In this document: piece after piece, positions 1 through 64,000 of the stretch
How the letters are laid out: every line of letters starts with the position of its first letter
Numbering within the stretch: the first letter of the stretch is position 1
Assembly (NCBI GenBank): GCA_963971425.1
Contig: OZ020521.1
Span: forward strand, 11,239,519 to 11,303,518
DNA length: 64,000 bases
Direction of reading: 5' to 3'
DNA from: Bryoerythrophyllum caledonicum
Taxonomy: Eukaryota > Streptophyta > Bryopsida > Pottiales > Pottiaceae
Position numbers and translations under genes: made by a program
The notes under the pieces: model-generated
What the model was told of the DNA's origin: nothing
Database searches by the model: none
Seen by the model: the letters and a program-made list of their open reading frames with translations, nothing else

Positions 1-455
1 GACTTGAAGATAAGAAGACAAGAAGACTCGCGTGTTGTGGCTTGTGGCTTTGTTATTCCTAGCCGGCTTTGGAGGCTCGTTGTCTTTATTTGTTATTCCC
101 AGCCAGTTTTGGAGGCTAGTTGTTTTTCAATTCTGCTTCGTAAACTTTGTTGCGGCGAAGTGGGGTTAATGGCCCACACGGTCGTGTTTATGTTGTTCCC
201 ACCGGTGAGGCGCGATTGTTGGTCACCGTGGGTTTGAAGTTTAGGAGCCAATCTTTCGGACGGTCAGCTCGTGGTTTGGCCGTCCCGTTTTACCCGTCCG
301 AGGCCGTGGTTTCTTATCACCTACCCTTACCTTTAACCCTTTAGAACCACCACAGGATAGGCCAACGGGGAGGAGTTTGAAGATTGAAGACTGAAGAATG
401 AAGAGTGAAGACTAAGACTTGAAGACAAGAGGAATTCGTGGTCAAGACTAGAGAT
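1..455. other. Left-edge sequence with short repeats, no gene seen
   Basis: No convincing reading frame. Positions about 46-125 contain two imperfect copies of a unit of about 46 bp (reading ttgttattcc ... ttttggaggct). The stretch 376-432 and the first 30 bases are degenerate GAAGACT-type microsatellite. The block sits downstream (in minus-strand sense) of the interrupted LINE reading frame of copy 1 and does not match the normal 3' end seen in the other LINE copies. Confidence 0.5.
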
Positions 456-3400
456 TTATTTGGAGACAACCTTTGTTCTCAAACCATTTCTAGCAACAGC
501 TAGGATCTCCGCGATTTCCCAAAGAAAACTCTCGCTACTCGACAGCGTTACGGACCTTGAATCTGAGGATTGTTCTTGTGGATGGTGGGCAAGGATGATA
601 TCTGAGTATATTTTGTTTTGGATCTTTTGGTAGTATTGTTTTAATTTTTCAGTGTTATGTGTGGAGGTATTGGCGTCGTGCCGTGGAAAAAGGTCTCTTT
701 GGGGGAGCCATTTATTGTATGTATTATCATTGTGTTGCCATTGGCATAGGTATTTTGTGTAGGTATTTTGTATGTTATTTGTGTCTGTGTGTTGGATATG
801 TTTATGGTTTATGATATTATTAATGGGGTATGTGGTAGGGTTTTTGGGGATGTATGTTGGGGGGCGGGGGTGGTATGAATGTGGAGGGTTAGGGGGATTG
901 GTTGGTGTGGGAATATTTCTTGGGATGATGTTATTGTTGAGGGTGATGAATGGATCTTTAAGTGTATGAGAATATGGGTGTATGTTGCAAGGAATATGAC
1001 ATATAGTGGGGCATGTTATGTGGCAAAATAGTTGTTTAGCAACACTTAGGGCACTCTTTATTAGTTTAGATGGGGTGAAGTGGTAGGTTTTGAAGTCCTC
1101 ATTGTTCATGATGTGTGTACCGTTAGGTAAGGTAATTTGGTTTAGTTCAAAAATATTTTTTGAGAGGAGTTTTTGTAGAAGCTTTTGGGAGAGTTGGGCA
1201 TTGAGTGTGTTATGATTTAATGTTTCTTGGCGCCATAGTATTTCTAGTGTTGTAGGATTAGTGAGGAAGTTCGGGAGCGTACTTTTAAGATGGGCTTTAG
1301 CTATATGTTTTAATAAGAAGAATGTTCGTGTTATTGGTGATCTTATGCAGTCACTTTTTTTAATTCTCGGTATGTTTTCAGCGCCACCATATTGGGCAAG
1401 GACATAGTGAGTTAATCCATTATATATTTTCCCAAGTCTTCCTTTATCGTTTAAAGCATTTTGCAGTTGTTCGCCTATACATCGGAGGTATGCGTTTTTG
1501 AGGGAGAAAGCTTCAAGTCCAAATAGGTTATGTGGTAGTTGGGTTATTGCATTTGACATACATTTTGGTAATCCACATATGGTTTTTTGTATGGCTATTA
1601 TTTTTTTATCAAGTTTTTTGATAGCTGGCATAGAGTATGGTACACCGTAGAAACTGTATGCCACACCTGGGCGTAGTACGGTATCAACCATTTTTATTTT
1701 TTGTTTCATGGTGGCTGGGCATGTTGTTAGTTCTTTGCATTTTTTGATGAGCTTTGTGGTTGTAGTGTGGATTTGGATTTTCCATTTTAGTGAGGGAACA
1801 AGATTTGTACCTAGGTATATGTATGGTTCGTTTTGGTGTAGTATAGGGATTGGTTGGTTGCGGTAGTTGGTGTTGGAGGTTTGCATTAGGGCTTTGAAAG
1901 TGGTAGGGTTCAATTTAGATTTGTTTGGGCATCCGGTAGCGGCACATTTTGGAACTCCCACATCCATGCCAGCCCATTTACAATATCTATCAATTTTATG
2001 GAGTTGTATTTGGATTGATTTGATTTTGTTAGTTATGGTGGCTAGGTCATCTGCGTATGCAGCGGAGTTTATTGTGACTTGTGATGTGCCGAAAGTATAT
2101 CCATTATTGCCTCTTTCTAGCCATCTAAGTAGTGGTTCTAAAAATATAATAAATAGGTATGGGCTGAGGGTGTCCCCTTGTATAGTTCCTCTTTGGATGG
2201 GTATAGGTTTTGTTTTTCCAAAGTGTTCGCCGATATAGCGAGTAGATGATTGGAAATAGATGTTTCCAACAAGTGTAGTTGCCTCTTTTGGGTAGCCAAG
2301 GTCTGATATTATTGCTAGAAGTCTGGCATGATCAATTGAGCCAAAGGCATTTTTGAAGTCCACGTATAGTATGTATATATCTTGGTTAGTAAATTTTGCG
2401 TCTTCTAATGCGGCTATTATAGTTTGTATTTGCCGTGCGGTACTTCTCTCCGCTCTAAATCCTTCTTGACTATCATGTAGGATTTTGAATTTTTCGCCGT
2501 ATGAGGATAGTATGTGGGTGAGTGTACTGGTAAAAAGCTTATATATTGTGTTAGCTAGTGCAATTGGTCTATGATTGGGTAGCATGGATGGATCGCCTTT
2601 TTTGTATAGTAGAATTGTTGCACTTGTTTTCCATGAATTTGGTATTTGTTTTTGTTTATAGCAGTGAGAAAAGAATAGGAATAGTAGTTTATGAAATCTT
2701 GGAGGCATGTTTTTGAGTATTGAGTTTGGTATGCGGTCTGGGCCTGGGGCTTTATTATTTCCAAGATTTTGAAGGCATGTGTCGTATGTGGCTCTGTTGA
2801 GGTATTTATGTAGTGGAATTTCTGGTTCGCCCCGTTTGTCAAGGGTATATCCGTCCAGGTCGTGCCAAGGGTATTGGCGTATTGCACATGTGCATTCTAT
2901 TGTATGTTGTGGCTGGTAATTACATGTTGGTACTGTTGGTCTATTGGTTTTTGTTTGTTGGTTAAATATTTCATTCGCAATGTCTTCGGGGCTAGTTATA
3001 ATATTATTATATTGATCTTTGATACAATCCATTGGTGGGGATTCAAGGTTTTTAAAGACTTTTTTGTTAATTTTTTTGGGGCTGATTTCGTATAGTTGTC
3101 TGTATTTTGAGATGGCTTTTTTAATGTTTTCTTTTGTGTATTTTGTGATTATTTTCCGGGCTTGTATGTTGGCATTTTTTGCAATTATCGCGATATCTTT
3201 TATCCATGTATCGTGGGGAAGGTCCGGAGGCGGCGGGGTAGGGATTTGGATGTGTTGTATAGTTAGTAGTTCGTTGAGTATGGGGTGGTTGTGCCATTGA
3301 GGGTTGTTTTTTACAATTCTAATGGTTTTACGTATGGTATGGTATGTGGTTAACTGTTGTTTCCAAGTTTTAGAAAGTTTGCGGGGTAGATACCCGCCTT

Positions 3401-4440
3401 GTTGAGAGGTTCTGTTTGTCATTTGGGGTATTGGATGTGCTCTACAAGTTTGTTCTAGTGTATCAGAGATTTTATTGATGAGTTTGTCTAGAGAGTGGCA
3501 TGCTTCTTGCCATTGTGCTTGTGTTAATTGACTATTGATTTCAAGAGTGTTTATGAGGGAGTCTATTTGTACGGTGTTTTCTTCGAAGAATTTTGTGTTG
3601 AATTTTTCTATGTTGGTTATTGGGATGGGGTTGAGTATGCGTATAGTGTCTTTGTTTGGGATTGTGGGAGTTCTACTAATTAGTGTGTTATTTGGGATGT
3701 GCAGTTGTACGGGTGAGTGGTCCGAATTGAGAATAATATCTTTGTTTGTTGTGGAGGTGTATTGTGTGTTGTTGTTTGTATTTATATAGAAACCATCTAT
3801 TAGACTCCAATCACTATAATTATAGCCACCTTGTCTAGAGAATTGTGTATCGGTATTGATGTAAGTGAAGTTTAAGTTTTCTGTGAAGCGGCGCCATAGG
3901 TAATCAATGTTTTGAGGGGGGGTGTGATGGTTTCCATTTTGGCGGCCAATTAGCGCTATGTCTCTATTGAAGTCTCCACATAATAGGTATGTATGATTGG
4001 GATGATTATTAATATGGGTTGTAATAGTATTTTGTATATCTAAGAGAAATCTAGTATCTTCGGGATGGGATGGCATATACATGTGAAAGATTAACCACGA
4101 TTGTAGTGGGTGATTAGTGATTTTAATTATTTGAATGTATGGTGATATGTGCATTGGGGTAGGGATTTTGTTGATGTTGCCAGGGAATGTATATTTTTGT
4201 GTATTAATGTAAGGAGGCCACCGCGGCCCGGTGTGTATGGTCTCCTTTGTTGCATGCATCTTGTAAGTGCATGTGTATTGTTAAAGATGAGTTTATAGTC
4301 TTGAAATATATTTTGTATATATTTTGAAGATTTTGTGGCGGTTAGTTTTGTTTCTTGTATAACTATAAGAGCCGGTGGTGTGTCTGTGTTTGCGACTAGA
4401 GTTTGTAAGCTAGGAAGGGCAATGTTTAGTTAGGAGGCAT
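456..4440 (-). pseudogene. LINE ORF2: APE endonuclease and reverse transcriptase (broken)
   Basis: The long open part (4259-456, 1267 codons) carries the C-terminal half of an apurinic-type endonuclease: GDFNRD at residues 95-100 and SDH at 179-181. The reverse transcriptase follows at about residues 500-820, with APGPDRIPN near 504, GFRAERST near 600, YVDFKNAFGSIDH near 632, RGTIQGDTLSP near 690 and the catalytic YADD at 735-738. A chromodomain-like stretch lies near residues 1169-1204. The endonuclease N-terminus is in other frames upstream: it begins IITWNAS at about 4450, meets an in-frame TAA at about 4431, and needs a frameshift between about 4190 and 4260 to join the main frame. The reaction would be target-primed reverse transcription in the nucleus. 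The last 30 or so codons are not shared with copy 2. Confidence 0.93.
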
Positions 4441-5650
4441 TCCATGTGATTATGTATGTATTTTCTTGGTTTGGTCTAATGTTTTGATTTTGATTTTGAG
4501 GAGGGATATAGGGAAGAGGTGGGGGTGGGTGGGTGTATTCTGGTATAGGGTCTAGACATTTTAGTGATTCACTTATGAGATTGTTAGGGAGGTAAGGGAA
4601 TTTTTGTTTTATTATATCATTTGAGGGTGGTATGTCTTGACTATGTAAGAAGTCGTATAGTCTTTTATGTATTGAGTTCTCATGGTTTATGATATGTTGG
4701 TTGTCTACTAGGAATTCAGTATAGGGGTGTGGAGTGTAAATGTGTCGTTCTGGTGGGTTTTGTAAGGTTAGTAAGGTTTGTAGGAGTGTATTAGTCCATG
4801 TAATTGTGTTCCAATTTTGTGGATTTAGAAGTTGGTTACATTCATCTATGTTTGGATGAGTAGTGATTGTTAGTGCATATAAGATGTGGGGTGGTGGATG
4901 CGTATTTTTTTGTTGTATGTATTGGGCAATGTTGGGGTGGGAAGTGTTGTGTATGTGGTGTAATGTATGTGTGTTTTTTAGAAATGGTGCGAAGGGTTTT
5001 GCAATGTGTTCATATTCTGGTTGGAGTTTTATGGTATTAGGTATAAAGTAGATTTTGGCATTTTTCTTATGTGATGTAGGATGTCTTTTTAGTATATTGG
5101 GCATGGGTCCCGGGTTGGTTTCAATGTCTCCTCCTAGAAGTAGTAGAAGTTTGTGGTATATATGTTTGGTGGTGTATTTTAAAGGCTTTGTTGTGTTATT
5201 AATGACTTGTTGATTTGGGGGTAGGTGGATGTTTGTATTTTGTGTGTGAGTTGTGGGTTTATTTATTTTTATAGTAGGTGTAGTTGTTTTCGTCTTTAGT
5301 TTATTATTATTTTTTTTCCATGTGTTTTTTGTGGTTGTTTTTGTTTTAGTAGTGTATGGATGTATATATGATTGGTTGTACTTTATCTTGGTTGTTTTTG
5401 TCCGTGTGCATATGTAACTATTATGTTTAAGACTATTTGTATGTGGGTTTATGTTGGTTTTTAAAGTGGCTTTTAAGTTCTTTTTTTCATATGCGGTGTT
5501 ATTATATACTTTGTGGTTTGTACAATTGTTTGTTTTGGTGTTTGTATTAGTATTTGGTATGAAATATGTTTTGTCATTCTTTTTGCGCGAAGCGGGGTGT
5601 CTTTTTAATATGTTCGGCATGGGTCTTTGATTAGTCACCATGTCTCCTCC
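4430..5650 (-). CDS. LINE segment with 2A-like peptide upstream of APE domain
   Basis: A 403-codon frame (start shown at 5641) rich in Asn, Thr and Lys. Residues 171-179 read GDIETNPGP, preceded by a Leu-rich stretch (HKLLLLLG); this fits the D-I/V-E-x-N-P-G-P consensus at which ribosomes skip a peptide bond. The frame ends in IITWNAS, the typical first strand of an APE endonuclease, followed at once by TAA. 2A-like peptides ahead of the APE domain are known in some animal and trypanosome LINEs, where they separate an N-terminal product from the endonuclease-RT. The segment at the 5' end (5650-5560) is a second, degenerate copy of the 2A module. It contains no other domain that I recognise. 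Confidence 0.75.
   Translation of the reverse strand, partial: GGDMVTNQRPMPNILKRHPASRKKNDKTYFIPNTNTNTKTNNCTNHKVYNNTAYEKKNLKATLKTNINPHTNSLKHNSYICTRTKTTKIKYNQSYIHPYTTKTKTTTKNTWKKNNNKLKTKTTTPTIKINKPTTHTQNTNIHLPPNQQVINNTTKPLKYTTKHIYHKLLLLLGGDIETNPGPMPNILKRHPTSHKKNAKIYFIPNTIKLQPEYEHIAKPFAPFLKNTHTLHHIHNTSHPNIAQYIQQKNTHPPPHILYALTITTHPNIDECNQLLNPQNWNTITWTNTLLQTLLTLQNPPERHIYTPHPYTEFLVDNQHIINHENSIHKRLYDFLHSQDIPPSNDIIKQKFPYLPNNLISESLKCLDPIPEYTHPPPPLPYIPPQNQNQNIRPNQENTYIITWNAS
5105..5131 (-). other. 2A-like translational recoding site (GDIETNPGP)
   Basis: The codons read G-D-I-E-T-N-P-G-P, with the Leu-rich lead-in expected to sit in the ribosome exit tunnel. By analogy to described 2A peptides the bond between the final Gly and Pro would be skipped, releasing the upstream polypeptide and continuing translation into the endonuclease. 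Activity here is inferred from the motif only. Confidence 0.7.
5621..5650 (-). other. Degenerate duplicate of the 2A module
   Basis: The codons read GGDMVTNQRP, followed by PMPNILKRHP. The intact site 519 bp downstream reads GGDIETNPGP followed by MPNILKRHP, and both are preceded by a YxKLLxLxG-type lead-in. The NPGP core is lost here (NQRP), so this copy should be inactive as a 2A peptide. Confidence 0.6.
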
Positions 5651-5734
5651 AATTAATATTAGAAGTTTGTAGTAGATGGGTTTTTTGTTTTGTTTTAGAA
5701 TTTTTTGTTTTTGAATGTGACTTTGGTGTTTTTT

Positions 5735-7234
5735 TTATTGTATGTATTTGTTTTTGTGTGTGTATATGTATGTGTTATGATTCCCGCCGGCCTTCTTTGG
5801 AGTCCGGCGTTCTTCTCTGTATGTATTACATTGATGGTGTGTTGTTGTCTTTGTGTGTGTATATGTTTTTTTATTTGTTTTTATATTAGTATTTATTTGT
5901 ATGTTCGTATTAGTAGATGCCTCGGTTTTTGTCTCGGTGTTTGTATCAATATCCTTGTTAGTATTCGTGTTATAATTTGTACTAGTATACGTACCGATAT
6001 TGATATTAGTATTTGTATTAGGGTAAGTATCAGAATTTGTATTAGTATATGCAACAGTATATGTATCTGTATACGTACCATTATACAGATATTTATACAG
6101 ATACGTACCATTAAACGGAAAAAATATATTGATATTTATTTCAATCAACTTCGTATATATTCTTACTATCATTAGAATTTCTATTTTTAGTAATTCTATT
6201 TTTGCCGCCTCCGGCGCCCCTCCGGCCAGCGAGACATAAATCCCCCCTTCTACTTTTCTTATTCTACATACTCTTAACATATTTCTACTCTTAAATCGCA
6301 AACTCTTCTCATCTTTATATATATCAATTTTAATATTACTATTAACTTTGCTTTTATCCCTGTAATTTATTTTCCGATTTGTATTTTTGGTCTGTACTAT
6401 TTTGTAATTACTACCTTTTCTATATATTTTTACTCTGAAAATTTTATTTCTCATTACAAGTTTGGTTAATTTTCCATCCCTGATTTTTGAATTTCTTTGG
6501 AAGCATAGTCTATTTTTAGTATTGCTGTTTATAGCTATGATCTTCATATTTGTATTCTTATTATAATTAATTCCCAATACTAGTTTGGTGAATTTTCCGA
6601 CCCTTATATTTGAATTTCTTTGGAAGCATATTCTATTTTTAGTACTGCTGTTTATAGCTATGTTCTTCGTATTTGTATTCTTTTTATAATTAAATCCCAT
6701 TACTAATTTGGTGAATTTTCCAACCCTTATATTTGAATTTCTTTGGAAGCATATTCTATTTTTAGTACTACTTTGTATATCTACGTTCTTCATATTTGTA
6801 TTCTTATTATAATTTATTCTCATTACTAATTTTGTTAATTTTCCATCCCCTATTTTGGATACGCTTGGGAAGCATATTCTAATTTTCGATCTTTTGTTTG
6901 TTGCTATATTCTTAATATTTGGATTCTTGTGATAATTATTTCTCGTTACTATTTTGGTTAATTTTCCATCCCTTATTTTGGAATTTCTTAGGAAGCATAT
7001 TCTATTTTTAGTACTACTGTTTATTGTTATGTTCTTATTATTTGTTTTCTTATGATCACGATTTTCTACTTTACCCTTTATTTTCTTCTTACATATCCTC
7101 TCCATTTTTGTTATTTTATTTCTTATATTATTTGCTCTAATTGAAACCTTTGAAATTTTATAAATATCTATCTTCTTCCTATTTAATTTATTATATCTCT
7201 TTTTACTCTCCTTGGTTTTCCTATTTCTAGCCAT
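5735..7234 (-). CDS. Low-complexity repeat reading frame upstream of the LINE 2A segment
   Basis: A 499-codon frame, very basic and Asn/Lys/Ile-rich, containing about five tandem copies of a 42-residue unit (126 bp) with the core KNRICFQRN and GKxTKLV (DNA about 6440-7040). The C-terminal third turns into Asn-Thr dipeptide repeats (NTNTN). No domain is recognised. It could be a genuine N-terminal part of the retrotransposon polyprotein, a spacer that stays open because the strand is A-rich, or a satellite-like expansion. Whether it is translated is unknown. Near 5776-5818 the opposite strand carries a hairpin plus TTC motif like the LINE 3' terminus. Confidence 0.4.
   Translation of the reverse strand: MARNRKTKESKKRYNKLNRKKIDIYKISKVSIRANNIRNKITKMERICKKKIKGKVENRDHKKTNNKNITINSSTKNRICFLRNSKIRDGKLTKIVTRNNYHKNPNIKNIATNKRSKIRICFPSVSKIGDGKLTKLVMRINYNKNTNMKNVDIQSSTKNRICFQRNSNIRVGKFTKLVMGFNYKKNTNTKNIAINSSTKNRICFQRNSNIRVGKFTKLVLGINYNKNTNMKIIAINSNTKNRLCFQRNSKIRDGKLTKLVMRNKIFRVKIYRKGSNYKIVQTKNTNRKINYRDKSKVNSNIKIDIYKDEKSLRFKSRNMLRVCRIRKVEGGIYVSLAGGAPEAAKIELLKIEILMIVRIYTKLIEININIFFPFNGTYLYKYLYNGTYTDTYTVAYTNTNSDTYPNTNTNINIGTYTSTNYNTNTNKDIDTNTETKTEASTNTNIQINTNIKTNKKTYTHTKTTTHHQCNTYREERRTPKKAGGNHNTYIYTHKNKYIQ
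6440..7040. repeat. Tandem repeat, 126-bp unit, about five copies
   Basis: The plus-strand phrase tttggaagcatattctattt (with small variants) recurs near 6495, 6621, 6747, 6873 and 6993, giving a period close to 126 bp. The period is a multiple of three, and the minus-strand reading frame stays open across the whole array. Confidence 0.8.
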
Positions 7235-7566
7235 TTTAATATTCCTTGTCTTTTGATGTTTTTTGGGTTTAGAATCCCTTCTACCCTTATTTATCTTTAT
7301 TACAAAATTTCCATTGTTGTTTTCATTATTATTGTTTCCTTTTTTGTTATATGTAGCTATGGTACTTATTTTCTCTTTCCTTTTATTATTTATTCTAATT
7401 CCATCTCTTCTCTTGTTCCTTTTATTTTTTATTTTGTTTTTGATACTTCCGTTTTTTGATTGTATATTTAGTCTATTCCTTTGATTAATTTTACCCTTTT
7501 CATTTATTTTTTTGTTTGTTTTTATTTTATTACCTTTTCTTATTTTTGTTTTATTTACTTTTTTTT

Positions 7567-8370
7567 TTAATTTCCTTTCTTTAATTTAATTTTATTTCCT
7601 TTGTTAGTTATATCTTCTCTTGTAGTTTTTCTTTGTTTTTTAGTATTCTTCTTAGTATTTATTTGTTTTGAATCATTTCTAATCATTATTTTCCATATGT
7701 ATTTCATGTAAGTTTTATTTAGATTGGTATTCATATTTAGTACTAGTGTTTTGGGTTTTTTGTTTTGTTTTTGAGTTTTTTGTATGTGGCTTAGGTTTTT
7801 TATTTTTTGTTTATTCGGTTGTATGTATTCGTCTTTGTATGTGTGCATGTATGTGTTTTCTTGATGGTGTGTGGTTGTTTTTGCATATATGTGTGTATAT
7901 GTAGTTGTGTTTGGTTTTATGTTAGTGTTCATACTTTGTGTTAGTATTTTGTAGTATGTGGGTTTTTTGTCTTGTTTTAGGATTTTTTGTTTTTGTGTGT
8001 GGCTTTGATATTTTATTTGTTGTTTATTTGATTGTATGTATTCGTCTTTGTATGTGTGTATGTTTTTTTGACGGTGTGTGGTTGTATTTGTGTATGTAGT
8101 TATGTTTGTTTTTATATTAGTATTCACACATACATTTGTGTTAGTATGTGCCTTAATATTTATCTTGGTATTTGTGCCACTATTCGTATTAGTATTTATG
8201 TTAGTATTTGGTCCAGTATTTGTACCAGTATTTGTATTAGTATTTATATTGATTTTTATCAAGTTTGTATTATTATTGTTATCATTATGTGTTTCGGTAT
8301 TACTGTACGTACGATTATACGTATCCGTATACTTTCCAGGGTACATACCAGTCTCTGTATAAATATGCAT
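7567..8370 (-). CDS. Asn/Thr-rich reading frame with repeated 2A-leader modules
   Basis: A 267-codon frame beginning with long NTNT and NTNTGTNT runs. It holds two copies of a longer module (TYKDEYIQ ... SHxQK ... QxKKP). The same module, in a third version, precedes the degenerate 2A site near 5.65-5.75 kb. One copy even continues into YYKILTQS, recalling the YYKLLILIGG lead-in of the 2A site. This suggests tandem duplication of the whole leader plus 2A unit with later decay. Function unknown; it may be non-coding spacer. Confidence 0.35.
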   Translation of the reverse strand: MHIYTETGMYPGKYTDTYNRTYSNTETHNDNNNNTNLIKININTNTNTGTNTGPNTNINTNTNSGTNTKINIKAHTNTNVCVNTNIKTNITTYTNTTTHRQKNIHTYKDEYIQSNKQQIKYQSHTQKQKILKQDKKPTYYKILTQSMNTNIKPNTTTYTHIYAKTTTHHQENTYMHTYKDEYIQPNKQKIKNLSHIQKTQKQNKKPKTLVLNMNTNLNKTYMKYIWKIMIRNDSKQINTKKNTKKQRKTTREDITNKGNKIKLKKGN

Positions 8371-8762
8371 ATCAGCGTATGTATCAGTATTTGTGCTAGT
8401 ATATGTAGTGGCGTATGTACTTGTATTTGTATCCGTATTTGTACCATATTTTTGTGTTAACTTAAATTTTTTGTATAATTTACGATGTTTTCTTATGTTT
8501 GTTGTACTATATGGGGTATAGTAGTTTTTTGTATAGTATTGTGTATAGTATTGAGTATATGAGGTATTCGGTATAGTATTTGTATTGAATGTGGTATTGA
8601 ATACAATGATTTTTTTTGTATAGTATATATGTATTTTGTATTTTGTATTGGTATACTTGCATATTACTATTTTTTTGGAGTATTGCTCAAATACTATACG
8701 TCGTATACTATGGGTATTTACTATACGGTTTCTATGTAGTGGTATGTAGTCTTTGTTCCTAA
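8371..8762. other. AT-rich spacer with TATAGTAT-type repeats
   Basis: No gene seen. The stretch 8500-8730 is rich in short variants of gtatagtat, and 8100-8450 is rich in gtatttgtattagtatt on the plus strand. It separates the ORF1-like gene from the repeat reading frames of LINE copy 1. Confidence 0.5.
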
Positions 8763-10393
8763 CTAGTTTGGCCTTCCATCTTCAAGCATTGGGGTGGACA
8801 TAGTGCTTGCCATGGCTTGTAGTGTGGCAAGGGCGGCCTTCATGGAGTCTTGCACGCTTGTCATTTGTTTCTTCAACTCCTCGCTCTTCATATCGGCGTA
8901 TTCTTTGTTCTCCTCCCGGATTTTCTTGTTATTTTCTTCCAATATTGCCACTAGTTCTTCCTTGGTCACATTGTTGGTCTTGTCTTGTGTTTGGAAGGTA
9001 GTCATGGTGTTGACAATGGCCGTGTTGATGTCATCAAATCCAAAGGATTTGATTTCTTCCATGGTGGGAGGGGTGTCTCTTTCCAAGCTACGTCAGTGAG
9101 GTGCAAAATCCACATAGTTACCTCCAATGATGTGGGTTTTCCCCACAAAGGTCCTATACACAATAGGGTTAGCACATAAAATATTGGCATTGCCATTATG
9201 GCTAGTGCCGTTATTCTTGTGGAACCATATGGAGCGGACATTTGCACCACCCATGACTTTGTAAATTTCGTGGGTGGTGTGCACTACATCCAAGTGAATG
9301 GGGAGGGGAGATAAGGTTAAGGTTAGTGCATCTTTTTTAGCTTTCGTTTCGAGTTTACCTTTTGGCCCATTGACTTCGAGCACTTGTCTTGTTTCCAAAA
9401 CTTCATGTTGGGCGGTCGCTTGGTGGAGGAGGATTTTCTTCACTTGCTTGGGGTGGTGGTGATGAGGAAGGCGTGGGAGTCCTCATATTTCTTTTGTACT
9501 CCCGTTAGCTCGAATTCGAAGCCTCGGCGGAAACTATCTTCGAGCACTTCCTTGAAGAGTGCTTGGGCCGTGATATCCTTCAATGCATCACTTTTGACTT
9601 TCACGGAGAGGTTAGTACCTTTAGAAATGCCTTGGTAGGCCTTGCAAACTTTGCCAACAACTAGTTCTTCCTCAATTTTAAGAATAAAGGGTCTAATGCC
9701 TTTTAGTAACATCAACCCATCAACTTCGGGTTTGAGCAAGTGTAACTTAATGCTTCCCGCCCATACCCCCTTAACCTTCCCTTGTTTGATGCTTAAACAT
9801 TGAATAGCTATAGGGTCAATTAATTGTTTGCCAAGAGAAATGTTCATCATTTTTAACCTTGCAATGACCATCTCCTTTACCTCATCATGCATAATAGGGG
9901 TTTTTGGGATTTCAAAGTGAATTCCAACATGAAAGTCTAGTGACATACCTGAGTTCTCGTTTGTGGGGATGTCGAAAGGAATTTGGGTGAGGTTGTAGTG
10001 TTGTCCAACCTCCCCTTTCCTTGACATCGGGTATAGCACTTGTGGGATTCGGGGGAATGCTACCCTTGCAATGCTTACCTCCTTGGCCTCCTCCGGTTTT
10101 AGCCCTCTAGTGACCATGTCTTCCACCGTTTCACCACTAAATAGAGGTTCAGCTCCCTCTTCAATTGCAATTGCTTCCATGGCTTGGAAGCCCATCCAAA
10201 ATTTGAAGGAGCATAGTTCTGGTGTGGAGATTATCTTACCTTTTTGTCCCGGGGATATCTTGCTTTTCTTGCTGCTCCCACCTTCCTTGTCCATCCTTCT
10301 TGGTGTTTTCGTGTTTGGGGTAGTTGTGGAGTTGTCCTCCACGGCCTCTATCTCCATGTGGGCGCTGGAGCTATCCCTGGTGTTACCCTTCAT
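8763..10393 (-). pseudogene. ORF1-like protein, probably of LINE copy 1 (one frameshift, one stop)
   Basis: Three consecutive frames read as one protein of about 540 residues: 10393-9440 (317 codons), a shift to another frame at about 9443 running to a TGA at about 9093, then the same frame again to 8763. The C-terminal piece (EELVAILEENNKKIREENKEYADMK) is strongly helical and charged and looks like a coiled coil. The large middle part (residues about 50-300) has no family that I recognise, and no CCHC knuckle is present. Position 5' of the APE-RT on the same strand suggests the RNA-binding ORF1 of the LINE, but an unrelated captured gene cannot be excluded. The TGA fits a CGA-to-TGA change. 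Confidence 0.55.
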
Positions 10394-10419
10394 TGCTTTG
10401 TCTACTGTGAGGTAATGGG

Positions 10420-11860
10420 AGGAGGGAATGTCGCTATGGTGAGGGGGGAAGTCGTTATGTGAGGGAGAGGGGTCTCTAAGGATGTTAGAGGAGTCTCTTT
10501 TGAAGAGAGGTAGGTCGCTACTGCCTACAGGGGGGTCGCAGGGGGGATTAGGTAGGTCACAACCCTCGTTTTTGGTGTCGTTGGGAAGGTCGGGTTTGGG
10601 CTCGGGGGAGGTCGCTGCAAAAAGGGAGGTCGCTGCGGGCTGGGGTTTAGACTTCCCAGGGGGGTGTGAGGGGCTACAGACTCTGATCGGTCTTCCTATG
10701 AGCAGATTCAGGGGGAGTGGGTTAAGAGTTTCGTGAGGGAGTTTTAAGTTTCGGAGAGGGAGGATTTCTGAGCAGAGTGGGGGGGTTCCTGTATTGAGAG
10801 GGAGGGTTTTGAGCCGGGAGGGGGGGCATTCAGTCTGTGAGGGGGTGTATTGAGAGGGGAGGTTTTTGGCCGGGGAGAGGAGGTACTTAGACTGTGAGGG
10901 GAGGAGGCAATTCGGGGTGGGGAGGGGAGTATAGCTTGGACAGGGAGGGAGTAGAGGGATTGTGTACGAGGGAGGGCAGCAGGGGGTGGGGTTCGGGGAA
11001 ATCTGGTTCGATCCGAGAGAGGGTGTGGGGGGGGTACTCGTAAGAGCTGAGTCTGTGAGGGGAGTCTAGTTCTAGTCGGGTTGGGGTTTCTAATACGTGA
11101 TTGAGGTTCTGCAATGAGTGGGGGGGTACTGTGGATTTTCGAGAGGGGAGGGGCTGCGGGTTTCCTGTGTGTACTGGAGAGGTAGGGTGGGGGGGGAGCT
11201 GTGATTGGTTTGAGAGGGGGGCGGGGGGAAGGAGAAGAGGGAAAGAGGGAGAGGTAGGGTGGGGAGAGAGGGTAGAGGGGTGGGGAGGTGAGATCAGGTG
11301 GAGAGTGAGGAGATCTGTGGCGTGCGAGTTTGAAAGAAATGGGGGGTTTTACGTTTTTGCTCACCTGATATGTTCTTGTTTTCGTCTGCTTGTGCGCTTG
11401 GTGTGCTTGCGAATGTGCTGTGGTGTCCTGACTGCTGGTCCTTTGTCGCGGATCACCTCCAAGTTGATTGTTTTTGTTGCTGATGTTCTGTAGGGTTGTG
11501 TTTTTGGTGCAGAGTATTTGTAGCTGCGCGCGGAGTGGCTCCTGTCTGCAAGTTTGCTGATTCTGCACAAGTAGATCTAGATCTGGAAATTTTTGCGAGC
11601 GCTTCCGCAGGTGAATGAGTTTAGTGTAGTTTAGGGTTAGGTTTTTTGTGCAGATCTGTGCGTGTGTGGTGTATTGGTGGGGTTTTGGTGCACTATAGCT
11701 GATGTGCGTGGGTGTAGTGAAGTATAATGTGTTTCTAGATACAAGAAAATCTATTACAGAAAATAAATGGAGATGGGTAGAGATAACCTGATTTGCTATT
11801 TTGTGGCTGTCTCGAGGCAGATTTGACTGTTGTGTTGTGTTCGGCTTCACTCTTGAGGCT
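10420..11860 (-). other. C-rich leader region upstream of the ORF1-like gene
   Basis: The plus strand is extremely G-rich from about 10.44 to 11.33 kb, with many degenerate copies of gtgaggggag-type units, so the minus strand is C-rich and stays open over 368 codons (11850-10744) as a Pro/Ser/Arg low-complexity frame. This looks like a 5' untranslated or promoter region rather than a protein. It lies directly upstream of the ORF1-like gene, so it may be the internal promoter of the LINE (inference). Confidence 0.35.
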
Positions 11861-12525
11861 TTCCTGCGGCGTTGTCTTTCAAATCTAGTGCATAGGATCC
11901 TTAAACAAATGATGTTAGCTTTGTTTTGTAGAGTATGTATATTCCTATGAGGCCATGATGAAAATGTGGAAGTAATAATACCTAATAAATGAAAGAACAG
12001 AAAGGTGTGAAGAAGGTTAGAGATAGCCTGTGAGTGTTGACGCAGAATTTGCCTCCAAGGAATGGTTGAGTGCTTGTGTCCTAGTATCGCTGTTGGCTCC
12101 TTGTGTAGCTCAATCTCTTGGTATGATTGGGTCGTGGATCAGGGAGGTTCGAGGACTAGGTGGTGGGCGCAGATCTCAATCTTACTACACTCAGTCTGGT
12201 CAGATCTAGAGATGTGGAGGTCAATGGGTCCTGATCTGTGCAACAACACTAGTTTCCCATGCTTCAGATTCAAACTTTGCAAAGATCACTCTCACAGACT
12301 TATCCAATACCTCTAAACTTCCAGATCTGGTGTTCTGAGCTCTTCCAACAAGTGATCTGCCTCCCCAGCCCCACCAATGTCTAGATCTCGAACAATGTGG
12401 GCTCACAGTAAGGCCAGCAACCTCTTACTGCACATCCCTCAAGATTCTAGACTAAGTCCTTGTGCCTCCCCTCACCACGAATTGCGGAGCTCACTCTCTA
12501 CTCATCTCCGCCTCTCTTTGGACAT
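11861..12525. other. Intergenic, nothing recognised
   Basis: Short frames only, none with codon bias or recognisable motifs. Several agatct sites and CT-rich stretches are present. Confidence 0.4.
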
Positions 12526-12822
12526 GATAAGATTTACACATTGAAATGACCTTCAAATGGAAGATGTTAGTTGAAGAATCTTCAATCCAAAAGTGTAAGT
12601 CTTGTTGAACTTCAATACATTTTATATATTCTATAGAGTAAAATATGTTCCCATGTATATGATTCCTGATTGATGTTAAAGGATTAAATATATACAAGCA
12701 CGTAATTTACTCTGTAAAATACAAAAAAAACTTTCAAGTTTAGCAAGACTTACACCATTAGATTGAAGATTCTTCAACTACCATCTTTCATTTGGAGGTC
12801 ATTTCAATATTTGAATCTTATC
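12526..12822. repeat. Foldback element with arms of about 80 bp
   Basis: Positions 12526-12605 and 12743-12822 are inverted copies of each other (GATAAGATT ... TTGAAATGACCT ... GTTGAAGAATCTTCAAT ... GTGTAAGTCTTG). The spacer is about 137 bp. A related single-arm sequence is found at about 62355-62440. The transcript of either strand would form a long, imperfect hairpin. Confidence 0.75.
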
Positions 12823-13855
12823 ATTTCCAAATACAACAACATACATGTAGAATACTATGGTCACCAATGGCATCTTATGACATTTAAGGGTCAAAACAAT
12901 CACAATATATTACCTCCTAAAGGACCATTTCTTCCAGGGATGTTTCTCATTTCTTGCAAGTTCTTATGGTCTCAATTTTGATCATGAATTTCTTGAGTTT
13001 TTAAATGAAGATGCGGTATAGTAGTAGAGTAGCATTTGTAGAAATATGATTTTTTCAACAGTGGAATTTTTTTTTTATGCTATTCGAAGTGCACAACTAG
13101 GGATTTTGGGCACCTCCAAAAATTTTGCTCGAAGTTTCTATTAACATTGAGATTTTTTATACACAAAGAATATTACCTTCTTCAAAAATGTCAAAAAAAA
13201 TTCCTTTAAAATTGTCTTTAGTGTAAGAAAGCATTTTTACCCTATCCAAACATTTTCATACATTGTTGAGCAAGGGAGAAAAAGAATTCTTATAGAATTT
13301 CAAATGCTAGTCTAATCTTCATATAAGTGCAGTAAAGTGCAACCAAAAAAATATGGCATGTTCATACAGATGTCTGTTTTAAAATCTTATGCTGAAAAGT
13401 CCAAAATTTCACTTTAAAATGTGATTTTCATGCCTCTTTTTGAGAGTGGAAGTTTTGGACTAGTTAAAAATCAAAATTGTCAAGGAAGGTTAAGGGTTAA
13501 AGGACATTTGTAAGATCTAAAGCTCTTTGACTATTTAACACCAAATCACTTTAAAACTACTCATTCTTATTTAAAGAGTGGCATGGAAAAATAGATTTAT
13601 ATTTTTTTTCTTTAAAACCTCTAATTCATTTTTAAACCATAGGATCTTCATCTAAGCTAATAAAATAACATGCTCACAATATTTCATTTAATTTGATGGC
13701 ATGGATTGGAAGATTGTAGTGTTTAAAGTGAAAAGGTAAGTTATTTTTCTTCCTTGTGTTAAGAGAATTAGTAGACTTTGGTATCATTTGATGTCAAACT
13801 TTTGCACCACTCAAGGTCCATTCACCATGTCTTACATTCATTTTAGTTGTTTGTA
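12823..13855. other. AT-rich intergenic, nothing coding
   Basis: No gene. The phrases acatttaagggtcaaaac (about 12880) and gttaagggttaaaggacat (about 13490) resemble the TTAACCCTTTA-type ends of short inverted-repeat elements elsewhere in the window, so decayed MITEs are likely. Confidence 0.35.
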
Positions 13856-14822
13856 TAGTACCCTAACACAAGTATACGTACTTTTTGCTTATGTAGGTTT
13901 CCACACTACACTGCCAACTTTGACACCCTCTTGAGGGTTGAAAAATTGTCAATTTACCATTAAATTTTTGGCACAAGAACATTTCTATGTAAAAACATGT
14001 GCCAAATTTCAAGTCTAGAAGATGAACACCCGAAAAGATACTCAAAATCTACCAAGATGTGTAGCTGTGAGCCATTCACAGCTGCCAACTTTGACACCCT
14101 CCCTAGGGCTGATTTAAAAAAAATTTACAATGAAACTTTTGGCACAAGATCATCTCTGTGTTTATAACAAGTGTGCCAAATTCCAAGGCCACATGAAGAA
14201 TACAAACAAGGATATTCAAAATTGTTTCTCATAGCTACATATGTTGGTAGATTTTGAAGATGATTTTTTGTATTCATCTTTGCCCTTGAATCTTGCCATA
14301 CATGTTATCAACATGAAGGTGATCTTGTGCCCAAAATTTCATGGTCAATCATTATTTATCTGAACAGGGAGGGTGCCAAAGTTGGCAATAATAAAATAAT
14401 TTCCCTGATTGTTTCTTACAACTACACATGTGGTAGATTTAGATTTGTTTCTATTCTTTTGTGGATCTTTTGGACTTGAAATTAAGCACACATATAAGCA
14501 ACATAGAGGTGGTCTTATGTCCAAAATATCATGGGAAAAAATTAAAAAATTGAATCCTTGGGAGTGTGTCAAAGTTGGCAAGGAGTGAATTGTTTCTCAC
14601 AACTACACATGTTGCTAGATTTTGAATTAGTTTTATTTGTGTGGATCTTTTGGACTTGAAATTTGGCACACATGTTGTCAACATAGAAGTGACATTGCGC
14701 CAAAATTTTCATTCTAAATTGACAACTTTTCAGCCCTAAAGAGGGTGTCAAAGTTGGCAGCACTGTAGTGTGGAAACCTACATAAGCAAAAAGTACACAT
14801 ACTTATGTGAGAGTACTGTACA
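13856..14822. repeat. Multi-unit foldback repeat
   Basis: The outer arms 13856-13960 and about 14735-14822 are inverted copies (including GGTTTCCACACTACA and its complement). Inside, the unit gccaactttgacaccctc occurs at about 13914 and 14086, and its complement at about 14369, 14561 and 14742, each followed by a related segment of about 190 bp. The whole is a palindrome built from five related units, two in one orientation and three in the other. Confidence 0.7.
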
Positions 14823-17177
14823 CATTTTTAAGGGGTAGACAACATGTTTTGCAAGTTCAAAATAATTGTACAAGGTACATTGGATAAAAATTGGTAGTAC
14901 ACGTTTTAGTTACTTGTGAACCATATTTGTTATAGAATGATAATCCAAATGGTTCAAAAAGAAAGGTTCTTGCCACTTCTAGTAATAGAAAAATAAATAT
15001 AAGAAAATATCCAAAACTCTACTTTTGATGTAGGAAAGAAGAAGTTTTCTGGTACCTTGCCCAAGAATGTGTGATAATGTTTGATTTCTTTTAATATGAA
15101 GTTCTAAACCATAAACAAGATTCTCTTTTTGACACCCTCAAATAAAATAAATTTATGATTCAAAAAAAAAACCTCAATGTCTATTATACAAAGGAATTCA
15201 AAGCTCAAGAAGTCCAACAATTTGCTCAACCCTTGTATAATAAAATGCTTGCCACATTTTCACAACAGCAAAATTCAACAGCAAAAACGGAACTTTAAAA
15301 AATTAGATTTCAGTTGAGGTAAATTAGTCTTCAACAAATTCATTGAAACTTAACTTTGGATGAAGAAGAAATGTATGCTCAGCATTTCAGCCACCCAAAG
15401 TCTCACAAAATAATAGTTGGTGCTTTTAGGTGATAATGGTGACTTTTTTTTTTTTTTGGTTTTTTTTTGGTATATATCAGTATGTAGTGCAAGAGAAGCA
15501 TACATTCATTTGTGGACATTTGATTGTGTGTCTGTTACAAACAAACAATGATGCATTCAGTTACATAAGGTCTTTTAAAAATGTACTCAATATGTATTCT
15601 TGTTACAAGGCTTTGGGGAAGTTCTCAAGTGGAGGCCTTTCTCAAAAACAAACCTCCAATTGTACAATCATAGGAGAATTATTCACCTCCATGAAATATT
15701 TTATTTTATTTTAAATGAATGATTATCATTGGGAAAAAAAACATTAATAAAAAAACGGCAATTTTTTTTATTGAATAAGCATACTATAATATAAAATAAA
15801 AATAGACTATTTTATTGTACATTCTTAAATCATTGAGCACAGACTAGAAGATGTAAAAGGGGGTTAATTCAATGTCCAAGATTCAATTATCATAAAATGG
15901 AGAGAGAGGTATCTTGCATTGTAAAGAGTTGGTGGTTCAGCCCCTAGAAGACCAAATGTATCTATGGGGTACGAAAAACTACAATTATCTTCCAATCCCT
16001 AAGGTCAAAATATATCAAATTTTAACCACATCATCTCATATAAATTCAGAAGAAGATCCCACGGTCACATTCTCAAAACTTTCATCTTGGCAGTTTGTAA
16101 TCAACGCAGTAGAGATTCCTCTAAAATGATTTGGTCCTTCAAGGGTTAAATCCATGTCATTAAAGCAGTTTTTGACGAGGTCTGATAATCGGGTGGTGTG
16201 GGTTAGAGAGTTTCATTAGGGTCCCAATTTTTCATGGTTCTGCGCCGCCGGTCTTGGGGCGCCTCTTGTTTTCTGTTGGTTCCCTCGGTTCTTTGAAATT
16301 CAAACTCCGTTTTGTGTTTGTGCCAAAATAAATAAATAAAAATAAAAATAATAAAGCAGCTTTTATTCACATTAAACAAAATCCTTTGGCACTCAACGCA
16401 TGTCCTTGTTGTGGGTTGCAGAAAGTGACTTCTGTGCCTTCAATCTAAACTTAAAAAGCTGTGCTCAGCTATGATTGACTCACCAGAGTGGATACTCACA
16501 ATTCTACTGCAATAAAAACTCTACAGTTGTGCCTTGAGAGAAGAATTTAGTGATCAATTGTTGTCTTCCATCCATGCACTGCACCAAATGATTTCTGACT
16601 TGTTGCACGCCACAAAATGTCACCCAGCCAAGTCGCCAAATCCACCAAATCCCACTCATTCACAAGTACAACTACACTAGAACCTCTCTAATTCAATAGC
16701 CTCCATATTTCAATATTTCCGGCCATCATTAAATCCGGCACTCCCTTAGTCAATACCCTCCATAATTCAATATTTCAACCCCATCCCGAGAGTATTGATT
16801 TGGACAAGTTCTACTATAATAGTGCCTTACAACAATGTATGCTATTTTTATGCAAAAAGATCCATTCGTAACAGTCAAATCATGCGATTTTTGAGCAAAA
16901 GATTCCATTCGTAACCGCAGGATAAGTCTTCTCTGTGATGATGGCAAATCTCGGGTGTAATTGAGTTGTTTTTGTGATTCTATGAACACTCTAGAACACC
17001 TTCAACTAAGGCTAAACACATGTGGAAGGAGTGATTTGATGGAGTCTAGAGTTCATTGTTTTGCTTCTCCGCTAAGATATTTTCATCACATTCGATAGCC
17101 ATATGAACCTTCCCCTTTGTGATAGTGGCAAATCTAGGGCATAACTAAGTTGTTTCCACAATTCTACTTCTTGTATA
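14823..17177. other. AT-rich intergenic, nothing coding
   Basis: No convincing gene. Holds simple runs (poly-T at 15446-15470, aaataaata near 16325) and, at about 16676-16710, a phrase (tagaacctctctaattcaat) recalling termini of pogo/Tigger-like elements. The partner terminus is uncertain. Confidence 0.35.
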
Positions 17178-17745
17178 GATCATCTCATCCCTTATTGATG
17201 ACATCACTGTCCGCGGATGGAAAGTGGACCCCCTTATTGTAATCACAGCCGGCGCCCGTGCCACCACCTTTATCCCATCTATAAAAATCCTAGAAGATAC
17301 CTTCAAAATTCCTATTGATACTATTACAAACACTTTCAAGAATAATATTAACATCATTGTCATACAACATGCTATGTCAATCCTTCTACATAAACGCAAA
17401 ATTGAAAACAACCAAGCCCGTCTAGATACACAAGACCCCCCATAAAATTACCCCTTACTCCATTTCTAAGAAACCCTGACACTGCAAAACACACCCTCTT
17501 CTCCCTTTTTCCCTCCCCTCTCTCTCCTCCCCCCCTCTCTCCTCTCTTCTCCCCCCTCCCTCCTTCCTTGCTATTCTATTGATTGGTTGGTTTTATGGCT
17601 TTCGGTTACTTGTTACATAGTGTCTACCCTCGAGAGGGGGAAGTAGTTCCAGCTTACTAATTCCTTGTCCGGTGGGCATGGTCTTAGTAGTGGAACAAAC
17701 AGACACTTTATTCACGCCGGCTTCTTCGGAGACCGCGTTCTTCTT
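17178..17745 (+). mobile_element. LINE 3' fragment (copy 5, plus strand)
   Basis: From about 17178 the plus strand encodes the C-terminal end of the LINE polyprotein (WKVDPLIVITAGARATTFIP, AMSILLHKRKIENNQ), as in copies 2 and 3, and runs on through the shared 3' tail (cttgttacatagtgtctaccct, ggtgggcatggtcttagt, acactttattca). It ends in a hairpin (cgccggcttcttcggagac) followed by TTC repeats at about 17735-17750. It is strongly 5'-truncated, as usual for LINEs. A one-base shift breaks the end of the frame. Confidence 0.85.
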
Positions 17746-20064
17746 CTTCTATAGATCATCTCCAGAGCTAAGATTGAGTAGAAGAAAAAGGGGTGCTTTA
17801 CTATGGTTTTAGTGGGGCTCTTATCTTTCTTACCCTTCTTCTACTTTTGCTCCTCTACTTTTAAATGTTTTCACAACATTTAGCATTTGAACAAACCTGG
17901 TCCTTTGTGATGGTGGCATTATTGAGTTGTTCTAGAATAGAAACATAATCGTGACAACATCTTTGGTTGAAGTTGATATGATGAAGTCCACAATTTATTG
18001 CTCCCACACCTTTCTTCTCCATTTGCTAGTCTGTCCCCCCACTATTGCATTTGGACGTAGTAAGTTATGTTATGTGAAGGCATCAAGTTGTCTCTTCCAC
18101 AGATCCTCTCATGAAGCGAAAAATACTCCGGTGCTGATCATCACATCTGTCTGAGTTTGAGCCTACTCAAACAGCACTTGAGATGAGTGGGATGAAGAAC
18201 ATCAATCTTACAACCTTGGCCACCACTTTCACGCAAGCTGCTGAACGAGAGCTTGAGGTTCAAATCACAATCGTTTGTTTGTGCTACTCAAATGCTTCAG
18301 ACCAACTCATCACTCTGCCAGTTTCCCAAAATGAGAATGTCACTGGTACAAATGAGCCTGTGTTTCTCCCAAAGAAAAAGAAAAAAAAGTAGTGTAGAAT
18401 GTCGAGTGTTGAAAATAGCCCCTGTAGAATTAGTTTGTGAGGTCCAAAATGGGTTCAAAATACACCGCAAATTCATGTTTAGAGAGGGCTTCCTAAAGTA
18501 CCACCCATAACAAAATCGAAGAGGAAGAGTTCAACTTCACCTAAAAACCAAAAATAAAATAAAATTTGATCACTAGATCAAAATGGGGCTACTTTGGATA
18601 AATCTAAATTGGACACTTTTTGGTGAGGTGTAAAAATCAAGTGTCGGTTGGGATGAGTTAATAGAGGTGAGAGAATTCTCAAGTTGAATGAGAAGTATGG
18701 AAGCATAATGTGAGGGAGGCGCTTTGAAGGAGCTGCTCAGGGCCTATCATTCGAGATCTGGTATATTGCTAGAGTGTCACAAGCAGTTACGGCGAGTTAC
18801 ATTATATCTAGATACCGAGAATCCTTCAACGTCACGATTTCGTGCCGCTTCTGTTGGCTACCTCTCGTGCAATACCAAATATAGCCCATATTTTCTCTCA
18901 CAACGTGTTGGAATCATTCTCAAGCTTGCAGTAAAGAGCTAGACAAAGTTTGCAGGCACCCTACGTGATGTTGTTCGAGGTTGTCAGGCAAGTTGGCGCC
19001 CGACGTTTTGACTCGGAGCTCGCATTGATTTTTGGTCTTGAATGCGCATCATGTTAGGATGGATGATTAGATCTGCAGGCGAGAGAGAAGGAAGCTCGAC
19101 TAGGAGGCTAGATTCAGATGCCATTATGCCTCCCACACGGATGCGTCTTTAAGGTCAAAACTTAGTTATGGCTCGCGTGCTGAGACGTTCTTCATTTCCA
19201 CCGCGTGGGACGCCGAATCTACAGTGATCACGTGATAGTTTTGTGTGAGAATTGGTCGCTGCCACTGATCAGTGGGGGCTTACAGACGGCATGTGACGAG
19301 TCTTTTCAGTCAATCTCTCGATGAAGTGGAGGTGGTGGTGATGTTCGTGCGTTCTTGTGCAGATCGGTGTAGATCAGTGATGGTGTGTGTAACGTGATGC
19401 CGTGCTTGCAGACTATGGAGTATTTGGGGCGTCTAGGTTTAGGTAATGCTCGGAATTTCACTTTAGTGTTATATCGACGTTCTTTTGAATTTATCGAATC
19501 CACGGTTCGTTTCTTTGGATTAGCAGCTGTGTTGCGTTTGGTAGGATGGAGTAACAATGGCGGAATTTGATCTCCGCTTAGATCTGATGTTGAGTGGTGT
19601 ACAGTTCCTCGAAAGAACAAGAAGGAGCGGTCCCTGCCGAGTCACGTTGCCTATTCGAGAGAAACGAAAAGGTGAGTCCCGGCAATTCCATCTCGCGCTC
19701 GCACTTCCTACTAATGTTTCCCAACAAGCTGCAGAATAGTCGGTCATGTGCGAGCAGGCCTTGATTATGGGATGTAATCTTGTCCGGCTTATTTCCACAA
19801 CCAGGGCTTGCTTGCACAGCACCTAACGTAATGAGCCTGGGCTGCTTTCACAAGTGTTGTGAAGGTCAAGGTTATGATCTCCCACAATCAAGGGATGCTT
19901 TGAAGTCATCGTGCTCTAACCATTGCGTTGATTGCTGCACCTGGTATTTACTACTGATTCTAGGTTGTTGCTGGTTACCTCTCATAATGCTCCACTGCTC
20001 ACAGGTCCACAGCAGAGGAATCTTCTAGAACGTGCACACCAAGACCACCCATTGACACAGCTCC
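17746..20064. other. Intergenic, no supported gene
   Basis: Only short frames. From about 18.9 kb GC content rises and CpG becomes frequent, which may mark the upstream region of the GC-rich frame at 20.1 kb, but no exon could be defined. Confidence 0.35.
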
Positions 20065-20664
20065 GTGTACCGAGCTGCGCTACAAAAATGCCCACACGCA
20101 GCAGGTACTCTTACTTCCCAACAAGAGAAAAAACCCGTTAAAAAAAGTGGTTTTTCTCATCTCTCACCTCCTCTCTCATCTCTTCAGACCACCGACACGG
20201 CGGAGGCGTTTTTCCCTCGGACCAGTACCTCAGGCCAGGAAGCCTTCATCGACATCGAGTTCCTGGAATACGAGCACCACGTACAATCCCGAGCGAAAGC
20301 ACTGAGCTCCCACACCTTCCTCGGCGCCCCCGGAGGCCGCCACGCCTGGAAGACTCTCATCTTCTGGAAACGCCGCCGCGCACTGCCACCACCGGCAGCG
20401 TCTAGTACGTATCTAAGTGCAGCGGCTCCGAGTCCGGTGCCAGCTGGTCCGAGGTCGCAGCGGCGGAGACAAGCCATGAGCTGCCCTGCGACGGTGCCGC
20501 TGTACATGAGCGAGGAGCTGGCGTCGTCGTCGATTCGGGCGTGGTGGGAGCCTGGGATGCGCGTGGACGCGACGGAGAGCTGCAACCGGTCGCCGTATGT
20601 CGCGTTGGGGGCACGGTCGCACCGCCTGCCTGCTGCTTCTACTACTCCTCTGTACCTTGTGTGA
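20065..20664 (+). CDS. GC-rich reading frame, function unknown (possible gene fragment)
   Basis: A 199-codon frame. Two blocks (about 20235-20400 and 20475-20630) have codons almost all ending in G or C, like the desaturase and jelly-roll genes here, which argues that the plus frame is, or was, coding. The overlapping minus frame of 198 codons lacks this bias. The first block reads FIDIEFLEYEHH and HAWKTLIFWKRRR, the second ATVPLYMSEELASS and RAWWEPGMRV. The stretch between them lacks the bias and may be an unspliced intron or a junction. No family recognised and no start supported. It could be two captured exons within a repeat. Confidence 0.35.
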   Translation: MYRAALQKCPHAAGTLTSQQEKKPVKKSGFSHLSPPLSSLQTTDTAEAFFPRTSTSGQEAFIDIEFLEYEHHVQSRAKALSSHTFLGAPGGRHAWKTLIFWKRRRALPPPAASSTYLSAAAPSPVPAGPRSQRRRQAMSCPATVPLYMSEELASSSIRAWWEPGMRVDATESCNRSPYVALGARSHRLPAASTTPLYLV

Positions 20665-22403
20665 AGAGATTGGTAGATTGTAGGAGTCTCATATGCTACA
20701 TGTTGTAATGTAAAATGAAAAAGATGAACTCCAGTCTTCGAAGGAAACCGGCATATATATGAAGAAGAGAGACGTAGCATTAGGAAAATTATTCATGTGG
20801 TATGGTTTTTCTTCAAATGGAAGCATATAAACTTAAGGCCACTTTAATTATTATTATGGAAAAAAATGATTATTGAAGGGGCAATAAAGGTAGGCCTTTT
20901 AGGCATTTTGAAGACTAAAATGTCAAAGTACTAATATTGCTCCTTTGAGAGTTTGGTAGATTGTAGGAGTCTTCATAGGAAACTGGCGTACTTGTAGTGT
21001 ATGTTCATTTCCCTTACTAAGCTATATTTGTAGTGTACTTTCAAGTGAGTGTAGTTAGCTCCCTCTACAATAGTTGCATTTGTCTTATCAAAATTTACCA
21101 TATCTACCAAGAATAGATAGCTTCCTGTACAAGAACATATGAGCTGTTCTTACAGATGTTGTAAAGTAGCGATGTTAACTTGTGAACAGTGAGTGTGTGG
21201 CATGCATAAAAAACTCTAAATATGCACTAAATTCGTTTTTAATTAAAACATGTGAAATCAAGGGCGATTTCACCTGAACCGCAAGTTTAGGAGACAATCT
21301 GTTTTTAAAATGATAAATTAAGAAATTATCCTTTGAATCCGTGGGCACATGTACAATAATGTATTTTTTGGGGCCTTCTCGTTGCAGGCTTGAATTGTCA
21401 TCTACGTCTTTATTTTATTTTTTTCTTGAAATGTCTACATTTACAGGGAATTTTTTATCTATAAATGTCAACGTTGTGTTAGAATGGTGGATGTGGAATA
21501 AGACAATTTTCTTCTCAGAACAATACCAATAGATATATCAACTGACATATTGATTATTAACCATAATCACAAAATCAAATATTGAACCGATGGCCAATCC
21601 ACCATAAACAGCTTCTTTGGGCCCTTCAGACACCAACCAATATCATCTGCACAAAACCAAAACTCAGTAAAAACATTTTCCTTTGATATGAAATCTTTCT
21701 TTTTAACAATTCATGTCGAGCCAGTGTACCATGATTCCCATGCCTAACTCTAGTGTCGCGTTTCTTACGAGTATGAATCTGCAATGTTTGGCATTTTTGC
21801 AATATTTGGCATTTTTACAATTAGTTATAACATATATACTTTAAGAACCAGCCATGGATAATAATCACAAATCCACTGAAGAGCGATATGTAAATTGTAG
21901 AATTTGTTTAAGCAAAACCTTTGTGACATGAATACCACCCGGAATTGATGGAAGGCACCTTGCAAAGAATTACGTCCTTCACACCAATAATATGGTTGTT
22001 TTCATGGGATGAACGATTCACGCACTGTGACATCACCAGCTGATGGATTATCATCTCCACACGTAAACCGGAACTGCCAAACGCACGCGCATGCCAAGCT
22101 TCAACGACACAACACACAACAAAATGACAACGCTCTTCCCATCCAAAAACATCAACACCAGAGGAGAAACATGGCGTGATGAGGTAGCCGAGGAGTTCAC
22201 ACAATCCATGACCAACCTAGTAGCAGCTTCCACTTACAATGTACAAGCTGGCCCGCGGCGACAGATCTAGCAACAGTCGTGACGAAAGGTGCAGCGCACT
22301 AGTGCTCATTCTTCAAGTCGCAAACGAAACTGTTCAAACCTGTACTGCACAAGCGATGTGAGCAACGTCTTCTTCACGAAGAACGCAGCAAACTTCTCAT
22401 TCT
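20665..22403. other. Intergenic, including likely 3' region of the minus-strand gene
   Basis: No gene seen. The phrase gattgtaggagtct occurs at about 20674 and again at about 20955. Positions 21.9-22.4 kb may be 3' untranslated sequence of the gene beginning at 22404. Confidence 0.35.
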
Positions 22404-24418
22404 TCAGGTGGTAGTGACGAAGGATGCAGCGAACTTCTCATTCTTCATGTCGCGGTTGGACGCCGGGAGCGTGGCGTGGAAGTAGCGGCGCGGGCGGAAC
22501 ACGAGCGCGCTGCCGGAGTTGGTCTCGAACTTGTACATGAGGCCGGGGATGACGAACTCGCCGCCGGAGGGCGCGCCGCGGGTGGTCCAGCACACGAGCT
22601 CGAAGCCGGTGGTGTCAACGGAGCAGGTGCGGTGGTGTCCACGGAGCATGTCGCTGTTGCGGCGGGTGACTTCGTGCGGGGCGTGCGTGGCGGTCCTGCG
22701 GAACGGGACCTCGGCGCCGCGGGCCGCGAACAGCTTCCCAAACGGGAGCTTGAGGCCGTCTTCGCCGATCCTGAGCTGGTCCCCAGGGACGGCGCGCTGC
22801 TGGAGCTCCGCGAAGAGCTTGGCGCCGAAGAACCACTTGGCGCCGCGGAAGAATAGGCTCGCGATGAAGTTTCCGTGCTGGAACAGCGCATCTTCCTCGG
22901 CGCTTGTTGGCTCGCGGCGCGTGTGCACGATGGCGTCACGGAGGCAGCAGTCGTCGGCGGGAGGAGCTTCTTCCGACTGGCGCTGCTGCATGCAGAGCGT
23001 GTTGATGCTCGCGCGCATGCCTTCGCTTTCGAGGGGTTGGAGGATGTTCGGCTGGTACATGAGGAGGAGGTCGTTCACGCGGAAGTCTTTGAACGTGACG
23101 CCGTCGTTGAGGAGGATGTTGCCGTAGAATGAGACCAGCGGCTGGTCCTGCGAGTGCACCTTCTCCGTCATGATGTCTTTCCAGATGCTCTGGAACACGG
23201 AGTCCTCGAGGTTCTGGCCGCTCCCGGCGGGCTCCATGCGGTCTCGCGCGTCGGAGTAGACGACGTGCACCCTGGTGGCGCGTTTTAGGTCGAACCGCTG
23301 CCGGAGTGTCCTCGCTTCCCGGCCGAGCACGGTGCAGTGGAGCACGAGGTAGGCAACCTCCATGTCGTCCCGCCGGTGCTGCCACTTGCGGACCGCGTCT
23401 TGGAAATCCTCCACGCTTGCGATGGCGACCTCGCCGAACACCGTGTCCAGCTTGGGCTGAATTTCCCCGTCCGAGGGATCGCACTTGAAGCAGTGCGGCC
23501 CGTACTTGTCCACGCAGCTCTGGCAGAGCTTGTGCGTGTACTGGTAGGGTTTCGACTTGGCCGTGGACGGAATCGGCTTCATTAGGCTCACGTTGTGCTT
23601 CCATGTGCATCTCGTCAGGTGCAACACGGTGTAGGCGGCTTTCGCCTTGCCGTGGATCGGGTTCATGCACGCGTGCTTCACGCCCTGGTTGTAAGTGATC
23701 TTCACCGTCCTCTCTGGCGTCCACACTGCCTCCACCACTACGGCGTTATTCCTGGTCCGTCGCGCAGGTCCTTGTGAAACAAATCCATAGGCAATTGTTG
23801 TCAGTTCTCCACTCCTGAACTCTAGATTCAAAGGCTAGTAGCAAGGGCACAAAATGCAATACAATCTTGCTGACAGCTCGCTTAATGGTCTACGCTAGGG
23901 CAACACAGGTTGGAGGCGTTACTGTCGTCATCGTCCTCTGATGAGTCATCGGGCTCCGGCCTCCTTGATCTTCCAAAGCCCGGGCGCGGAGGAGTTACAG
24001 CATTTGCATCATCCGACTCATCGGAGTCTGTGGAACTATGACTCGCCGGCCGACTGCTTCCACGAGCAGGAGCGGTGTCCTCACTGCTCTCAGAGCTCGA
24101 GTCTGGAAACAAGCTTTCCACCGACCGTAGTCTTTTGCGAGGTCCGTTTCGACCGCTTCGAACCAACCCGCCGTCGTCACTCCGAGCCTCGCTTCGACCC
24201 CTTCGAACCACCCCGCCGTCGTCACTCCGAGCCTCGCTTCGACCCCTTCGAACCACCCCGCCGTCGTCATTCCGAGCCCCACTTCGACCACTTCGACCAT
24301 TCCGGGCATTTCGACCTACAGGACCGTCACAGTTTCGAGATGGTGTCACAATGGCCCGAAGGAACAGTGAGTCACTGTCGGAATCATGGCCGGACTTGTC
24401 AGCCCTTGTTCTCACCAT
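22404..24418 (-). CDS. Cys-rich, jelly-roll-like protein of unknown function (two coding exons)
   Basis: The model joins exon 24418-23923 to exon 23770-22404. The donor reads A|GTAACG, the acceptor ACAAG|GAC, phases agree, and the intron is 152 bp. The first exon encodes an acidic, Ser/Arg-rich disordered tail with three 15-residue repeats (VRRGRSEARSDDGG), suggesting a nuclear protein. The second has a zinc-type cluster CxxC-x7-CxxC, a long unrecognised middle, and a C-terminal stretch with GGEFVIPG, then LVFRPRRYFHATLP, then SFVTT. This order resembles the last strands of 2-oxoglutarate/Fe(II) dioxygenase jelly-rolls, including Tet/JBP-like ones. The expected HxD is not evident, so catalysis is doubtful. 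Strong GC3 bias supports coding. ATG context is tcgATGg. Confidence 0.6.
24168..24302. repeat. In-frame tandem repeat, 45-bp unit, three copies
   Basis: The plus-strand phrase ccgccgtcgtca recurs with a 45-bp period (ending near 24180, 24225, 24270). It encodes the 15-residue VRRGRSEARSDDGG-type unit of the minus-strand gene. Only a few substitutions separate the copies, so copy number may vary between individuals. Confidence 0.85.
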
Positions 24419-25450
24419 CGAAATGCAACTTCAACCCTCGTGCGTGGTTCTCACCGATGTCCTCAGTCCGTTTCCGACACTTTACGGCTAAACCATCACT
24501 AACTCATTGAAACAATGTGCGAAAGCAATCAGCTACAACAAACCTCCTTCTCCAAAGACAACCTGTAAAACAGAAGCAACAGTAACGACCACATTGTAAG
24601 AGACCTGTGTGTTTTCTTTCTTTGAACATGAGGTCGCCATATCTGGGCAACAAGCACGATCCAGTTTGAATAACCACATCTCCACCACAAACCTCCTCAT
24701 TCAAAAGTCGAAAACAAAAACAGCTCAGATTACCAATGCAAACAACCTAGAAAAAAAAATGGGATCGACTTACCGGAGGATCATCTGCGTCCTCACCAAC
24801 ATGGGCGGAACAAGACCTTCAATCCTTCGTCCCCTCCGAATTGGAACATGTCGTTGCTTCTCTGCAAAACCAACAGATAAAATTAGGCAAAAACAGCACT
24901 AAAGCCGAAAGCATTCTTTCAGAAATTCGAAAAACCTAACCTCCCCCCAAAAAGACACCAACCCCACATACCTTCGATATACCCTCACTCCCCAAACCCA
25001 ACAAAGCCACGACGCCACAAAGCAAAATGCAACTGGAATCCACCGGCAAAATCAAAACTCCGAAGCCTCCAAACCGATCAATTTGCCTCTAAAATCACAT
25101 TGACGAACAAGAGTATCGAGCCTCGGTGCACACCATCGAGCCCGCCACGCACCTGAGTTGAGAAATGGACGCTGCATGATAAAGCCGAGGCTGCAATTCT
25201 TCACGTCCTAGAAACTAACGGAAGTCCGACTACCTGCACCTGAGCTCTGGAAACGGTCGCGCCAGGGGACATGGACAACACGAAGAGTGACGCTAGGTCC
25301 CAAGAACACAAACTCTCTCTATCTGCGGAGACGGAGGCTGCGGAGATTGAGCGCTAGCCGCGGCGATCGATCAGTCTATCGCGGTGAGGATTGCAGTGGC
25401 TCCGTCGCCGCTGACGTTCCGCGTTGAAACCGATGAGAATCTAGGAAGAT
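24419..25450 (-). other. Predicted 5' untranslated exons and promoter of the Cys-rich/jelly-roll gene
   Basis: On the minus strand a well-bordered short exon is visible at 24861-24774: acceptor TTGGTTTTGCAG|AG and donor CCG|GTAAGTCG. A second good acceptor, TTCTGTTTTACAG, ends at about 24569, opening an exon that runs into the ATG at 24418. Further upstream (25.3-25.45 kb) is a CpG-rich, CT-rich block typical of a transcription start region. These exons are inferred from splice signals only. Confidence 0.45.
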
Positions 25451-25888
25451 GGCGCCTCCGCTTGGATGCGTTTCGGTTCCGTTTTGGATGAACTTGTGGT
25501 TCTCAGCACCGAAGTGGATGAATAAGCGGTGCGAGGGATGGATTCTTGTGGATGGCTTGACTCGAAGGCTTGAATTCTGGATGTATTTCGCTGGGGTGGA
25601 TGAGAAAGCTATCTGCTGTGTTTTTTTTTCCCTCGTGTTTAAAGGGAGAAGATGAACTCCGGTCCTTCACAGATCAGCGTCCTTTTGAGACGAGATATTA
25701 TAGCTATGGATTTTACGTGGAAATAGTTTGATAATGACATTAAAAAATACACATGTGAGCAGGTAGCATAATTTCAAGGCAGGTTTGGACTAAGTCAAAT
25801 AAATCAGTGCATTCCAAAACCAATGGGAAAATCTTAAAAGAGTAGGAGGTGACTCTGATTCTCACCCCCGTACTTTCTGATGTCTATT
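25451..25888. other. Short stretch between promoter block and MITE, nothing firm
   Basis: A 68-codon plus frame starts at 25449 (MAPPLGCVSVPF) but has no recognisable motif; I do not call it a gene. Confidence 0.3.
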
Positions 25889-26973
25889 AAGGTAGAGGCA
25901 CCCAATTCCGATCAGTAGAGTATGCATGGCCTGGTGCATGAAAATGGCAAATGCTTGAAATGGTGCATGAAGTGACTCTAAACCGATAACTCAAAATCTG
26001 AAAACACTACACTAAAATTTATGTTTAGTGTAGTATACACTAAATGCGAACCCATACACCAATTGCAAACGAGGCATTTAGTGTAGTGACAAAATCCTAC
26101 ACTAAATGCCAACTACCACAATATTTGTCAATTTTAGTAAATATTCCAACATGATTTTTTTCACTTGTGCACATTTAGTGTATCAATAGTAGAAGAACAA
26201 AAAAAAAGTTCCTGCAGTCGAGGGCTGTCAGAGTATCTTATCAGCAGCTTTCAATTGGCGACAACTCTTTCATTATAAACCCGAATTGGACATATGAGGT
26301 GTTTTTTGGCATCTACAGAAAATGTAGATGCTAAAAAACACCTCATTTGCCCAATTTGGACAAGTTTTGAATGAGTTATGACCATTTGAAAGTTACGAAT
26401 GAAGAGAAGCATGGGCTGGAATGATTGGGGAATTGATTGGGGTTTGAGTGAAGGTTACATTAATGACATTGGTAGCTAACACCAATTGTCAACTTCTTTA
26501 CAAATAGTGTACTAGGGTAAGTACACTATTCGTACCACTACACTAAACATAAATTTTAGTGTAGTCGTTGTTGCCATTGGGAATGATGTGTGCAATTTTG
26601 GGTTGCTCCACCTCAATTGAGCTATTATTGGTGGCATTGCCTCGAAAGCCAAACAAGGCCGATCGGCATTGGGTACCCTCCATGAGTTGGTCATCCATGG
26701 CATGTCTTCTCTCTTTTACTCACTCTCACTTATTGGCATTGGGTGAAGAAGGGCACCAAATCTCACCTACTCTAGAGTTTGATTATGGGCTCTGGTGGTT
26801 TTTGGGCTTTTAAATTCTATATCAATTGCAAATCTTTGTGATTAAATCTGAAAAAATATTTGTTGAGTTTCATTCCTAATTCCGCATCTTTTTACATATT
26901 AAATGTTTTTGACATACAATGTCATTTGAGTCCCGAACTGGCTTAAGTGATCAGAATTGGGTGCCTCTACCTT
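25889..26973. mobile_element. MITE-like element A with inverted ends, carrying a nested insertion
   Basis: Ends read aaggtagaggcacccaattc and its complement, with gatc following inside. Element B at 39809-40354 is a shorter relative with the same ends and body. Comparing the two shows that positions about 26006-26566 are an insertion absent from B. No coding capacity. Target-site duplication not resolved. Confidence 0.8.
26006..26566. mobile_element. Nested short element with palindromic terminal repeats
   Basis: The 27-bp ends (26008-26034 and 26538-26564) are inverted copies. Each is itself a palindrome: CTACACTAAA, a 7-base loop, then TTTAGTGTAG. Further catttagtgtag and tacactaaatgc copies lie just inside. 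Positions 26294-26345 form a near-perfect hairpin of about 24 bp per arm. It has no coding capacity and is of unassigned superfamily. Confidence 0.75.
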
Positions 26974-27117
26974 ATGGTCAAAAATGCTTCTCTACCCACT
27001 AGGCTATGTTTGCCTTGTTGGGGTTAATGGGGATCTCTACTTGTTTTATGATAATAACTCAAATCACATGAAAAGGATGATTTGGCTTGAAGAGGTATAG
27101 AAGAACTATTAGTCAAT

Positions 27118-27816
27118 CCTTAGCCCTTTTGTGCCCAAGAGATCCAAAATGGGACTCTGGAGGTGTTAAAACTCAATTTGCACGAAATCCATAAAGAATT
27201 AGGTTGTGGAATGTGAAGTTCATATTTGCGCACACATCATAAGAAACACTCTACAAAAAACATATCATGATTTGGAATTATAGACCTCATGGAAAAGCCA
27301 GGAATACAACACAACATACATAAAACACACTAAAATACAATGAATACCATGCCCCATATTATGTTGTATTTTGTACACATGCAAAATGATTTTGGTCTTA
27401 AATTCTAATTGAAATTTGTCTTTGAGAAACTTCCGTTTTCATTTGTATAAGTTTGGAGCAATGAATGTAATCTTGACGTATGATATGTCAATGTGATGCT
27501 ATCAACCTAGTGCACATGTGAACCTCTTTTATTCAAAGTACAAAAAATCTTGCAAGAATCTATTGATGAATAAAGTAGTATATCCTCCAAAGTCCACAAT
27601 TTTTATGACCAATATACAGTAGCTTTAAACACTTTAATCAATTCCATCAACCGTTGGATGTTGTGCAAATTTTTCCCAAGTTTAGGTCATGGGTTGAGTT
27701 TGGTTTTGTAAGGTCCGATACTGAAATTAGGCATTCCATTAAAGCTAGTTAAAAGGAAAAAAGCAGCTTATATCTTTGTTCTGGAGAAACATGACCTGGG
27801 CACCAGAGGGTTAAGG
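27118..27816. mobile_element. Short inverted-repeat element (CCTTAACCCTTTTGTGCCC family)
   Basis: The left end ccttagcccttttgtgccc and right end gggcaccagagggttaagg are imperfect inverted copies. The same ends and body (ccaaaatgggactc, gttggatgttgtgcaaa, aggtcatgggtt) recur at 40500-41327. Non-coding. Confidence 0.65.
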
Positions 27817-27947
27817 AACTTGGAGTACTTTGGGATAACATGGCCCAAGTGATTGTCATTGCTACTCATGCATGTCATTGGTGTAGAAAAGGGAGCATCA
27901 AATTTGAACATGTTCAAATTATTTCAAATCATTTCCACAAAAAAAAA

Positions 27948-28060
27948 AACGCCGGTTCCCGGAAGGGACCACTGTGAATAAAGTGTCTGTTTGCACCCCC
28001 ACTAAGACCATGCCCACCGGGCAGGGAGTTAGTAGTATGGGGCTACTTCCCCCTCTTGAG
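27948..28060 (-). other. Conserved 3' tail and terminal hairpin of the LINE family
   Basis: Shared by copies 2, 3, 4, 5 and 6: tagtgtctaccctc, a tggtcttagt block, acactttattc, then a hairpin and a pyrimidine tail (poly-T here, TTC repeats in copies 3 and 5). Such structures are commonly the recognition site for the LINE reverse transcriptase. Confidence 0.65.
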
Positions 28061-28257
28061 GGTAGACACTATGTAACAAGTAACCATGAAGATATAAACC
28101 GAAACAGGAGAGGGCCACAATCAGAGCAAGGGAGTGGGGAGTAGAGAAAAGGAAAGAAAAGAGAAGACAATGAGAAAAAAGGGGGGGAAGGACAAGGGGG
28201 TGGTGGGGGTGGGTGAGGGAGGGGAAATGGGTGGGGCGATGGGGGGGTTATGACGTT

Positions 28258-28970
28258 TTATGGTGTGTCATGTGGATTGGGTAGGGTATGATTATTCTCT
28301 ATTTTTTGTTTATGTAATAGTATGGACATAGCATGTTGGATTGCGATGGTGTTTATATTATTAAAGGTATGTTTGATTGTATTCATGGGTATTTTGAAAG
28401 TTTCTTCAATGGTGTTCATGGGTGGGATATAGGTTGTGGCGTGGGCACCAGCCATGATGACTATGAGGGGGTCGATTTTCCATCCTAGATTTTTTATGTC
28501 GTCGATGAGGGGCTGATATTTGTTTATTTTGTTTTCTATTGTTTCTCGTGAAAATCTGTCATTACAGTATGTGAATTCATTAAATTGAATGGTATAGTTT
28601 GAGTCAATGTGGGTTGGTGCCGGGTCGTTGTATGGTAGACCTTTAACGTAAAGTATGTCGGGTTTAAATCTAGCATTGCAGTGACATCGTTGGGTTGCAC
28701 ATGTACATGGGAGTAGCCAAGGTGGGACCGTATTTTCTTGTGGGTTGTTATTGAAAGTGCCGGCATTCATGAGTATGAATCATCTAGATTTATTATGTGA
28801 GGTAATTAGTTTTCGGATTTCCCATACTGCTTTGTTATGTCTTTTAACAATGAGGGAGTGTATGTGGTGGTTTTGGCATTTTAGTAGGACATGTAGCCAT
28901 GTGTCGGGGTCTGTAGAAGTACAAATGGGGCATGTTATGGATGGGAAGCGTTCTATTCCGAAGAAGAGTT
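28258..28970 (-). pseudogene. LINE copy 2 C-terminus: zinc motif and terminal domain
   Basis: The motif CPICTSTDPDTWLHVLLKC, followed by HHIHSLIVKRH, is the Cys/His cluster often found after RNase H in LINE polyproteins. A second Cys/His cluster (CTCATQRCHC) lies about 80 residues further, then a conserved domain ending AMSILLHKQKIENN that is shared by copies 3, 4 and 5. A frame break between 28780 and 28770 separates the pieces. Function of the last domain is unknown. Confidence 0.75.
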
Positions 28971-29279
28971 GTTTACGGGCATTCCCCATATATTGACGAG
29001 TGCGGAATTTGATAAGGCATGTAATTTGTGAATCTGTAATGGAGGAATTTTTCCAGAAATTTGTAGACAATTCATTGTCTATGTTATTGTTGCCGGTCCA
29101 TATTTCTATGTTAGGGAAATTTTCTGAGATCGTGTCAATGTCGTTGTATGTGTCTTGTTTTTTCAGATGTTTTCCTAAAAATCGGACCGGTCCTTTGTCC
29201 GGGGTGTCGTCTTTGGAGCGCCAATCCTCTTTTTGGAAATAGTATGGGGTGGCATGTGCATGCTCATGTGGATCTTTGG

Positions 29280-29720
29280 CATTTTTATGTGATTTTTCTC
29301 TTCCTTCTTTGACTAGTTTGTCGGCTTGTTCGTTTCCATCTATATTAGAGTGGGCTCTGATTTTATGGAGTGTAGTAGGTTGTGTTCGATTTTGGAGCAT
29401 TTGTACCATGGACATGAGTGTTACTTTGTCGGGGTGGTTATTGTGGAGAGTGGGGTGTGTTATTTGTGTGTTTAGTAGATATAGGACATTGATGCAATCC
29501 GTAAAAATGTGTGCGGGTTCGTTGGCATATTTGTGTTGATGATTTGGAGTGTTTTGTGTATGGCCATCATCTCTGCTCTGCTCTGAGGATGTTTTGAAGT
29601 CCATGGAGTCTTTTGGCTAATTTGATTTCTTTGTTGGGATTGTATATGCCATATCCGGCTTTTTCTCTCTGTCAGTGACCAGGGCTACTTTCTACTCGTT
29701 CTTTGAAGGATCCATCTGTG
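29280..29720 (-). pseudogene. RNase H domain of LINE copy 2
   Basis: The frame shows the first acidic position in a DGSFK motif near 29.71 kb, a TDCINVLYLL strand and helix near 29.5 kb and the closing RAHSNIDGNEQADKL motif (His and Asp) near 29.33 kb. These correspond to the D-E-D-H-D set of type I RNase H. A TGA follows the first motif (near 29.67 kb). RNase H would remove the RNA template during second-strand synthesis. Confidence 0.8.
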
Positions 29721-30099
29721 TAGTAACTATGTATGGGGTCATATTTTGGGTGTGTATGTGTGGTAATTAGGGAGAGGGGGATTTGTCACGGAGTAGTTTA
29801 GTGTGTTGTTATTGTATTCTAGTTTAGACCATTTTTTGCTACGGTTTACTGGAGTTTGGGGGGGCGTGGTCGAGGCAATGTTGGTGAATATCTGGTTTAT
29901 GTTCATATTTTTTACAATGGATGTGAGTGTGGTGAGTTGTTATGGGGTTCCCATTGTTTTATTTTGGTGATGGACACATAGTATTTGTAGTGTAGCTCGT
30001 TCAAGCCTAGGTTTATTTTGTTCGGGTGGGATAGTGGGTTCTTCGTATGCTATTGAGTCCGCTTCGAATAGTGCAATGATGTGTGTGTCAGGGAAGGGG

Positions 30100-30740
30100 C
30101 CTGAGTGTGGGTTAGGATTTTAATACCAATTTTTGTCGGGGGTTATGATTAGGGTGGAGGTGTGGTTTGGGTCATGTTTGGCTGCGAGGCGGGCTTAATG
30201 TAGTGTTTGTTGTATTTCCTCTTCATTGTGGGGGTTGGCTATACCATTACCTATATATTTGTGGTCAAAGGCTTTACCTTGTGATCCGAATATTTTATCC
30301 CTTTAAAAGGGGAGTAAAATTTGTTGAGTTTGGTGGGGCATGTGACGAGGGAGGAGAAGTATGAGTGTTGGATGTTGAATGTGGAGATTAATGAGTTTAG
30401 TGTAGGTATGGGTAGTGTATATTGTGTAAGTTTAAGGGGCTTATTTTTTGGTATTCTATATTTGTATCTTTGGTATAGCCATATGACTTCGGTTTCAAAT
30501 GGTTGGGTTGTTGGTTCAATGTTTGTAGGGGTTTGTAGTTTAGTATTGTATTGATTCCATAACCATGTGAGCCTAGTGATTGGGATGGTGAAGAGGTGTC
30601 GTCCATCTTCTTTGTATAAGTGTGCTTGGTCTTTGTCAATTTTAATTGTGTTAGATGAGGTGAGAATGTCGTTTTCGGGGTAACATTCCGTTGTGTAAAT
30701 GTTTAGTAGGGGGATTATTGTGGTTGGGGTGACGGACCTT
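30100..30740 (-). pseudogene. PCIF1-like N6-adenosine methyltransferase domain of LINE copy 2
   Basis: Reading across one frameshift near 30300, the minus strand gives, in order, TRLTWLWNQYN, VIWLYQRYKY, a stretch with YFSSLVTC, KIFGSQGKAFDHKYIGNGIANP, an in-frame TAA at 30197-30195, ARLAAKHDPNHTS and TLIITPDKNW. Known PCIF1-family enzymes have the same succession: W-L-x-x-R-Y, an F-x-S-P-x-x-C block, FGS-x-G-x-x-x-D, an NPPF catalytic motif and a hydrophobic strand ending in P-x-W. Here the NPPF position reads NPHN, so only the Asn-Pro is kept. PCIF1 methylates cap-adjacent adenosine in mRNA; whether this domain acts on nucleic acid is unknown. The copy itself is broken. Confidence 0.6.
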
Positions 30741-31990
30741 GTGTCCTAGAGTTGATTTTGTGGGTGGTGAGCTTGGATAATTTTGGTGTAGAATTTGTGT
30801 TGAATTCTTTGATAATATTGTGTCAATTTATTTGTATTATGTGTAATGGTGTTTTGGTTGTGTCTTGGGAAGAGGTTTCTTTGGGGAAGCCATTTGTTGT
30901 AGGTGAGGTTATTGTGAGTCCATTCGCATAGATATCTAGTGTGATTGTTTTCGATTTGGTTTTTATCTATTTTTTCATTGTATTTGTGGTGTATGATGTT
31001 GTTAATGGGATATGTGGTGGGGTTTTTGAGGATGTGGTTTGGGGGATGGGGGTGGTGTGGGTGGAAGTGGGGAGGGTGTATCGATTGTGGAGGGGTATTT
31101 CTTGGGATGATGTTGTTGTTTATAGTGATGAATGGGTCTCTAAGTGTATGGGAGTATATATGTGTGTTGGTATGGGTATTGGGTGGAGGGGGGTATATTG
31201 GGTGGCAAAAGAGTTGTCTTGCGATTTTGAGGGCATTTTTAATTAGTTTTGATGGGGTGAAGTGGTAGGTTTTAAATTCTTCATTGTTCATGATGTGTGT
31301 TCCGTTAGATAGGAAGATTAGTTTTAGTTCGTAGATATTTTTTTTATAGGAGTTTTTATAACAACTTTTGAGATAATTGTGTGTTGAGTGTATAATGGCT
31401 TTGTATTTCAAGAGTCCAAACTTTTTCTAGTGTTGTTGGTTCTATATGAAAGTTGGAGAGAGTACTTTTTAGGTGGACTTTTGCTATGTGTTTTAGTAAG
31501 AAGAAGGTACGTGTTATTGGTGATCTTGTGCAATTTGTCTTTTAAATTCTAGGTATGTTTTCGGCCCCCCCATATTGGGCGAGGATGTGATGTGTTAGGC
31601 CCCTGTATATTTTCCCAAGTCTGCCACTGTCATTTAGAGCGTTCTGTAGTTGTTCTCCTATGCATCTAAGGTATGCGTTTTTTAGCGAGAAGGCTTCTCA
31701 TCCAAATAGGTTGTGTGGTAGTTGGGTTATTATATTAGACATACATTTTGGCATGCCGCATACGGTTTTTTGTGTGGCAGTTATTTTTTGGTCTAGTTTT
31801 TTGACAACGGGCATTGAGTATGGTACTGCATAGAAGCTGTATGCCACGCCCGGTCTTAAAACTGTGTCGATCATTTTTATTTTTTGTTTCATAGTGGCCG
31901 GACAAGCTACTAGTTCTTTGCATTGTTTGATTAATTTTTTGGTGGTGGCATGGATTTGGGTTTACCATTTTAGGGAGGGGACGAGACTTA

Positions 31991-33713
31991 GGGCCGCTTT
32001 ACACTATGGTGGAGAACTCCACCGGCCGGTCAAGAAGTCTCGGCCAAGACATGGTTATTTGAGGCGAGCGGTGGATGTTGGACAAGACAAAAAAAGAATA
32101 AAGTAATGCATGAAGAAGTCTTCACCGGTTAGTAGTGTAAACACCCAACGGTGAAGTCCACTGGCCAATTTCATAAGGTGAAGACCACCGGTGAACTTCA
32201 CCACCAAGAAAGTTTATGCTAGCCAATGAAAACGACAATTTCTAATGGTCTCCATGGACATATTATGTACATTATGGGCTCCGTTGAACTACAAAAATTT
32301 ATATCTTTTGCATCAAATGTCTAAATGTAGTAATAGTTGTTGGGAAAAAAGCCCCTACTTGTCTACTTTGTGTGGTAAAAATTTCACATGACTACAATTT
32401 ACATGATGTTAGCACACACAACCATGTTATACTTGATCTCTTTCAAACCTTTTAATTATTTGCTTGCCTTTTCTTCAATTACCACATAAGGCTTGTTGAT
32501 GTTGACATTAGTTTAAGTAACAACACATCTATGTGCTTACTGTGGGTTCTACTTTACAATTTTTATACTACAAAAAAAAAATCAATTCAGTTGTTCAAAA
32601 TTTATTTACCAAAATTACATCAAGGAAAATAGAAGGCACTTTTGTTCATATGTAAAACATATCAGAGATATATATTTCTTATGGTCATATAGATTCCATA
32701 TGGGTCATAATCGCATTCCATATCAATATTGACATAAAATCAATATTGTTTCAAATTTCAATCCTTCTTGAGATCATATTGTAAAAAGACGATATGACGT
32801 TGGTATACAATATTTTCAATACAGTAATTATAAAAATTAAATATGAAAAATAACACACAATTTGAAAAAATAAAATTAGTGTGAAACTTCAGGACTTTGT
32901 TTTTTATGTGGACAATAATTGACCCAACTAGTAGAAATGAAATGATTTTTACACATTGGAAGAGTGTGAAAAAGAAATCTCAAAAGATTTCAATATAAAA
33001 ATAAAAATAAAGATAAGATATGCCTTGACAACAATTGATGTCCAAAAAAAAGGTCAAACTCAAAAGCAACTATTCTAAATAAAAAATGTACCATCAATAT
33101 AAGTTGTTTTTTAAATTTCCATTCGGCTTTTTGCCAATGTCATCTTGTCTTTTCCTTTTCATTTCTTCAATGCGCCAATTCTTTGTACATGAAAAATCAT
33201 TTTCCAAATTGGCTTTTGATTTCTTTGAACAAAGGATAAATACCTCCCATCTATTTAATGATATAAGGTCCCCCATGCGTTTTTGGCCTCAATCACCTTT
33301 CAAAATCTATACATTTTACATCAAGTGTAAAAATGTAGTAAAACTTGTTGGAGAATTTTTTCCTATTTCTCTAATTTGTGTGGTAAAAAGATCACATGAA
33401 TTCAACATACAATGTAATTTTGAGAGCCATTTTTTACAGCCGGTTAACTCTACTTGTAGAAAAAACATAATCTAGCATAGAGTTTTTAGGCTACAGTCAA
33501 CTTTGAAAATCTATATCTTTTGCATTAAAAGTTCAAATGTAGTAAGACTTGTTGGGGAACGTGCGTCTACTTGTCTACTTTTTGTGGTAAAAATTTCATT
33601 TATATACAATATACAATGTAATTTATAGGCCCATTTTAGTACACCGGATTTTATTTACTTATTGTATAGAAAACATAGTCAAAGATGGAAAAGAGATATC
33701 CCATATTCATTGT
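31991..33713. other. AT-rich left arm of the Harbinger element
   Basis: No gene. Contains the left terminus, repeated agaaggtgaag/caccggtgaa phrases near 32110-32210, and two related segments (about 32270-32420, 33290-33420 and 33480-33640) sharing aaatctatatcttttgcat and gttggggaa... gtctacttttgtggtaaaaattt, i.e. diverged internal repeats. Confidence 0.5.
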
Positions 33714-35090
33714 ATGAAAAACTACTCTTCCTCACTACATAGTACATGTTTTCTTCTTGTTCCTCCTCTCCAATTTCTCATTTCTTTTAGCATTATGGAT
33801 GGTAGGAGAGAAAAGATCTTACTTGCTCTTGCAATTCTTATGGTTTTCAAGCATGTTATTGTTTCAACTATGGCGGTTCAAAAAGTCATTATACATCAAC
33901 ACAATGCATCAATTATGATGATGGCATTTTTTATATTTGGGAGCAAGGAGTCTAAGAAAGTATGGGCATTTGATCGGCCAGGTGGATTTGTTTCACAATT
34001 TCTTCTTGGATCTTATAGTGCAAAAATGTTCAAGAATCGTATCCGGGTGAATAGACCTACATTTTTATACTTATGCAATTTGCTTTCACCCATTTTAAGC
34101 AAGAAAGATACAAGTTGGAGACGTTGCATTCCAATTGAAGACATAATTTCTTTAACTTTGCATCGATTGGGTTCTGGTGATGTTTTGCAAACACTTGCCG
34201 ATTTATATGGAATGTCAACACCAAGTGCTTCAATCATTGTTAGAGAAACTTGTGAAGGAATTAGAATTCTTTTGAAACCATTGGTTTTTCAAAGACCTAC
34301 TTTGCCTCGAATGAAACAGATTTGTGCAGAGTTTGAAAGTTTACATGGAATTCCTTATATTCTTGGAGCAGTAGATGGTAGTCACATTCCAATTATTGCT
34401 CCAAGTGTAGATCCGGCTTCCTACTATTGTAGAAAAGGATTTTACTCGGTATTATTGCAAGGTGTTGTGGATTATCAATGCAAGTTTTGGGATTATGACT
34501 TCGGTTGGGCTGGAAGTATACATGATTGGACTTTATTCCAAAAATCAGATATTGGAAAAAAAATCATATCGGGAGCATTTTTACCTTATAAATTAATTGG
34601 AGATGCTGCATATCCAATGCGTCCATGGTTCTATTCATCTTTCAAGGGAGAAAAGGCAGGTTTATCAAGAGAGAAGGCACATTGGAATTTTATTCAGTCT
34701 AGTACTAGAATGGCTGTTGAACGTGCTTTTGGCATTTTAAAAGGGAGATGGAGGATATTATTAAAGAGGATTGATATGCCACTTAGAAATATTCCTGATA
34801 TTGTTACAGCTTGCTTATGTCTTCACAATTTATGCATTATCCATGGAGAAGAATTTGATTTGGATTGGGCAAAGACTGCAGAAGAGGATATGAAAAAGGC
34901 TAGAATAGAGGCATTTGGTGTATTGAACAATGGAGATATGTTCCATGCACTTCAAGCTAGCATACTTGAAATGAGGAACATCCAACAAGAAGTAGTTAAG
35001 TGGAATTCAATGATCCTGTGGAGAATGACACAACAAACTTTGAAGACATGGATATTAGAGATGAAACAAGACAACATCGTGAAGACATGA
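33714..35090 (+). CDS. Harbinger-type DDE transposase
   Basis: A 458-codon frame. The catalytic triad fits the HARBI1/DDE_4 family: D221 in GAVDGSHIPI, D271 in GSIHDWTLF and E336 in STRMAVERAFGILKGRWR. A helix-turn-helix region lies at about residues 138-178. The likely true start is the ATG at 33795 (residue 28, MDGRREK), since the first 27 residues are hydrophobic and atypical. Near 34990 the frame may shift: an overlapping plus frame to 35221 (VENDTTNFEDMDIRDETRQHREDM) looks like a more natural acidic C-terminus. No other break is seen, so the enzyme may have been recently active. It would act in the nucleus with the neighbouring Myb-like protein. Confidence 0.93.
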   Translation: MKNYSSSLHSTCFLLVPPLQFLISFSIMDGRREKILLALAILMVFKHVIVSTMAVQKVIIHQHNASIMMMAFFIFGSKESKKVWAFDRPGGFVSQFLLGSYSAKMFKNRIRVNRPTFLYLCNLLSPILSKKDTSWRRCIPIEDIISLTLHRLGSGDVLQTLADLYGMSTPSASIIVRETCEGIRILLKPLVFQRPTLPRMKQICAEFESLHGIPYILGAVDGSHIPIIAPSVDPASYYCRKGFYSVLLQGVVDYQCKFWDYDFGWAGSIHDWTLFQKSDIGKKIISGAFLPYKLIGDAAYPMRPWFYSSFKGEKAGLSREKAHWNFIQSSTRMAVERAFGILKGRWRILLKRIDMPLRNIPDIVTACLCLHNLCIIHGEEFDLDWAKTAEEDMKKARIEAFGVLNNGDMFHALQASILEMRNIQQEVVKWNSMILWRMTQQTLKTWILEMKQDNIVKT

Positions 35091-35217
35091 TCAAAGCCAT
35101 GTTACAGGAAGCTACTCGAACTCACATGATCTTGGCCAAAAACTACTATATGGACCATCTTGAGAAAACATCAACGATAACATTTCCTGTAAACTCAAAT
35201 GATAACATAGATGATAA

Positions 35218-36318
35218 CTAGAGTTTGTCAATGAGACGATCCATCTGGGAATCTACCTTCTGTAGCAATTCGTTTGTTTTACTGAAATGCTCCAGCATTG
35301 CTGCTCCATTGTCTACCATTTTTCCAAAATATACTAAAGCTTGATCTTGGAATTTGGCCTTCTTTGGAGGTGGTGAGGATCTAGCTTGGGAGGTATGATC
35401 ATGTAATACATCTTGAGAATCATCACGGGCGACATCTTCACTTCCATCTTGTATACCACCATCTATATTGTCCATCGTAGTTGCACTGACATGTTTCATA
35501 ACAGATCCTGCTTGATGCCACCATTGGTCTAAAGAGTCATAAAACTTACATTCATGTCTGTCATTCCCCGAGATTGAATTAAGAAGCTTGTCCTGTTTGT
35601 AAGACTTGAAAATGGTTTCAAACTTCTTCCTGCATGCTTCAGGGGTGCGGGAGAATTTAGGAATTGTAGCAAGCATTCGTGCTTGAAGTCGAATCCACGT
35701 ATCCACACCTGTAAAAATGTACCACTTTGTGAAATCAAAGAATGTATTTAAATGTTATTGTATATTAAAACTGGATATTACCAAATCAATAGAAATTTAC
35801 AATCATTAAAATTATTTTCAAAATTGAAGTACTTGTAATCTTACAAAAAAGTAGTCACAATGAATGAAGTGCATACCTTGTTTTTTAGCATTTCTTTCAA
35901 ATTCTGCGTGCATTTCACCTCGAATTGAAATAAGTTGCTCAACTTCACTGTCTAACCAGTTTTTCTTCTTCTCCTCCTCCTCCTCTGTGTCTTCTTCTTC
36001 AACCTTCATTGTCTTGGCTTTCCTCACTGTTTTGGCTCTCTTCTTTACTGGAGTCTTCCTCTTAGACACTACACTTCTTCCTTTTGCGGTGGGTTTAACA
36101 ATCTGACAATCTTCGTGTTCGTGTACTTCCTTCTCTCCAACATCCATCTTGTTTTCCCTTGGCACACTTTCTCCAATCATGGCTGTGGTAGTCAATGAAG
36201 GATGCTCACTGTAGATTCTGAAAGCACTTTCAGTTCGAATTGAAGGACTGTAAAAGTTTTCAGCTCCTACATATTCTTCCTCTTGGCTAGAAGCCAACGG
36301 TTGTTGAAAATTAGCCAT
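35218..36318 (-). CDS. Harbinger accessory Myb/SANT-like DNA-binding protein (two exons)
   Basis: Exon 36318-35877 is joined to exon 35708-35218 by a 168-bp intron with donor CAAG|GTATGC and acceptor TTTTTACAG|GTGTGG; phases agree. The N-terminus is disordered, followed by a basic KRKTPVKKRAKTVRKAK stretch (nuclear import) and an acidic run. A trihelix/SANT-like domain (NWLDSEVEQL ... WIRLQARMLATI ... RTPEACRKKFETIFKSYK) spans the splice site, and a helical C-terminus ends DSQMDRLIDKL. In this superfamily the Myb-like partner brings the transposase to the element ends. It is convergent with the transposase, leaving only about 130 bp between stops (or overlapping the longer frame). Confidence 0.85.
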
Positions 36319-36439
36319 CTTGACAAAGGAAAAGTAACAAGTAGTAAACTCCTACCTGAAACACAAGCCCCACAATCATGTCATTCACAATTAAAGAACA
36401 ATTGAAAATCAACAGCAATAAGATTTTTCAAATATGCAC

Positions 36440-37510
36440 AACCCCCGTCAACTAAAATGCAAGTAACTCACTCAATAATCATCGAACTAACTTGAAATTT
36501 TTTTCACACAAACTAGACTAACATGCGCATATTTGAAAAAAATAGAAATTGAAAAATGACCTTCCATCAAGAAATTACAGCACGCCAAAATTTCACTGTT
36601 CAAAACTGACCCACTAACCCAGAATGTTTTCGGCAGAACCCCCTTCCACTAAAATGTCAGTAACTCACTCAATACTCATTGCATCAACTTGAAAATTGTC
36701 CCACACAAACAAGACAAAATTGCGCATCTTTGAAAAAAAAAACATTGAAAAACAACCTTCCATCAAGAAATTACAGCACGCCGAAATTTCACTGTTCAAA
36801 ACTGACCCACTGACCCAGAATGTTTTCGGTAGAACCCTCTTCCACTAAAATGTCAGTAACTCACTCAATACTCATTGTATCAACTTGAAAATTGTACCAA
36901 AGAAACTAGAAAAGAAGGCGCATCTTTCAAAAAAAAAACATTGGAAAACGACCTTCCATTAAGAAGTTACAGCACGCCGAAATTGGACTGTTCAAAACTA
37001 ACCCAGAATTTTTTCGGCAGAACCCCATTCCACGAAAATGTCAGTAACTCAATCAATACTCATCGTATCAACTTGAAAATTGTACCAAAGAAACTAGACA
37101 AAAATGCGCATCTTTCAAAAAAATAAACATTGGAAAACGACCTTCCATCAAGAAATTACAGCACGCCGAAATTGGACTGTTCAAAACTGACCCAGAATGT
37201 TTTTGGCAGAACCCCCTTCCACTAAAATGTCAGTAACTCACTCAATACTCATTGCATCAACTTAAAAATTGTACCAAAAAAACTAGACAAAAATGCGCAT
37301 CTTTCCAAAAAACAAACAGTGAAAAAAGACCTTCCATCAAGAAGTTACAGCACGCCGAAATTGGAATGTTCAAAACTAACCCAGAATGTTTTCGGCAGAA
37401 CCCCCGCCCACGAAAATGTCAGTAACTCACTCAATACTCATCGCATCAACTTGAAAATTGTACCACACAAACTAGAAAAAATGCGCAACAAACCCAACAA
37501 TTTTTTTTCA
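36440..37510. repeat. Tandem array of about 190-bp units inside the Harbinger element
   Basis: The phrase gtcagtaactcactcaatac and close variants recur near 36464, 36657, 36852, 37042, 37231 and 37420. Each is embedded in a unit containing cttccatcaagaa, cagcacgccgaaat, ttcggcagaaccc and gcgcatcttt. Six units, more alike towards the right. It lies upstream of the Myb-like gene, between it and the right terminus. Confidence 0.85.
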
Positions 37511-38021
37511 AATTCGACACTCATGGAAGAAGAAGCAAGAACTTGATCTGCAGGAAATTTTTTAAAAGTCTAGGTTTTTAAAAAAACATTAATGCAGAAA
37601 GATTTGAGAACTCACCAACACTACTTTGGTAACTGAAGATTTCTGCAGAGTATTGCAAAGCCAAAGAGAAACACCTCTTTGGTGATGCAAGCTGTATCAG
37701 AGGATTTGTAACGGAATTGCAAATTTCTGGGGGGGAAGAATATTTTAAGTAAGTTCTTCTTCTCCAGTGGTTTGGTTTCTTGTCCGGGGGGTTGAGGTCG
37801 GACAAGAAACTAATCCAGAGGAGAAGACCTCTTCAAAAAAGTGTTGCCACATAGGCATCCATGTCATTTTTTCATCCATGCTTGAAGTTCTCCACCGGTC
37901 AAGTCTTGGCCGTAGTGTAAACCCAATCCGGTGAAGAACAATTTTTTCTCCAATCATATTGCTCCATTTCCCTTGAATTCTTGACCGGTGGAGTTCTCCA
38001 CCATAGTGTAAAGCGGCCCTT

Positions 38022-39345
38022 ATTCCTAAATATATGTATGGTTCGTTTTGGTGTAGTATGGGTATTGGTTGGTTTCGGTAATTAATGTTAGAGGTTTGTA
38101 TTAGGGCTTTGAATGCGGTGGGGTTTGTTTTTGATTTATTTGGGCATCCAGTGACGGCACATTTTGGGACACCTACATCCATACCTGTCCATTTGCAGTA
38201 CCTATCTATATTTTTAAGTTGTATTTTTATGGCGTTGATTTTGTTGGTTATGGCCGCAAGGTCGTCCGCGTATGCCGTGGAGTTAATGGTGGTTTGTGAT
38301 GTCCCAAATGTGTATCCATTGTTGCCTCTATCTAGCCATCTAAGTAGTGGTTCTAGGAATATAATGAATAAATATGGGCTTAGGGTATCTCCTTATATTG
38401 TTCCCCTTTGGATGGCTATGGGTTTAGTTTTACCAAAGTGTTCTCCTATATAGTAGGTTGAGGATTCGGAGTATATATTTCCCACTAGTGCGGTGGCGTC
38501 TTTGGGGTATCCGAGGTCCGTCATTATGGCTAAAAGTCTAGCATGGTCAATGGAGCCAAAGGCATTTTTAAAGTCAACATACAGTATAAATATGTCTTGG
38601 TTTGTAAATCGTGCATCTTCTAATGCGGATATTATTGTTTGGATTTGTCTAGCGGTGCTTCTTTCTGCGCGGAACCCCTCTTGGCTATCGTGCAGTATTT
38701 TATGTTTTTCGCCATATGATGATAGTATTGATGTGAATGTGCTCGTAAATAGTTTATAGATGGTATTGGCTAATGCAATGGGTCTATGGTTCGGTAGTAT
38801 GGATGGGTCTCCTTTTTTGTATAGTAGGATTGTTGCACTTGTTTTCTATGAAGTAGGGATTTGTTTTTTATTTTAGTAGTGGGGGGAGAAGAGGTTTAGT
38901 AGTTTGTGGAACCTTGGGGGCATATTTTTTAGTATAGAGTTCGGTATGCGATCCGGTCCGGGGGCGTTATTATTTCCTAGATTACGTAGGCAAGTGTCAT
39001 ATGTAGCTTGATTAAAGTATGTGTGTAGTGGGGTTTCCGGGTCTCTTCTTGTTTCTAATGTGAATCCATCTAGGTCATGCCATGGATATTGTCGTACTGC
39101 AGATGTGCATGTAGTGCGGTGGTCCGGTTGATAGTTGCATGTGTTTACCGTAGGTGTGCTGTTTTTTGTTTGTTGGCTAAATATTTCGTTTGCAATGTCT
39201 TCTGGGCTAGTTAGTATATTGTTATATTGGTCGGTGATGCAGTCTAATGGCGGGGACTCCATAGTTCTGAATACTCTTCTGTTTATTTTCTTGGGGCTAG
39301 TTTCATATAGTTGTATATATTTGAATGCAAGGATGAGTTTAGAAT
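38022..39345 (-). pseudogene. LINE copy 2, reverse transcriptase N-terminal part
   Basis: Minus-strand matches to copy 1 in order: PPLDCITDQYNN, APGPDRIPNSILK, LYKKGDPSILPNHR, GFRAERSTARQ, YVDFKNAFGSIDH, YADDLAAIT, MDVGVPKCAVTGCPNKSK and QNEPYIYLG, where the Harbinger element interrupts it. At least three stop codons are present (near 38870, 38835 and 38395). Copy 2 is 5'-truncated at about 39345, where similarity to copy 1 ends within the linker before the RT. Confidence 0.92.
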
Positions 39346-39808
39346 AAATTCATAGTATCCAGTTGTTTGTGACAACATCCAAAAGTAGCATTTATTTGCA
39401 AGCACTTCTGCTCCTCAAGATGACTCTTTCCTAGCTTCTGCCAACAAGATGCCCTCGTAATATTTGCAATATCTAGCCCCAAAAATGCTCTAGAAATGCC
39501 CAAATTGTGCGGATATGTATATGCCTTGAAGGCCATGCAACAACTTGTTTTGAACCATCATGTAATCACCATCTTGTGTGTGTCAATGGTGGACACTTGT
39601 TACACATGAGAAGGTATATAGGGCCTATAGTTCACCACCATGGAGCTATGAAAAAGCGAGTAAGACTGAGCATGAGTAATTTAATGAGGTATGGAATTGA
39701 TAACCTTACATCCAACAAGCTTGAATATAAGCTATCGTGCCCCCCTCCAAAAAAATCGGTAATCCTACAAGAGTTATCCTGAAGGTTATCCAGAAGGTAA
39801 GTCAATCT
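39346..39808. other. Intergenic, nothing recognised
   Basis: Flank of the truncated LINE copy 2. Only short frames without motifs. Confidence 0.35.
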
Positions 39809-40354
39809 AAGGAAGAGGCACCCAATTCCGATCGGCCACCCAATATCGAGCAGTAGAGTATGCATGGCATGGTGCATGAAAATGGCAAATGCTTGAAATG
39901 GTGCATGAAGTGACCCAAAACCGATAACTCAAAATCTGAAAACACCAGTCATTATCGGCATTGGATCATGAAGTGTGCAAATTTGGGTTGCTCCACCTCA
40001 ATTGAGCTCTCATTGGTGGCATTGCCTCGAAAGTTGAATAAGGCCGATCGGCATTGGGTACCTCCATGAGTTAGTAATTCATGGCATGTCTTCTCTCTTT
40101 TACTCACTCTCACTTGTTGGCATTGGGCAAAAGAGGGCACTAAATCTCACCTACTCTAGAGTTTAATTATGGGCTCCGGTGGGTTTTGGGCTTTTGAATT
40201 CTATATCAATTGCAAATCTTTGTGATTAAATTTGAAAAAATATTTGTTGAGTTTCATTCCTAATTCCGCATCTTTCTATATAAATGTAAAGGGCATACAA
40301 TGCCATTTGAGTCCCGAACTGGCTTAAGTGATCGGAATTGGGTGCCTCTACCTT
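39809..40354. mobile_element. MITE-like element B, relative of element A
   Basis: Ends aaggaagaggcacccaattc and gaattgggtgcctctacctt are inverted. The body matches element A (25889-26973) but lacks the nested insertion, so it shows the uninterrupted state. Non-coding. Confidence 0.8.
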
Positions 40355-40499
40355 TAACAAGCATAAGTATAAACCTCCCCCCCCCCCGCAAGAACGAACA
40401 TGCAAAATAAGACAGACTTGTCCAAATGAGAACTCATAAGGCCGGTAAGTCTGTTTGTCTCCTTGGGGAGAGTGGTAATCCTGTGACCGGCAATGGTTG

Positions 40500-41327
40500 G
40501 TTTACCCTTTATTGCCCACGAAGCCCAAAATGGGACTCCAAAGGTGCTAAAACTCTCAACATGAAATTTCAATTTGCATGAAATTCATGAGGAATTAGGT
40601 TTCGAGATATGAGGTTCACATCTGCGCACACATTACATGAACACTCTCCAACAATCTGATCATGATTTGAACTTATAAAACTCTTGGAAAAGCTAGGAAT
40701 ACAACACAAAATACATCAAGTATACTAAAATAGAGTGAATATAGTGAATACCATGCCACATACTATGTTGTAATTCACACACATGCACATTAATTTTGGT
40801 CTTAAATTTTGATTGAACTTTTGTCTTTAAGACATTCTTCAAATTTGTTTTGTGATTGTTGATCTCTCTCTTCACATACAAAACTTCCATTTTGATTTGT
40901 ATAAGGTTGGAACAGTTTTGTATACAATCAAGTGGAAAAAAGCAAAAAAATCACCAATAACAGTGTATAAATATTTTCGTCACATATGATATCAATGCCA
41001 AGCTATCAAACTAGTGCACGTGCAAACCGCTCTAATTCAAAGTAAAATAATTCTTGCAAGAATCTATTGATGGTTAAAGTAGTACACCCTCAAAAATCCA
41101 CAGTTTTCACTATTAATATACAATAACTTTAAATACTATAATCTATTCCATCAACGGTTGGATGTTGTGCAAAATTTCCCCAAAGTTTAGGTCATGGGTT
41201 AAGTTCAATTTTGTAAGGTTAGATATAAATATTAGGCATTGTATTTCCATCACATCCGGTTTAAAGAAAAAAATCAACAGAAATCTTGGTTTTCTAGAAA
41301 CAAGTCTTGGGCGGTAGAGGGTTAAGG
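40500..41327. mobile_element. Short inverted-repeat element, relative of 27118-27816
   Basis: Shares ends and body with the element at 27118: gaagcccaaaatgggactcc, gaaattcatgaggaattagg, tccatcaacggttggatgttg and gggttaagg at the right end. Non-coding. Confidence 0.6.
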
Positions 41328-41689
41328 AAGTCCAAACAACAAGGGCAATTTGGCATTAACTTGTAAGGTAGTCTTGCCGATCACCGCCACCTTCCTATCA
41401 CCGCCACTCTATAATTGGTCCCAATTCCACCCCATTGCCATCCATTCCCTTCTTGTCAGCTCCAAATTAAGGCTTACAATTGGTCAAGACCCTAACTTTT
41501 GGTTGGCGCTAATGGGGCGTACCTAGTGGCAAAAATGGGCCAAACATGGCAGCACACTTTGAAAATTTATAATTAATTCAATTTTCATTGGAAAAATATG
41601 AAACCACTTGGTTTGAGATTGTAATTCTATTGGCTATCATTGAAAAAATAAAAGTATTATTAATTGATTTCTCCTTATATGCACATTGC

Positions 41690-42535
41690 TTAACCCCTAA
41701 AAAACCAAGCCTTATGCTTCACCAAAACCAACCCAAAACTGCCACTTTGACATGAGATACAATTAGACTAATTAAGACATCAATTTTCTATTTTCAACCG
41801 TAGAATCTTTAAGCTAACTACAACAAGAAGACACCAAAAACAATTCGTAAAATTTGACTGTACAGATTGCTATATACATGCATTTGACAAGTGCAACATT
41901 GTCTTTTTCCACTGTGCCCGGTCGCGGCCAACATACTTTGACTCAAGATTATGGCATATTTTTCCACTAGACATTGCATAAAACTCAACAGATGTGTGCT
42001 CTACCTTGTATTTGGTCATCGCACGTCAAAAATCACAAGGTGTTTACGATAAGAAAAATAGACCTGCAACGACTAGGGGTATAGAGTGTGGCCATTTACT
42101 TAGGAAAGCAATTTTATTTTTTTAATATATAAATAATTGTTGGATCATGAATTCAAATAGTGAATGAAAAAAATACTTTTCAAAAAAAGTAAAATCCTTA
42201 ATTTCTATGCATTTTTGAGTGAAAACAATGAAGGTTGCCAAGAACTTTCCTTCACTAATACCCGCCTCAAAAAAGTGAAATTGTCAACTCTATAGTAGCA
42301 CTATTCACCTCTATAGTACCCTGCCCAACTGCCAAAAGAAACATGCTTTCTATGTTTTGAAGAACCATAATTATTTCTCTGTAAGTCCAAAAAAGTAAGA
42401 AAAATTTCCCCATAGAGATAACATGTATTTCTATTTACTTAAAATTTCAAAAAGTTATCTTTCAAAATGAATTTTTAGGAACATGCCCAAAATTGATTTG
42501 TACTTTGCAGGTACAAATGGTTCTTTAGGGGTTAA
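41690..42535. mobile_element. TTAACCCCTAA-ended MITE
   Basis: Begins ttaacccctaaaaaaccaag and ends ggttctttaggggttaa, imperfect inverted copies. The body shares catactttgact, tggtcat and catgccaaaaatcac-type phrases with the element at 54691-55549. Non-coding. Confidence 0.65.
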
Positions 42536-43769
42536 TATGTTGGTCATAAGGGGAATACCTCAAGGGTTGCACTCTCACCAGCTAGCAAGCGTAGACAATA
42601 AAGTGTAGGCCCCCTCCCACCTCAAAAAGAATTGAATGAGTTAAGAACTTATTACAATGCAAGTGAGAAAGATGAGCTCACCACAATCCGTTGAGGTGCT
42701 GTAAGTTGTCGATGCACCAAGAGGATTGTGTATAAACGCTCTCTAGAGCACAATGAAAGCCTAGCCTAATGGCAATCATGAAAAGGTGACAAGTATGGTA
42801 GCGCAAAAATCACAAGGTTTTGCACACTTATTGTCAACTATTTCACATATAATGAAATTAAAGCAATAGGGATAAAAATCACAGTATCGATCACGAAACA
42901 CCATTGTTAGTGTCGGCACCTCCCATACGCATTGACCAAAAGTAAGGGGTCATGACCAATAGCAAACCTTAATTTGGAGTTGTGAATGGGTGGAAATGGG
43001 ATCACTTACAGAGTGGTGGTAACAGGAAGAAGCCGGTAATGGGCAGGAATACATTTAAGGTCACACAATTTCTCTCCTCATTTATGCAGCAGTTCGCATT
43101 TCATCATCCAAGTCCAGCTCCTATTAGAAACTTCTACCACAGAGTCAATTTCTTGCCAGCTTTAGAAGCTTTAGAAGCTCCGCCTCTGGAAGGGAGGCAT
43201 GACATTTGGGGTTCGTCCCCATTGACTGCAGTTATGGACCACCCACCCAACGATTTCGATTGCAAAATGTAGATGTCAGAAACAGTGGGCATTGGAAACT
43301 ACTCCAAAATTTCATTGCCATGATGCAGGCGAAACCAAGCACTTGCCAGGAACGACCCACTCCAACACACAAAACGAGCACAATACTAAAGCCATGTCAT
43401 ACCGAACACCGGACGTAGCAACGGCCTAGATGGTGTTCTGCATATCTACTCCAACCGTAGAACTCTACAATGACACTGCCACCTACAACATGCAACATTC
43501 CCCTCGCAACGAACAACCCTTTTGCTCGTCCCATCTTCTCAAAGCCAAAGTTGCATGACTGTAGAGGAGAACACCTGGCGACAAGAGAACTTCGCTGGTA
43601 TGGAGACCACCTGACCATCCAGGATACCCATCTCTTGGCTTCCACGGGGCGGCTGTAACCATATCACAAAGTCCTCAGCTAGAAAATCCTGCAACCCACT
43701 GTTCCAGTAGAGGTGAACAGGTGTAACACACGCAACCAAATGAGACTTCACAGGCCGGGGATGGACGAG
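42536..43769. other. Intergenic, no supported gene
   Basis: A 96-codon plus frame (42982) and an 82-codon minus frame (43645) overlap here, neither with codon bias or a recognisable motif. Moderately GC-rich at 43.2-43.75 kb. Confidence 0.3.
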
Positions 43770-43830
43770 GTTGTAGGGTTAGGGGTAGGGTTTAGGGTTT
43801 ATGGGTGATGTTAAGGGTTTAGGGTTTAAG
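43770..43830 (+). repeat. Interstitial telomere-like repeats (TTTAGGG)
   Basis: Several degenerate copies of the plant-type unit (gggtttagggttta, gggtttagggtttaag) within about 60 bases, about 280 bp past the desaturase stop codon. Confidence 0.8.
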
Positions 43831-44105
43831 TGGGGATGTGAGGAGGGGAAGGCCCTATCCATCCGCTTCATCACCTTAACCTTGATCAGTGCCAACCACG
43901 GTAAGCGAATTAGAGATGCAAATAAAAGTGACATGAAAGATTTCGGTGATGGCTCTCTCCAAAACGGTATTTTTGAGTTGGGCAGACAGACAATCTGAGT
44001 CGGTGATACTTTAGACAAGCAATCGGAAGTCTTCTGCAAATTGAGAGACTGGTCTGTATAAGAAAGAATTGCACAAAATTGATTTCCTAAGCTGCTACTG
44101 TACTG

Positions 44106-45524
44106 CTATTCAGTGGATTCAACCTTTGAGCCCATGCTCTTGGAGTGCTGGTGATGCAGGGAGATGGCGTGGAGGTATCCTTTGGCGGTGGAGTAGGAGA
44201 CGTCGTATTTTTCGCAGAGGCGCGCCACGATGGGCTGCAGCTGCGGGAGATGGCAGTGGTTGACGGTGGGGAAGAGATGGTGGACGACCTGGTAGTTGAG
44301 CCCGCCGCTGAAGAGGTGGCAGAATTTGCTGCCCACTCCGAAGTCCTGCGCCGTGACGACCTGGTGCCTGTACCAGTCGGCGTCCGCGGCGTGGGTGGTG
44401 TGCGGGAGGAGGTGGTTGATCTGCGTGTTCATCATGAAGAGGAAGGAGAAGAGGAGGTACGGCACGAGCGCGAACGCGAAGCGCTTGGACCAGGAGTCGA
44501 GGAGCAGGAACGGCCACGCGTGGATGACGACGATGGTGAGCGTGCGGCCCACGACGTGCAGCGCGCGGCGCGGCCCGCTGATGGCCATCATGGGCACCAC
44601 CTCGTTGTACAGGTTGCTCTGCAGCATCCAGATGTCTTCCATGGTGGTCAGCCCGAACTCCACCGCCACGCTCCACCAGAAGAGCATGTACCACCAGGTG
44701 CTCTGCTTCTTGTGCTCCGGAAGCCACCTCACGTCCTTGTGCTCCCGCTTCATCCAGTAGTGGTGCAGCACGTCCGGGTCGCGCTCGCTCACATTCGGGT
44801 AGCTGTGGTGGCCGATGTTGTGCTGGTGGTACCACACGAACGGGGACGAGAAGTAGGGATACAGATACGGGACGAGCGCGTTCACCCTCCAGCGCGCGCT
44901 CAGCGCGAAATGCGTCGCGTCGTGAAACGTATTAACCCCCAACAGCCACGCCGCGAGCGGGAACAGCACGAGAAACCTCCAGTCGCCCCGGAAAAACCCA
45001 GAAAATGTGGCCACATGAAGCACCGCCAGCACGGCGATCTCCATCAATCTCCCCGGAGTCGCCTTGGTGGCCTCCCGGAGCGAGACGCCCCGCCGCTTGG
45101 CCTCCCCCTGAAAGTACTCCTTCACCTGGAACTTGACCGCCTCGCCGAACGCGCTCGGCCATTCAAACTCGTGCTCCGCCACGCCGTGCCGCTGCTCCAA
45201 CGTCTGCAATCCCTTACTGTCCGTCGCGTCAATCTCATACTTGGCCAAAATCGCGTCCAGCACCTTGCGGCTCGTAAACGGATGGTGACTCTCGAACATC
45301 ACCGTCGCGTCCCGCCCGCGCGCCAGCCCCAGCGCCACCGGCCCGCCCGGATGGTGCCGCTCGAATTCCGTCAAATCATACCACTTCCCATGAATCTTGG
45401 TCAGCAACTCCGTCGGCTTGGACGCTGTAAACAACCGCAAAGGCTGCCACTCCAAGTTCGGCCTGCCCACCACCCCCGGCTTCACATGATCCCCCTCCGC
45501 CCCCATCCCAAAAACCCAAGACAC
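44106..45524 (-). CDS. Cytochrome-b5 front-end fatty-acid desaturase
   Basis: An intact 472-codon intronless frame with strong GC3 bias. The N-terminal cytochrome b5 domain has HPGG at 58-61 and the second haem His at 80/81 (ESHHPF). The desaturase domain has three histidine boxes: HDATH 201-205, HNIGHH 235-240 and QVVHH 412-416. The Gln in the third box marks front-end desaturases (delta-5, -6, -8). These are ER membrane enzymes that take electrons from the fused b5 and insert a double bond between an existing one and the carboxyl end of an acyl chain; hydrophobic segments near 163-198 and 325-350 fit this. Length fits bryophyte and algal enzymes. Delta-5 specificity is my guess; delta-6, delta-8 or a sphingolipid base are alternatives. 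Start chosen as the first ATG giving a complete b5 domain. Confidence 0.93.
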   Translation of the reverse strand: MSWVFGMGAEGDHVKPGVVGRPNLEWQPLRLFTASKPTELLTKIHGKWYDLTEFERHHPGGPVALGLARGRDATVMFESHHPFTSRKVLDAILAKYEIDATDSKGLQTLEQRHGVAEHEFEWPSAFGEAVKFQVKEYFQGEAKRRGVSLREATKATPGRLMEIAVLAVLHVATFSGFFRGDWRFLVLFPLAAWLLGVNTFHDATHFALSARWRVNALVPYLYPYFSSPFVWYHQHNIGHHSYPNVSERDPDVLHHYWMKREHKDVRWLPEHKKQSTWWYMLFWWSVAVEFGLTTMEDIWMLQSNLYNEVVPMMAISGPRRALHVVGRTLTIVVIHAWPFLLLDSWSKRFAFALVPYLLFSFLFMMNTQINHLLPHTTHAADADWYRHQVVTAQDFGVGSKFCHLFSGGLNYQVVHHLFPTVNHCHLPQLQPIVARLCEKYDVSYSTAKGYLHAISLHHQHSKSMGSKVESTE

Positions 45525-45990
45525 CCAAACCCAAACACTCTCAAAGCATCAGAGCTCCTGACCAGAACCCACCCACACACCCATCCAAAATCGTCCCGCA
45601 ACGAAAAGAGAAGACGAAGTGCAGATACAACGCAACCGATCCTGGTCGTCCTCCTGTTCTGCTCCCGATCAGAGGGGCGTTGCGTCGCAGGAGCGCGGAG
45701 GCTTCTGTCGCAATGGCCAGTTGGGAGCACATGTGAAGGGGATGGAAGTTTGCACACTAGGCAGCAGGCGATGAATCTCCTCCGGGATGACTGTCGATGG
45801 GAGTCATCGAAGGACCACGACGACGAGTCGGCTGCCACTACTTGCGCTGGAGCGTCACCACTTGTGAGCAACGGCAGTGGGCCTCCTTGCGGCGCCTATA
45901 ACCGTTTCGGTTTCCACGTCTGTGGCTTGGCCAGCGATCATCGCACTGGATCCAGTTTCCAGGAAATGTCTAAAACCCTAAACCCTAAAC
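45525..45990 (-). promoter_or_regulatory. Upstream region of the desaturase with CCCTAAA telo-box
   Basis: The GC-rich sequence 45.6-45.95 kb lies directly upstream of the ATG and probably contains the 5' untranslated region and core promoter. At 45972-45990 is aaaccctaaaccctaaaccc, about 450 bp upstream. Telo-box motifs of this kind occur in many plant promoters. No TATA box could be assigned. Confidence 0.4.
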
Positions 45991-46691
45991 CCTTTCCATT
46001 TTCTTTCTCTGACATGATTTCTTTAGTTTTATGTTAATATTATTGTTACTACCTTTCTTTTATTATATTTATCTAGTGTACTTAGTACCTACCAAAAATT
46101 CCCAACGGATTAAGGGTAGTCCCAGTCCTTTACTTTAGATACCCGTCATTTCTTTTAGGAGGGATTCCCATGTGTCATCACGAGGCTTACCCGCATCCCT
46201 TTTATGTAAAACTAGAGGACCCCCCGTTGTCCCCAGTGGGCCAATTATAATCCTCGATGAAGTAAACATATGCCCATTATTTAGATACCCAAATTTCCTA
46301 CATGTATAACGTAGAAGTGACCCGGATATCACCACGTGGCGCATTTTTGGGATGCCTAGGTATGGTCGAGTTGTTGGCCTTGCTCTTTTATAATATAGAG
46401 TAGATAGACTAGTATACCAACATGTTGTTCCCAACGGGTGATGTAAGTTTAGGGAAGTTAACTAAAATTGTAAAAGTAAAAGTAAATGAAATAGAAGTAA
46501 ATGTCACATGTTGCAACCTCCTACCATGGGTATCACCTAGGTATCCCCGGTTTCCATCGCCGGGTATGTTCCTTCCACTATTACTTAGCTGTTCCAATGT
46601 GTCAAAGAAGGTCAATATTGGGGTAGGCCACATGGCGCAACGGATTGCTTGGGTACTGGCCGGATATTGGAACCTCCTCTTTTATTACATA
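45991..46691. other. Repeat-derived sequence, possible short Helitron
   Basis: No gene. Minus-strand sequence starting near 46408 (TCTATCTACTCTATATTATA) looks like a plant Helitron 5' end, and a CTAG lies at about 46073, so a small non-autonomous Helitron of about 335 bp is possible but not proven. Confidence 0.3.
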
Positions 46692-46722
46692 CTAGAGTGT
46701 TACCCGTGTCCTCCGGACACAA
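46692..46722 (-). mobile_element. Helitron-like 3' terminus
   Basis: On the minus strand the sequence forms a GTGTCC-gga-GGACAC hairpin and ends about 10 bases later in CTAG followed by T. A hairpin 10-12 bases before a CTRR end is the hallmark of Helitron 3' termini. The body would extend to higher coordinates; the 5' end was not identified. Confidence 0.5.
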
Positions 46723-48555
46723 CATTTTTTTGTGTTGAGTCCACACCTCCCCGTCCCCTAGCCCTTTCCCTCCAATCCATTGTCCCCCGTCCCCCGTCCC
46801 CGTCCGCGTCCCCGTCCTTTTTGAAAATGTAATTGTAGAATCTTCTAATTCTTTATGAGATGGATGTCTCCGGGAACTTCGTCTCTTTCAATCGCTTAGG
46901 GTTATCAAGTCCAGAGCTCTTTCTTATGTCAATATCCTCTCCCATTCGTACTTCTCTCGCTCGCTTCTCCTCCATCCGATGCGCTTCCCATGCCCGTTCC
47001 CTCGCTCCTCTCTCGCTTCCGCTGAAACCCCGTCCCAAGAGCTTTCCAGCGAGCCTATTATAGCAGCCTCTCGTGGAGCCTGCCGCACGGGAGTCGAGGA
47101 GCAAGCTCTCGGTGAGTTCACGAATAGGCCTCTAGAGAACTGTAAGAGAACACTTTGCCGTTAGGGGAGCAAACCCTAACTTTTAGCTTTTCATCCAAAA
47201 GCTCCTTTTTCATCGGCGCGTTCATCCATTGGCGCATTCATCCAAAAGGATTGTTTGTCATCCTGTATTCTTTTCCAGATATAGATAGTAGATATTTAAA
47301 AAATCTATTATTATTTATATTATTTTTGTGTAATCTATTTCACATTTATTTCAATTTTTATTTTCTTCTACATTTGGATATTATATTATTTTTATTTTTA
47401 TTTTTATTTTTGAAATAGAATGATAGAAAAATTATCTTAGATTAGGTTCTTTTCTTGAATTGAATAGAATGAGTACAATCGGAAGTTGTAGCTCCCTGAG
47501 AATTTATTTTCTGGAATTTTTTGAATTTCTTTTTAACATTTCTAGATTGTCTGGAGACATGCCTATTTCTTTGTTTTTTATACACATTAGGCTCTTCTAT
47601 TTGTGTACATTAACTCAATCAATAATTATTTATACTTATTCTTTATGGAGGCACAGGACACCATTGCTAGAAAGAGAAAATTACTGATAAGATGGTATTT
47701 GAAGATCGATGAGCACGCCAACTAGCGACAATTTGCATACCTCATTGTATAGCTCACTCTAAGGTAGGACAACCCAAAACCAACTGGCAATCTAGTACCG
47801 CTCCCTTTTGTGCACTTCCTAGATTTTAGGAGAAAATGTAGCCGGTCATCACATCACTTATAAATTCATTGGTAAGTGCATAAGTCATGTAAAGACGGGC
47901 TACATTTCCTCCCTAGAATCTAGAAAGGGAATAGAAGGTAATATTTATATAATATTTAGCTCACAAAAATTATAACATGAATTGGCAATATTTGAACTCC
48001 ACTCCTTGCACAATTGTTTTGAATGTGTTACACCTCCTTTTTACCTCTAAAGATTGGTGCACAAATAAGTGATATCATTCTTAACTTGATAGTAATGCAT
48101 TAGAACCTTGTATAGTGCAATTTGACACCGAGTGAATTTAAAGTCGGTTGATCCACTCAGTGTAGGGAAGAAAATGAACCGTTTTCTCTACTCCAAACAC
48201 TACAATATTTCAATTTGTGTCGTCAAAGTTTATGAAATGTTTTGATTATGAACTTAATAAGTCTTAACTGAGAACCTACTATAAAAGTTAGAAATAACAG
48301 TTTTTTGTTCTCCTTCCTACTCATTGCACTAGAATTAGTAGTTTTGAAGTGTTTTTGGTGTGAAATTGTAAGAGAAATTTAGGGGTCAAATATAGAACCA
48401 GAGAGTACTTACACAAACTTTTTTTTGGAATAACACTAATTGAACAAGTGTAACTTTTTAAACTCCAAAATTTTACTATAGGTGAAAAATAGTTTGTGGA
48501 TTTCTACTTAGTATTAGCCACATTTAGGCCTCTATTAGCACTTTGTGTTGGTTTT
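46723..48555. other. Intergenic, no supported gene
   Basis: Contains a C-rich run of gtccccgtcc repeats (46760-46815) and an AT-rich simple stretch near 47290-47440. Short frames at 46.85-47.16 kb are not supported. Confidence 0.35.
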
Positions 48556-48559
48556 CGTA

Positions 48560-49495
48560 TTATAGTGTTGCCATCCATAACATGCCCAATATGCACCTCC
48601 ACGGACCCGGACACATGGTTACACGTACTCCTCAAATGCCAAAACCATCATATACATTCCCTAATTGTCAAAAGGCATAATAAAGCGGAATGGGAAATCC
48701 GCAAACTAATAATATCCTCCAATAAATCACAATGCTTTATACTTATGAAGGCCGGAACCTTCAACAACAAACCACAAGAAAACACAGTCCTTCATGGCTA
48801 CTCTTGTGTACATGTGGAACATACAAATGTCACTGTAATGTCAAACTTAAACCAGACATACTATGTGTCAAAGGACTACCATATAAAGACCCTCCACCAT
48901 ACCACATGAATACAAACCTTACTATCCAATTCATTAAATTCAAATATTGTAATGATAGATTTTCCCCAGAATCAATCAAAAACAAAATTAATAAATATCA
49001 ACCACTTTTTAATGACATTGCAACTCTTGGATGGAAAGTTGTTCCCCTTATTGTCATGACCGCTAAAGCAAGAGCCACTACCTTTATTCCCTCCATGAAA
49101 AATCTTGAAAAAACATTCAATATCCCAATTAATCCAATTAAAAAGACATTCTCAAAAATTAACACGAGTGCTACTAAACATGCGATGTCCATACTCCTAC
49201 ACAAACAAAAAATTGAAAATAATCAACTCCTTCCAGGATTAAATGATACCTCTAAAACCTTGCAAAAACACATTTTTAACCTATACATATCATTTCTTCA
49301 AATTGAGCGATGTGGCTCTAATGGGTCCTTCATCCTTGGACACTGGTTACTGGTACTCGTTACGGGTCACATAGTGTCTATCCTTGAGAGAGGGGAGTAG
49401 TTCCATACTGCTAAACCTTTGCCCGGTGAACATTGGTTTAGTGGTGGTACAAACATAAACTTTATTCACCCCAGCCCCTCCTTTGGGTACCGGAG
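48560..49495 (+). mobile_element. LINE 3' fragment (copy 4, plus strand)
   Basis: Encodes ITCPICTSTDPDTWLHVLLK (zinc motif) near 48570, the AEWEIRKLI helix, and after one frameshift near 48730 the C-terminal domain (KARATTFIPSMKNLEK, HAMSILLHKQKIENN). It then continues through the shared 3' tail to about 49495. A premature 5' end truncates it before the RNase H. The 3' hairpin is degraded. Confidence 0.88.
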
Positions 49496-50531
49496 TTATT
49501 TATATATAGTGTTGTCAACACTAAATATCATAACTAGTATAGTTTGTATACTCATTGGTCATCAATTACCATCTTTTCACTAGGAGCAACTTGACAAGGC
49601 AAGAGGGGGTCAAAAGACAAAAATTGGGGGACAAGATAATGATGCAATCAAAATACTTGGGTTCCTTGATTTGAAAACATAGATTCCTTGAAATAGAGGT
49701 ACTAATTTATGTGTGAGCTTGTAGTGTATTTTCCTATACCTCCTTAGCTCCTAATCTAGTTACCTTATTAGCTCCTAATCTAGTTACCTTACAGCTAATT
49801 ACAGATCAAAAGATGACCAAAATGGTGGTAAGTGATTGGTGAACAATACATGTACAAGATTGGAATACTTGCACATGTATTTCTCCTAACAATTATACGG
49901 ATTTACAATATCTACTTCAATAATCCATAAGGAATTTATAATAAGTCACTTCCCAAATTGAGGTTTGAGGTTGTCACAAAGTTCAAAGTGTGGATTTAAA
50001 AAAAAATTGTAGTGATTATTATTACAAATATATTTCATGGCTTAACCCTTAAACGTCAATAGGTACCACCTGTGGCTACAATATTCTACATGTATGGTGT
50101 CGTATTTGAACATGATAAGGTTGAGATATTGAAACGACCTCCAAATGAAAGATGTTTGTGTTCTACAGAGTTTAATATGAGCCTGTGTATACGGTTCCAA
50201 CTGACGTTTAAAGGTTAAACCAACGGGAACAGTGTCCTCTACCTCAGTACTAGAGAGTGAGTTTCGTTACGTTTCATGAGAAGGATTTTGTAATCATAGA
50301 GAACTCAAATGTGTATCTTGGTAATGTGGTACATTGAAATCACCATGTAGTGTAACTTAGCGGGTAGGTGGATCATCGTTACGAGGTTCATCTCGGTTGG
50401 TCTTGGCCATGTTTCTTGTATTTTTGTACTCTTCACTTTAAGAACTCATAACTAATCCACATCAAATCTGAAAAGCAATAAATTAACTTGGTTAAATGAT
50501 ATTTTACCACACTAATACACAAACACTATTA
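49496..50531. other. Intergenic with a small decayed repeat
   Basis: No gene. Positions about 50041-50218 begin cttaacccttaaacgtc and end gacgtttaaaggttaaac, an inverted-ended element of about 180 bp related to 12.8 and 62.4 kb sequences (tgaaacgacctccaaatgaaa). Confidence 0.4.
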
Positions 50532-51812
50532 GGGGCGGTTTACACTATAGACCAAGAGCCGTGACCAAGGAAAATGGATTAATTCCATGGTCACACTTCC
50601 ATGGTCACACTTCATGGTCACACTTCATGGTCACACTTCATAAAAATGTCATTTTTAACCCATAAGGTACCGTGACAGTTTTACACCAAAAACACTTCAA
50701 AATTAATGGATTCTAGTGCAATGAATAAAGAAGGTAACAAAAACTTTTATTTTTAGTTCTGACCGTAGGATCTCAATAAAGGCTTATTAAGTAGTACACG
50801 TACAAAATTTCATAAACTTTGACCGCACGGATTGAAAGATTATAGTGTTTGAAGTCAAGCAAATGGTTCATTTTCTTCCCTGCGTTTAGTGGATCAGCAG
50901 ACTTTGACTTCAGTTGGTGTCCAAAAAATTCACTACACAAGGTCTAAATCTATTACCATCTTGTTAAGCATGATGTTAGCTCCTTACACACCAATTTTTA
51001 GAGGTAGAGACAGGGTGTAGCATATTCAAAACAAGTGTGCAAGGAGTGGAGGCTCAAAATTTGTTAATTCACACTTTAATTTTTTTTAACTTAATATGTT
51101 TTCGATTGATAATCCGAATGGTTAATAAGAAGGTTTACATTACATATTGTTGTGGAAAAAATAAAAAGTGAAAAATATGAAGATCTCTAGGTTTTATGTG
51201 GAAAAGAAGAAGTTTTTTTGGTACCTTGCCCGACAATGAGTGATAATGTGTGAAAATGTTTGACTTGGGTTGGTATGCTATTTTTCACTAAGGACAAGAA
51301 CTTTTTTTTGACAACATGAAGGGAAAAAATATTATTTGCGAGTACTGAAAATCTCACTTTCAATAGAGTGTCCTATGAAAAGTTTTTGGAGGTGCCCGAG
51401 GTGCCCGCCCTCCCCATTTAAAATTCAAAACCCTATTACTTTTTCATCAAATGTCCAATTTAGGAAAAAATTGTTTTCCCACTAAGCTCTTGGTAATGAA
51501 TTTCTATAGTAAAAATTTAAAGAAGAATGTTGGAAATCGACACCATAGGAACCTGACCAAACTTTCAGAAAGCCCTTTTTGGACACTTGGTCCTTTAGAG
51601 GTTAAAGCCCTTGGGCCTCTCACTAAGTGTAAACCGAACTTGGACTGGGAGGAATGACCATGCACTAAAAAGTGGGCGTGCTGATTTTTTTAATGAATGC
51701 CTTAAAAGGGCCATATTGCCTAAAATAACAAAGAAAATAAAAAAGCCAAAAAGACAAATAGGGTGACCGCCACTGTATCTACAGTAACGTTGGCCCCCCT
51801 CCCAAAAACCCA

Positions 51813-51843
<31 letters not shown>

Positions 51844-52124
51844 AATAAATAAAAGAAATAATAAAACAACATTTCAGGCCCAGGATCTCCTCGTTTCAAC
51901 AACGAGAGAACCCATTTAGCCTCTCTCACCGCAAAATCCGGGGGACCCTCCAACATTATCCATTAGGCCTATTTCTAGGCCTTTTGAGGACCTCAACTCC
52001 TTTGGTCACTTTTCTTTTTTCCTCCTAGTGTAAACCCAAGTCATCCCGGGACGAGTTGATGGAGCCAATCACAGATTTTAGAGGGTCATGGGACGAGTTC
52101 TTGGTCCGTAGTGTAAACCGCCCC
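50532..52124. mobile_element. Non-autonomous Harbinger-type element with a nested MITE
   Basis: Ends GGGGCGGTTTACACTA and inverted copy, then accaagagccgtgacc-type sequence, flanked by TTA on both sides (50529-50531 and 52125-52127). The terminal motif resembles the GGGCCGCTTTACACTA end of the complete Harbinger element at 31991. Left part has four tandem atggtcacacttc copies (50585-50642). A second element (50655-51604) is nested inside. No transposase. Confidence 0.8.
50655..51604. mobile_element. TTAACCC-ended MITE nested in the Harbinger-type element
   Basis: Nearly identical over about 950 bp to 56051-57005. Begins ttaacccataaggtacc and ends ttggtcctttagaggttaa. Non-coding. Confidence 0.85.
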
Positions 52125-53244
52125 TTACTTTATACCTTTGGTCAACAGCTGTATTTGTGGTGCTTTGACCTTCAATGTGCGTAGATTTCCCCTCCCTTTC
52201 TCTCCTGTCCTTGGTAGTCAATATATACAGTCTTTTTACCAACACAGAAAGCAATGATTTTGAGGTGGAATTAAATATCAAAAGATATAAAGCAACACGT
52301 ACACCTCACTTTCAATACAAATTGAAGCAAAGGCATACGAAAAGGACAATGAGACATAAGGACATTCCAGAGAACTCATGTTCTCACGAGTCACTCCTGC
52401 ATCCACATGAATGCCAATATCAAGCCTGCACTGTAAAGGCTTTTTTTTTTTCTTTCTAAATTTTAAACTGAAGTTTTTATCAAAATAATAATTTGTTGTT
52501 TCAGCTCCCAAGGAATTCTACTGTTTATTTGGTTGACTTTAATACAAAGAAAATAAGATGCTGTTGAAAACTAGGCTACAAATGAGTAGGTTATAAATGT
52601 GATGTAACTTTCACAATCCTTGATGAGTGTTTGAAGAACATGGGCAATTTTCCACAAGTAGAGTGTTGTGCAAATAGAGACTTGGTGTGGTCCACCAATT
52701 GCCATGGACCACATGAAAATGAAAATATCATAGAAAACTTTACTCCACAAAGGGAGGAAGTCTTCATGTGCAAGTTTGACTCCAAAGGTTCTTTGGAGTG
52801 AGCTTGAAAATAAAGGATGGATCATAGCATCATTTTGCCTCATGTGAAAAAGGAAAAGAAAAGGGAAAAACCAACTGGACTACATGAAAAAGAAAGCAGT
52901 ACCTAGTAAAATGTATCATTCTCATTGGTGGCTAAGGTACTGTTTATTTCTTTACCCTTTTGTGCCGAGGAGGCCCAAATAAGTCTCCAGGCACTATTTT
53001 GGGAGAATATATGTAAATCCACCCACTTGTCTATTTTGGAACGGAGGTGCGCCCTGGCATTTAGGATCACATGTAACTTTTAAATGTCAAATCTGATTGC
53101 TATAGCCTGTCAAAAGTGATTTCCATGAATTACTGTTGCGGTGATATGTATCAAATGTATACATGACGTTTTGCATAATCTATGACAATCATAGAATCTC
53201 TAGGTCTCCTCTATCATGCTCAGCACTGAAGGGTTAATCCCTAA
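52125..53244. other. Intergenic, no supported gene
   Basis: AT-rich. A phrase ttacccttttgtgccgagga near 52957 resembles the left end of the 27118/40500 repeat family, so part may be a decayed member. Confidence 0.35.
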
Positions 53245-53723
53245 GAGCACCTCCACCACGGGCCCCCATCCCGGCAGACCTGTCAGGTTTGGTGGGTCCG
53301 GGGGAAGGTGCTCCTCCACCGCGCTGGTCCGGGCCGCCAAACCGGTCAGGCGGGATGGAGGGAGTTGGGAGCAAGCCTGGAAAATGAGAGAATATGGCGA
53401 GATTGAAAATTTCACCGGGGCTGGGCTACCAATTTGGTTTTAGCACGTGGTGGAGCAGCAATGGATGTGGGAGTGGCTGCCACTGACAGTCCATTCACTG
53501 ACCCGTTTTTGCATGTACATCGCTTGACTTTACTTCCCCTTGAACTTCCCATAGAGGGATCCACAACAGGGCTTTTATTATGAGAGACAGGTTTCCAGGC
53601 CGGATAACCTTGCTCCCGGCTGGCGCTGCGCTAGGCGCCCTGCAGCCCAACCGCGGGGCAGGGTTCAGGGCCAAAACCCAGGGCAATCTCCACCGGGCTG
53701 GCGCGTCCCCGGTGGAGGTGCTC
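53245..53723. mobile_element. GC-rich MITE with TAA target duplication
   Basis: Inverted ends GAGCACCTCCACC and GGTGGAGGTGCTC, flanked by TAA (53242-53244 and 53724-53726). The 3-bp TWA duplication suggests PIF/Harbinger mobilisation. The body contains subterminal gggcccccatcccgg-type and gctggcgcgtccccgg-type GC-rich sequence, in contrast to the AT-rich surroundings. Confidence 0.75.
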
Positions 53724-54357
53724 TAAAGGATCAAGGCACTTTAAAAGATAATTGCACTCATAGTGAAAAAAAAATTCCCCCAAGGGCACACTTGGTCCTT
53801 TATGTGTTAAACAAAGTTGGTTCATTCACAAGTCACAAGTGCATTCATGGATAATTGTGCCGTCTCTACTTTCTTGTGAATGATGACCGTGACGGATCCG
53901 TCAAATCATAAAGAGGCGGGTACTTGATGGTACAAGTCCTTGGTCCAAAAGACCCCAGCCCTTTTATAAACAGCCTCCAGCAGAGGCCCACATACTCGAT
54001 TTTGATCACGGTTGCATCCCTTTGATAGTTGATACCCGTGAGAATATGATTTCTTAGAAAATTGTCATGTTTCATTTGATCCTGTGCTTGAACACATTGA
54101 ACAAAGCCTGTCATTGTCACTTGATGTGCAACAAATCATGTTTTATGTTTGTTTTACACCACACAAAGACCTTGTAAGAAAGCCAATGTTATGGTAAAGG
54201 CTATCCTTTGTGCAAAAGCATCTCTATTTGATTTTAGGGTGAATAGATAGCATAGTTATGAGAATCACTGCTTTTGGGTCACACCCAATGCGGGGCCTAC
54301 ATTGCAGGCCCTGCATTGGGTATGCTACCTCCCTTTACTTTAAAAAAAAAACTCTTA
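53724..54357. other. Intergenic, nothing recognised
   Basis: Only short frames. A small palindrome (caatgcggggcctaca ttgcaggccctgcattg, 54288-54318) is visible. Confidence 0.35.
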
Positions 54358-54475
54358 CATCACAAAAAGAAGAACTCTGGTGGGGGTGGAGTGAATAAAG
54401 TCTTTGTTTGTTCCACCACTAAGCCTATGTCCACTAGACATAGGTTTGGTAGTATAAAACTACTCCCTCCTTATA
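54358..54475 (-). mobile_element. LINE 3' tail fragment (copy 6)
   Basis: Only the last 120 bases of the LINE family remain: agtagttttatactacc, cctatgtctagtggacatag, gtggaacaaacaaagac and tttattcactcc, ending in a TTCTTC tail. Extreme 5' truncation. Confidence 0.75.
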
Positions 54476-54690
54476 TCGCATGTACAAATTAATACCTCTA
54501 TTGCACTAGCAAACAAAAAAAAACAAACAAAAAAAAACCAAGAATCACCTTTTATTCAATTTTTTCAATAGACCACAACAACATTAAAAAGAGCCAAACA
54601 AGTATTGTACTCGAGGGTTAGATTCAGCAGCGTAGTGCCAAAAATAAATGTTCGGCAACACAAATACTCTGGAAAAGTCAAGTTTCCATC

Positions 54691-55549
54691 TAATCCCTGA
54701 AGGACCGAGACTATGTTTTACCAAAACCACCTCAAAACTCTATTTCTAAGATGAGTCGTTGCAAGACTAATTGAAACAACTTTCACCTCTAGGATCTTCA
54801 AGTTACATACGACAAAAAGACACTCAGTACATTATGTAAATTTTGACTACAAGGATTGTAAGATATAGAGTGTAGTATGGTTTTTAACTTCCTTGCGTGG
54901 ACAGAGTCAACATACTTTGACTTGAGGTAATGACATCTTTTGCCAATTCACATTGCATAAATTTTATGGATCCATGTTCTACCTTGTGTATGGTCATTGC
55001 ATGCCAAAAATCACAAGTATTAGAGGTGTTTAGAATAAGATAAATGGACTTACAATGACTAGGGGTGTAGAAAGTAGCCGTTTACTTAGGAGGGCAATTT
55101 TATCATTTTAATAAGAATAATAATTGTTGGATCTTAAACTTGAATGGTGAATATAATCATTATGCTTTCTTCCAATAGAGGAAGGGAACTTTCTAGAAAA
55201 AGGTAAAATCCTTAATTTCTATGCATTTATATGTAAAGACAAAAAAGTGAGCCAAAGACTTCCCTTTTAGTGCTACATGCCTAAAACAATTGAACTATTC
55301 AGCCTTACCATAGTCCTTATCAATTTCTACAATAGTCTCATTCAACTCTACAGTGCCATCCCTCTCTCCGATTGGGATTCAAAACTTGTAACTTCAGTAG
55401 CGTGCATGTTCTTTTTTTCCCCTATGAAACTACTACTTACCCACATCTCCAATATAAAGTTTAGAGATTCATGATCTAGATTAACATTGGTGTAAGTTGC
55501 CCAAAATCACTAGAACCCCACCTTGGGACTTTTGGTCTTTCGAGGTTAA
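54691..55549. mobile_element. TTAACCCCTAA-type MITE, diverged
   Basis: Ends taatccctgaaggaccgaga and ggtctttcgaggttaa are imperfect inverted copies. The body resembles 41690-42535 (gtcaacatactttgactt, catgccaaaaatcacaag, actaggggtgtagaa). Confidence 0.6.
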
Positions 55550-56050
55550 GTAAAAATCACTTCCAAAACTTTTGGCAGCTATTTTAGACTTTTTTTTCTG
55601 TCAAACCTGACCTTTAGTATGGTATAAAGTCTGGATGTTGACAAAGTCCCTTGTTCTTGCTTCTTTTGTAAATGAAGTGAATCCACCACATTAGCGTCTG
55701 CAGGAAAGACATTGTCTGTCGAGAAATGTCAGTCACATGGAAGCAGGACTTGGTTGGTCTCAGCTCTCAAGCACAATCGTACTGGTCTTCTTGCTCCCCT
55801 GATCTGAAGATATCATAAATTATAATATGTGCATTGAGCAGAGGTCTTTGTTGATTGAGAATTTGATTTTGGACAGACTAGTACTGCTTTTCTAGCTACT
55901 AATGCCCCTGAAGGACCAACTTCAATGTATAAGAATAGGAGTCCTTGAATAATTAAATCAGTTCTCACATGATAAACTTGTTGATCGGTCCCATGCAATG
56001 ATGTTAGGTACGTGAAAACCTCATTTCCAATCCATCTCCATGTTCTTATT

Positions 56051-57005
56051 TTAACCCCTAAGGTACCAAGACAGTTTTACACCAAAAACACTTCAAAATT
56101 AATGGATTCTAGTACAATGAATAAAGAAGGTAACAAAAACTTTTATTTTTAGTTCTGACCGTAGGATCTCAATAAAGGCTTATTAATTAATACATGTACA
56201 AAATTTCATAAACTTTGACCGCACGGATTGAAAGATTATAGTGTTTGAAGTCAAGCAAATGGTTCATTTTCTTCCCTGCGTTTAGTGGATCAGCAGACTT
56301 TGACTTCAGTTGGTGTCCAAAAAATTCACTACACAAGGTCTAAATCTATTACCATCTTGTTAAGCATGACTTAAGCTCCTTACACACCAATTTTCTGAGG
56401 TAGAGACAGGGTGTAGCATATTCAAAACAAGTGTGCAAGGAGTGGAGGCTCGAAATTTGTTAATTCACACTTTAATTTTTTTTTAACTTAATATGTTTTT
56501 GATTGATAATCCGAATGGTCAATAAGAAGGTTTACATTACATATTGTTGTGGAAAAAATAAAAAGTGAAAAATATGAAGATCTCTAGGTTTTATGTGGAA
56601 AAGAAGAAGTTTTTTTGGTACCTTGCCCAACAATGAGTGACAATGTGTGAAAATGTTTGACTTGGGTTGGTATGCTATTTTTCACTAAGGACAAGAACTT
56701 TTTTTTGACAACATGAAGGGAAAAAATATTACTTGTGAGTACTGAAAATCTCACTTTCAATAGAGTGTCCTATCAAAAGTTTTTGGAGGTGCCCGAGGTG
56801 CCCGCCGACCCCATTTAAAATTCAAAACCCTATAACTTTTTTTTATCAAATGTCCAATTTAGGAAAAAATTGTTTTCCCACTGAGCTCTTGGTAATGTCT
56901 TTCTATGGTAAAAATTTCAAAGTGGAATGTTGGAAATTGACAGCATAGGAACCTGACCGATTTTTCAAAAAGCCAAATTTGGACACTTGGTCCTTTAGGG
57001 GTTAA
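56051..57005. mobile_element. TTAACCCCTAAGG-ended MITE
   Basis: Begins ttaacccctaaggtaccaag and ends cttggtcctttaggggttaa, a clear inverted pair. Nearly identical to 50655-51604, implying recent movement. Non-coding. Confidence 0.85.
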
Positions 57006-57268
57006 TTGTTTTTGAACCTTTAATTACATTTTGCACCTTGGGGGAGTTTTGCCATTTTGGGGATGTTCCAATGAAGTCAAACTTTTAAACTTTTTAATGA
57101 AGATGTGGAATATTTGTAGCTTCATGAAAATATAAATTTTTTTCACAGTAAATCTCTAGAATAGAAGTTATGCTATTCTGAGAGGAAGTTGTTGGACTTT
57201 TTTCTTTAGGAAATAGCTCCAATACTTTTTCTACAACTTTCTATAGACATTAAGGTTTTATGTACAAA

Positions 57269-57295
57269 CTAGCAATTGGCGCTTGCTTTGCAACG
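57269..57295 (-). mobile_element. Helitron-like 3' terminus
   Basis: Minus strand: near-hairpin GCGTTGC-aaa-GCAAGCGC, ten bases, then CTAG followed by T. Structure as expected for a Helitron end; the other end was not found. Confidence 0.45.
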
Positions 57296-57356
57296 CATTA
57301 GTCCAACCATTTTAATGTAGTTTTTATATTACAAACTATAAAAAGAAAAGGTAACA

Positions 57357-57462
57357 TGATTCACTGCGCGGTTGACTGCGCAATTAACTGCACGGTTGAC
57401 TGTAGCCTTTCTATAGTTCACTGCACGGTTCACTGCACGGTTCACTGCGTGGTTCACTGCGT
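57357..57462. repeat. 12-bp minisatellite (gttcactgcacg variants)
   Basis: About eight imperfect units of gttcactgcacg or gttgactgcgca in two blocks separated by tagcctttctatag. Confidence 0.8.
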
Positions 57463-58159
57463 AGATTATGATTTTAGTAATATTATTATAAATAATATTA
57501 AAAAAACACTTGGCCATAACAACAATCAGTGTGGCTTTTTGGCTCTACTACCTTACCCCAAGGGTTGGATTTGGCACAAAAATTCTAAAAATAGATACTT
57601 AAATTATTTGAAATTAATTATTTTATTTATTTTTACTTGGTGGAAAAAGAAATTCTTGAGAGGATTTGTTCTGGTGGGGTACTATAGTTTGATGGAGTAG
57701 GGTACGCACAATAGAGCATTATCCCTCTAAGTTTGGCAGAAAACCACACATGTTCGCAAGACATCCCTCTCCCAGTTCCTGCACCTCGGATGACCCTCCA
57801 TTTATCCCTATCCATTTCCTTGGAGGGCAACAAGAGGGTCATTCCTTCATGGCCCAAATTAGGGGATGGACAAAGAAATCTCATGCACTTTCTTCAAAAA
57901 TTAAATAAAAAAAAGTAAGTGCACATTGCGTCTTAGAAAATGTTATTGTGGCAATATCACAATGGGACCACATAATCCCTTAATCATCTACTTAGATATA
58001 GTTCACTTTATGTCCACATGTGGATTGGTCTATTTTAGTTTCTAACGACATCAATAGTGCTACGATAGAACAATCCAAAACCACACACATACCTAAAACC
58101 ACCAACTTTTATTCTCTTCTTACATATAGGTCACAATTGTAAAGTCATTCAAAGAAAGA
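57463..58159. other. Intergenic, nothing recognised
   Basis: Short frames only; no motif. Confidence 0.35.
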
Positions 58160-58460
58160 AGAAGAAGAAGAACGTCGGTCTCCAAAGGAGGCCGACGAGA
58201 ATAAAGTGTCTGTTCGTTCCATTACTAAGACCATGCCCACCAGACAGGGAGTTAGCAAGCTGGAACTACTTCCTCCTTTCGAGGGTAGACACTATGTAAC
58301 AAGTAGCCAGGGACCTCAGAACCTATCAACCACAAAGTATCAATGAGGGAAGCATGCGGGGGAGGGGAGAGGGGAGAGAGAGAAAATATGAAGGGGAGGA
58401 AAGAAGGGGAGGAGGGCGCATATTGTGATTTCATGGATGAACTAAGGTAAAGAGGAAGTT

Positions 58461-59381
58461 TTATGGGGGGTCTTGTAGGTCGGGAAGGGCTTGATTGTTT
58501 TCAATTTTGCGTTTGTGTAAAAGGATGGACATAGCATGTTGTATGGCAATGACATTAATATTCTTGAAAGTGTTGGTAATTGTATTAATAGGGATTTTGA
58601 AGGTATCTTCTAGGGTTTTTATAGATGGGGTAAAGGTGGTGGCGCGAGCGCCGGCAGTGATTACTATAAGGGGGTCCACTCTCCATCCTAGGGCAATGAT
58701 GTCATCAATAAGGGGTTGGTATTTAGTTATTTTGTTGTCGATTGTTTCAGGGGAAAATCTGTCATTATAGCATGTAAATTTGATGAATTGAATCGTGTAG
58801 TCTAGGTTTATGTGGTCGGGTGGGGGGTCATTGAATGGTAGGCCTCTAACACGGAGTATGTCCGGTTTGAGTCGAGCATTGCAATGGCATCTTTGAGTTT
58901 CACATGTACATGGGAGTAGCCATGGTGGGACCGTATTTTCTTGTGGGTTGTTATTAAAGGTGCTGGCATTCATGAGGATAAAACATCTTGATTTGTTATG
59001 GGAGGTGATTAATTTACGGATTTCCCATACCGCTTTGTTATGTCTTTTGACAATTAGGGAGTGTATGTGGTGGTTTTGACATTTAAGAAGAACATGTAGC
59101 CATGTATCGGGATCCGTGGATGTGCATATTGGGCATGTTATGGATGGGAATCTTTCTATTCCAAAGAAGAGTTGTTTTTGGGCGTTTCCCATGTATTGTC
59201 TGGTACGGAATTTGATAAGGCATGTTATTTGTGAGTCGGTGATGGTGGGGTTTTTCCAGAAATCTGTAGAGAGTTCATTGTTTATGTTGTTGTTGTTAGT
59301 CCACTTTTCTATGTTAGCGAAGTTATCTGAGATTATGTCTAGGTTGTTATATAGGTCTTGTTTTTTAAGGTATTTGCTCAA
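58461..59381 (-). pseudogene. LINE copy 3 C-terminus with zinc motif
   Basis: A 306-codon open remnant. Holds FRTRQYMGNAQKQLFFGIERF, then the zinc motif CPICTSTDPDTWLHVLLKC, HHIHSLIVKRHNKAVWEIRKL, a second cluster CTCETQRCHC and the terminal domain (GWRVDPLIVITAGARATTF, HAMSILLHKRKIENNQ). Nearly identical to copy 2 (28258-29040). The Cys/His motif after RNase H is common in LINE polyproteins and probably binds the element RNA or target DNA; the last domain is unassigned. Confidence 0.8.
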
Positions 59382-59501
59382 GAATCTAATCGGGCCTTTG
59401 TCAGGGGTGTCTTCTTTGGAGGGCCAATCTTCATTTTGGAAGTAATATGGGGTGGCGTGAGCATGTTCGTGTGGGTTTTTGGCATTTTTGTGTGATTTTT
59501 C

Positions 59502-60080
59502 TCAGCCCTCTTTTGCTAGTTTATCCGCTTGTCCGTTACCATCAATGTCGGCGTGGGCTCGAACTTTGTGGATGGTTGTGGTTTGTCTTCGTTTTAGTAT
59601 CATTTGGACCATAGATTTTAGTATGATTTGGTCCAGGTGGCTATTGTGGAGGGTAGGGTGTGTTATTTGGGTGTTTAATAAATATAATGCGTTAATGCAG
59701 TCTGTGAATATGTGCGTTGGCTCATTGTTGTATTTTGTTGTGATAATTTCCAGTGTTTTGTGGATGGCCATGAGTTCAGCTCTAAGGATATTTTGTAGTC
59801 CATGCAGTCTTTTGGCTAATTTGATTTCTTTTGTAGTGTTGAATATTCCATAGCCGGCTTTTTCCCTACGCCAATTGCCTGGACTAATCTATTCTGGTGG
59901 TTTGAAGGAGCCATCGATATAGTAGCTATATGCGGGGTCAAATTTTGGTGTGGTGGTAGTTTGGTAGTCTGGGAGGGGTGGGGGTGAGAAGGTGTAATCT
60001 AGTGTGTTTTTGTTGTGATTTAGTTTTGACCATTTTTTGTTTCTGTTTATTGGTGTTGGTATAGGTGTTGGTGGGGCCAT
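59502..60080 (-). pseudogene. RNase H domain of LINE copy 3
   Basis: Catalytic landmarks of type I RNase H: YYIDGSFK near 59.91 kb, the E of the MAIHKTLEII helix near 59.77 kb (the upstream RAE is just outside the open piece), TDCINALYLL near 59.7 kb and RAHADIDGNGQADKLAKEG near 59.54 kb. A stop follows the first motif, so the protein is not continuous. Confidence 0.82.
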
Positions 60081-60229
60081 TTTTGTGTGTAGCCGGTTTA
60101 TGTTAAGAGTTTTTTCTATGGTGGTGAGTTCGTCAAGTTGTTCTAGGGTGCCAAGGGTCTGGTTTTGGTGGTGGATGCATATTACTTGTAATGTAGATGG
60201 TTCGATTCTAGGCTTTTTTAGCTCAGGTG

Positions 60230-60920
60230 GGTTAGTAGATTCTTCGTATGTAATTGTGTCTGCTTCAAAAATAACAATGATATGAGAGTCTGCAAATGGG
60301 CTTGATTGTGGATTAAAGTTTTGGTACCAATTTCTGTCTGGTGTGATGATGAGTGTAGATGTGTGTTGTGGGTCATTTTTGGCAGCAAGACGGGCCTAGT
60401 GTAGTGCTTGTTGTGTTTCCTCCTCATTGTGGGGGTGAGCTATACCCTTACCAACCCATTTATAGTCAAAGGCCTTTCCCAAGGAGCCAAATATTTTATC
60501 TCTTTCAAAGGGTGAGTAGAATTTTTTTAATTTGGTGGAGCATGTGACGGGGGAGGAGAAGTATGATTGTTCAATGTTAAAGGATGAAATTAATGAGTCT
60601 AGAATAGGTGTGGGTATTGTGTATTGTGCATTTTTGAGGAGGTTATTTTTTGGGATGCAATATTTATATCTTTGATATAGCCAAATTAATTTGGTTTCGA
60701 ATGGTTGGGTTGCTGGTTCGATGTTTGTAGGAGTTTGTAGTTTCAAATTGTATTGATTCCATAGCCATTGGAGTCTAGTAGTCGGAATAGTGTGAAAATG
60801 TTGGCCATTTGCTTCATATAGATGGGCTTGATTGTTCTCGATTTTAATTGTGTTTGAGATTGTAATAATATCTTTTTCGGGGTTACATTCCGTTGTATAG
60901 ATGTTTAGGAGTGGGAAGTC
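60230..60920 (-). pseudogene. PCIF1-like N6-adenosine methyltransferase domain of LINE copy 3
   Basis: The same domain as in copy 2, better preserved. In order: TRLQWLWNQYN, KLIWLYQRYKY, IPTPILDSLISSFNIEQSYFSSPVTC, KFYSPFERDKIFGSLGKAFDY, GKGIAHPHNEEE, an in-frame TAG, ARLAAKNDPQHTS, TLIITPDRNWY. The spacing and key residues follow the PCIF1 family (RY, F-S-P-x-x-C, FGS-G-x-x-D, catalytic NPPF, P-x-W). Here the NPPF position reads HPHN (copy 2: NPHN), so the catalytic Asn is lost. It lies between the chromodomain-like segment and RNase H of the LINE polyprotein. Unknown: target, activity, and whether the ancestral element had NPPF. Confidence 0.62.
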
Positions 60921-60950
60921 ATTCAAAGACAATGATCTATTGATATACAA

Positions 60951-62514
60951 TACTACTCATTTTATCAATGGAGGAGCTTGGTGGCCTATCTTCAACAAGT
61001 ATGGAAGAGCTTAGTGGTGTCTAAACTCAAGTTAGAAGTAGTTTTAGGCCTACTCTAGATCAGCCAACAAACAATATAGAAATCTACAACTAGAGTAGAC
61101 TACAAAACATCATCTACACATTGCATAGACTTTTCTTCCATCACGTTGCTGGTCTAAAATGGGCCTTGGTCGTGTTTGGCAAGGAAGAAGGAGAGGTTGT
61201 GTTGTATTTGAAATCACAGCCCCTATATTGCATCTTATAAAAATAAAATAAAAATAAAAATCGTTGGCCCTACTTGTTGAATCAATAGAACAATCTCATC
61301 AAGTTTGAAAGACAAGCACCATGAAGTTTTCTAAGAAAAAACCGGGCTACTAATAGTACACTATTCAAATTTGAAAAAAATAGCTAAATTTAGCTAGAAT
61401 GCTTATCTGCATAATACATATTTAGCCACCATTTGAGATGATATCCAGAGGTATCACATAGGTGTATCATGGGTATCATCTAGGTGTACCATTGATATTG
61501 TAAAGTATGGCCTAGGTATCTCCATATATTATGTGCTTGAATAGCTTACTTATTAACTGCTTCAAAGTCCAGGTTGTAGCATTTCTACTAATTTTCAAAA
61601 ACTAATTTTGGGATCATTGGTGGGCATGATGGTTTGGTATGGAAGGGGGAGAAAATATACAAGTATTGTAGTGGGACTTGGGTAGGGGGCAAGGTTCACG
61701 TATTTTGTATATGAATTCCAGGATACGAGTGTTTAACCGCTATTTTCTGGCCCTTTTCAGATATTTGTCACGTTGGAAGGTATCTTCATGAATTGTAATG
61801 TATCATAAGGTTTTATCCAGACCTCTTTATTTCATGTAGACGGATGTCATGGACGATGGGCCAAGGTAGGCCTCTTTTTTTTTTAGCTTTTTTGAATTTT
61901 GGAGGTCCATAAGATTTTTTTGGATTTTTTTTGCCAAAGTTGTGGCATGCGGCCCCAATTTATCCTCGGAGGCTCCACCTTGGTCTACACAGAGCCCCCC
62001 TCCAACATAAAAATAGGGGCCACATTTTGTCTACACCCTTCTTCCCGTACCATCAGCCTACATGGTTTAAAGGATTCCAGTTCATCCAATGTACAATTCA
62101 ATACATGCTCTCATTGAGGCAAATGCAGTGTTTAGTTTACTCATAACAGAAATGTAGGTTTTTACTTTTTTCTTATCACATTTTAAAATGGCAGTTCTTA
62201 TAGCACTATGGTCTGGATGCCCATGTTTGCCTCATTGAGCGTTTTTGGATGGTGGGCCTTTGTCTTAATTCTTAAACTTGAGGCAAAAATTGTATATACA
62301 TGCACGCATAATACTCTTTAGAATGCCAAAAAATGCATAAAAGTTTAGCAAGGCTTACACCTTTGAATTGAAGATTCTCCAACTAACATCATTCCTTTGA
62401 AGGTCATTTCATTATCTGAAACTTATAATGTTCAAATACGACCCCATACATACAAAATATTATGGCCACTAGTGGCACATTATGACATTTGAGGATTAAT
62501 GGCAATGGAGGTGC
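60951..62514. other. Intergenic, no supported gene
   Basis: AT-rich. Positions 62355-62500 match one arm of the 12.5-kb foldback element (gaagattctccaactaacat ... gaaggtcatttcat), so a decayed repeat is present upstream of the hAT fragment. Confidence 0.4.
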
Positions 62515-64000
62515 ATGTCACACTATGGGTATCTACAATGGATGAAGACTTCGTGCAAGAAGGCCCCAACAGTTGTTAAGGCCCGTTTTAAAAGATGTGG
62601 GAATATTATTCATACTAGGATGACCGAGGCGGAGATCGTTGGCCTTCCTAGTGCACCAGCAACATGTTCCACTGAACCTTGTTCTAGCCAATCGTTCCAA
62701 CAAGATAGTGCCTTGGAAACTCGAAATGAGGAGAACACGCAATCTACAAATCCTCCAAGCGAAGCAGCATCATCGACGCCAAGATCTGTACGGCAATGGA
62801 GCTTTCCAGAGGCTTATCAACTTGAAAACGAAAAGAATTGGACAAAGTATAGGCACAATTTTTTTTATGAAGCACACCTTGCAATTAACGTAGTTAGACA
62901 TCTGGCCTTTGTTAAGGCTACTTTCGCAACGTCAAAGGGGGGTTTTGATTATACACCGCCATTGTACAATGCCATGATGACGACATATGTTGAGCCCGTT
63001 TAAAAAAAATGAAAGACCTTGTTGAGAAGAAGACCGGTGTAGAAATTGCCAGGTATGGAGCAACAATATGCTCGGACGGGTGGGACAATGTTACGCTTCG
63101 TCCTCTAATGAATATCATCCTCGTATGTCCAATGAGTGACATCTTCTAGGGGTCTACAGACACCACATGTATGAAGATATCTAAGGCATATATAGGGGAC
63201 CAATTGAAAAGTTTTGTCAAAAAGGTTGGACCATTGAATGTGGTCCAAGTGTGCACTGATAATGCAACAAACATGTTGGGGGCAATGAAGAAGGTTACCG
63301 AGGAGTACCCGCACATATATACACAAGGATGTTGTGCACATATTTTGGACCTCCTCCTTTAGGATTGGGGGAAGGAAGACATATTTGCAGACCTTGTCCA
63401 AAAGGCAAAAGAGGTTGTATTGTAAATCCGGAACCACCATGTGCGCATGGCTCTTTTTCGACGATTTTTGCCAAAATTGTCTCTCTTGTGACCGGCAGCA
63501 ACAAGGTTTGCATGCAATTACATAATGATCCATCGACTCTTGAAAGTGAAGAATGCTCTAGAGATGGTTGTGATAGATCCAGCATAGATAACTATGTATC
63601 CTCTCTTTTCAATAGGCAGAACGGGCACCGTGCCCATGCAAAGGCATCGCAGGTGAGGGCCACTATCCTGGACGAGACTTTCTGGCATCGATGCACTAAC
63701 TTTGATTTCGTAGTGGCACTAGTACTAAAGGCATTACGGACTTTTGATGGACAAATTCTGGCAATGGAAATGGCTTGGGTAACCATGAACAAGCTAAAGT
63801 AGCACGTATTCAAGCTACACAATGAGCGACCCTAATGCTGCCGGAAATTGCGACTCGCCTTGAAGGATCATTCCTTGCCCGTTGGGCAAAGATGACAACA
63901 GATCTTCATTTTGCAAGGGCTTTATTGAATCCTTATTTAGCCAATAACTTGCAAATTCAAAACGATGGTGAGGCCAAAAAGGCGCTAAACAAGGTTGTTC
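62515..64000 (+). pseudogene. hAT-superfamily transposase, decayed, runs off the right edge
   Basis: Reading through several stops and at least one frameshift gives, in order, a fragment that may be a BED-type zinc finger, a region with SDGWDNVTLRPLMNI (DUF659-like, first catalytic Asp), VVQVCTDNATNMLGA (second Asp), QGCCAHILDLLL, and near 63870 WAKMTTDLHFARALLNPYL, a typical hAT C-terminal phrase. The dimerisation domain would lie beyond the window. Stops include TAA at about 63000, TAG at about 63148 and 63359, and a TGA in the 63.49-kb region. Inactive. Confidence 0.85.

Follow-up and report, generated by a model that had tools for sequence, protein, structure and literature searches.

A PCIF1-family domain between reverse transcriptase and RNase H in the polyprotein of a LINE retrotransposon family

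A domain of the PCIF1 family sits in the polyprotein of a LINE retrotransposon, between the reverse transcriptase (RT) and RNase H, as established by Pfam, by a profile search of the PDB and by two predicted folds. The family is represented by several copies in the window, i.e., the whole 64,000-nucleotide stretch of DNA analysed here. PCIF1, also named CAPAM (PF12237; PDB 6irv, 6irw, 6irx, 6iry, 6irz, 6is0), is a cap-specific adenosine N6-methyltransferase. The Pfam label of the family, PCIF1_WW, is a misnomer, since one paper identifies it as a CAPAM-like methyltransferase and not a WW domain (PMC7641849).

Homology of the domain to PCIF1

In the copy at 60 kb, the minus strand reads as a single frame from 60956 to 58464, interrupted by three stops only (Table 1). 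The landmarks from which the original prediction had assigned the region 60230-60920 to PCIF1 were all found, on the minus strand: WLYQRY, FSSPVTC and FGSLGKAFD, then the site aligned to NPPF, and PDRNW; the pattern FGS-x-G-x-x-x-D is present in the window, but its final D is not conserved in the family. FSSPVTC (F-x-S-P-x-x-C) is presumably the SAM-side loop of PCIF1, and DKIFGSLG is taken here as the second SAM-side motif. The family similarity of this copy begins only at about 60917, so that the RT is absent from it and, the chromo part being absent too, the architecture is known from other copies; the location proposed for the domain, between an RT/chromodomain-like part and RNase H, holds for those copies and not for the one at 60 kb.

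Table 1. Features of the LINE family in the window (positions of the 64,000-nucleotide stretch).
Feature	Position	Strand	Remark
Stop-free ORF, 186 aa	60396..60956	-	N-terminal and central part of PCIF1-type domain
PCIF1/CAPAM-type domain	60111..60887	-	Structure-matched extent; read-through residues 24-282 correspond to human PCIF1 411-668
FSSPVTC (F-x-S-P-x-x-C)	60540..60560	-	Motif in PCIF1-type domain
DKIFGSLG	60477..60500	-	Second conserved motif in PCIF1-type domain
HPHN	60426..60437	-	Aligned to catalytic NPPF (sequence alignment)
In-frame stop TAG	60396..60398	-	Reading of window frame
In-frame stop TAG	59889..59891	-	Reading of window frame
In-frame stop TGA	59502..59504	-	Reading of window frame
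RNase H domain	59505..59879	-	Pfam, E=1.6e-12
C-terminal polyprotein part	58461..59501	-	CPICxxxxxDTWLHVLLKC-H cluster, zinc knuckle-like by eye; no Pfam match
Conserved 3' untranslated tail	58156..58309	-	Ends in a stretch that looks hairpin-like by eye, and in (TTC)n
Second copy, decayed	28261..31426	-	Chromo-like part, frameshifted PCIF1-type domain, RNase H, C-terminus, contiguous
Third copy	546..5734	-	2A/StopGo-like motif 5128-5105, endonuclease 4094-3708, RT 2594-1809, chromo-like part
Same-family RT fragment	37748..39349	-	
Same-family 3' fragment	48553..49247	+	C-terminal part
Same-family 3' fragment	17191..17442	+	C-terminal end and 3' tail

On the 186-aa ORF, PF12237 matched with E=1.4e-12 and 48 bits against a curated cut-off of 31.1; on the read-through frame, it covered residues 74-227 with 49.5 bits, and RNase H covered residues 360-484. 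The profile matched 12/12 family members tested, with window scores of 48-52.4 bits, and its cut-off was passed by 150/150 scored genome matches (best 150 of 2614 candidates). Compared with PDB sequences, the single window protein matched PCIF1 weakly (E 0.011 and 0.088), the next match being an unrelated enzyme at 0.44, and the profile of the domain retrieved zebrafish PCIF1 at 5.8e-4, human PCIF1 at 0.027 and nothing else at E≤10. The PCIF1 methyltransferase (MTase) fold was recovered in two predicted folds of the domain, with low Foldseek TM-scores for the first model (0.38-0.43 by query length). The PCIF1 structural rows begin at human 411-417 or zebrafish 415-422, with one untrimmed row at 221, and the models exclude the upstream part of the LINE. 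The helical domain of PCIF1 is mostly unmatched in the LINE domain, and no N-terminal WW domain was matched at E≤1 when the frame of an intact copy was scanned (L031:2749-4299, L031:4300-9900, L032:3-2108). The polyprotein is Asn/Thr/Pro-rich and the single-sequence PDB search is weak on its own, as a chance or false match within a low-complexity LINE linker would have it, but such a match is contradicted by the PF12237 E-value, the domain profile against the PDB, the 12/12 members and the predicted folds, and is to all intents ruled out. Scanning of the domain alignment over viral contigs and genome contigs gave 27 and 48 pattern matches, respectively, with 0 confirmed.

Architecture, copies and origin

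Of 2620 candidates from a protein search with the window region, 29 were relatives at E≤1e-3, PF12237 being present in 26/29 and combined with RNase H in one chain in 13/29. Among public proteins, P0009 (1289 aa) comprises the end of the RT part, the PCIF1-type domain, RNase H and the C-terminus, whereas P0032 (764 aa), with a Pfam RT match, extends from the RT into the start of the PCIF1-type domain. One relative, P0054, bears the label 'RNase H family protein' and comes from a bin assigned to Candidatus Nitrosocosmicus; it is probably a misbinned plant contig. The genome searched was the 437-Mb assembly that contains the window, in which the best 150 of 2614 candidates were scored, copy counts being lower bounds; in 33 of these best 150 rows, the match lies in a stop-free frame of exactly 3087 codons. 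The architecture scan comprised 52 loci, 30 of them of 3.4 kb only and three places being entered twice; endonuclease (partial in L039), RT, PCIF1-type domain, RNase H and C-terminus occur in one open frame in L033, L035, L036, L037, L039, and L052. No difference separates the copies on contigs C1 (L031, L032) and C8 (L052) over 5166 + 2251 = 7417 nt, and such near-identical intact copies suggest that the element was recently active.

The element reads as a LINE, i.e., a non-LTR retrotransposon, and its endonuclease is of the APE type. The RT matched RVT_1 (E=3e-26 and 1.3e-22), and the endonuclease profile PF03372 (cut-off 24.5 bits) scored above the cut-off in L052 (27.8) and L036 (29.4) and just below in L033 (23.3); PF14529 reached 19.4-25.5 bits, below its cut-off of 27.4, in L052, L036, L033, and the window copy. 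A scan with a fragment boundary cutting through the endonuclease part gave no endonuclease match, and no integrase was matched in the parts scanned. As expected of a LINE, copies with enough flank have about 140 nt in common at the 3' end, then (TTC)n, where the similarity ends; the conserved tail of the 60-kb copy recurs within the window at 28 kb, 49 kb, and 17 kb, and outside it in L032 and L040. As for the chromodomain-like part, its match is weak (E 0.03-0.12, 12.8-14.7 bits) and below the Pfam cut-off of 25.1. In the decayed copy at 28-31 kb, PF12237 matched in a single frame with E=0.01 and 15.8 bits, below its cut-off, and the copy at 546..5734 ends just before the PCIF1-type domain. 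In terms of the polyprotein, the breakpoint of the latter (~546) nearly coincides with the start point of the 60-kb copy (~60917), which may reflect a recurrent breakpoint or a coincidence.

A 2A/StopGo-like motif, D-I-E-[T/Q]-N-P-G-P followed by MPN, precedes the endonuclease in the window copy, where it reads GGDIETNPGP with decayed repeats upstream, and in 17/21 long loci (L031, L033-L052); it is located at 4966 in L031 and occurs as a tandem pair in L033-L036 and L042. Sequences of the 2A type are said to have been described in APE-type LINEs by Odon in 2013. As for plant viruses, one paper states that no natural use of StopGo was found (PMC12846837). Beside the LINE lies a second repeat with long low-complexity frames, i.e., at 5738-12138 of the window (minus strand) and at L032:2439-6186 (minus strand), near the intact C1 copy; no Pfam match was obtained for the two of its frames that were scanned, at 5738-7585 and 9443-11065 of the window.

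The capture of the PCIF1-type domain looks old, because identity to the window copy is as low as 40% among the relatives listed and the most distant genomic copies compared share 65-67% DNA identity. A host PCIF1 gene adjoining a LINE copy, or recently fused to one, is very improbable as an explanation: no supporting evidence was found for it, the domain is fused in one frame at many loci and in the public proteins P0009 and P0032, and a zebrafish PCIF1 fragment including NPPF gave only matches of 26-38% identity in the genome (best E 0.0011; best 150 of 1175 candidates). Four of the five loci fetched with this query are copies of the LINE family, the fifth, L055, being unclassed; no host PCIF1 gene close to the fragment occurred among the same best 150 of 1175 candidates, from which a gene with small exons could escape.

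The former catalytic motif and selection on the domain

At the NPPF position, the aligned site foreseen by the original prediction exists but holds HPHN in the window and mostly HPH[N/T] in the family, three of the four NPPF residues being altered. Among 131 database proteins, the first three motif positions hold H, P, and H in 128, 119, and 102 cases, respectively. The corresponding numbers are 52, 55, and 53 for the 55 genomic rows, which contain four repeated places plus the window copy and are not all independent; without the repeats and the window copy, the counts are 47, 50, and 48 of 50. Rows without HPH (40/131 in the database, 5/55 genomic) include four HPP and one DPH, respectively. 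NPP, DPP or SPP was found in 0/186 rows, and an aromatic residue (F, Y, W) in the fourth position likewise in 0/186. The 131 motif-covering proteins pool all protein searches (P0001 being the window), among them one aimed at stand-alone PCIF1, of which the best 120 of 187 matches were considered; NPPF was present in 0/131, but stand-alone NPPF-bearing PCIF1 proteins may share too few words to be reached by such a search. In 45 genomic copies, picked by a pattern demanding the middle P with neighbours G[ILYF]A and [NTSD] and with L057 left out, the codons of the first and third motif positions are either CAC or CAT, apart from two and one amino-acid changes, respectively. As judged from the aligned family rows, the SAM-side motifs of PCIF1 are retained, with F 79/79, S 79/79, S 78/78, P 76/78, and C 78/79 in FSSP..C, and D 81/81, F 80/81, G 81/81, S 81/81, and G 80/81 in D..FGS.G. 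Another conserved element, C-x-H-H, with C 137/143, H 140/142, and H 134/142, is located, by eye, near the last strands of the domain.

In PCIF1, the catalytic loop spans N553-C557 with the motif NPPF, and the APPA and SPPG double mutants serve as dead enzymes (PMC10544176). In Drosophila Pcif1, the F of the NPPF motif is changed to H (PMC9479742), and this protein is called catalytically dead (PMC9916840). Since NPPF is lost and these mutant and fly forms are described as inactive, the suggestion that the element marks its own RNA as m6Am appears unlikely in its canonical form, and an active canonical m6Am writer was rejected in view of the absence of NPPF from the 186 rows. The prediction of a PCIF1-type adenosine methyltransferase is thus upheld for the family (Pfam, PDB profile, folds) and not for the activity.

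The PCIF1-type domain is under purifying selection, with a median dN/dS of 0.168 (27 sequences). This value exceeds those of the five other parts and is roughly double the RT value, yet it is far from neutral; the medians of the other parts are 0.074 for the RT, 0.108 for the endonuclease, 0.121 for the thumb/chromo part, 0.088 for RNase H, and 0.077 for the C-terminus. Only open frames covering a part were considered, pairs with dS outside 0.05-1 were excluded, and so were L017, L019, and L029 as duplicates.

Possible role of the domain and relation to known systems

The reading preferred here, to which we give a probability of about one half, is that the domain no longer synthesises m6Am and would instead act as a nucleic-acid-binding module holding the mRNA of the element to the RT. 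The large LINE ORF has acquired a Rossmann domain of the PCIF1/CAPAM type, placed after the RT and before RNase H; with NPPF lost and a conserved HPH[N/T] in its place, m6Am would no longer be made, and the domain may keep the grip of PCIF1 on the capped or 5'-terminal adenosine, and perhaps on SAM. Such a grip could tether the element's own mRNA, by its 5' end or adenosine, to the working RT, and its own RNA would then be favoured as template, full-length copies completed, or the RNA shielded. Given that a PCIF1 lacking the motif is kept in Drosophila and that the substrate of PCIF1 is the capped 5' end of mRNA, holding the 5' end or its adenosine would be the simplest use for a LINE. Against an RNA-binder, the near-invariant SAM-side motifs would not obviously be needed by a domain that only binds RNA, and the constraint on the domain is looser than on the core enzymes. 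According to one paper, the m7G site of PCIF1 lies between the helical and MTase domains (PMC9916840); as the helical domain is mostly unmatched here, cap binding may be lost.

It is rather unlikely that the domain is still a methyltransferase in which HPH[N/T], in place of NPPF, serves an altered chemistry or substrate (cap-adjacent base, internal RNA, cDNA, DNA). The almost invariant FSSP..C and D..FGS.G, the frequency of the first H (128/131 database and 52/55 genomic rows), the extra C-x-H-H and the purifying selection would all fit this possibility, but database members are less uniform at the third position of the motif (H 102/131), and we know of no amino-methyltransferase motif of the HPH[N/T] form, which also argues against it. 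The use of the APPA and SPPG mutants of PCIF1 as inactive forms points the same way (PMC10544176). Whether the domain does no more than separate RT from RNase H, as a structural spacer or a scaffold for folding, is more doubtful: its dN/dS, top of the six parts measured, and the disappearance of the catalytic motif would suit such a role, but conservation is among the strongest in the segments flanking the former active site, which a spacer would not obviously keep. Improbable too is the more far-reaching reading that an active enzyme with an unprecedented HPH[N/T] centre, descended from a cap methyltransferase, would modify the element's own capped RNA or new cDNA and so aid host evasion.

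The LINE belongs to a known kind, i.e., retrotransposons with a captured methyltransferase-fold domain, and the capture of a PCIF1-type domain is apparently new in the open-licence literature; as the original prediction had supposed for the architecture, no description of a PCIF1-type domain in a retrotransposon was found there, an earlier mention being possible, and no precedent was found in the open-licence literature searched for a cap-RNA methyltransferase family within the large ORF of a LINE. The domain resembles PCIF1/CAPAM by its profile, its fold over human ~411-668 and the motifs FxSPxxC and DxxFGSxG, but differs by having mostly HPH[N/T] for NPPF, a mostly unmatched helical domain, no WW match and a location inside a LINE polyprotein. 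As in Drosophila Pcif1, the catalytic motif is altered by a His and the protein is retained, whereas one residue is changed (F to H) in a fly host gene, compared with three in a transposon here (PMC9479742). SymbioLINE-Dnmt, Gypsy and DIRS elements carry DNMTs, and DIRS elements also carry Dam-type domains; they share with the present LINE a captured methyltransferase domain and purifying selection (Ka/Ks < 0.2 in their case), but theirs are DNA methylases of other families, whereas the domain here belongs to a cap-RNA methyltransferase family and has lost its catalytic motif (PMC5890265; PMC6338049). In SymbioLINE, the methylase domain mostly belongs to a separate ORF that precedes the one with the RT, unlike the location between RT and RNase H seen here (PMC5890265). 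The choanoflagellate eTudor-DCD proteins likewise hold a CAPAM-like domain in a larger protein, but these are cellular proteins and not transposons (PMC7641849). With many intact near-identical copies in a plant-like genome, the question whether a transposon exploits cap recognition or RNA modification to the advantage of its own RNA is directly testable, and the family constitutes a natural set of proteins in which the PCIF1 catalytic motif was replaced and the replacement then held by selection.

As regards the rest of the window, a tRNA scan of the 64 kb found none. A long transposase ORF at 33591-35087 (plus strand) matched Pfam DDE_Tnp_4 and Plant_tran and is presumably Harbinger-like; the Plant_tran match and the desaturase fusion described next would suit a land plant as host, perhaps a moss. 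A cytochrome b5-fatty acid desaturase fusion is encoded by a single ORF at 44109-45548 (minus strand).
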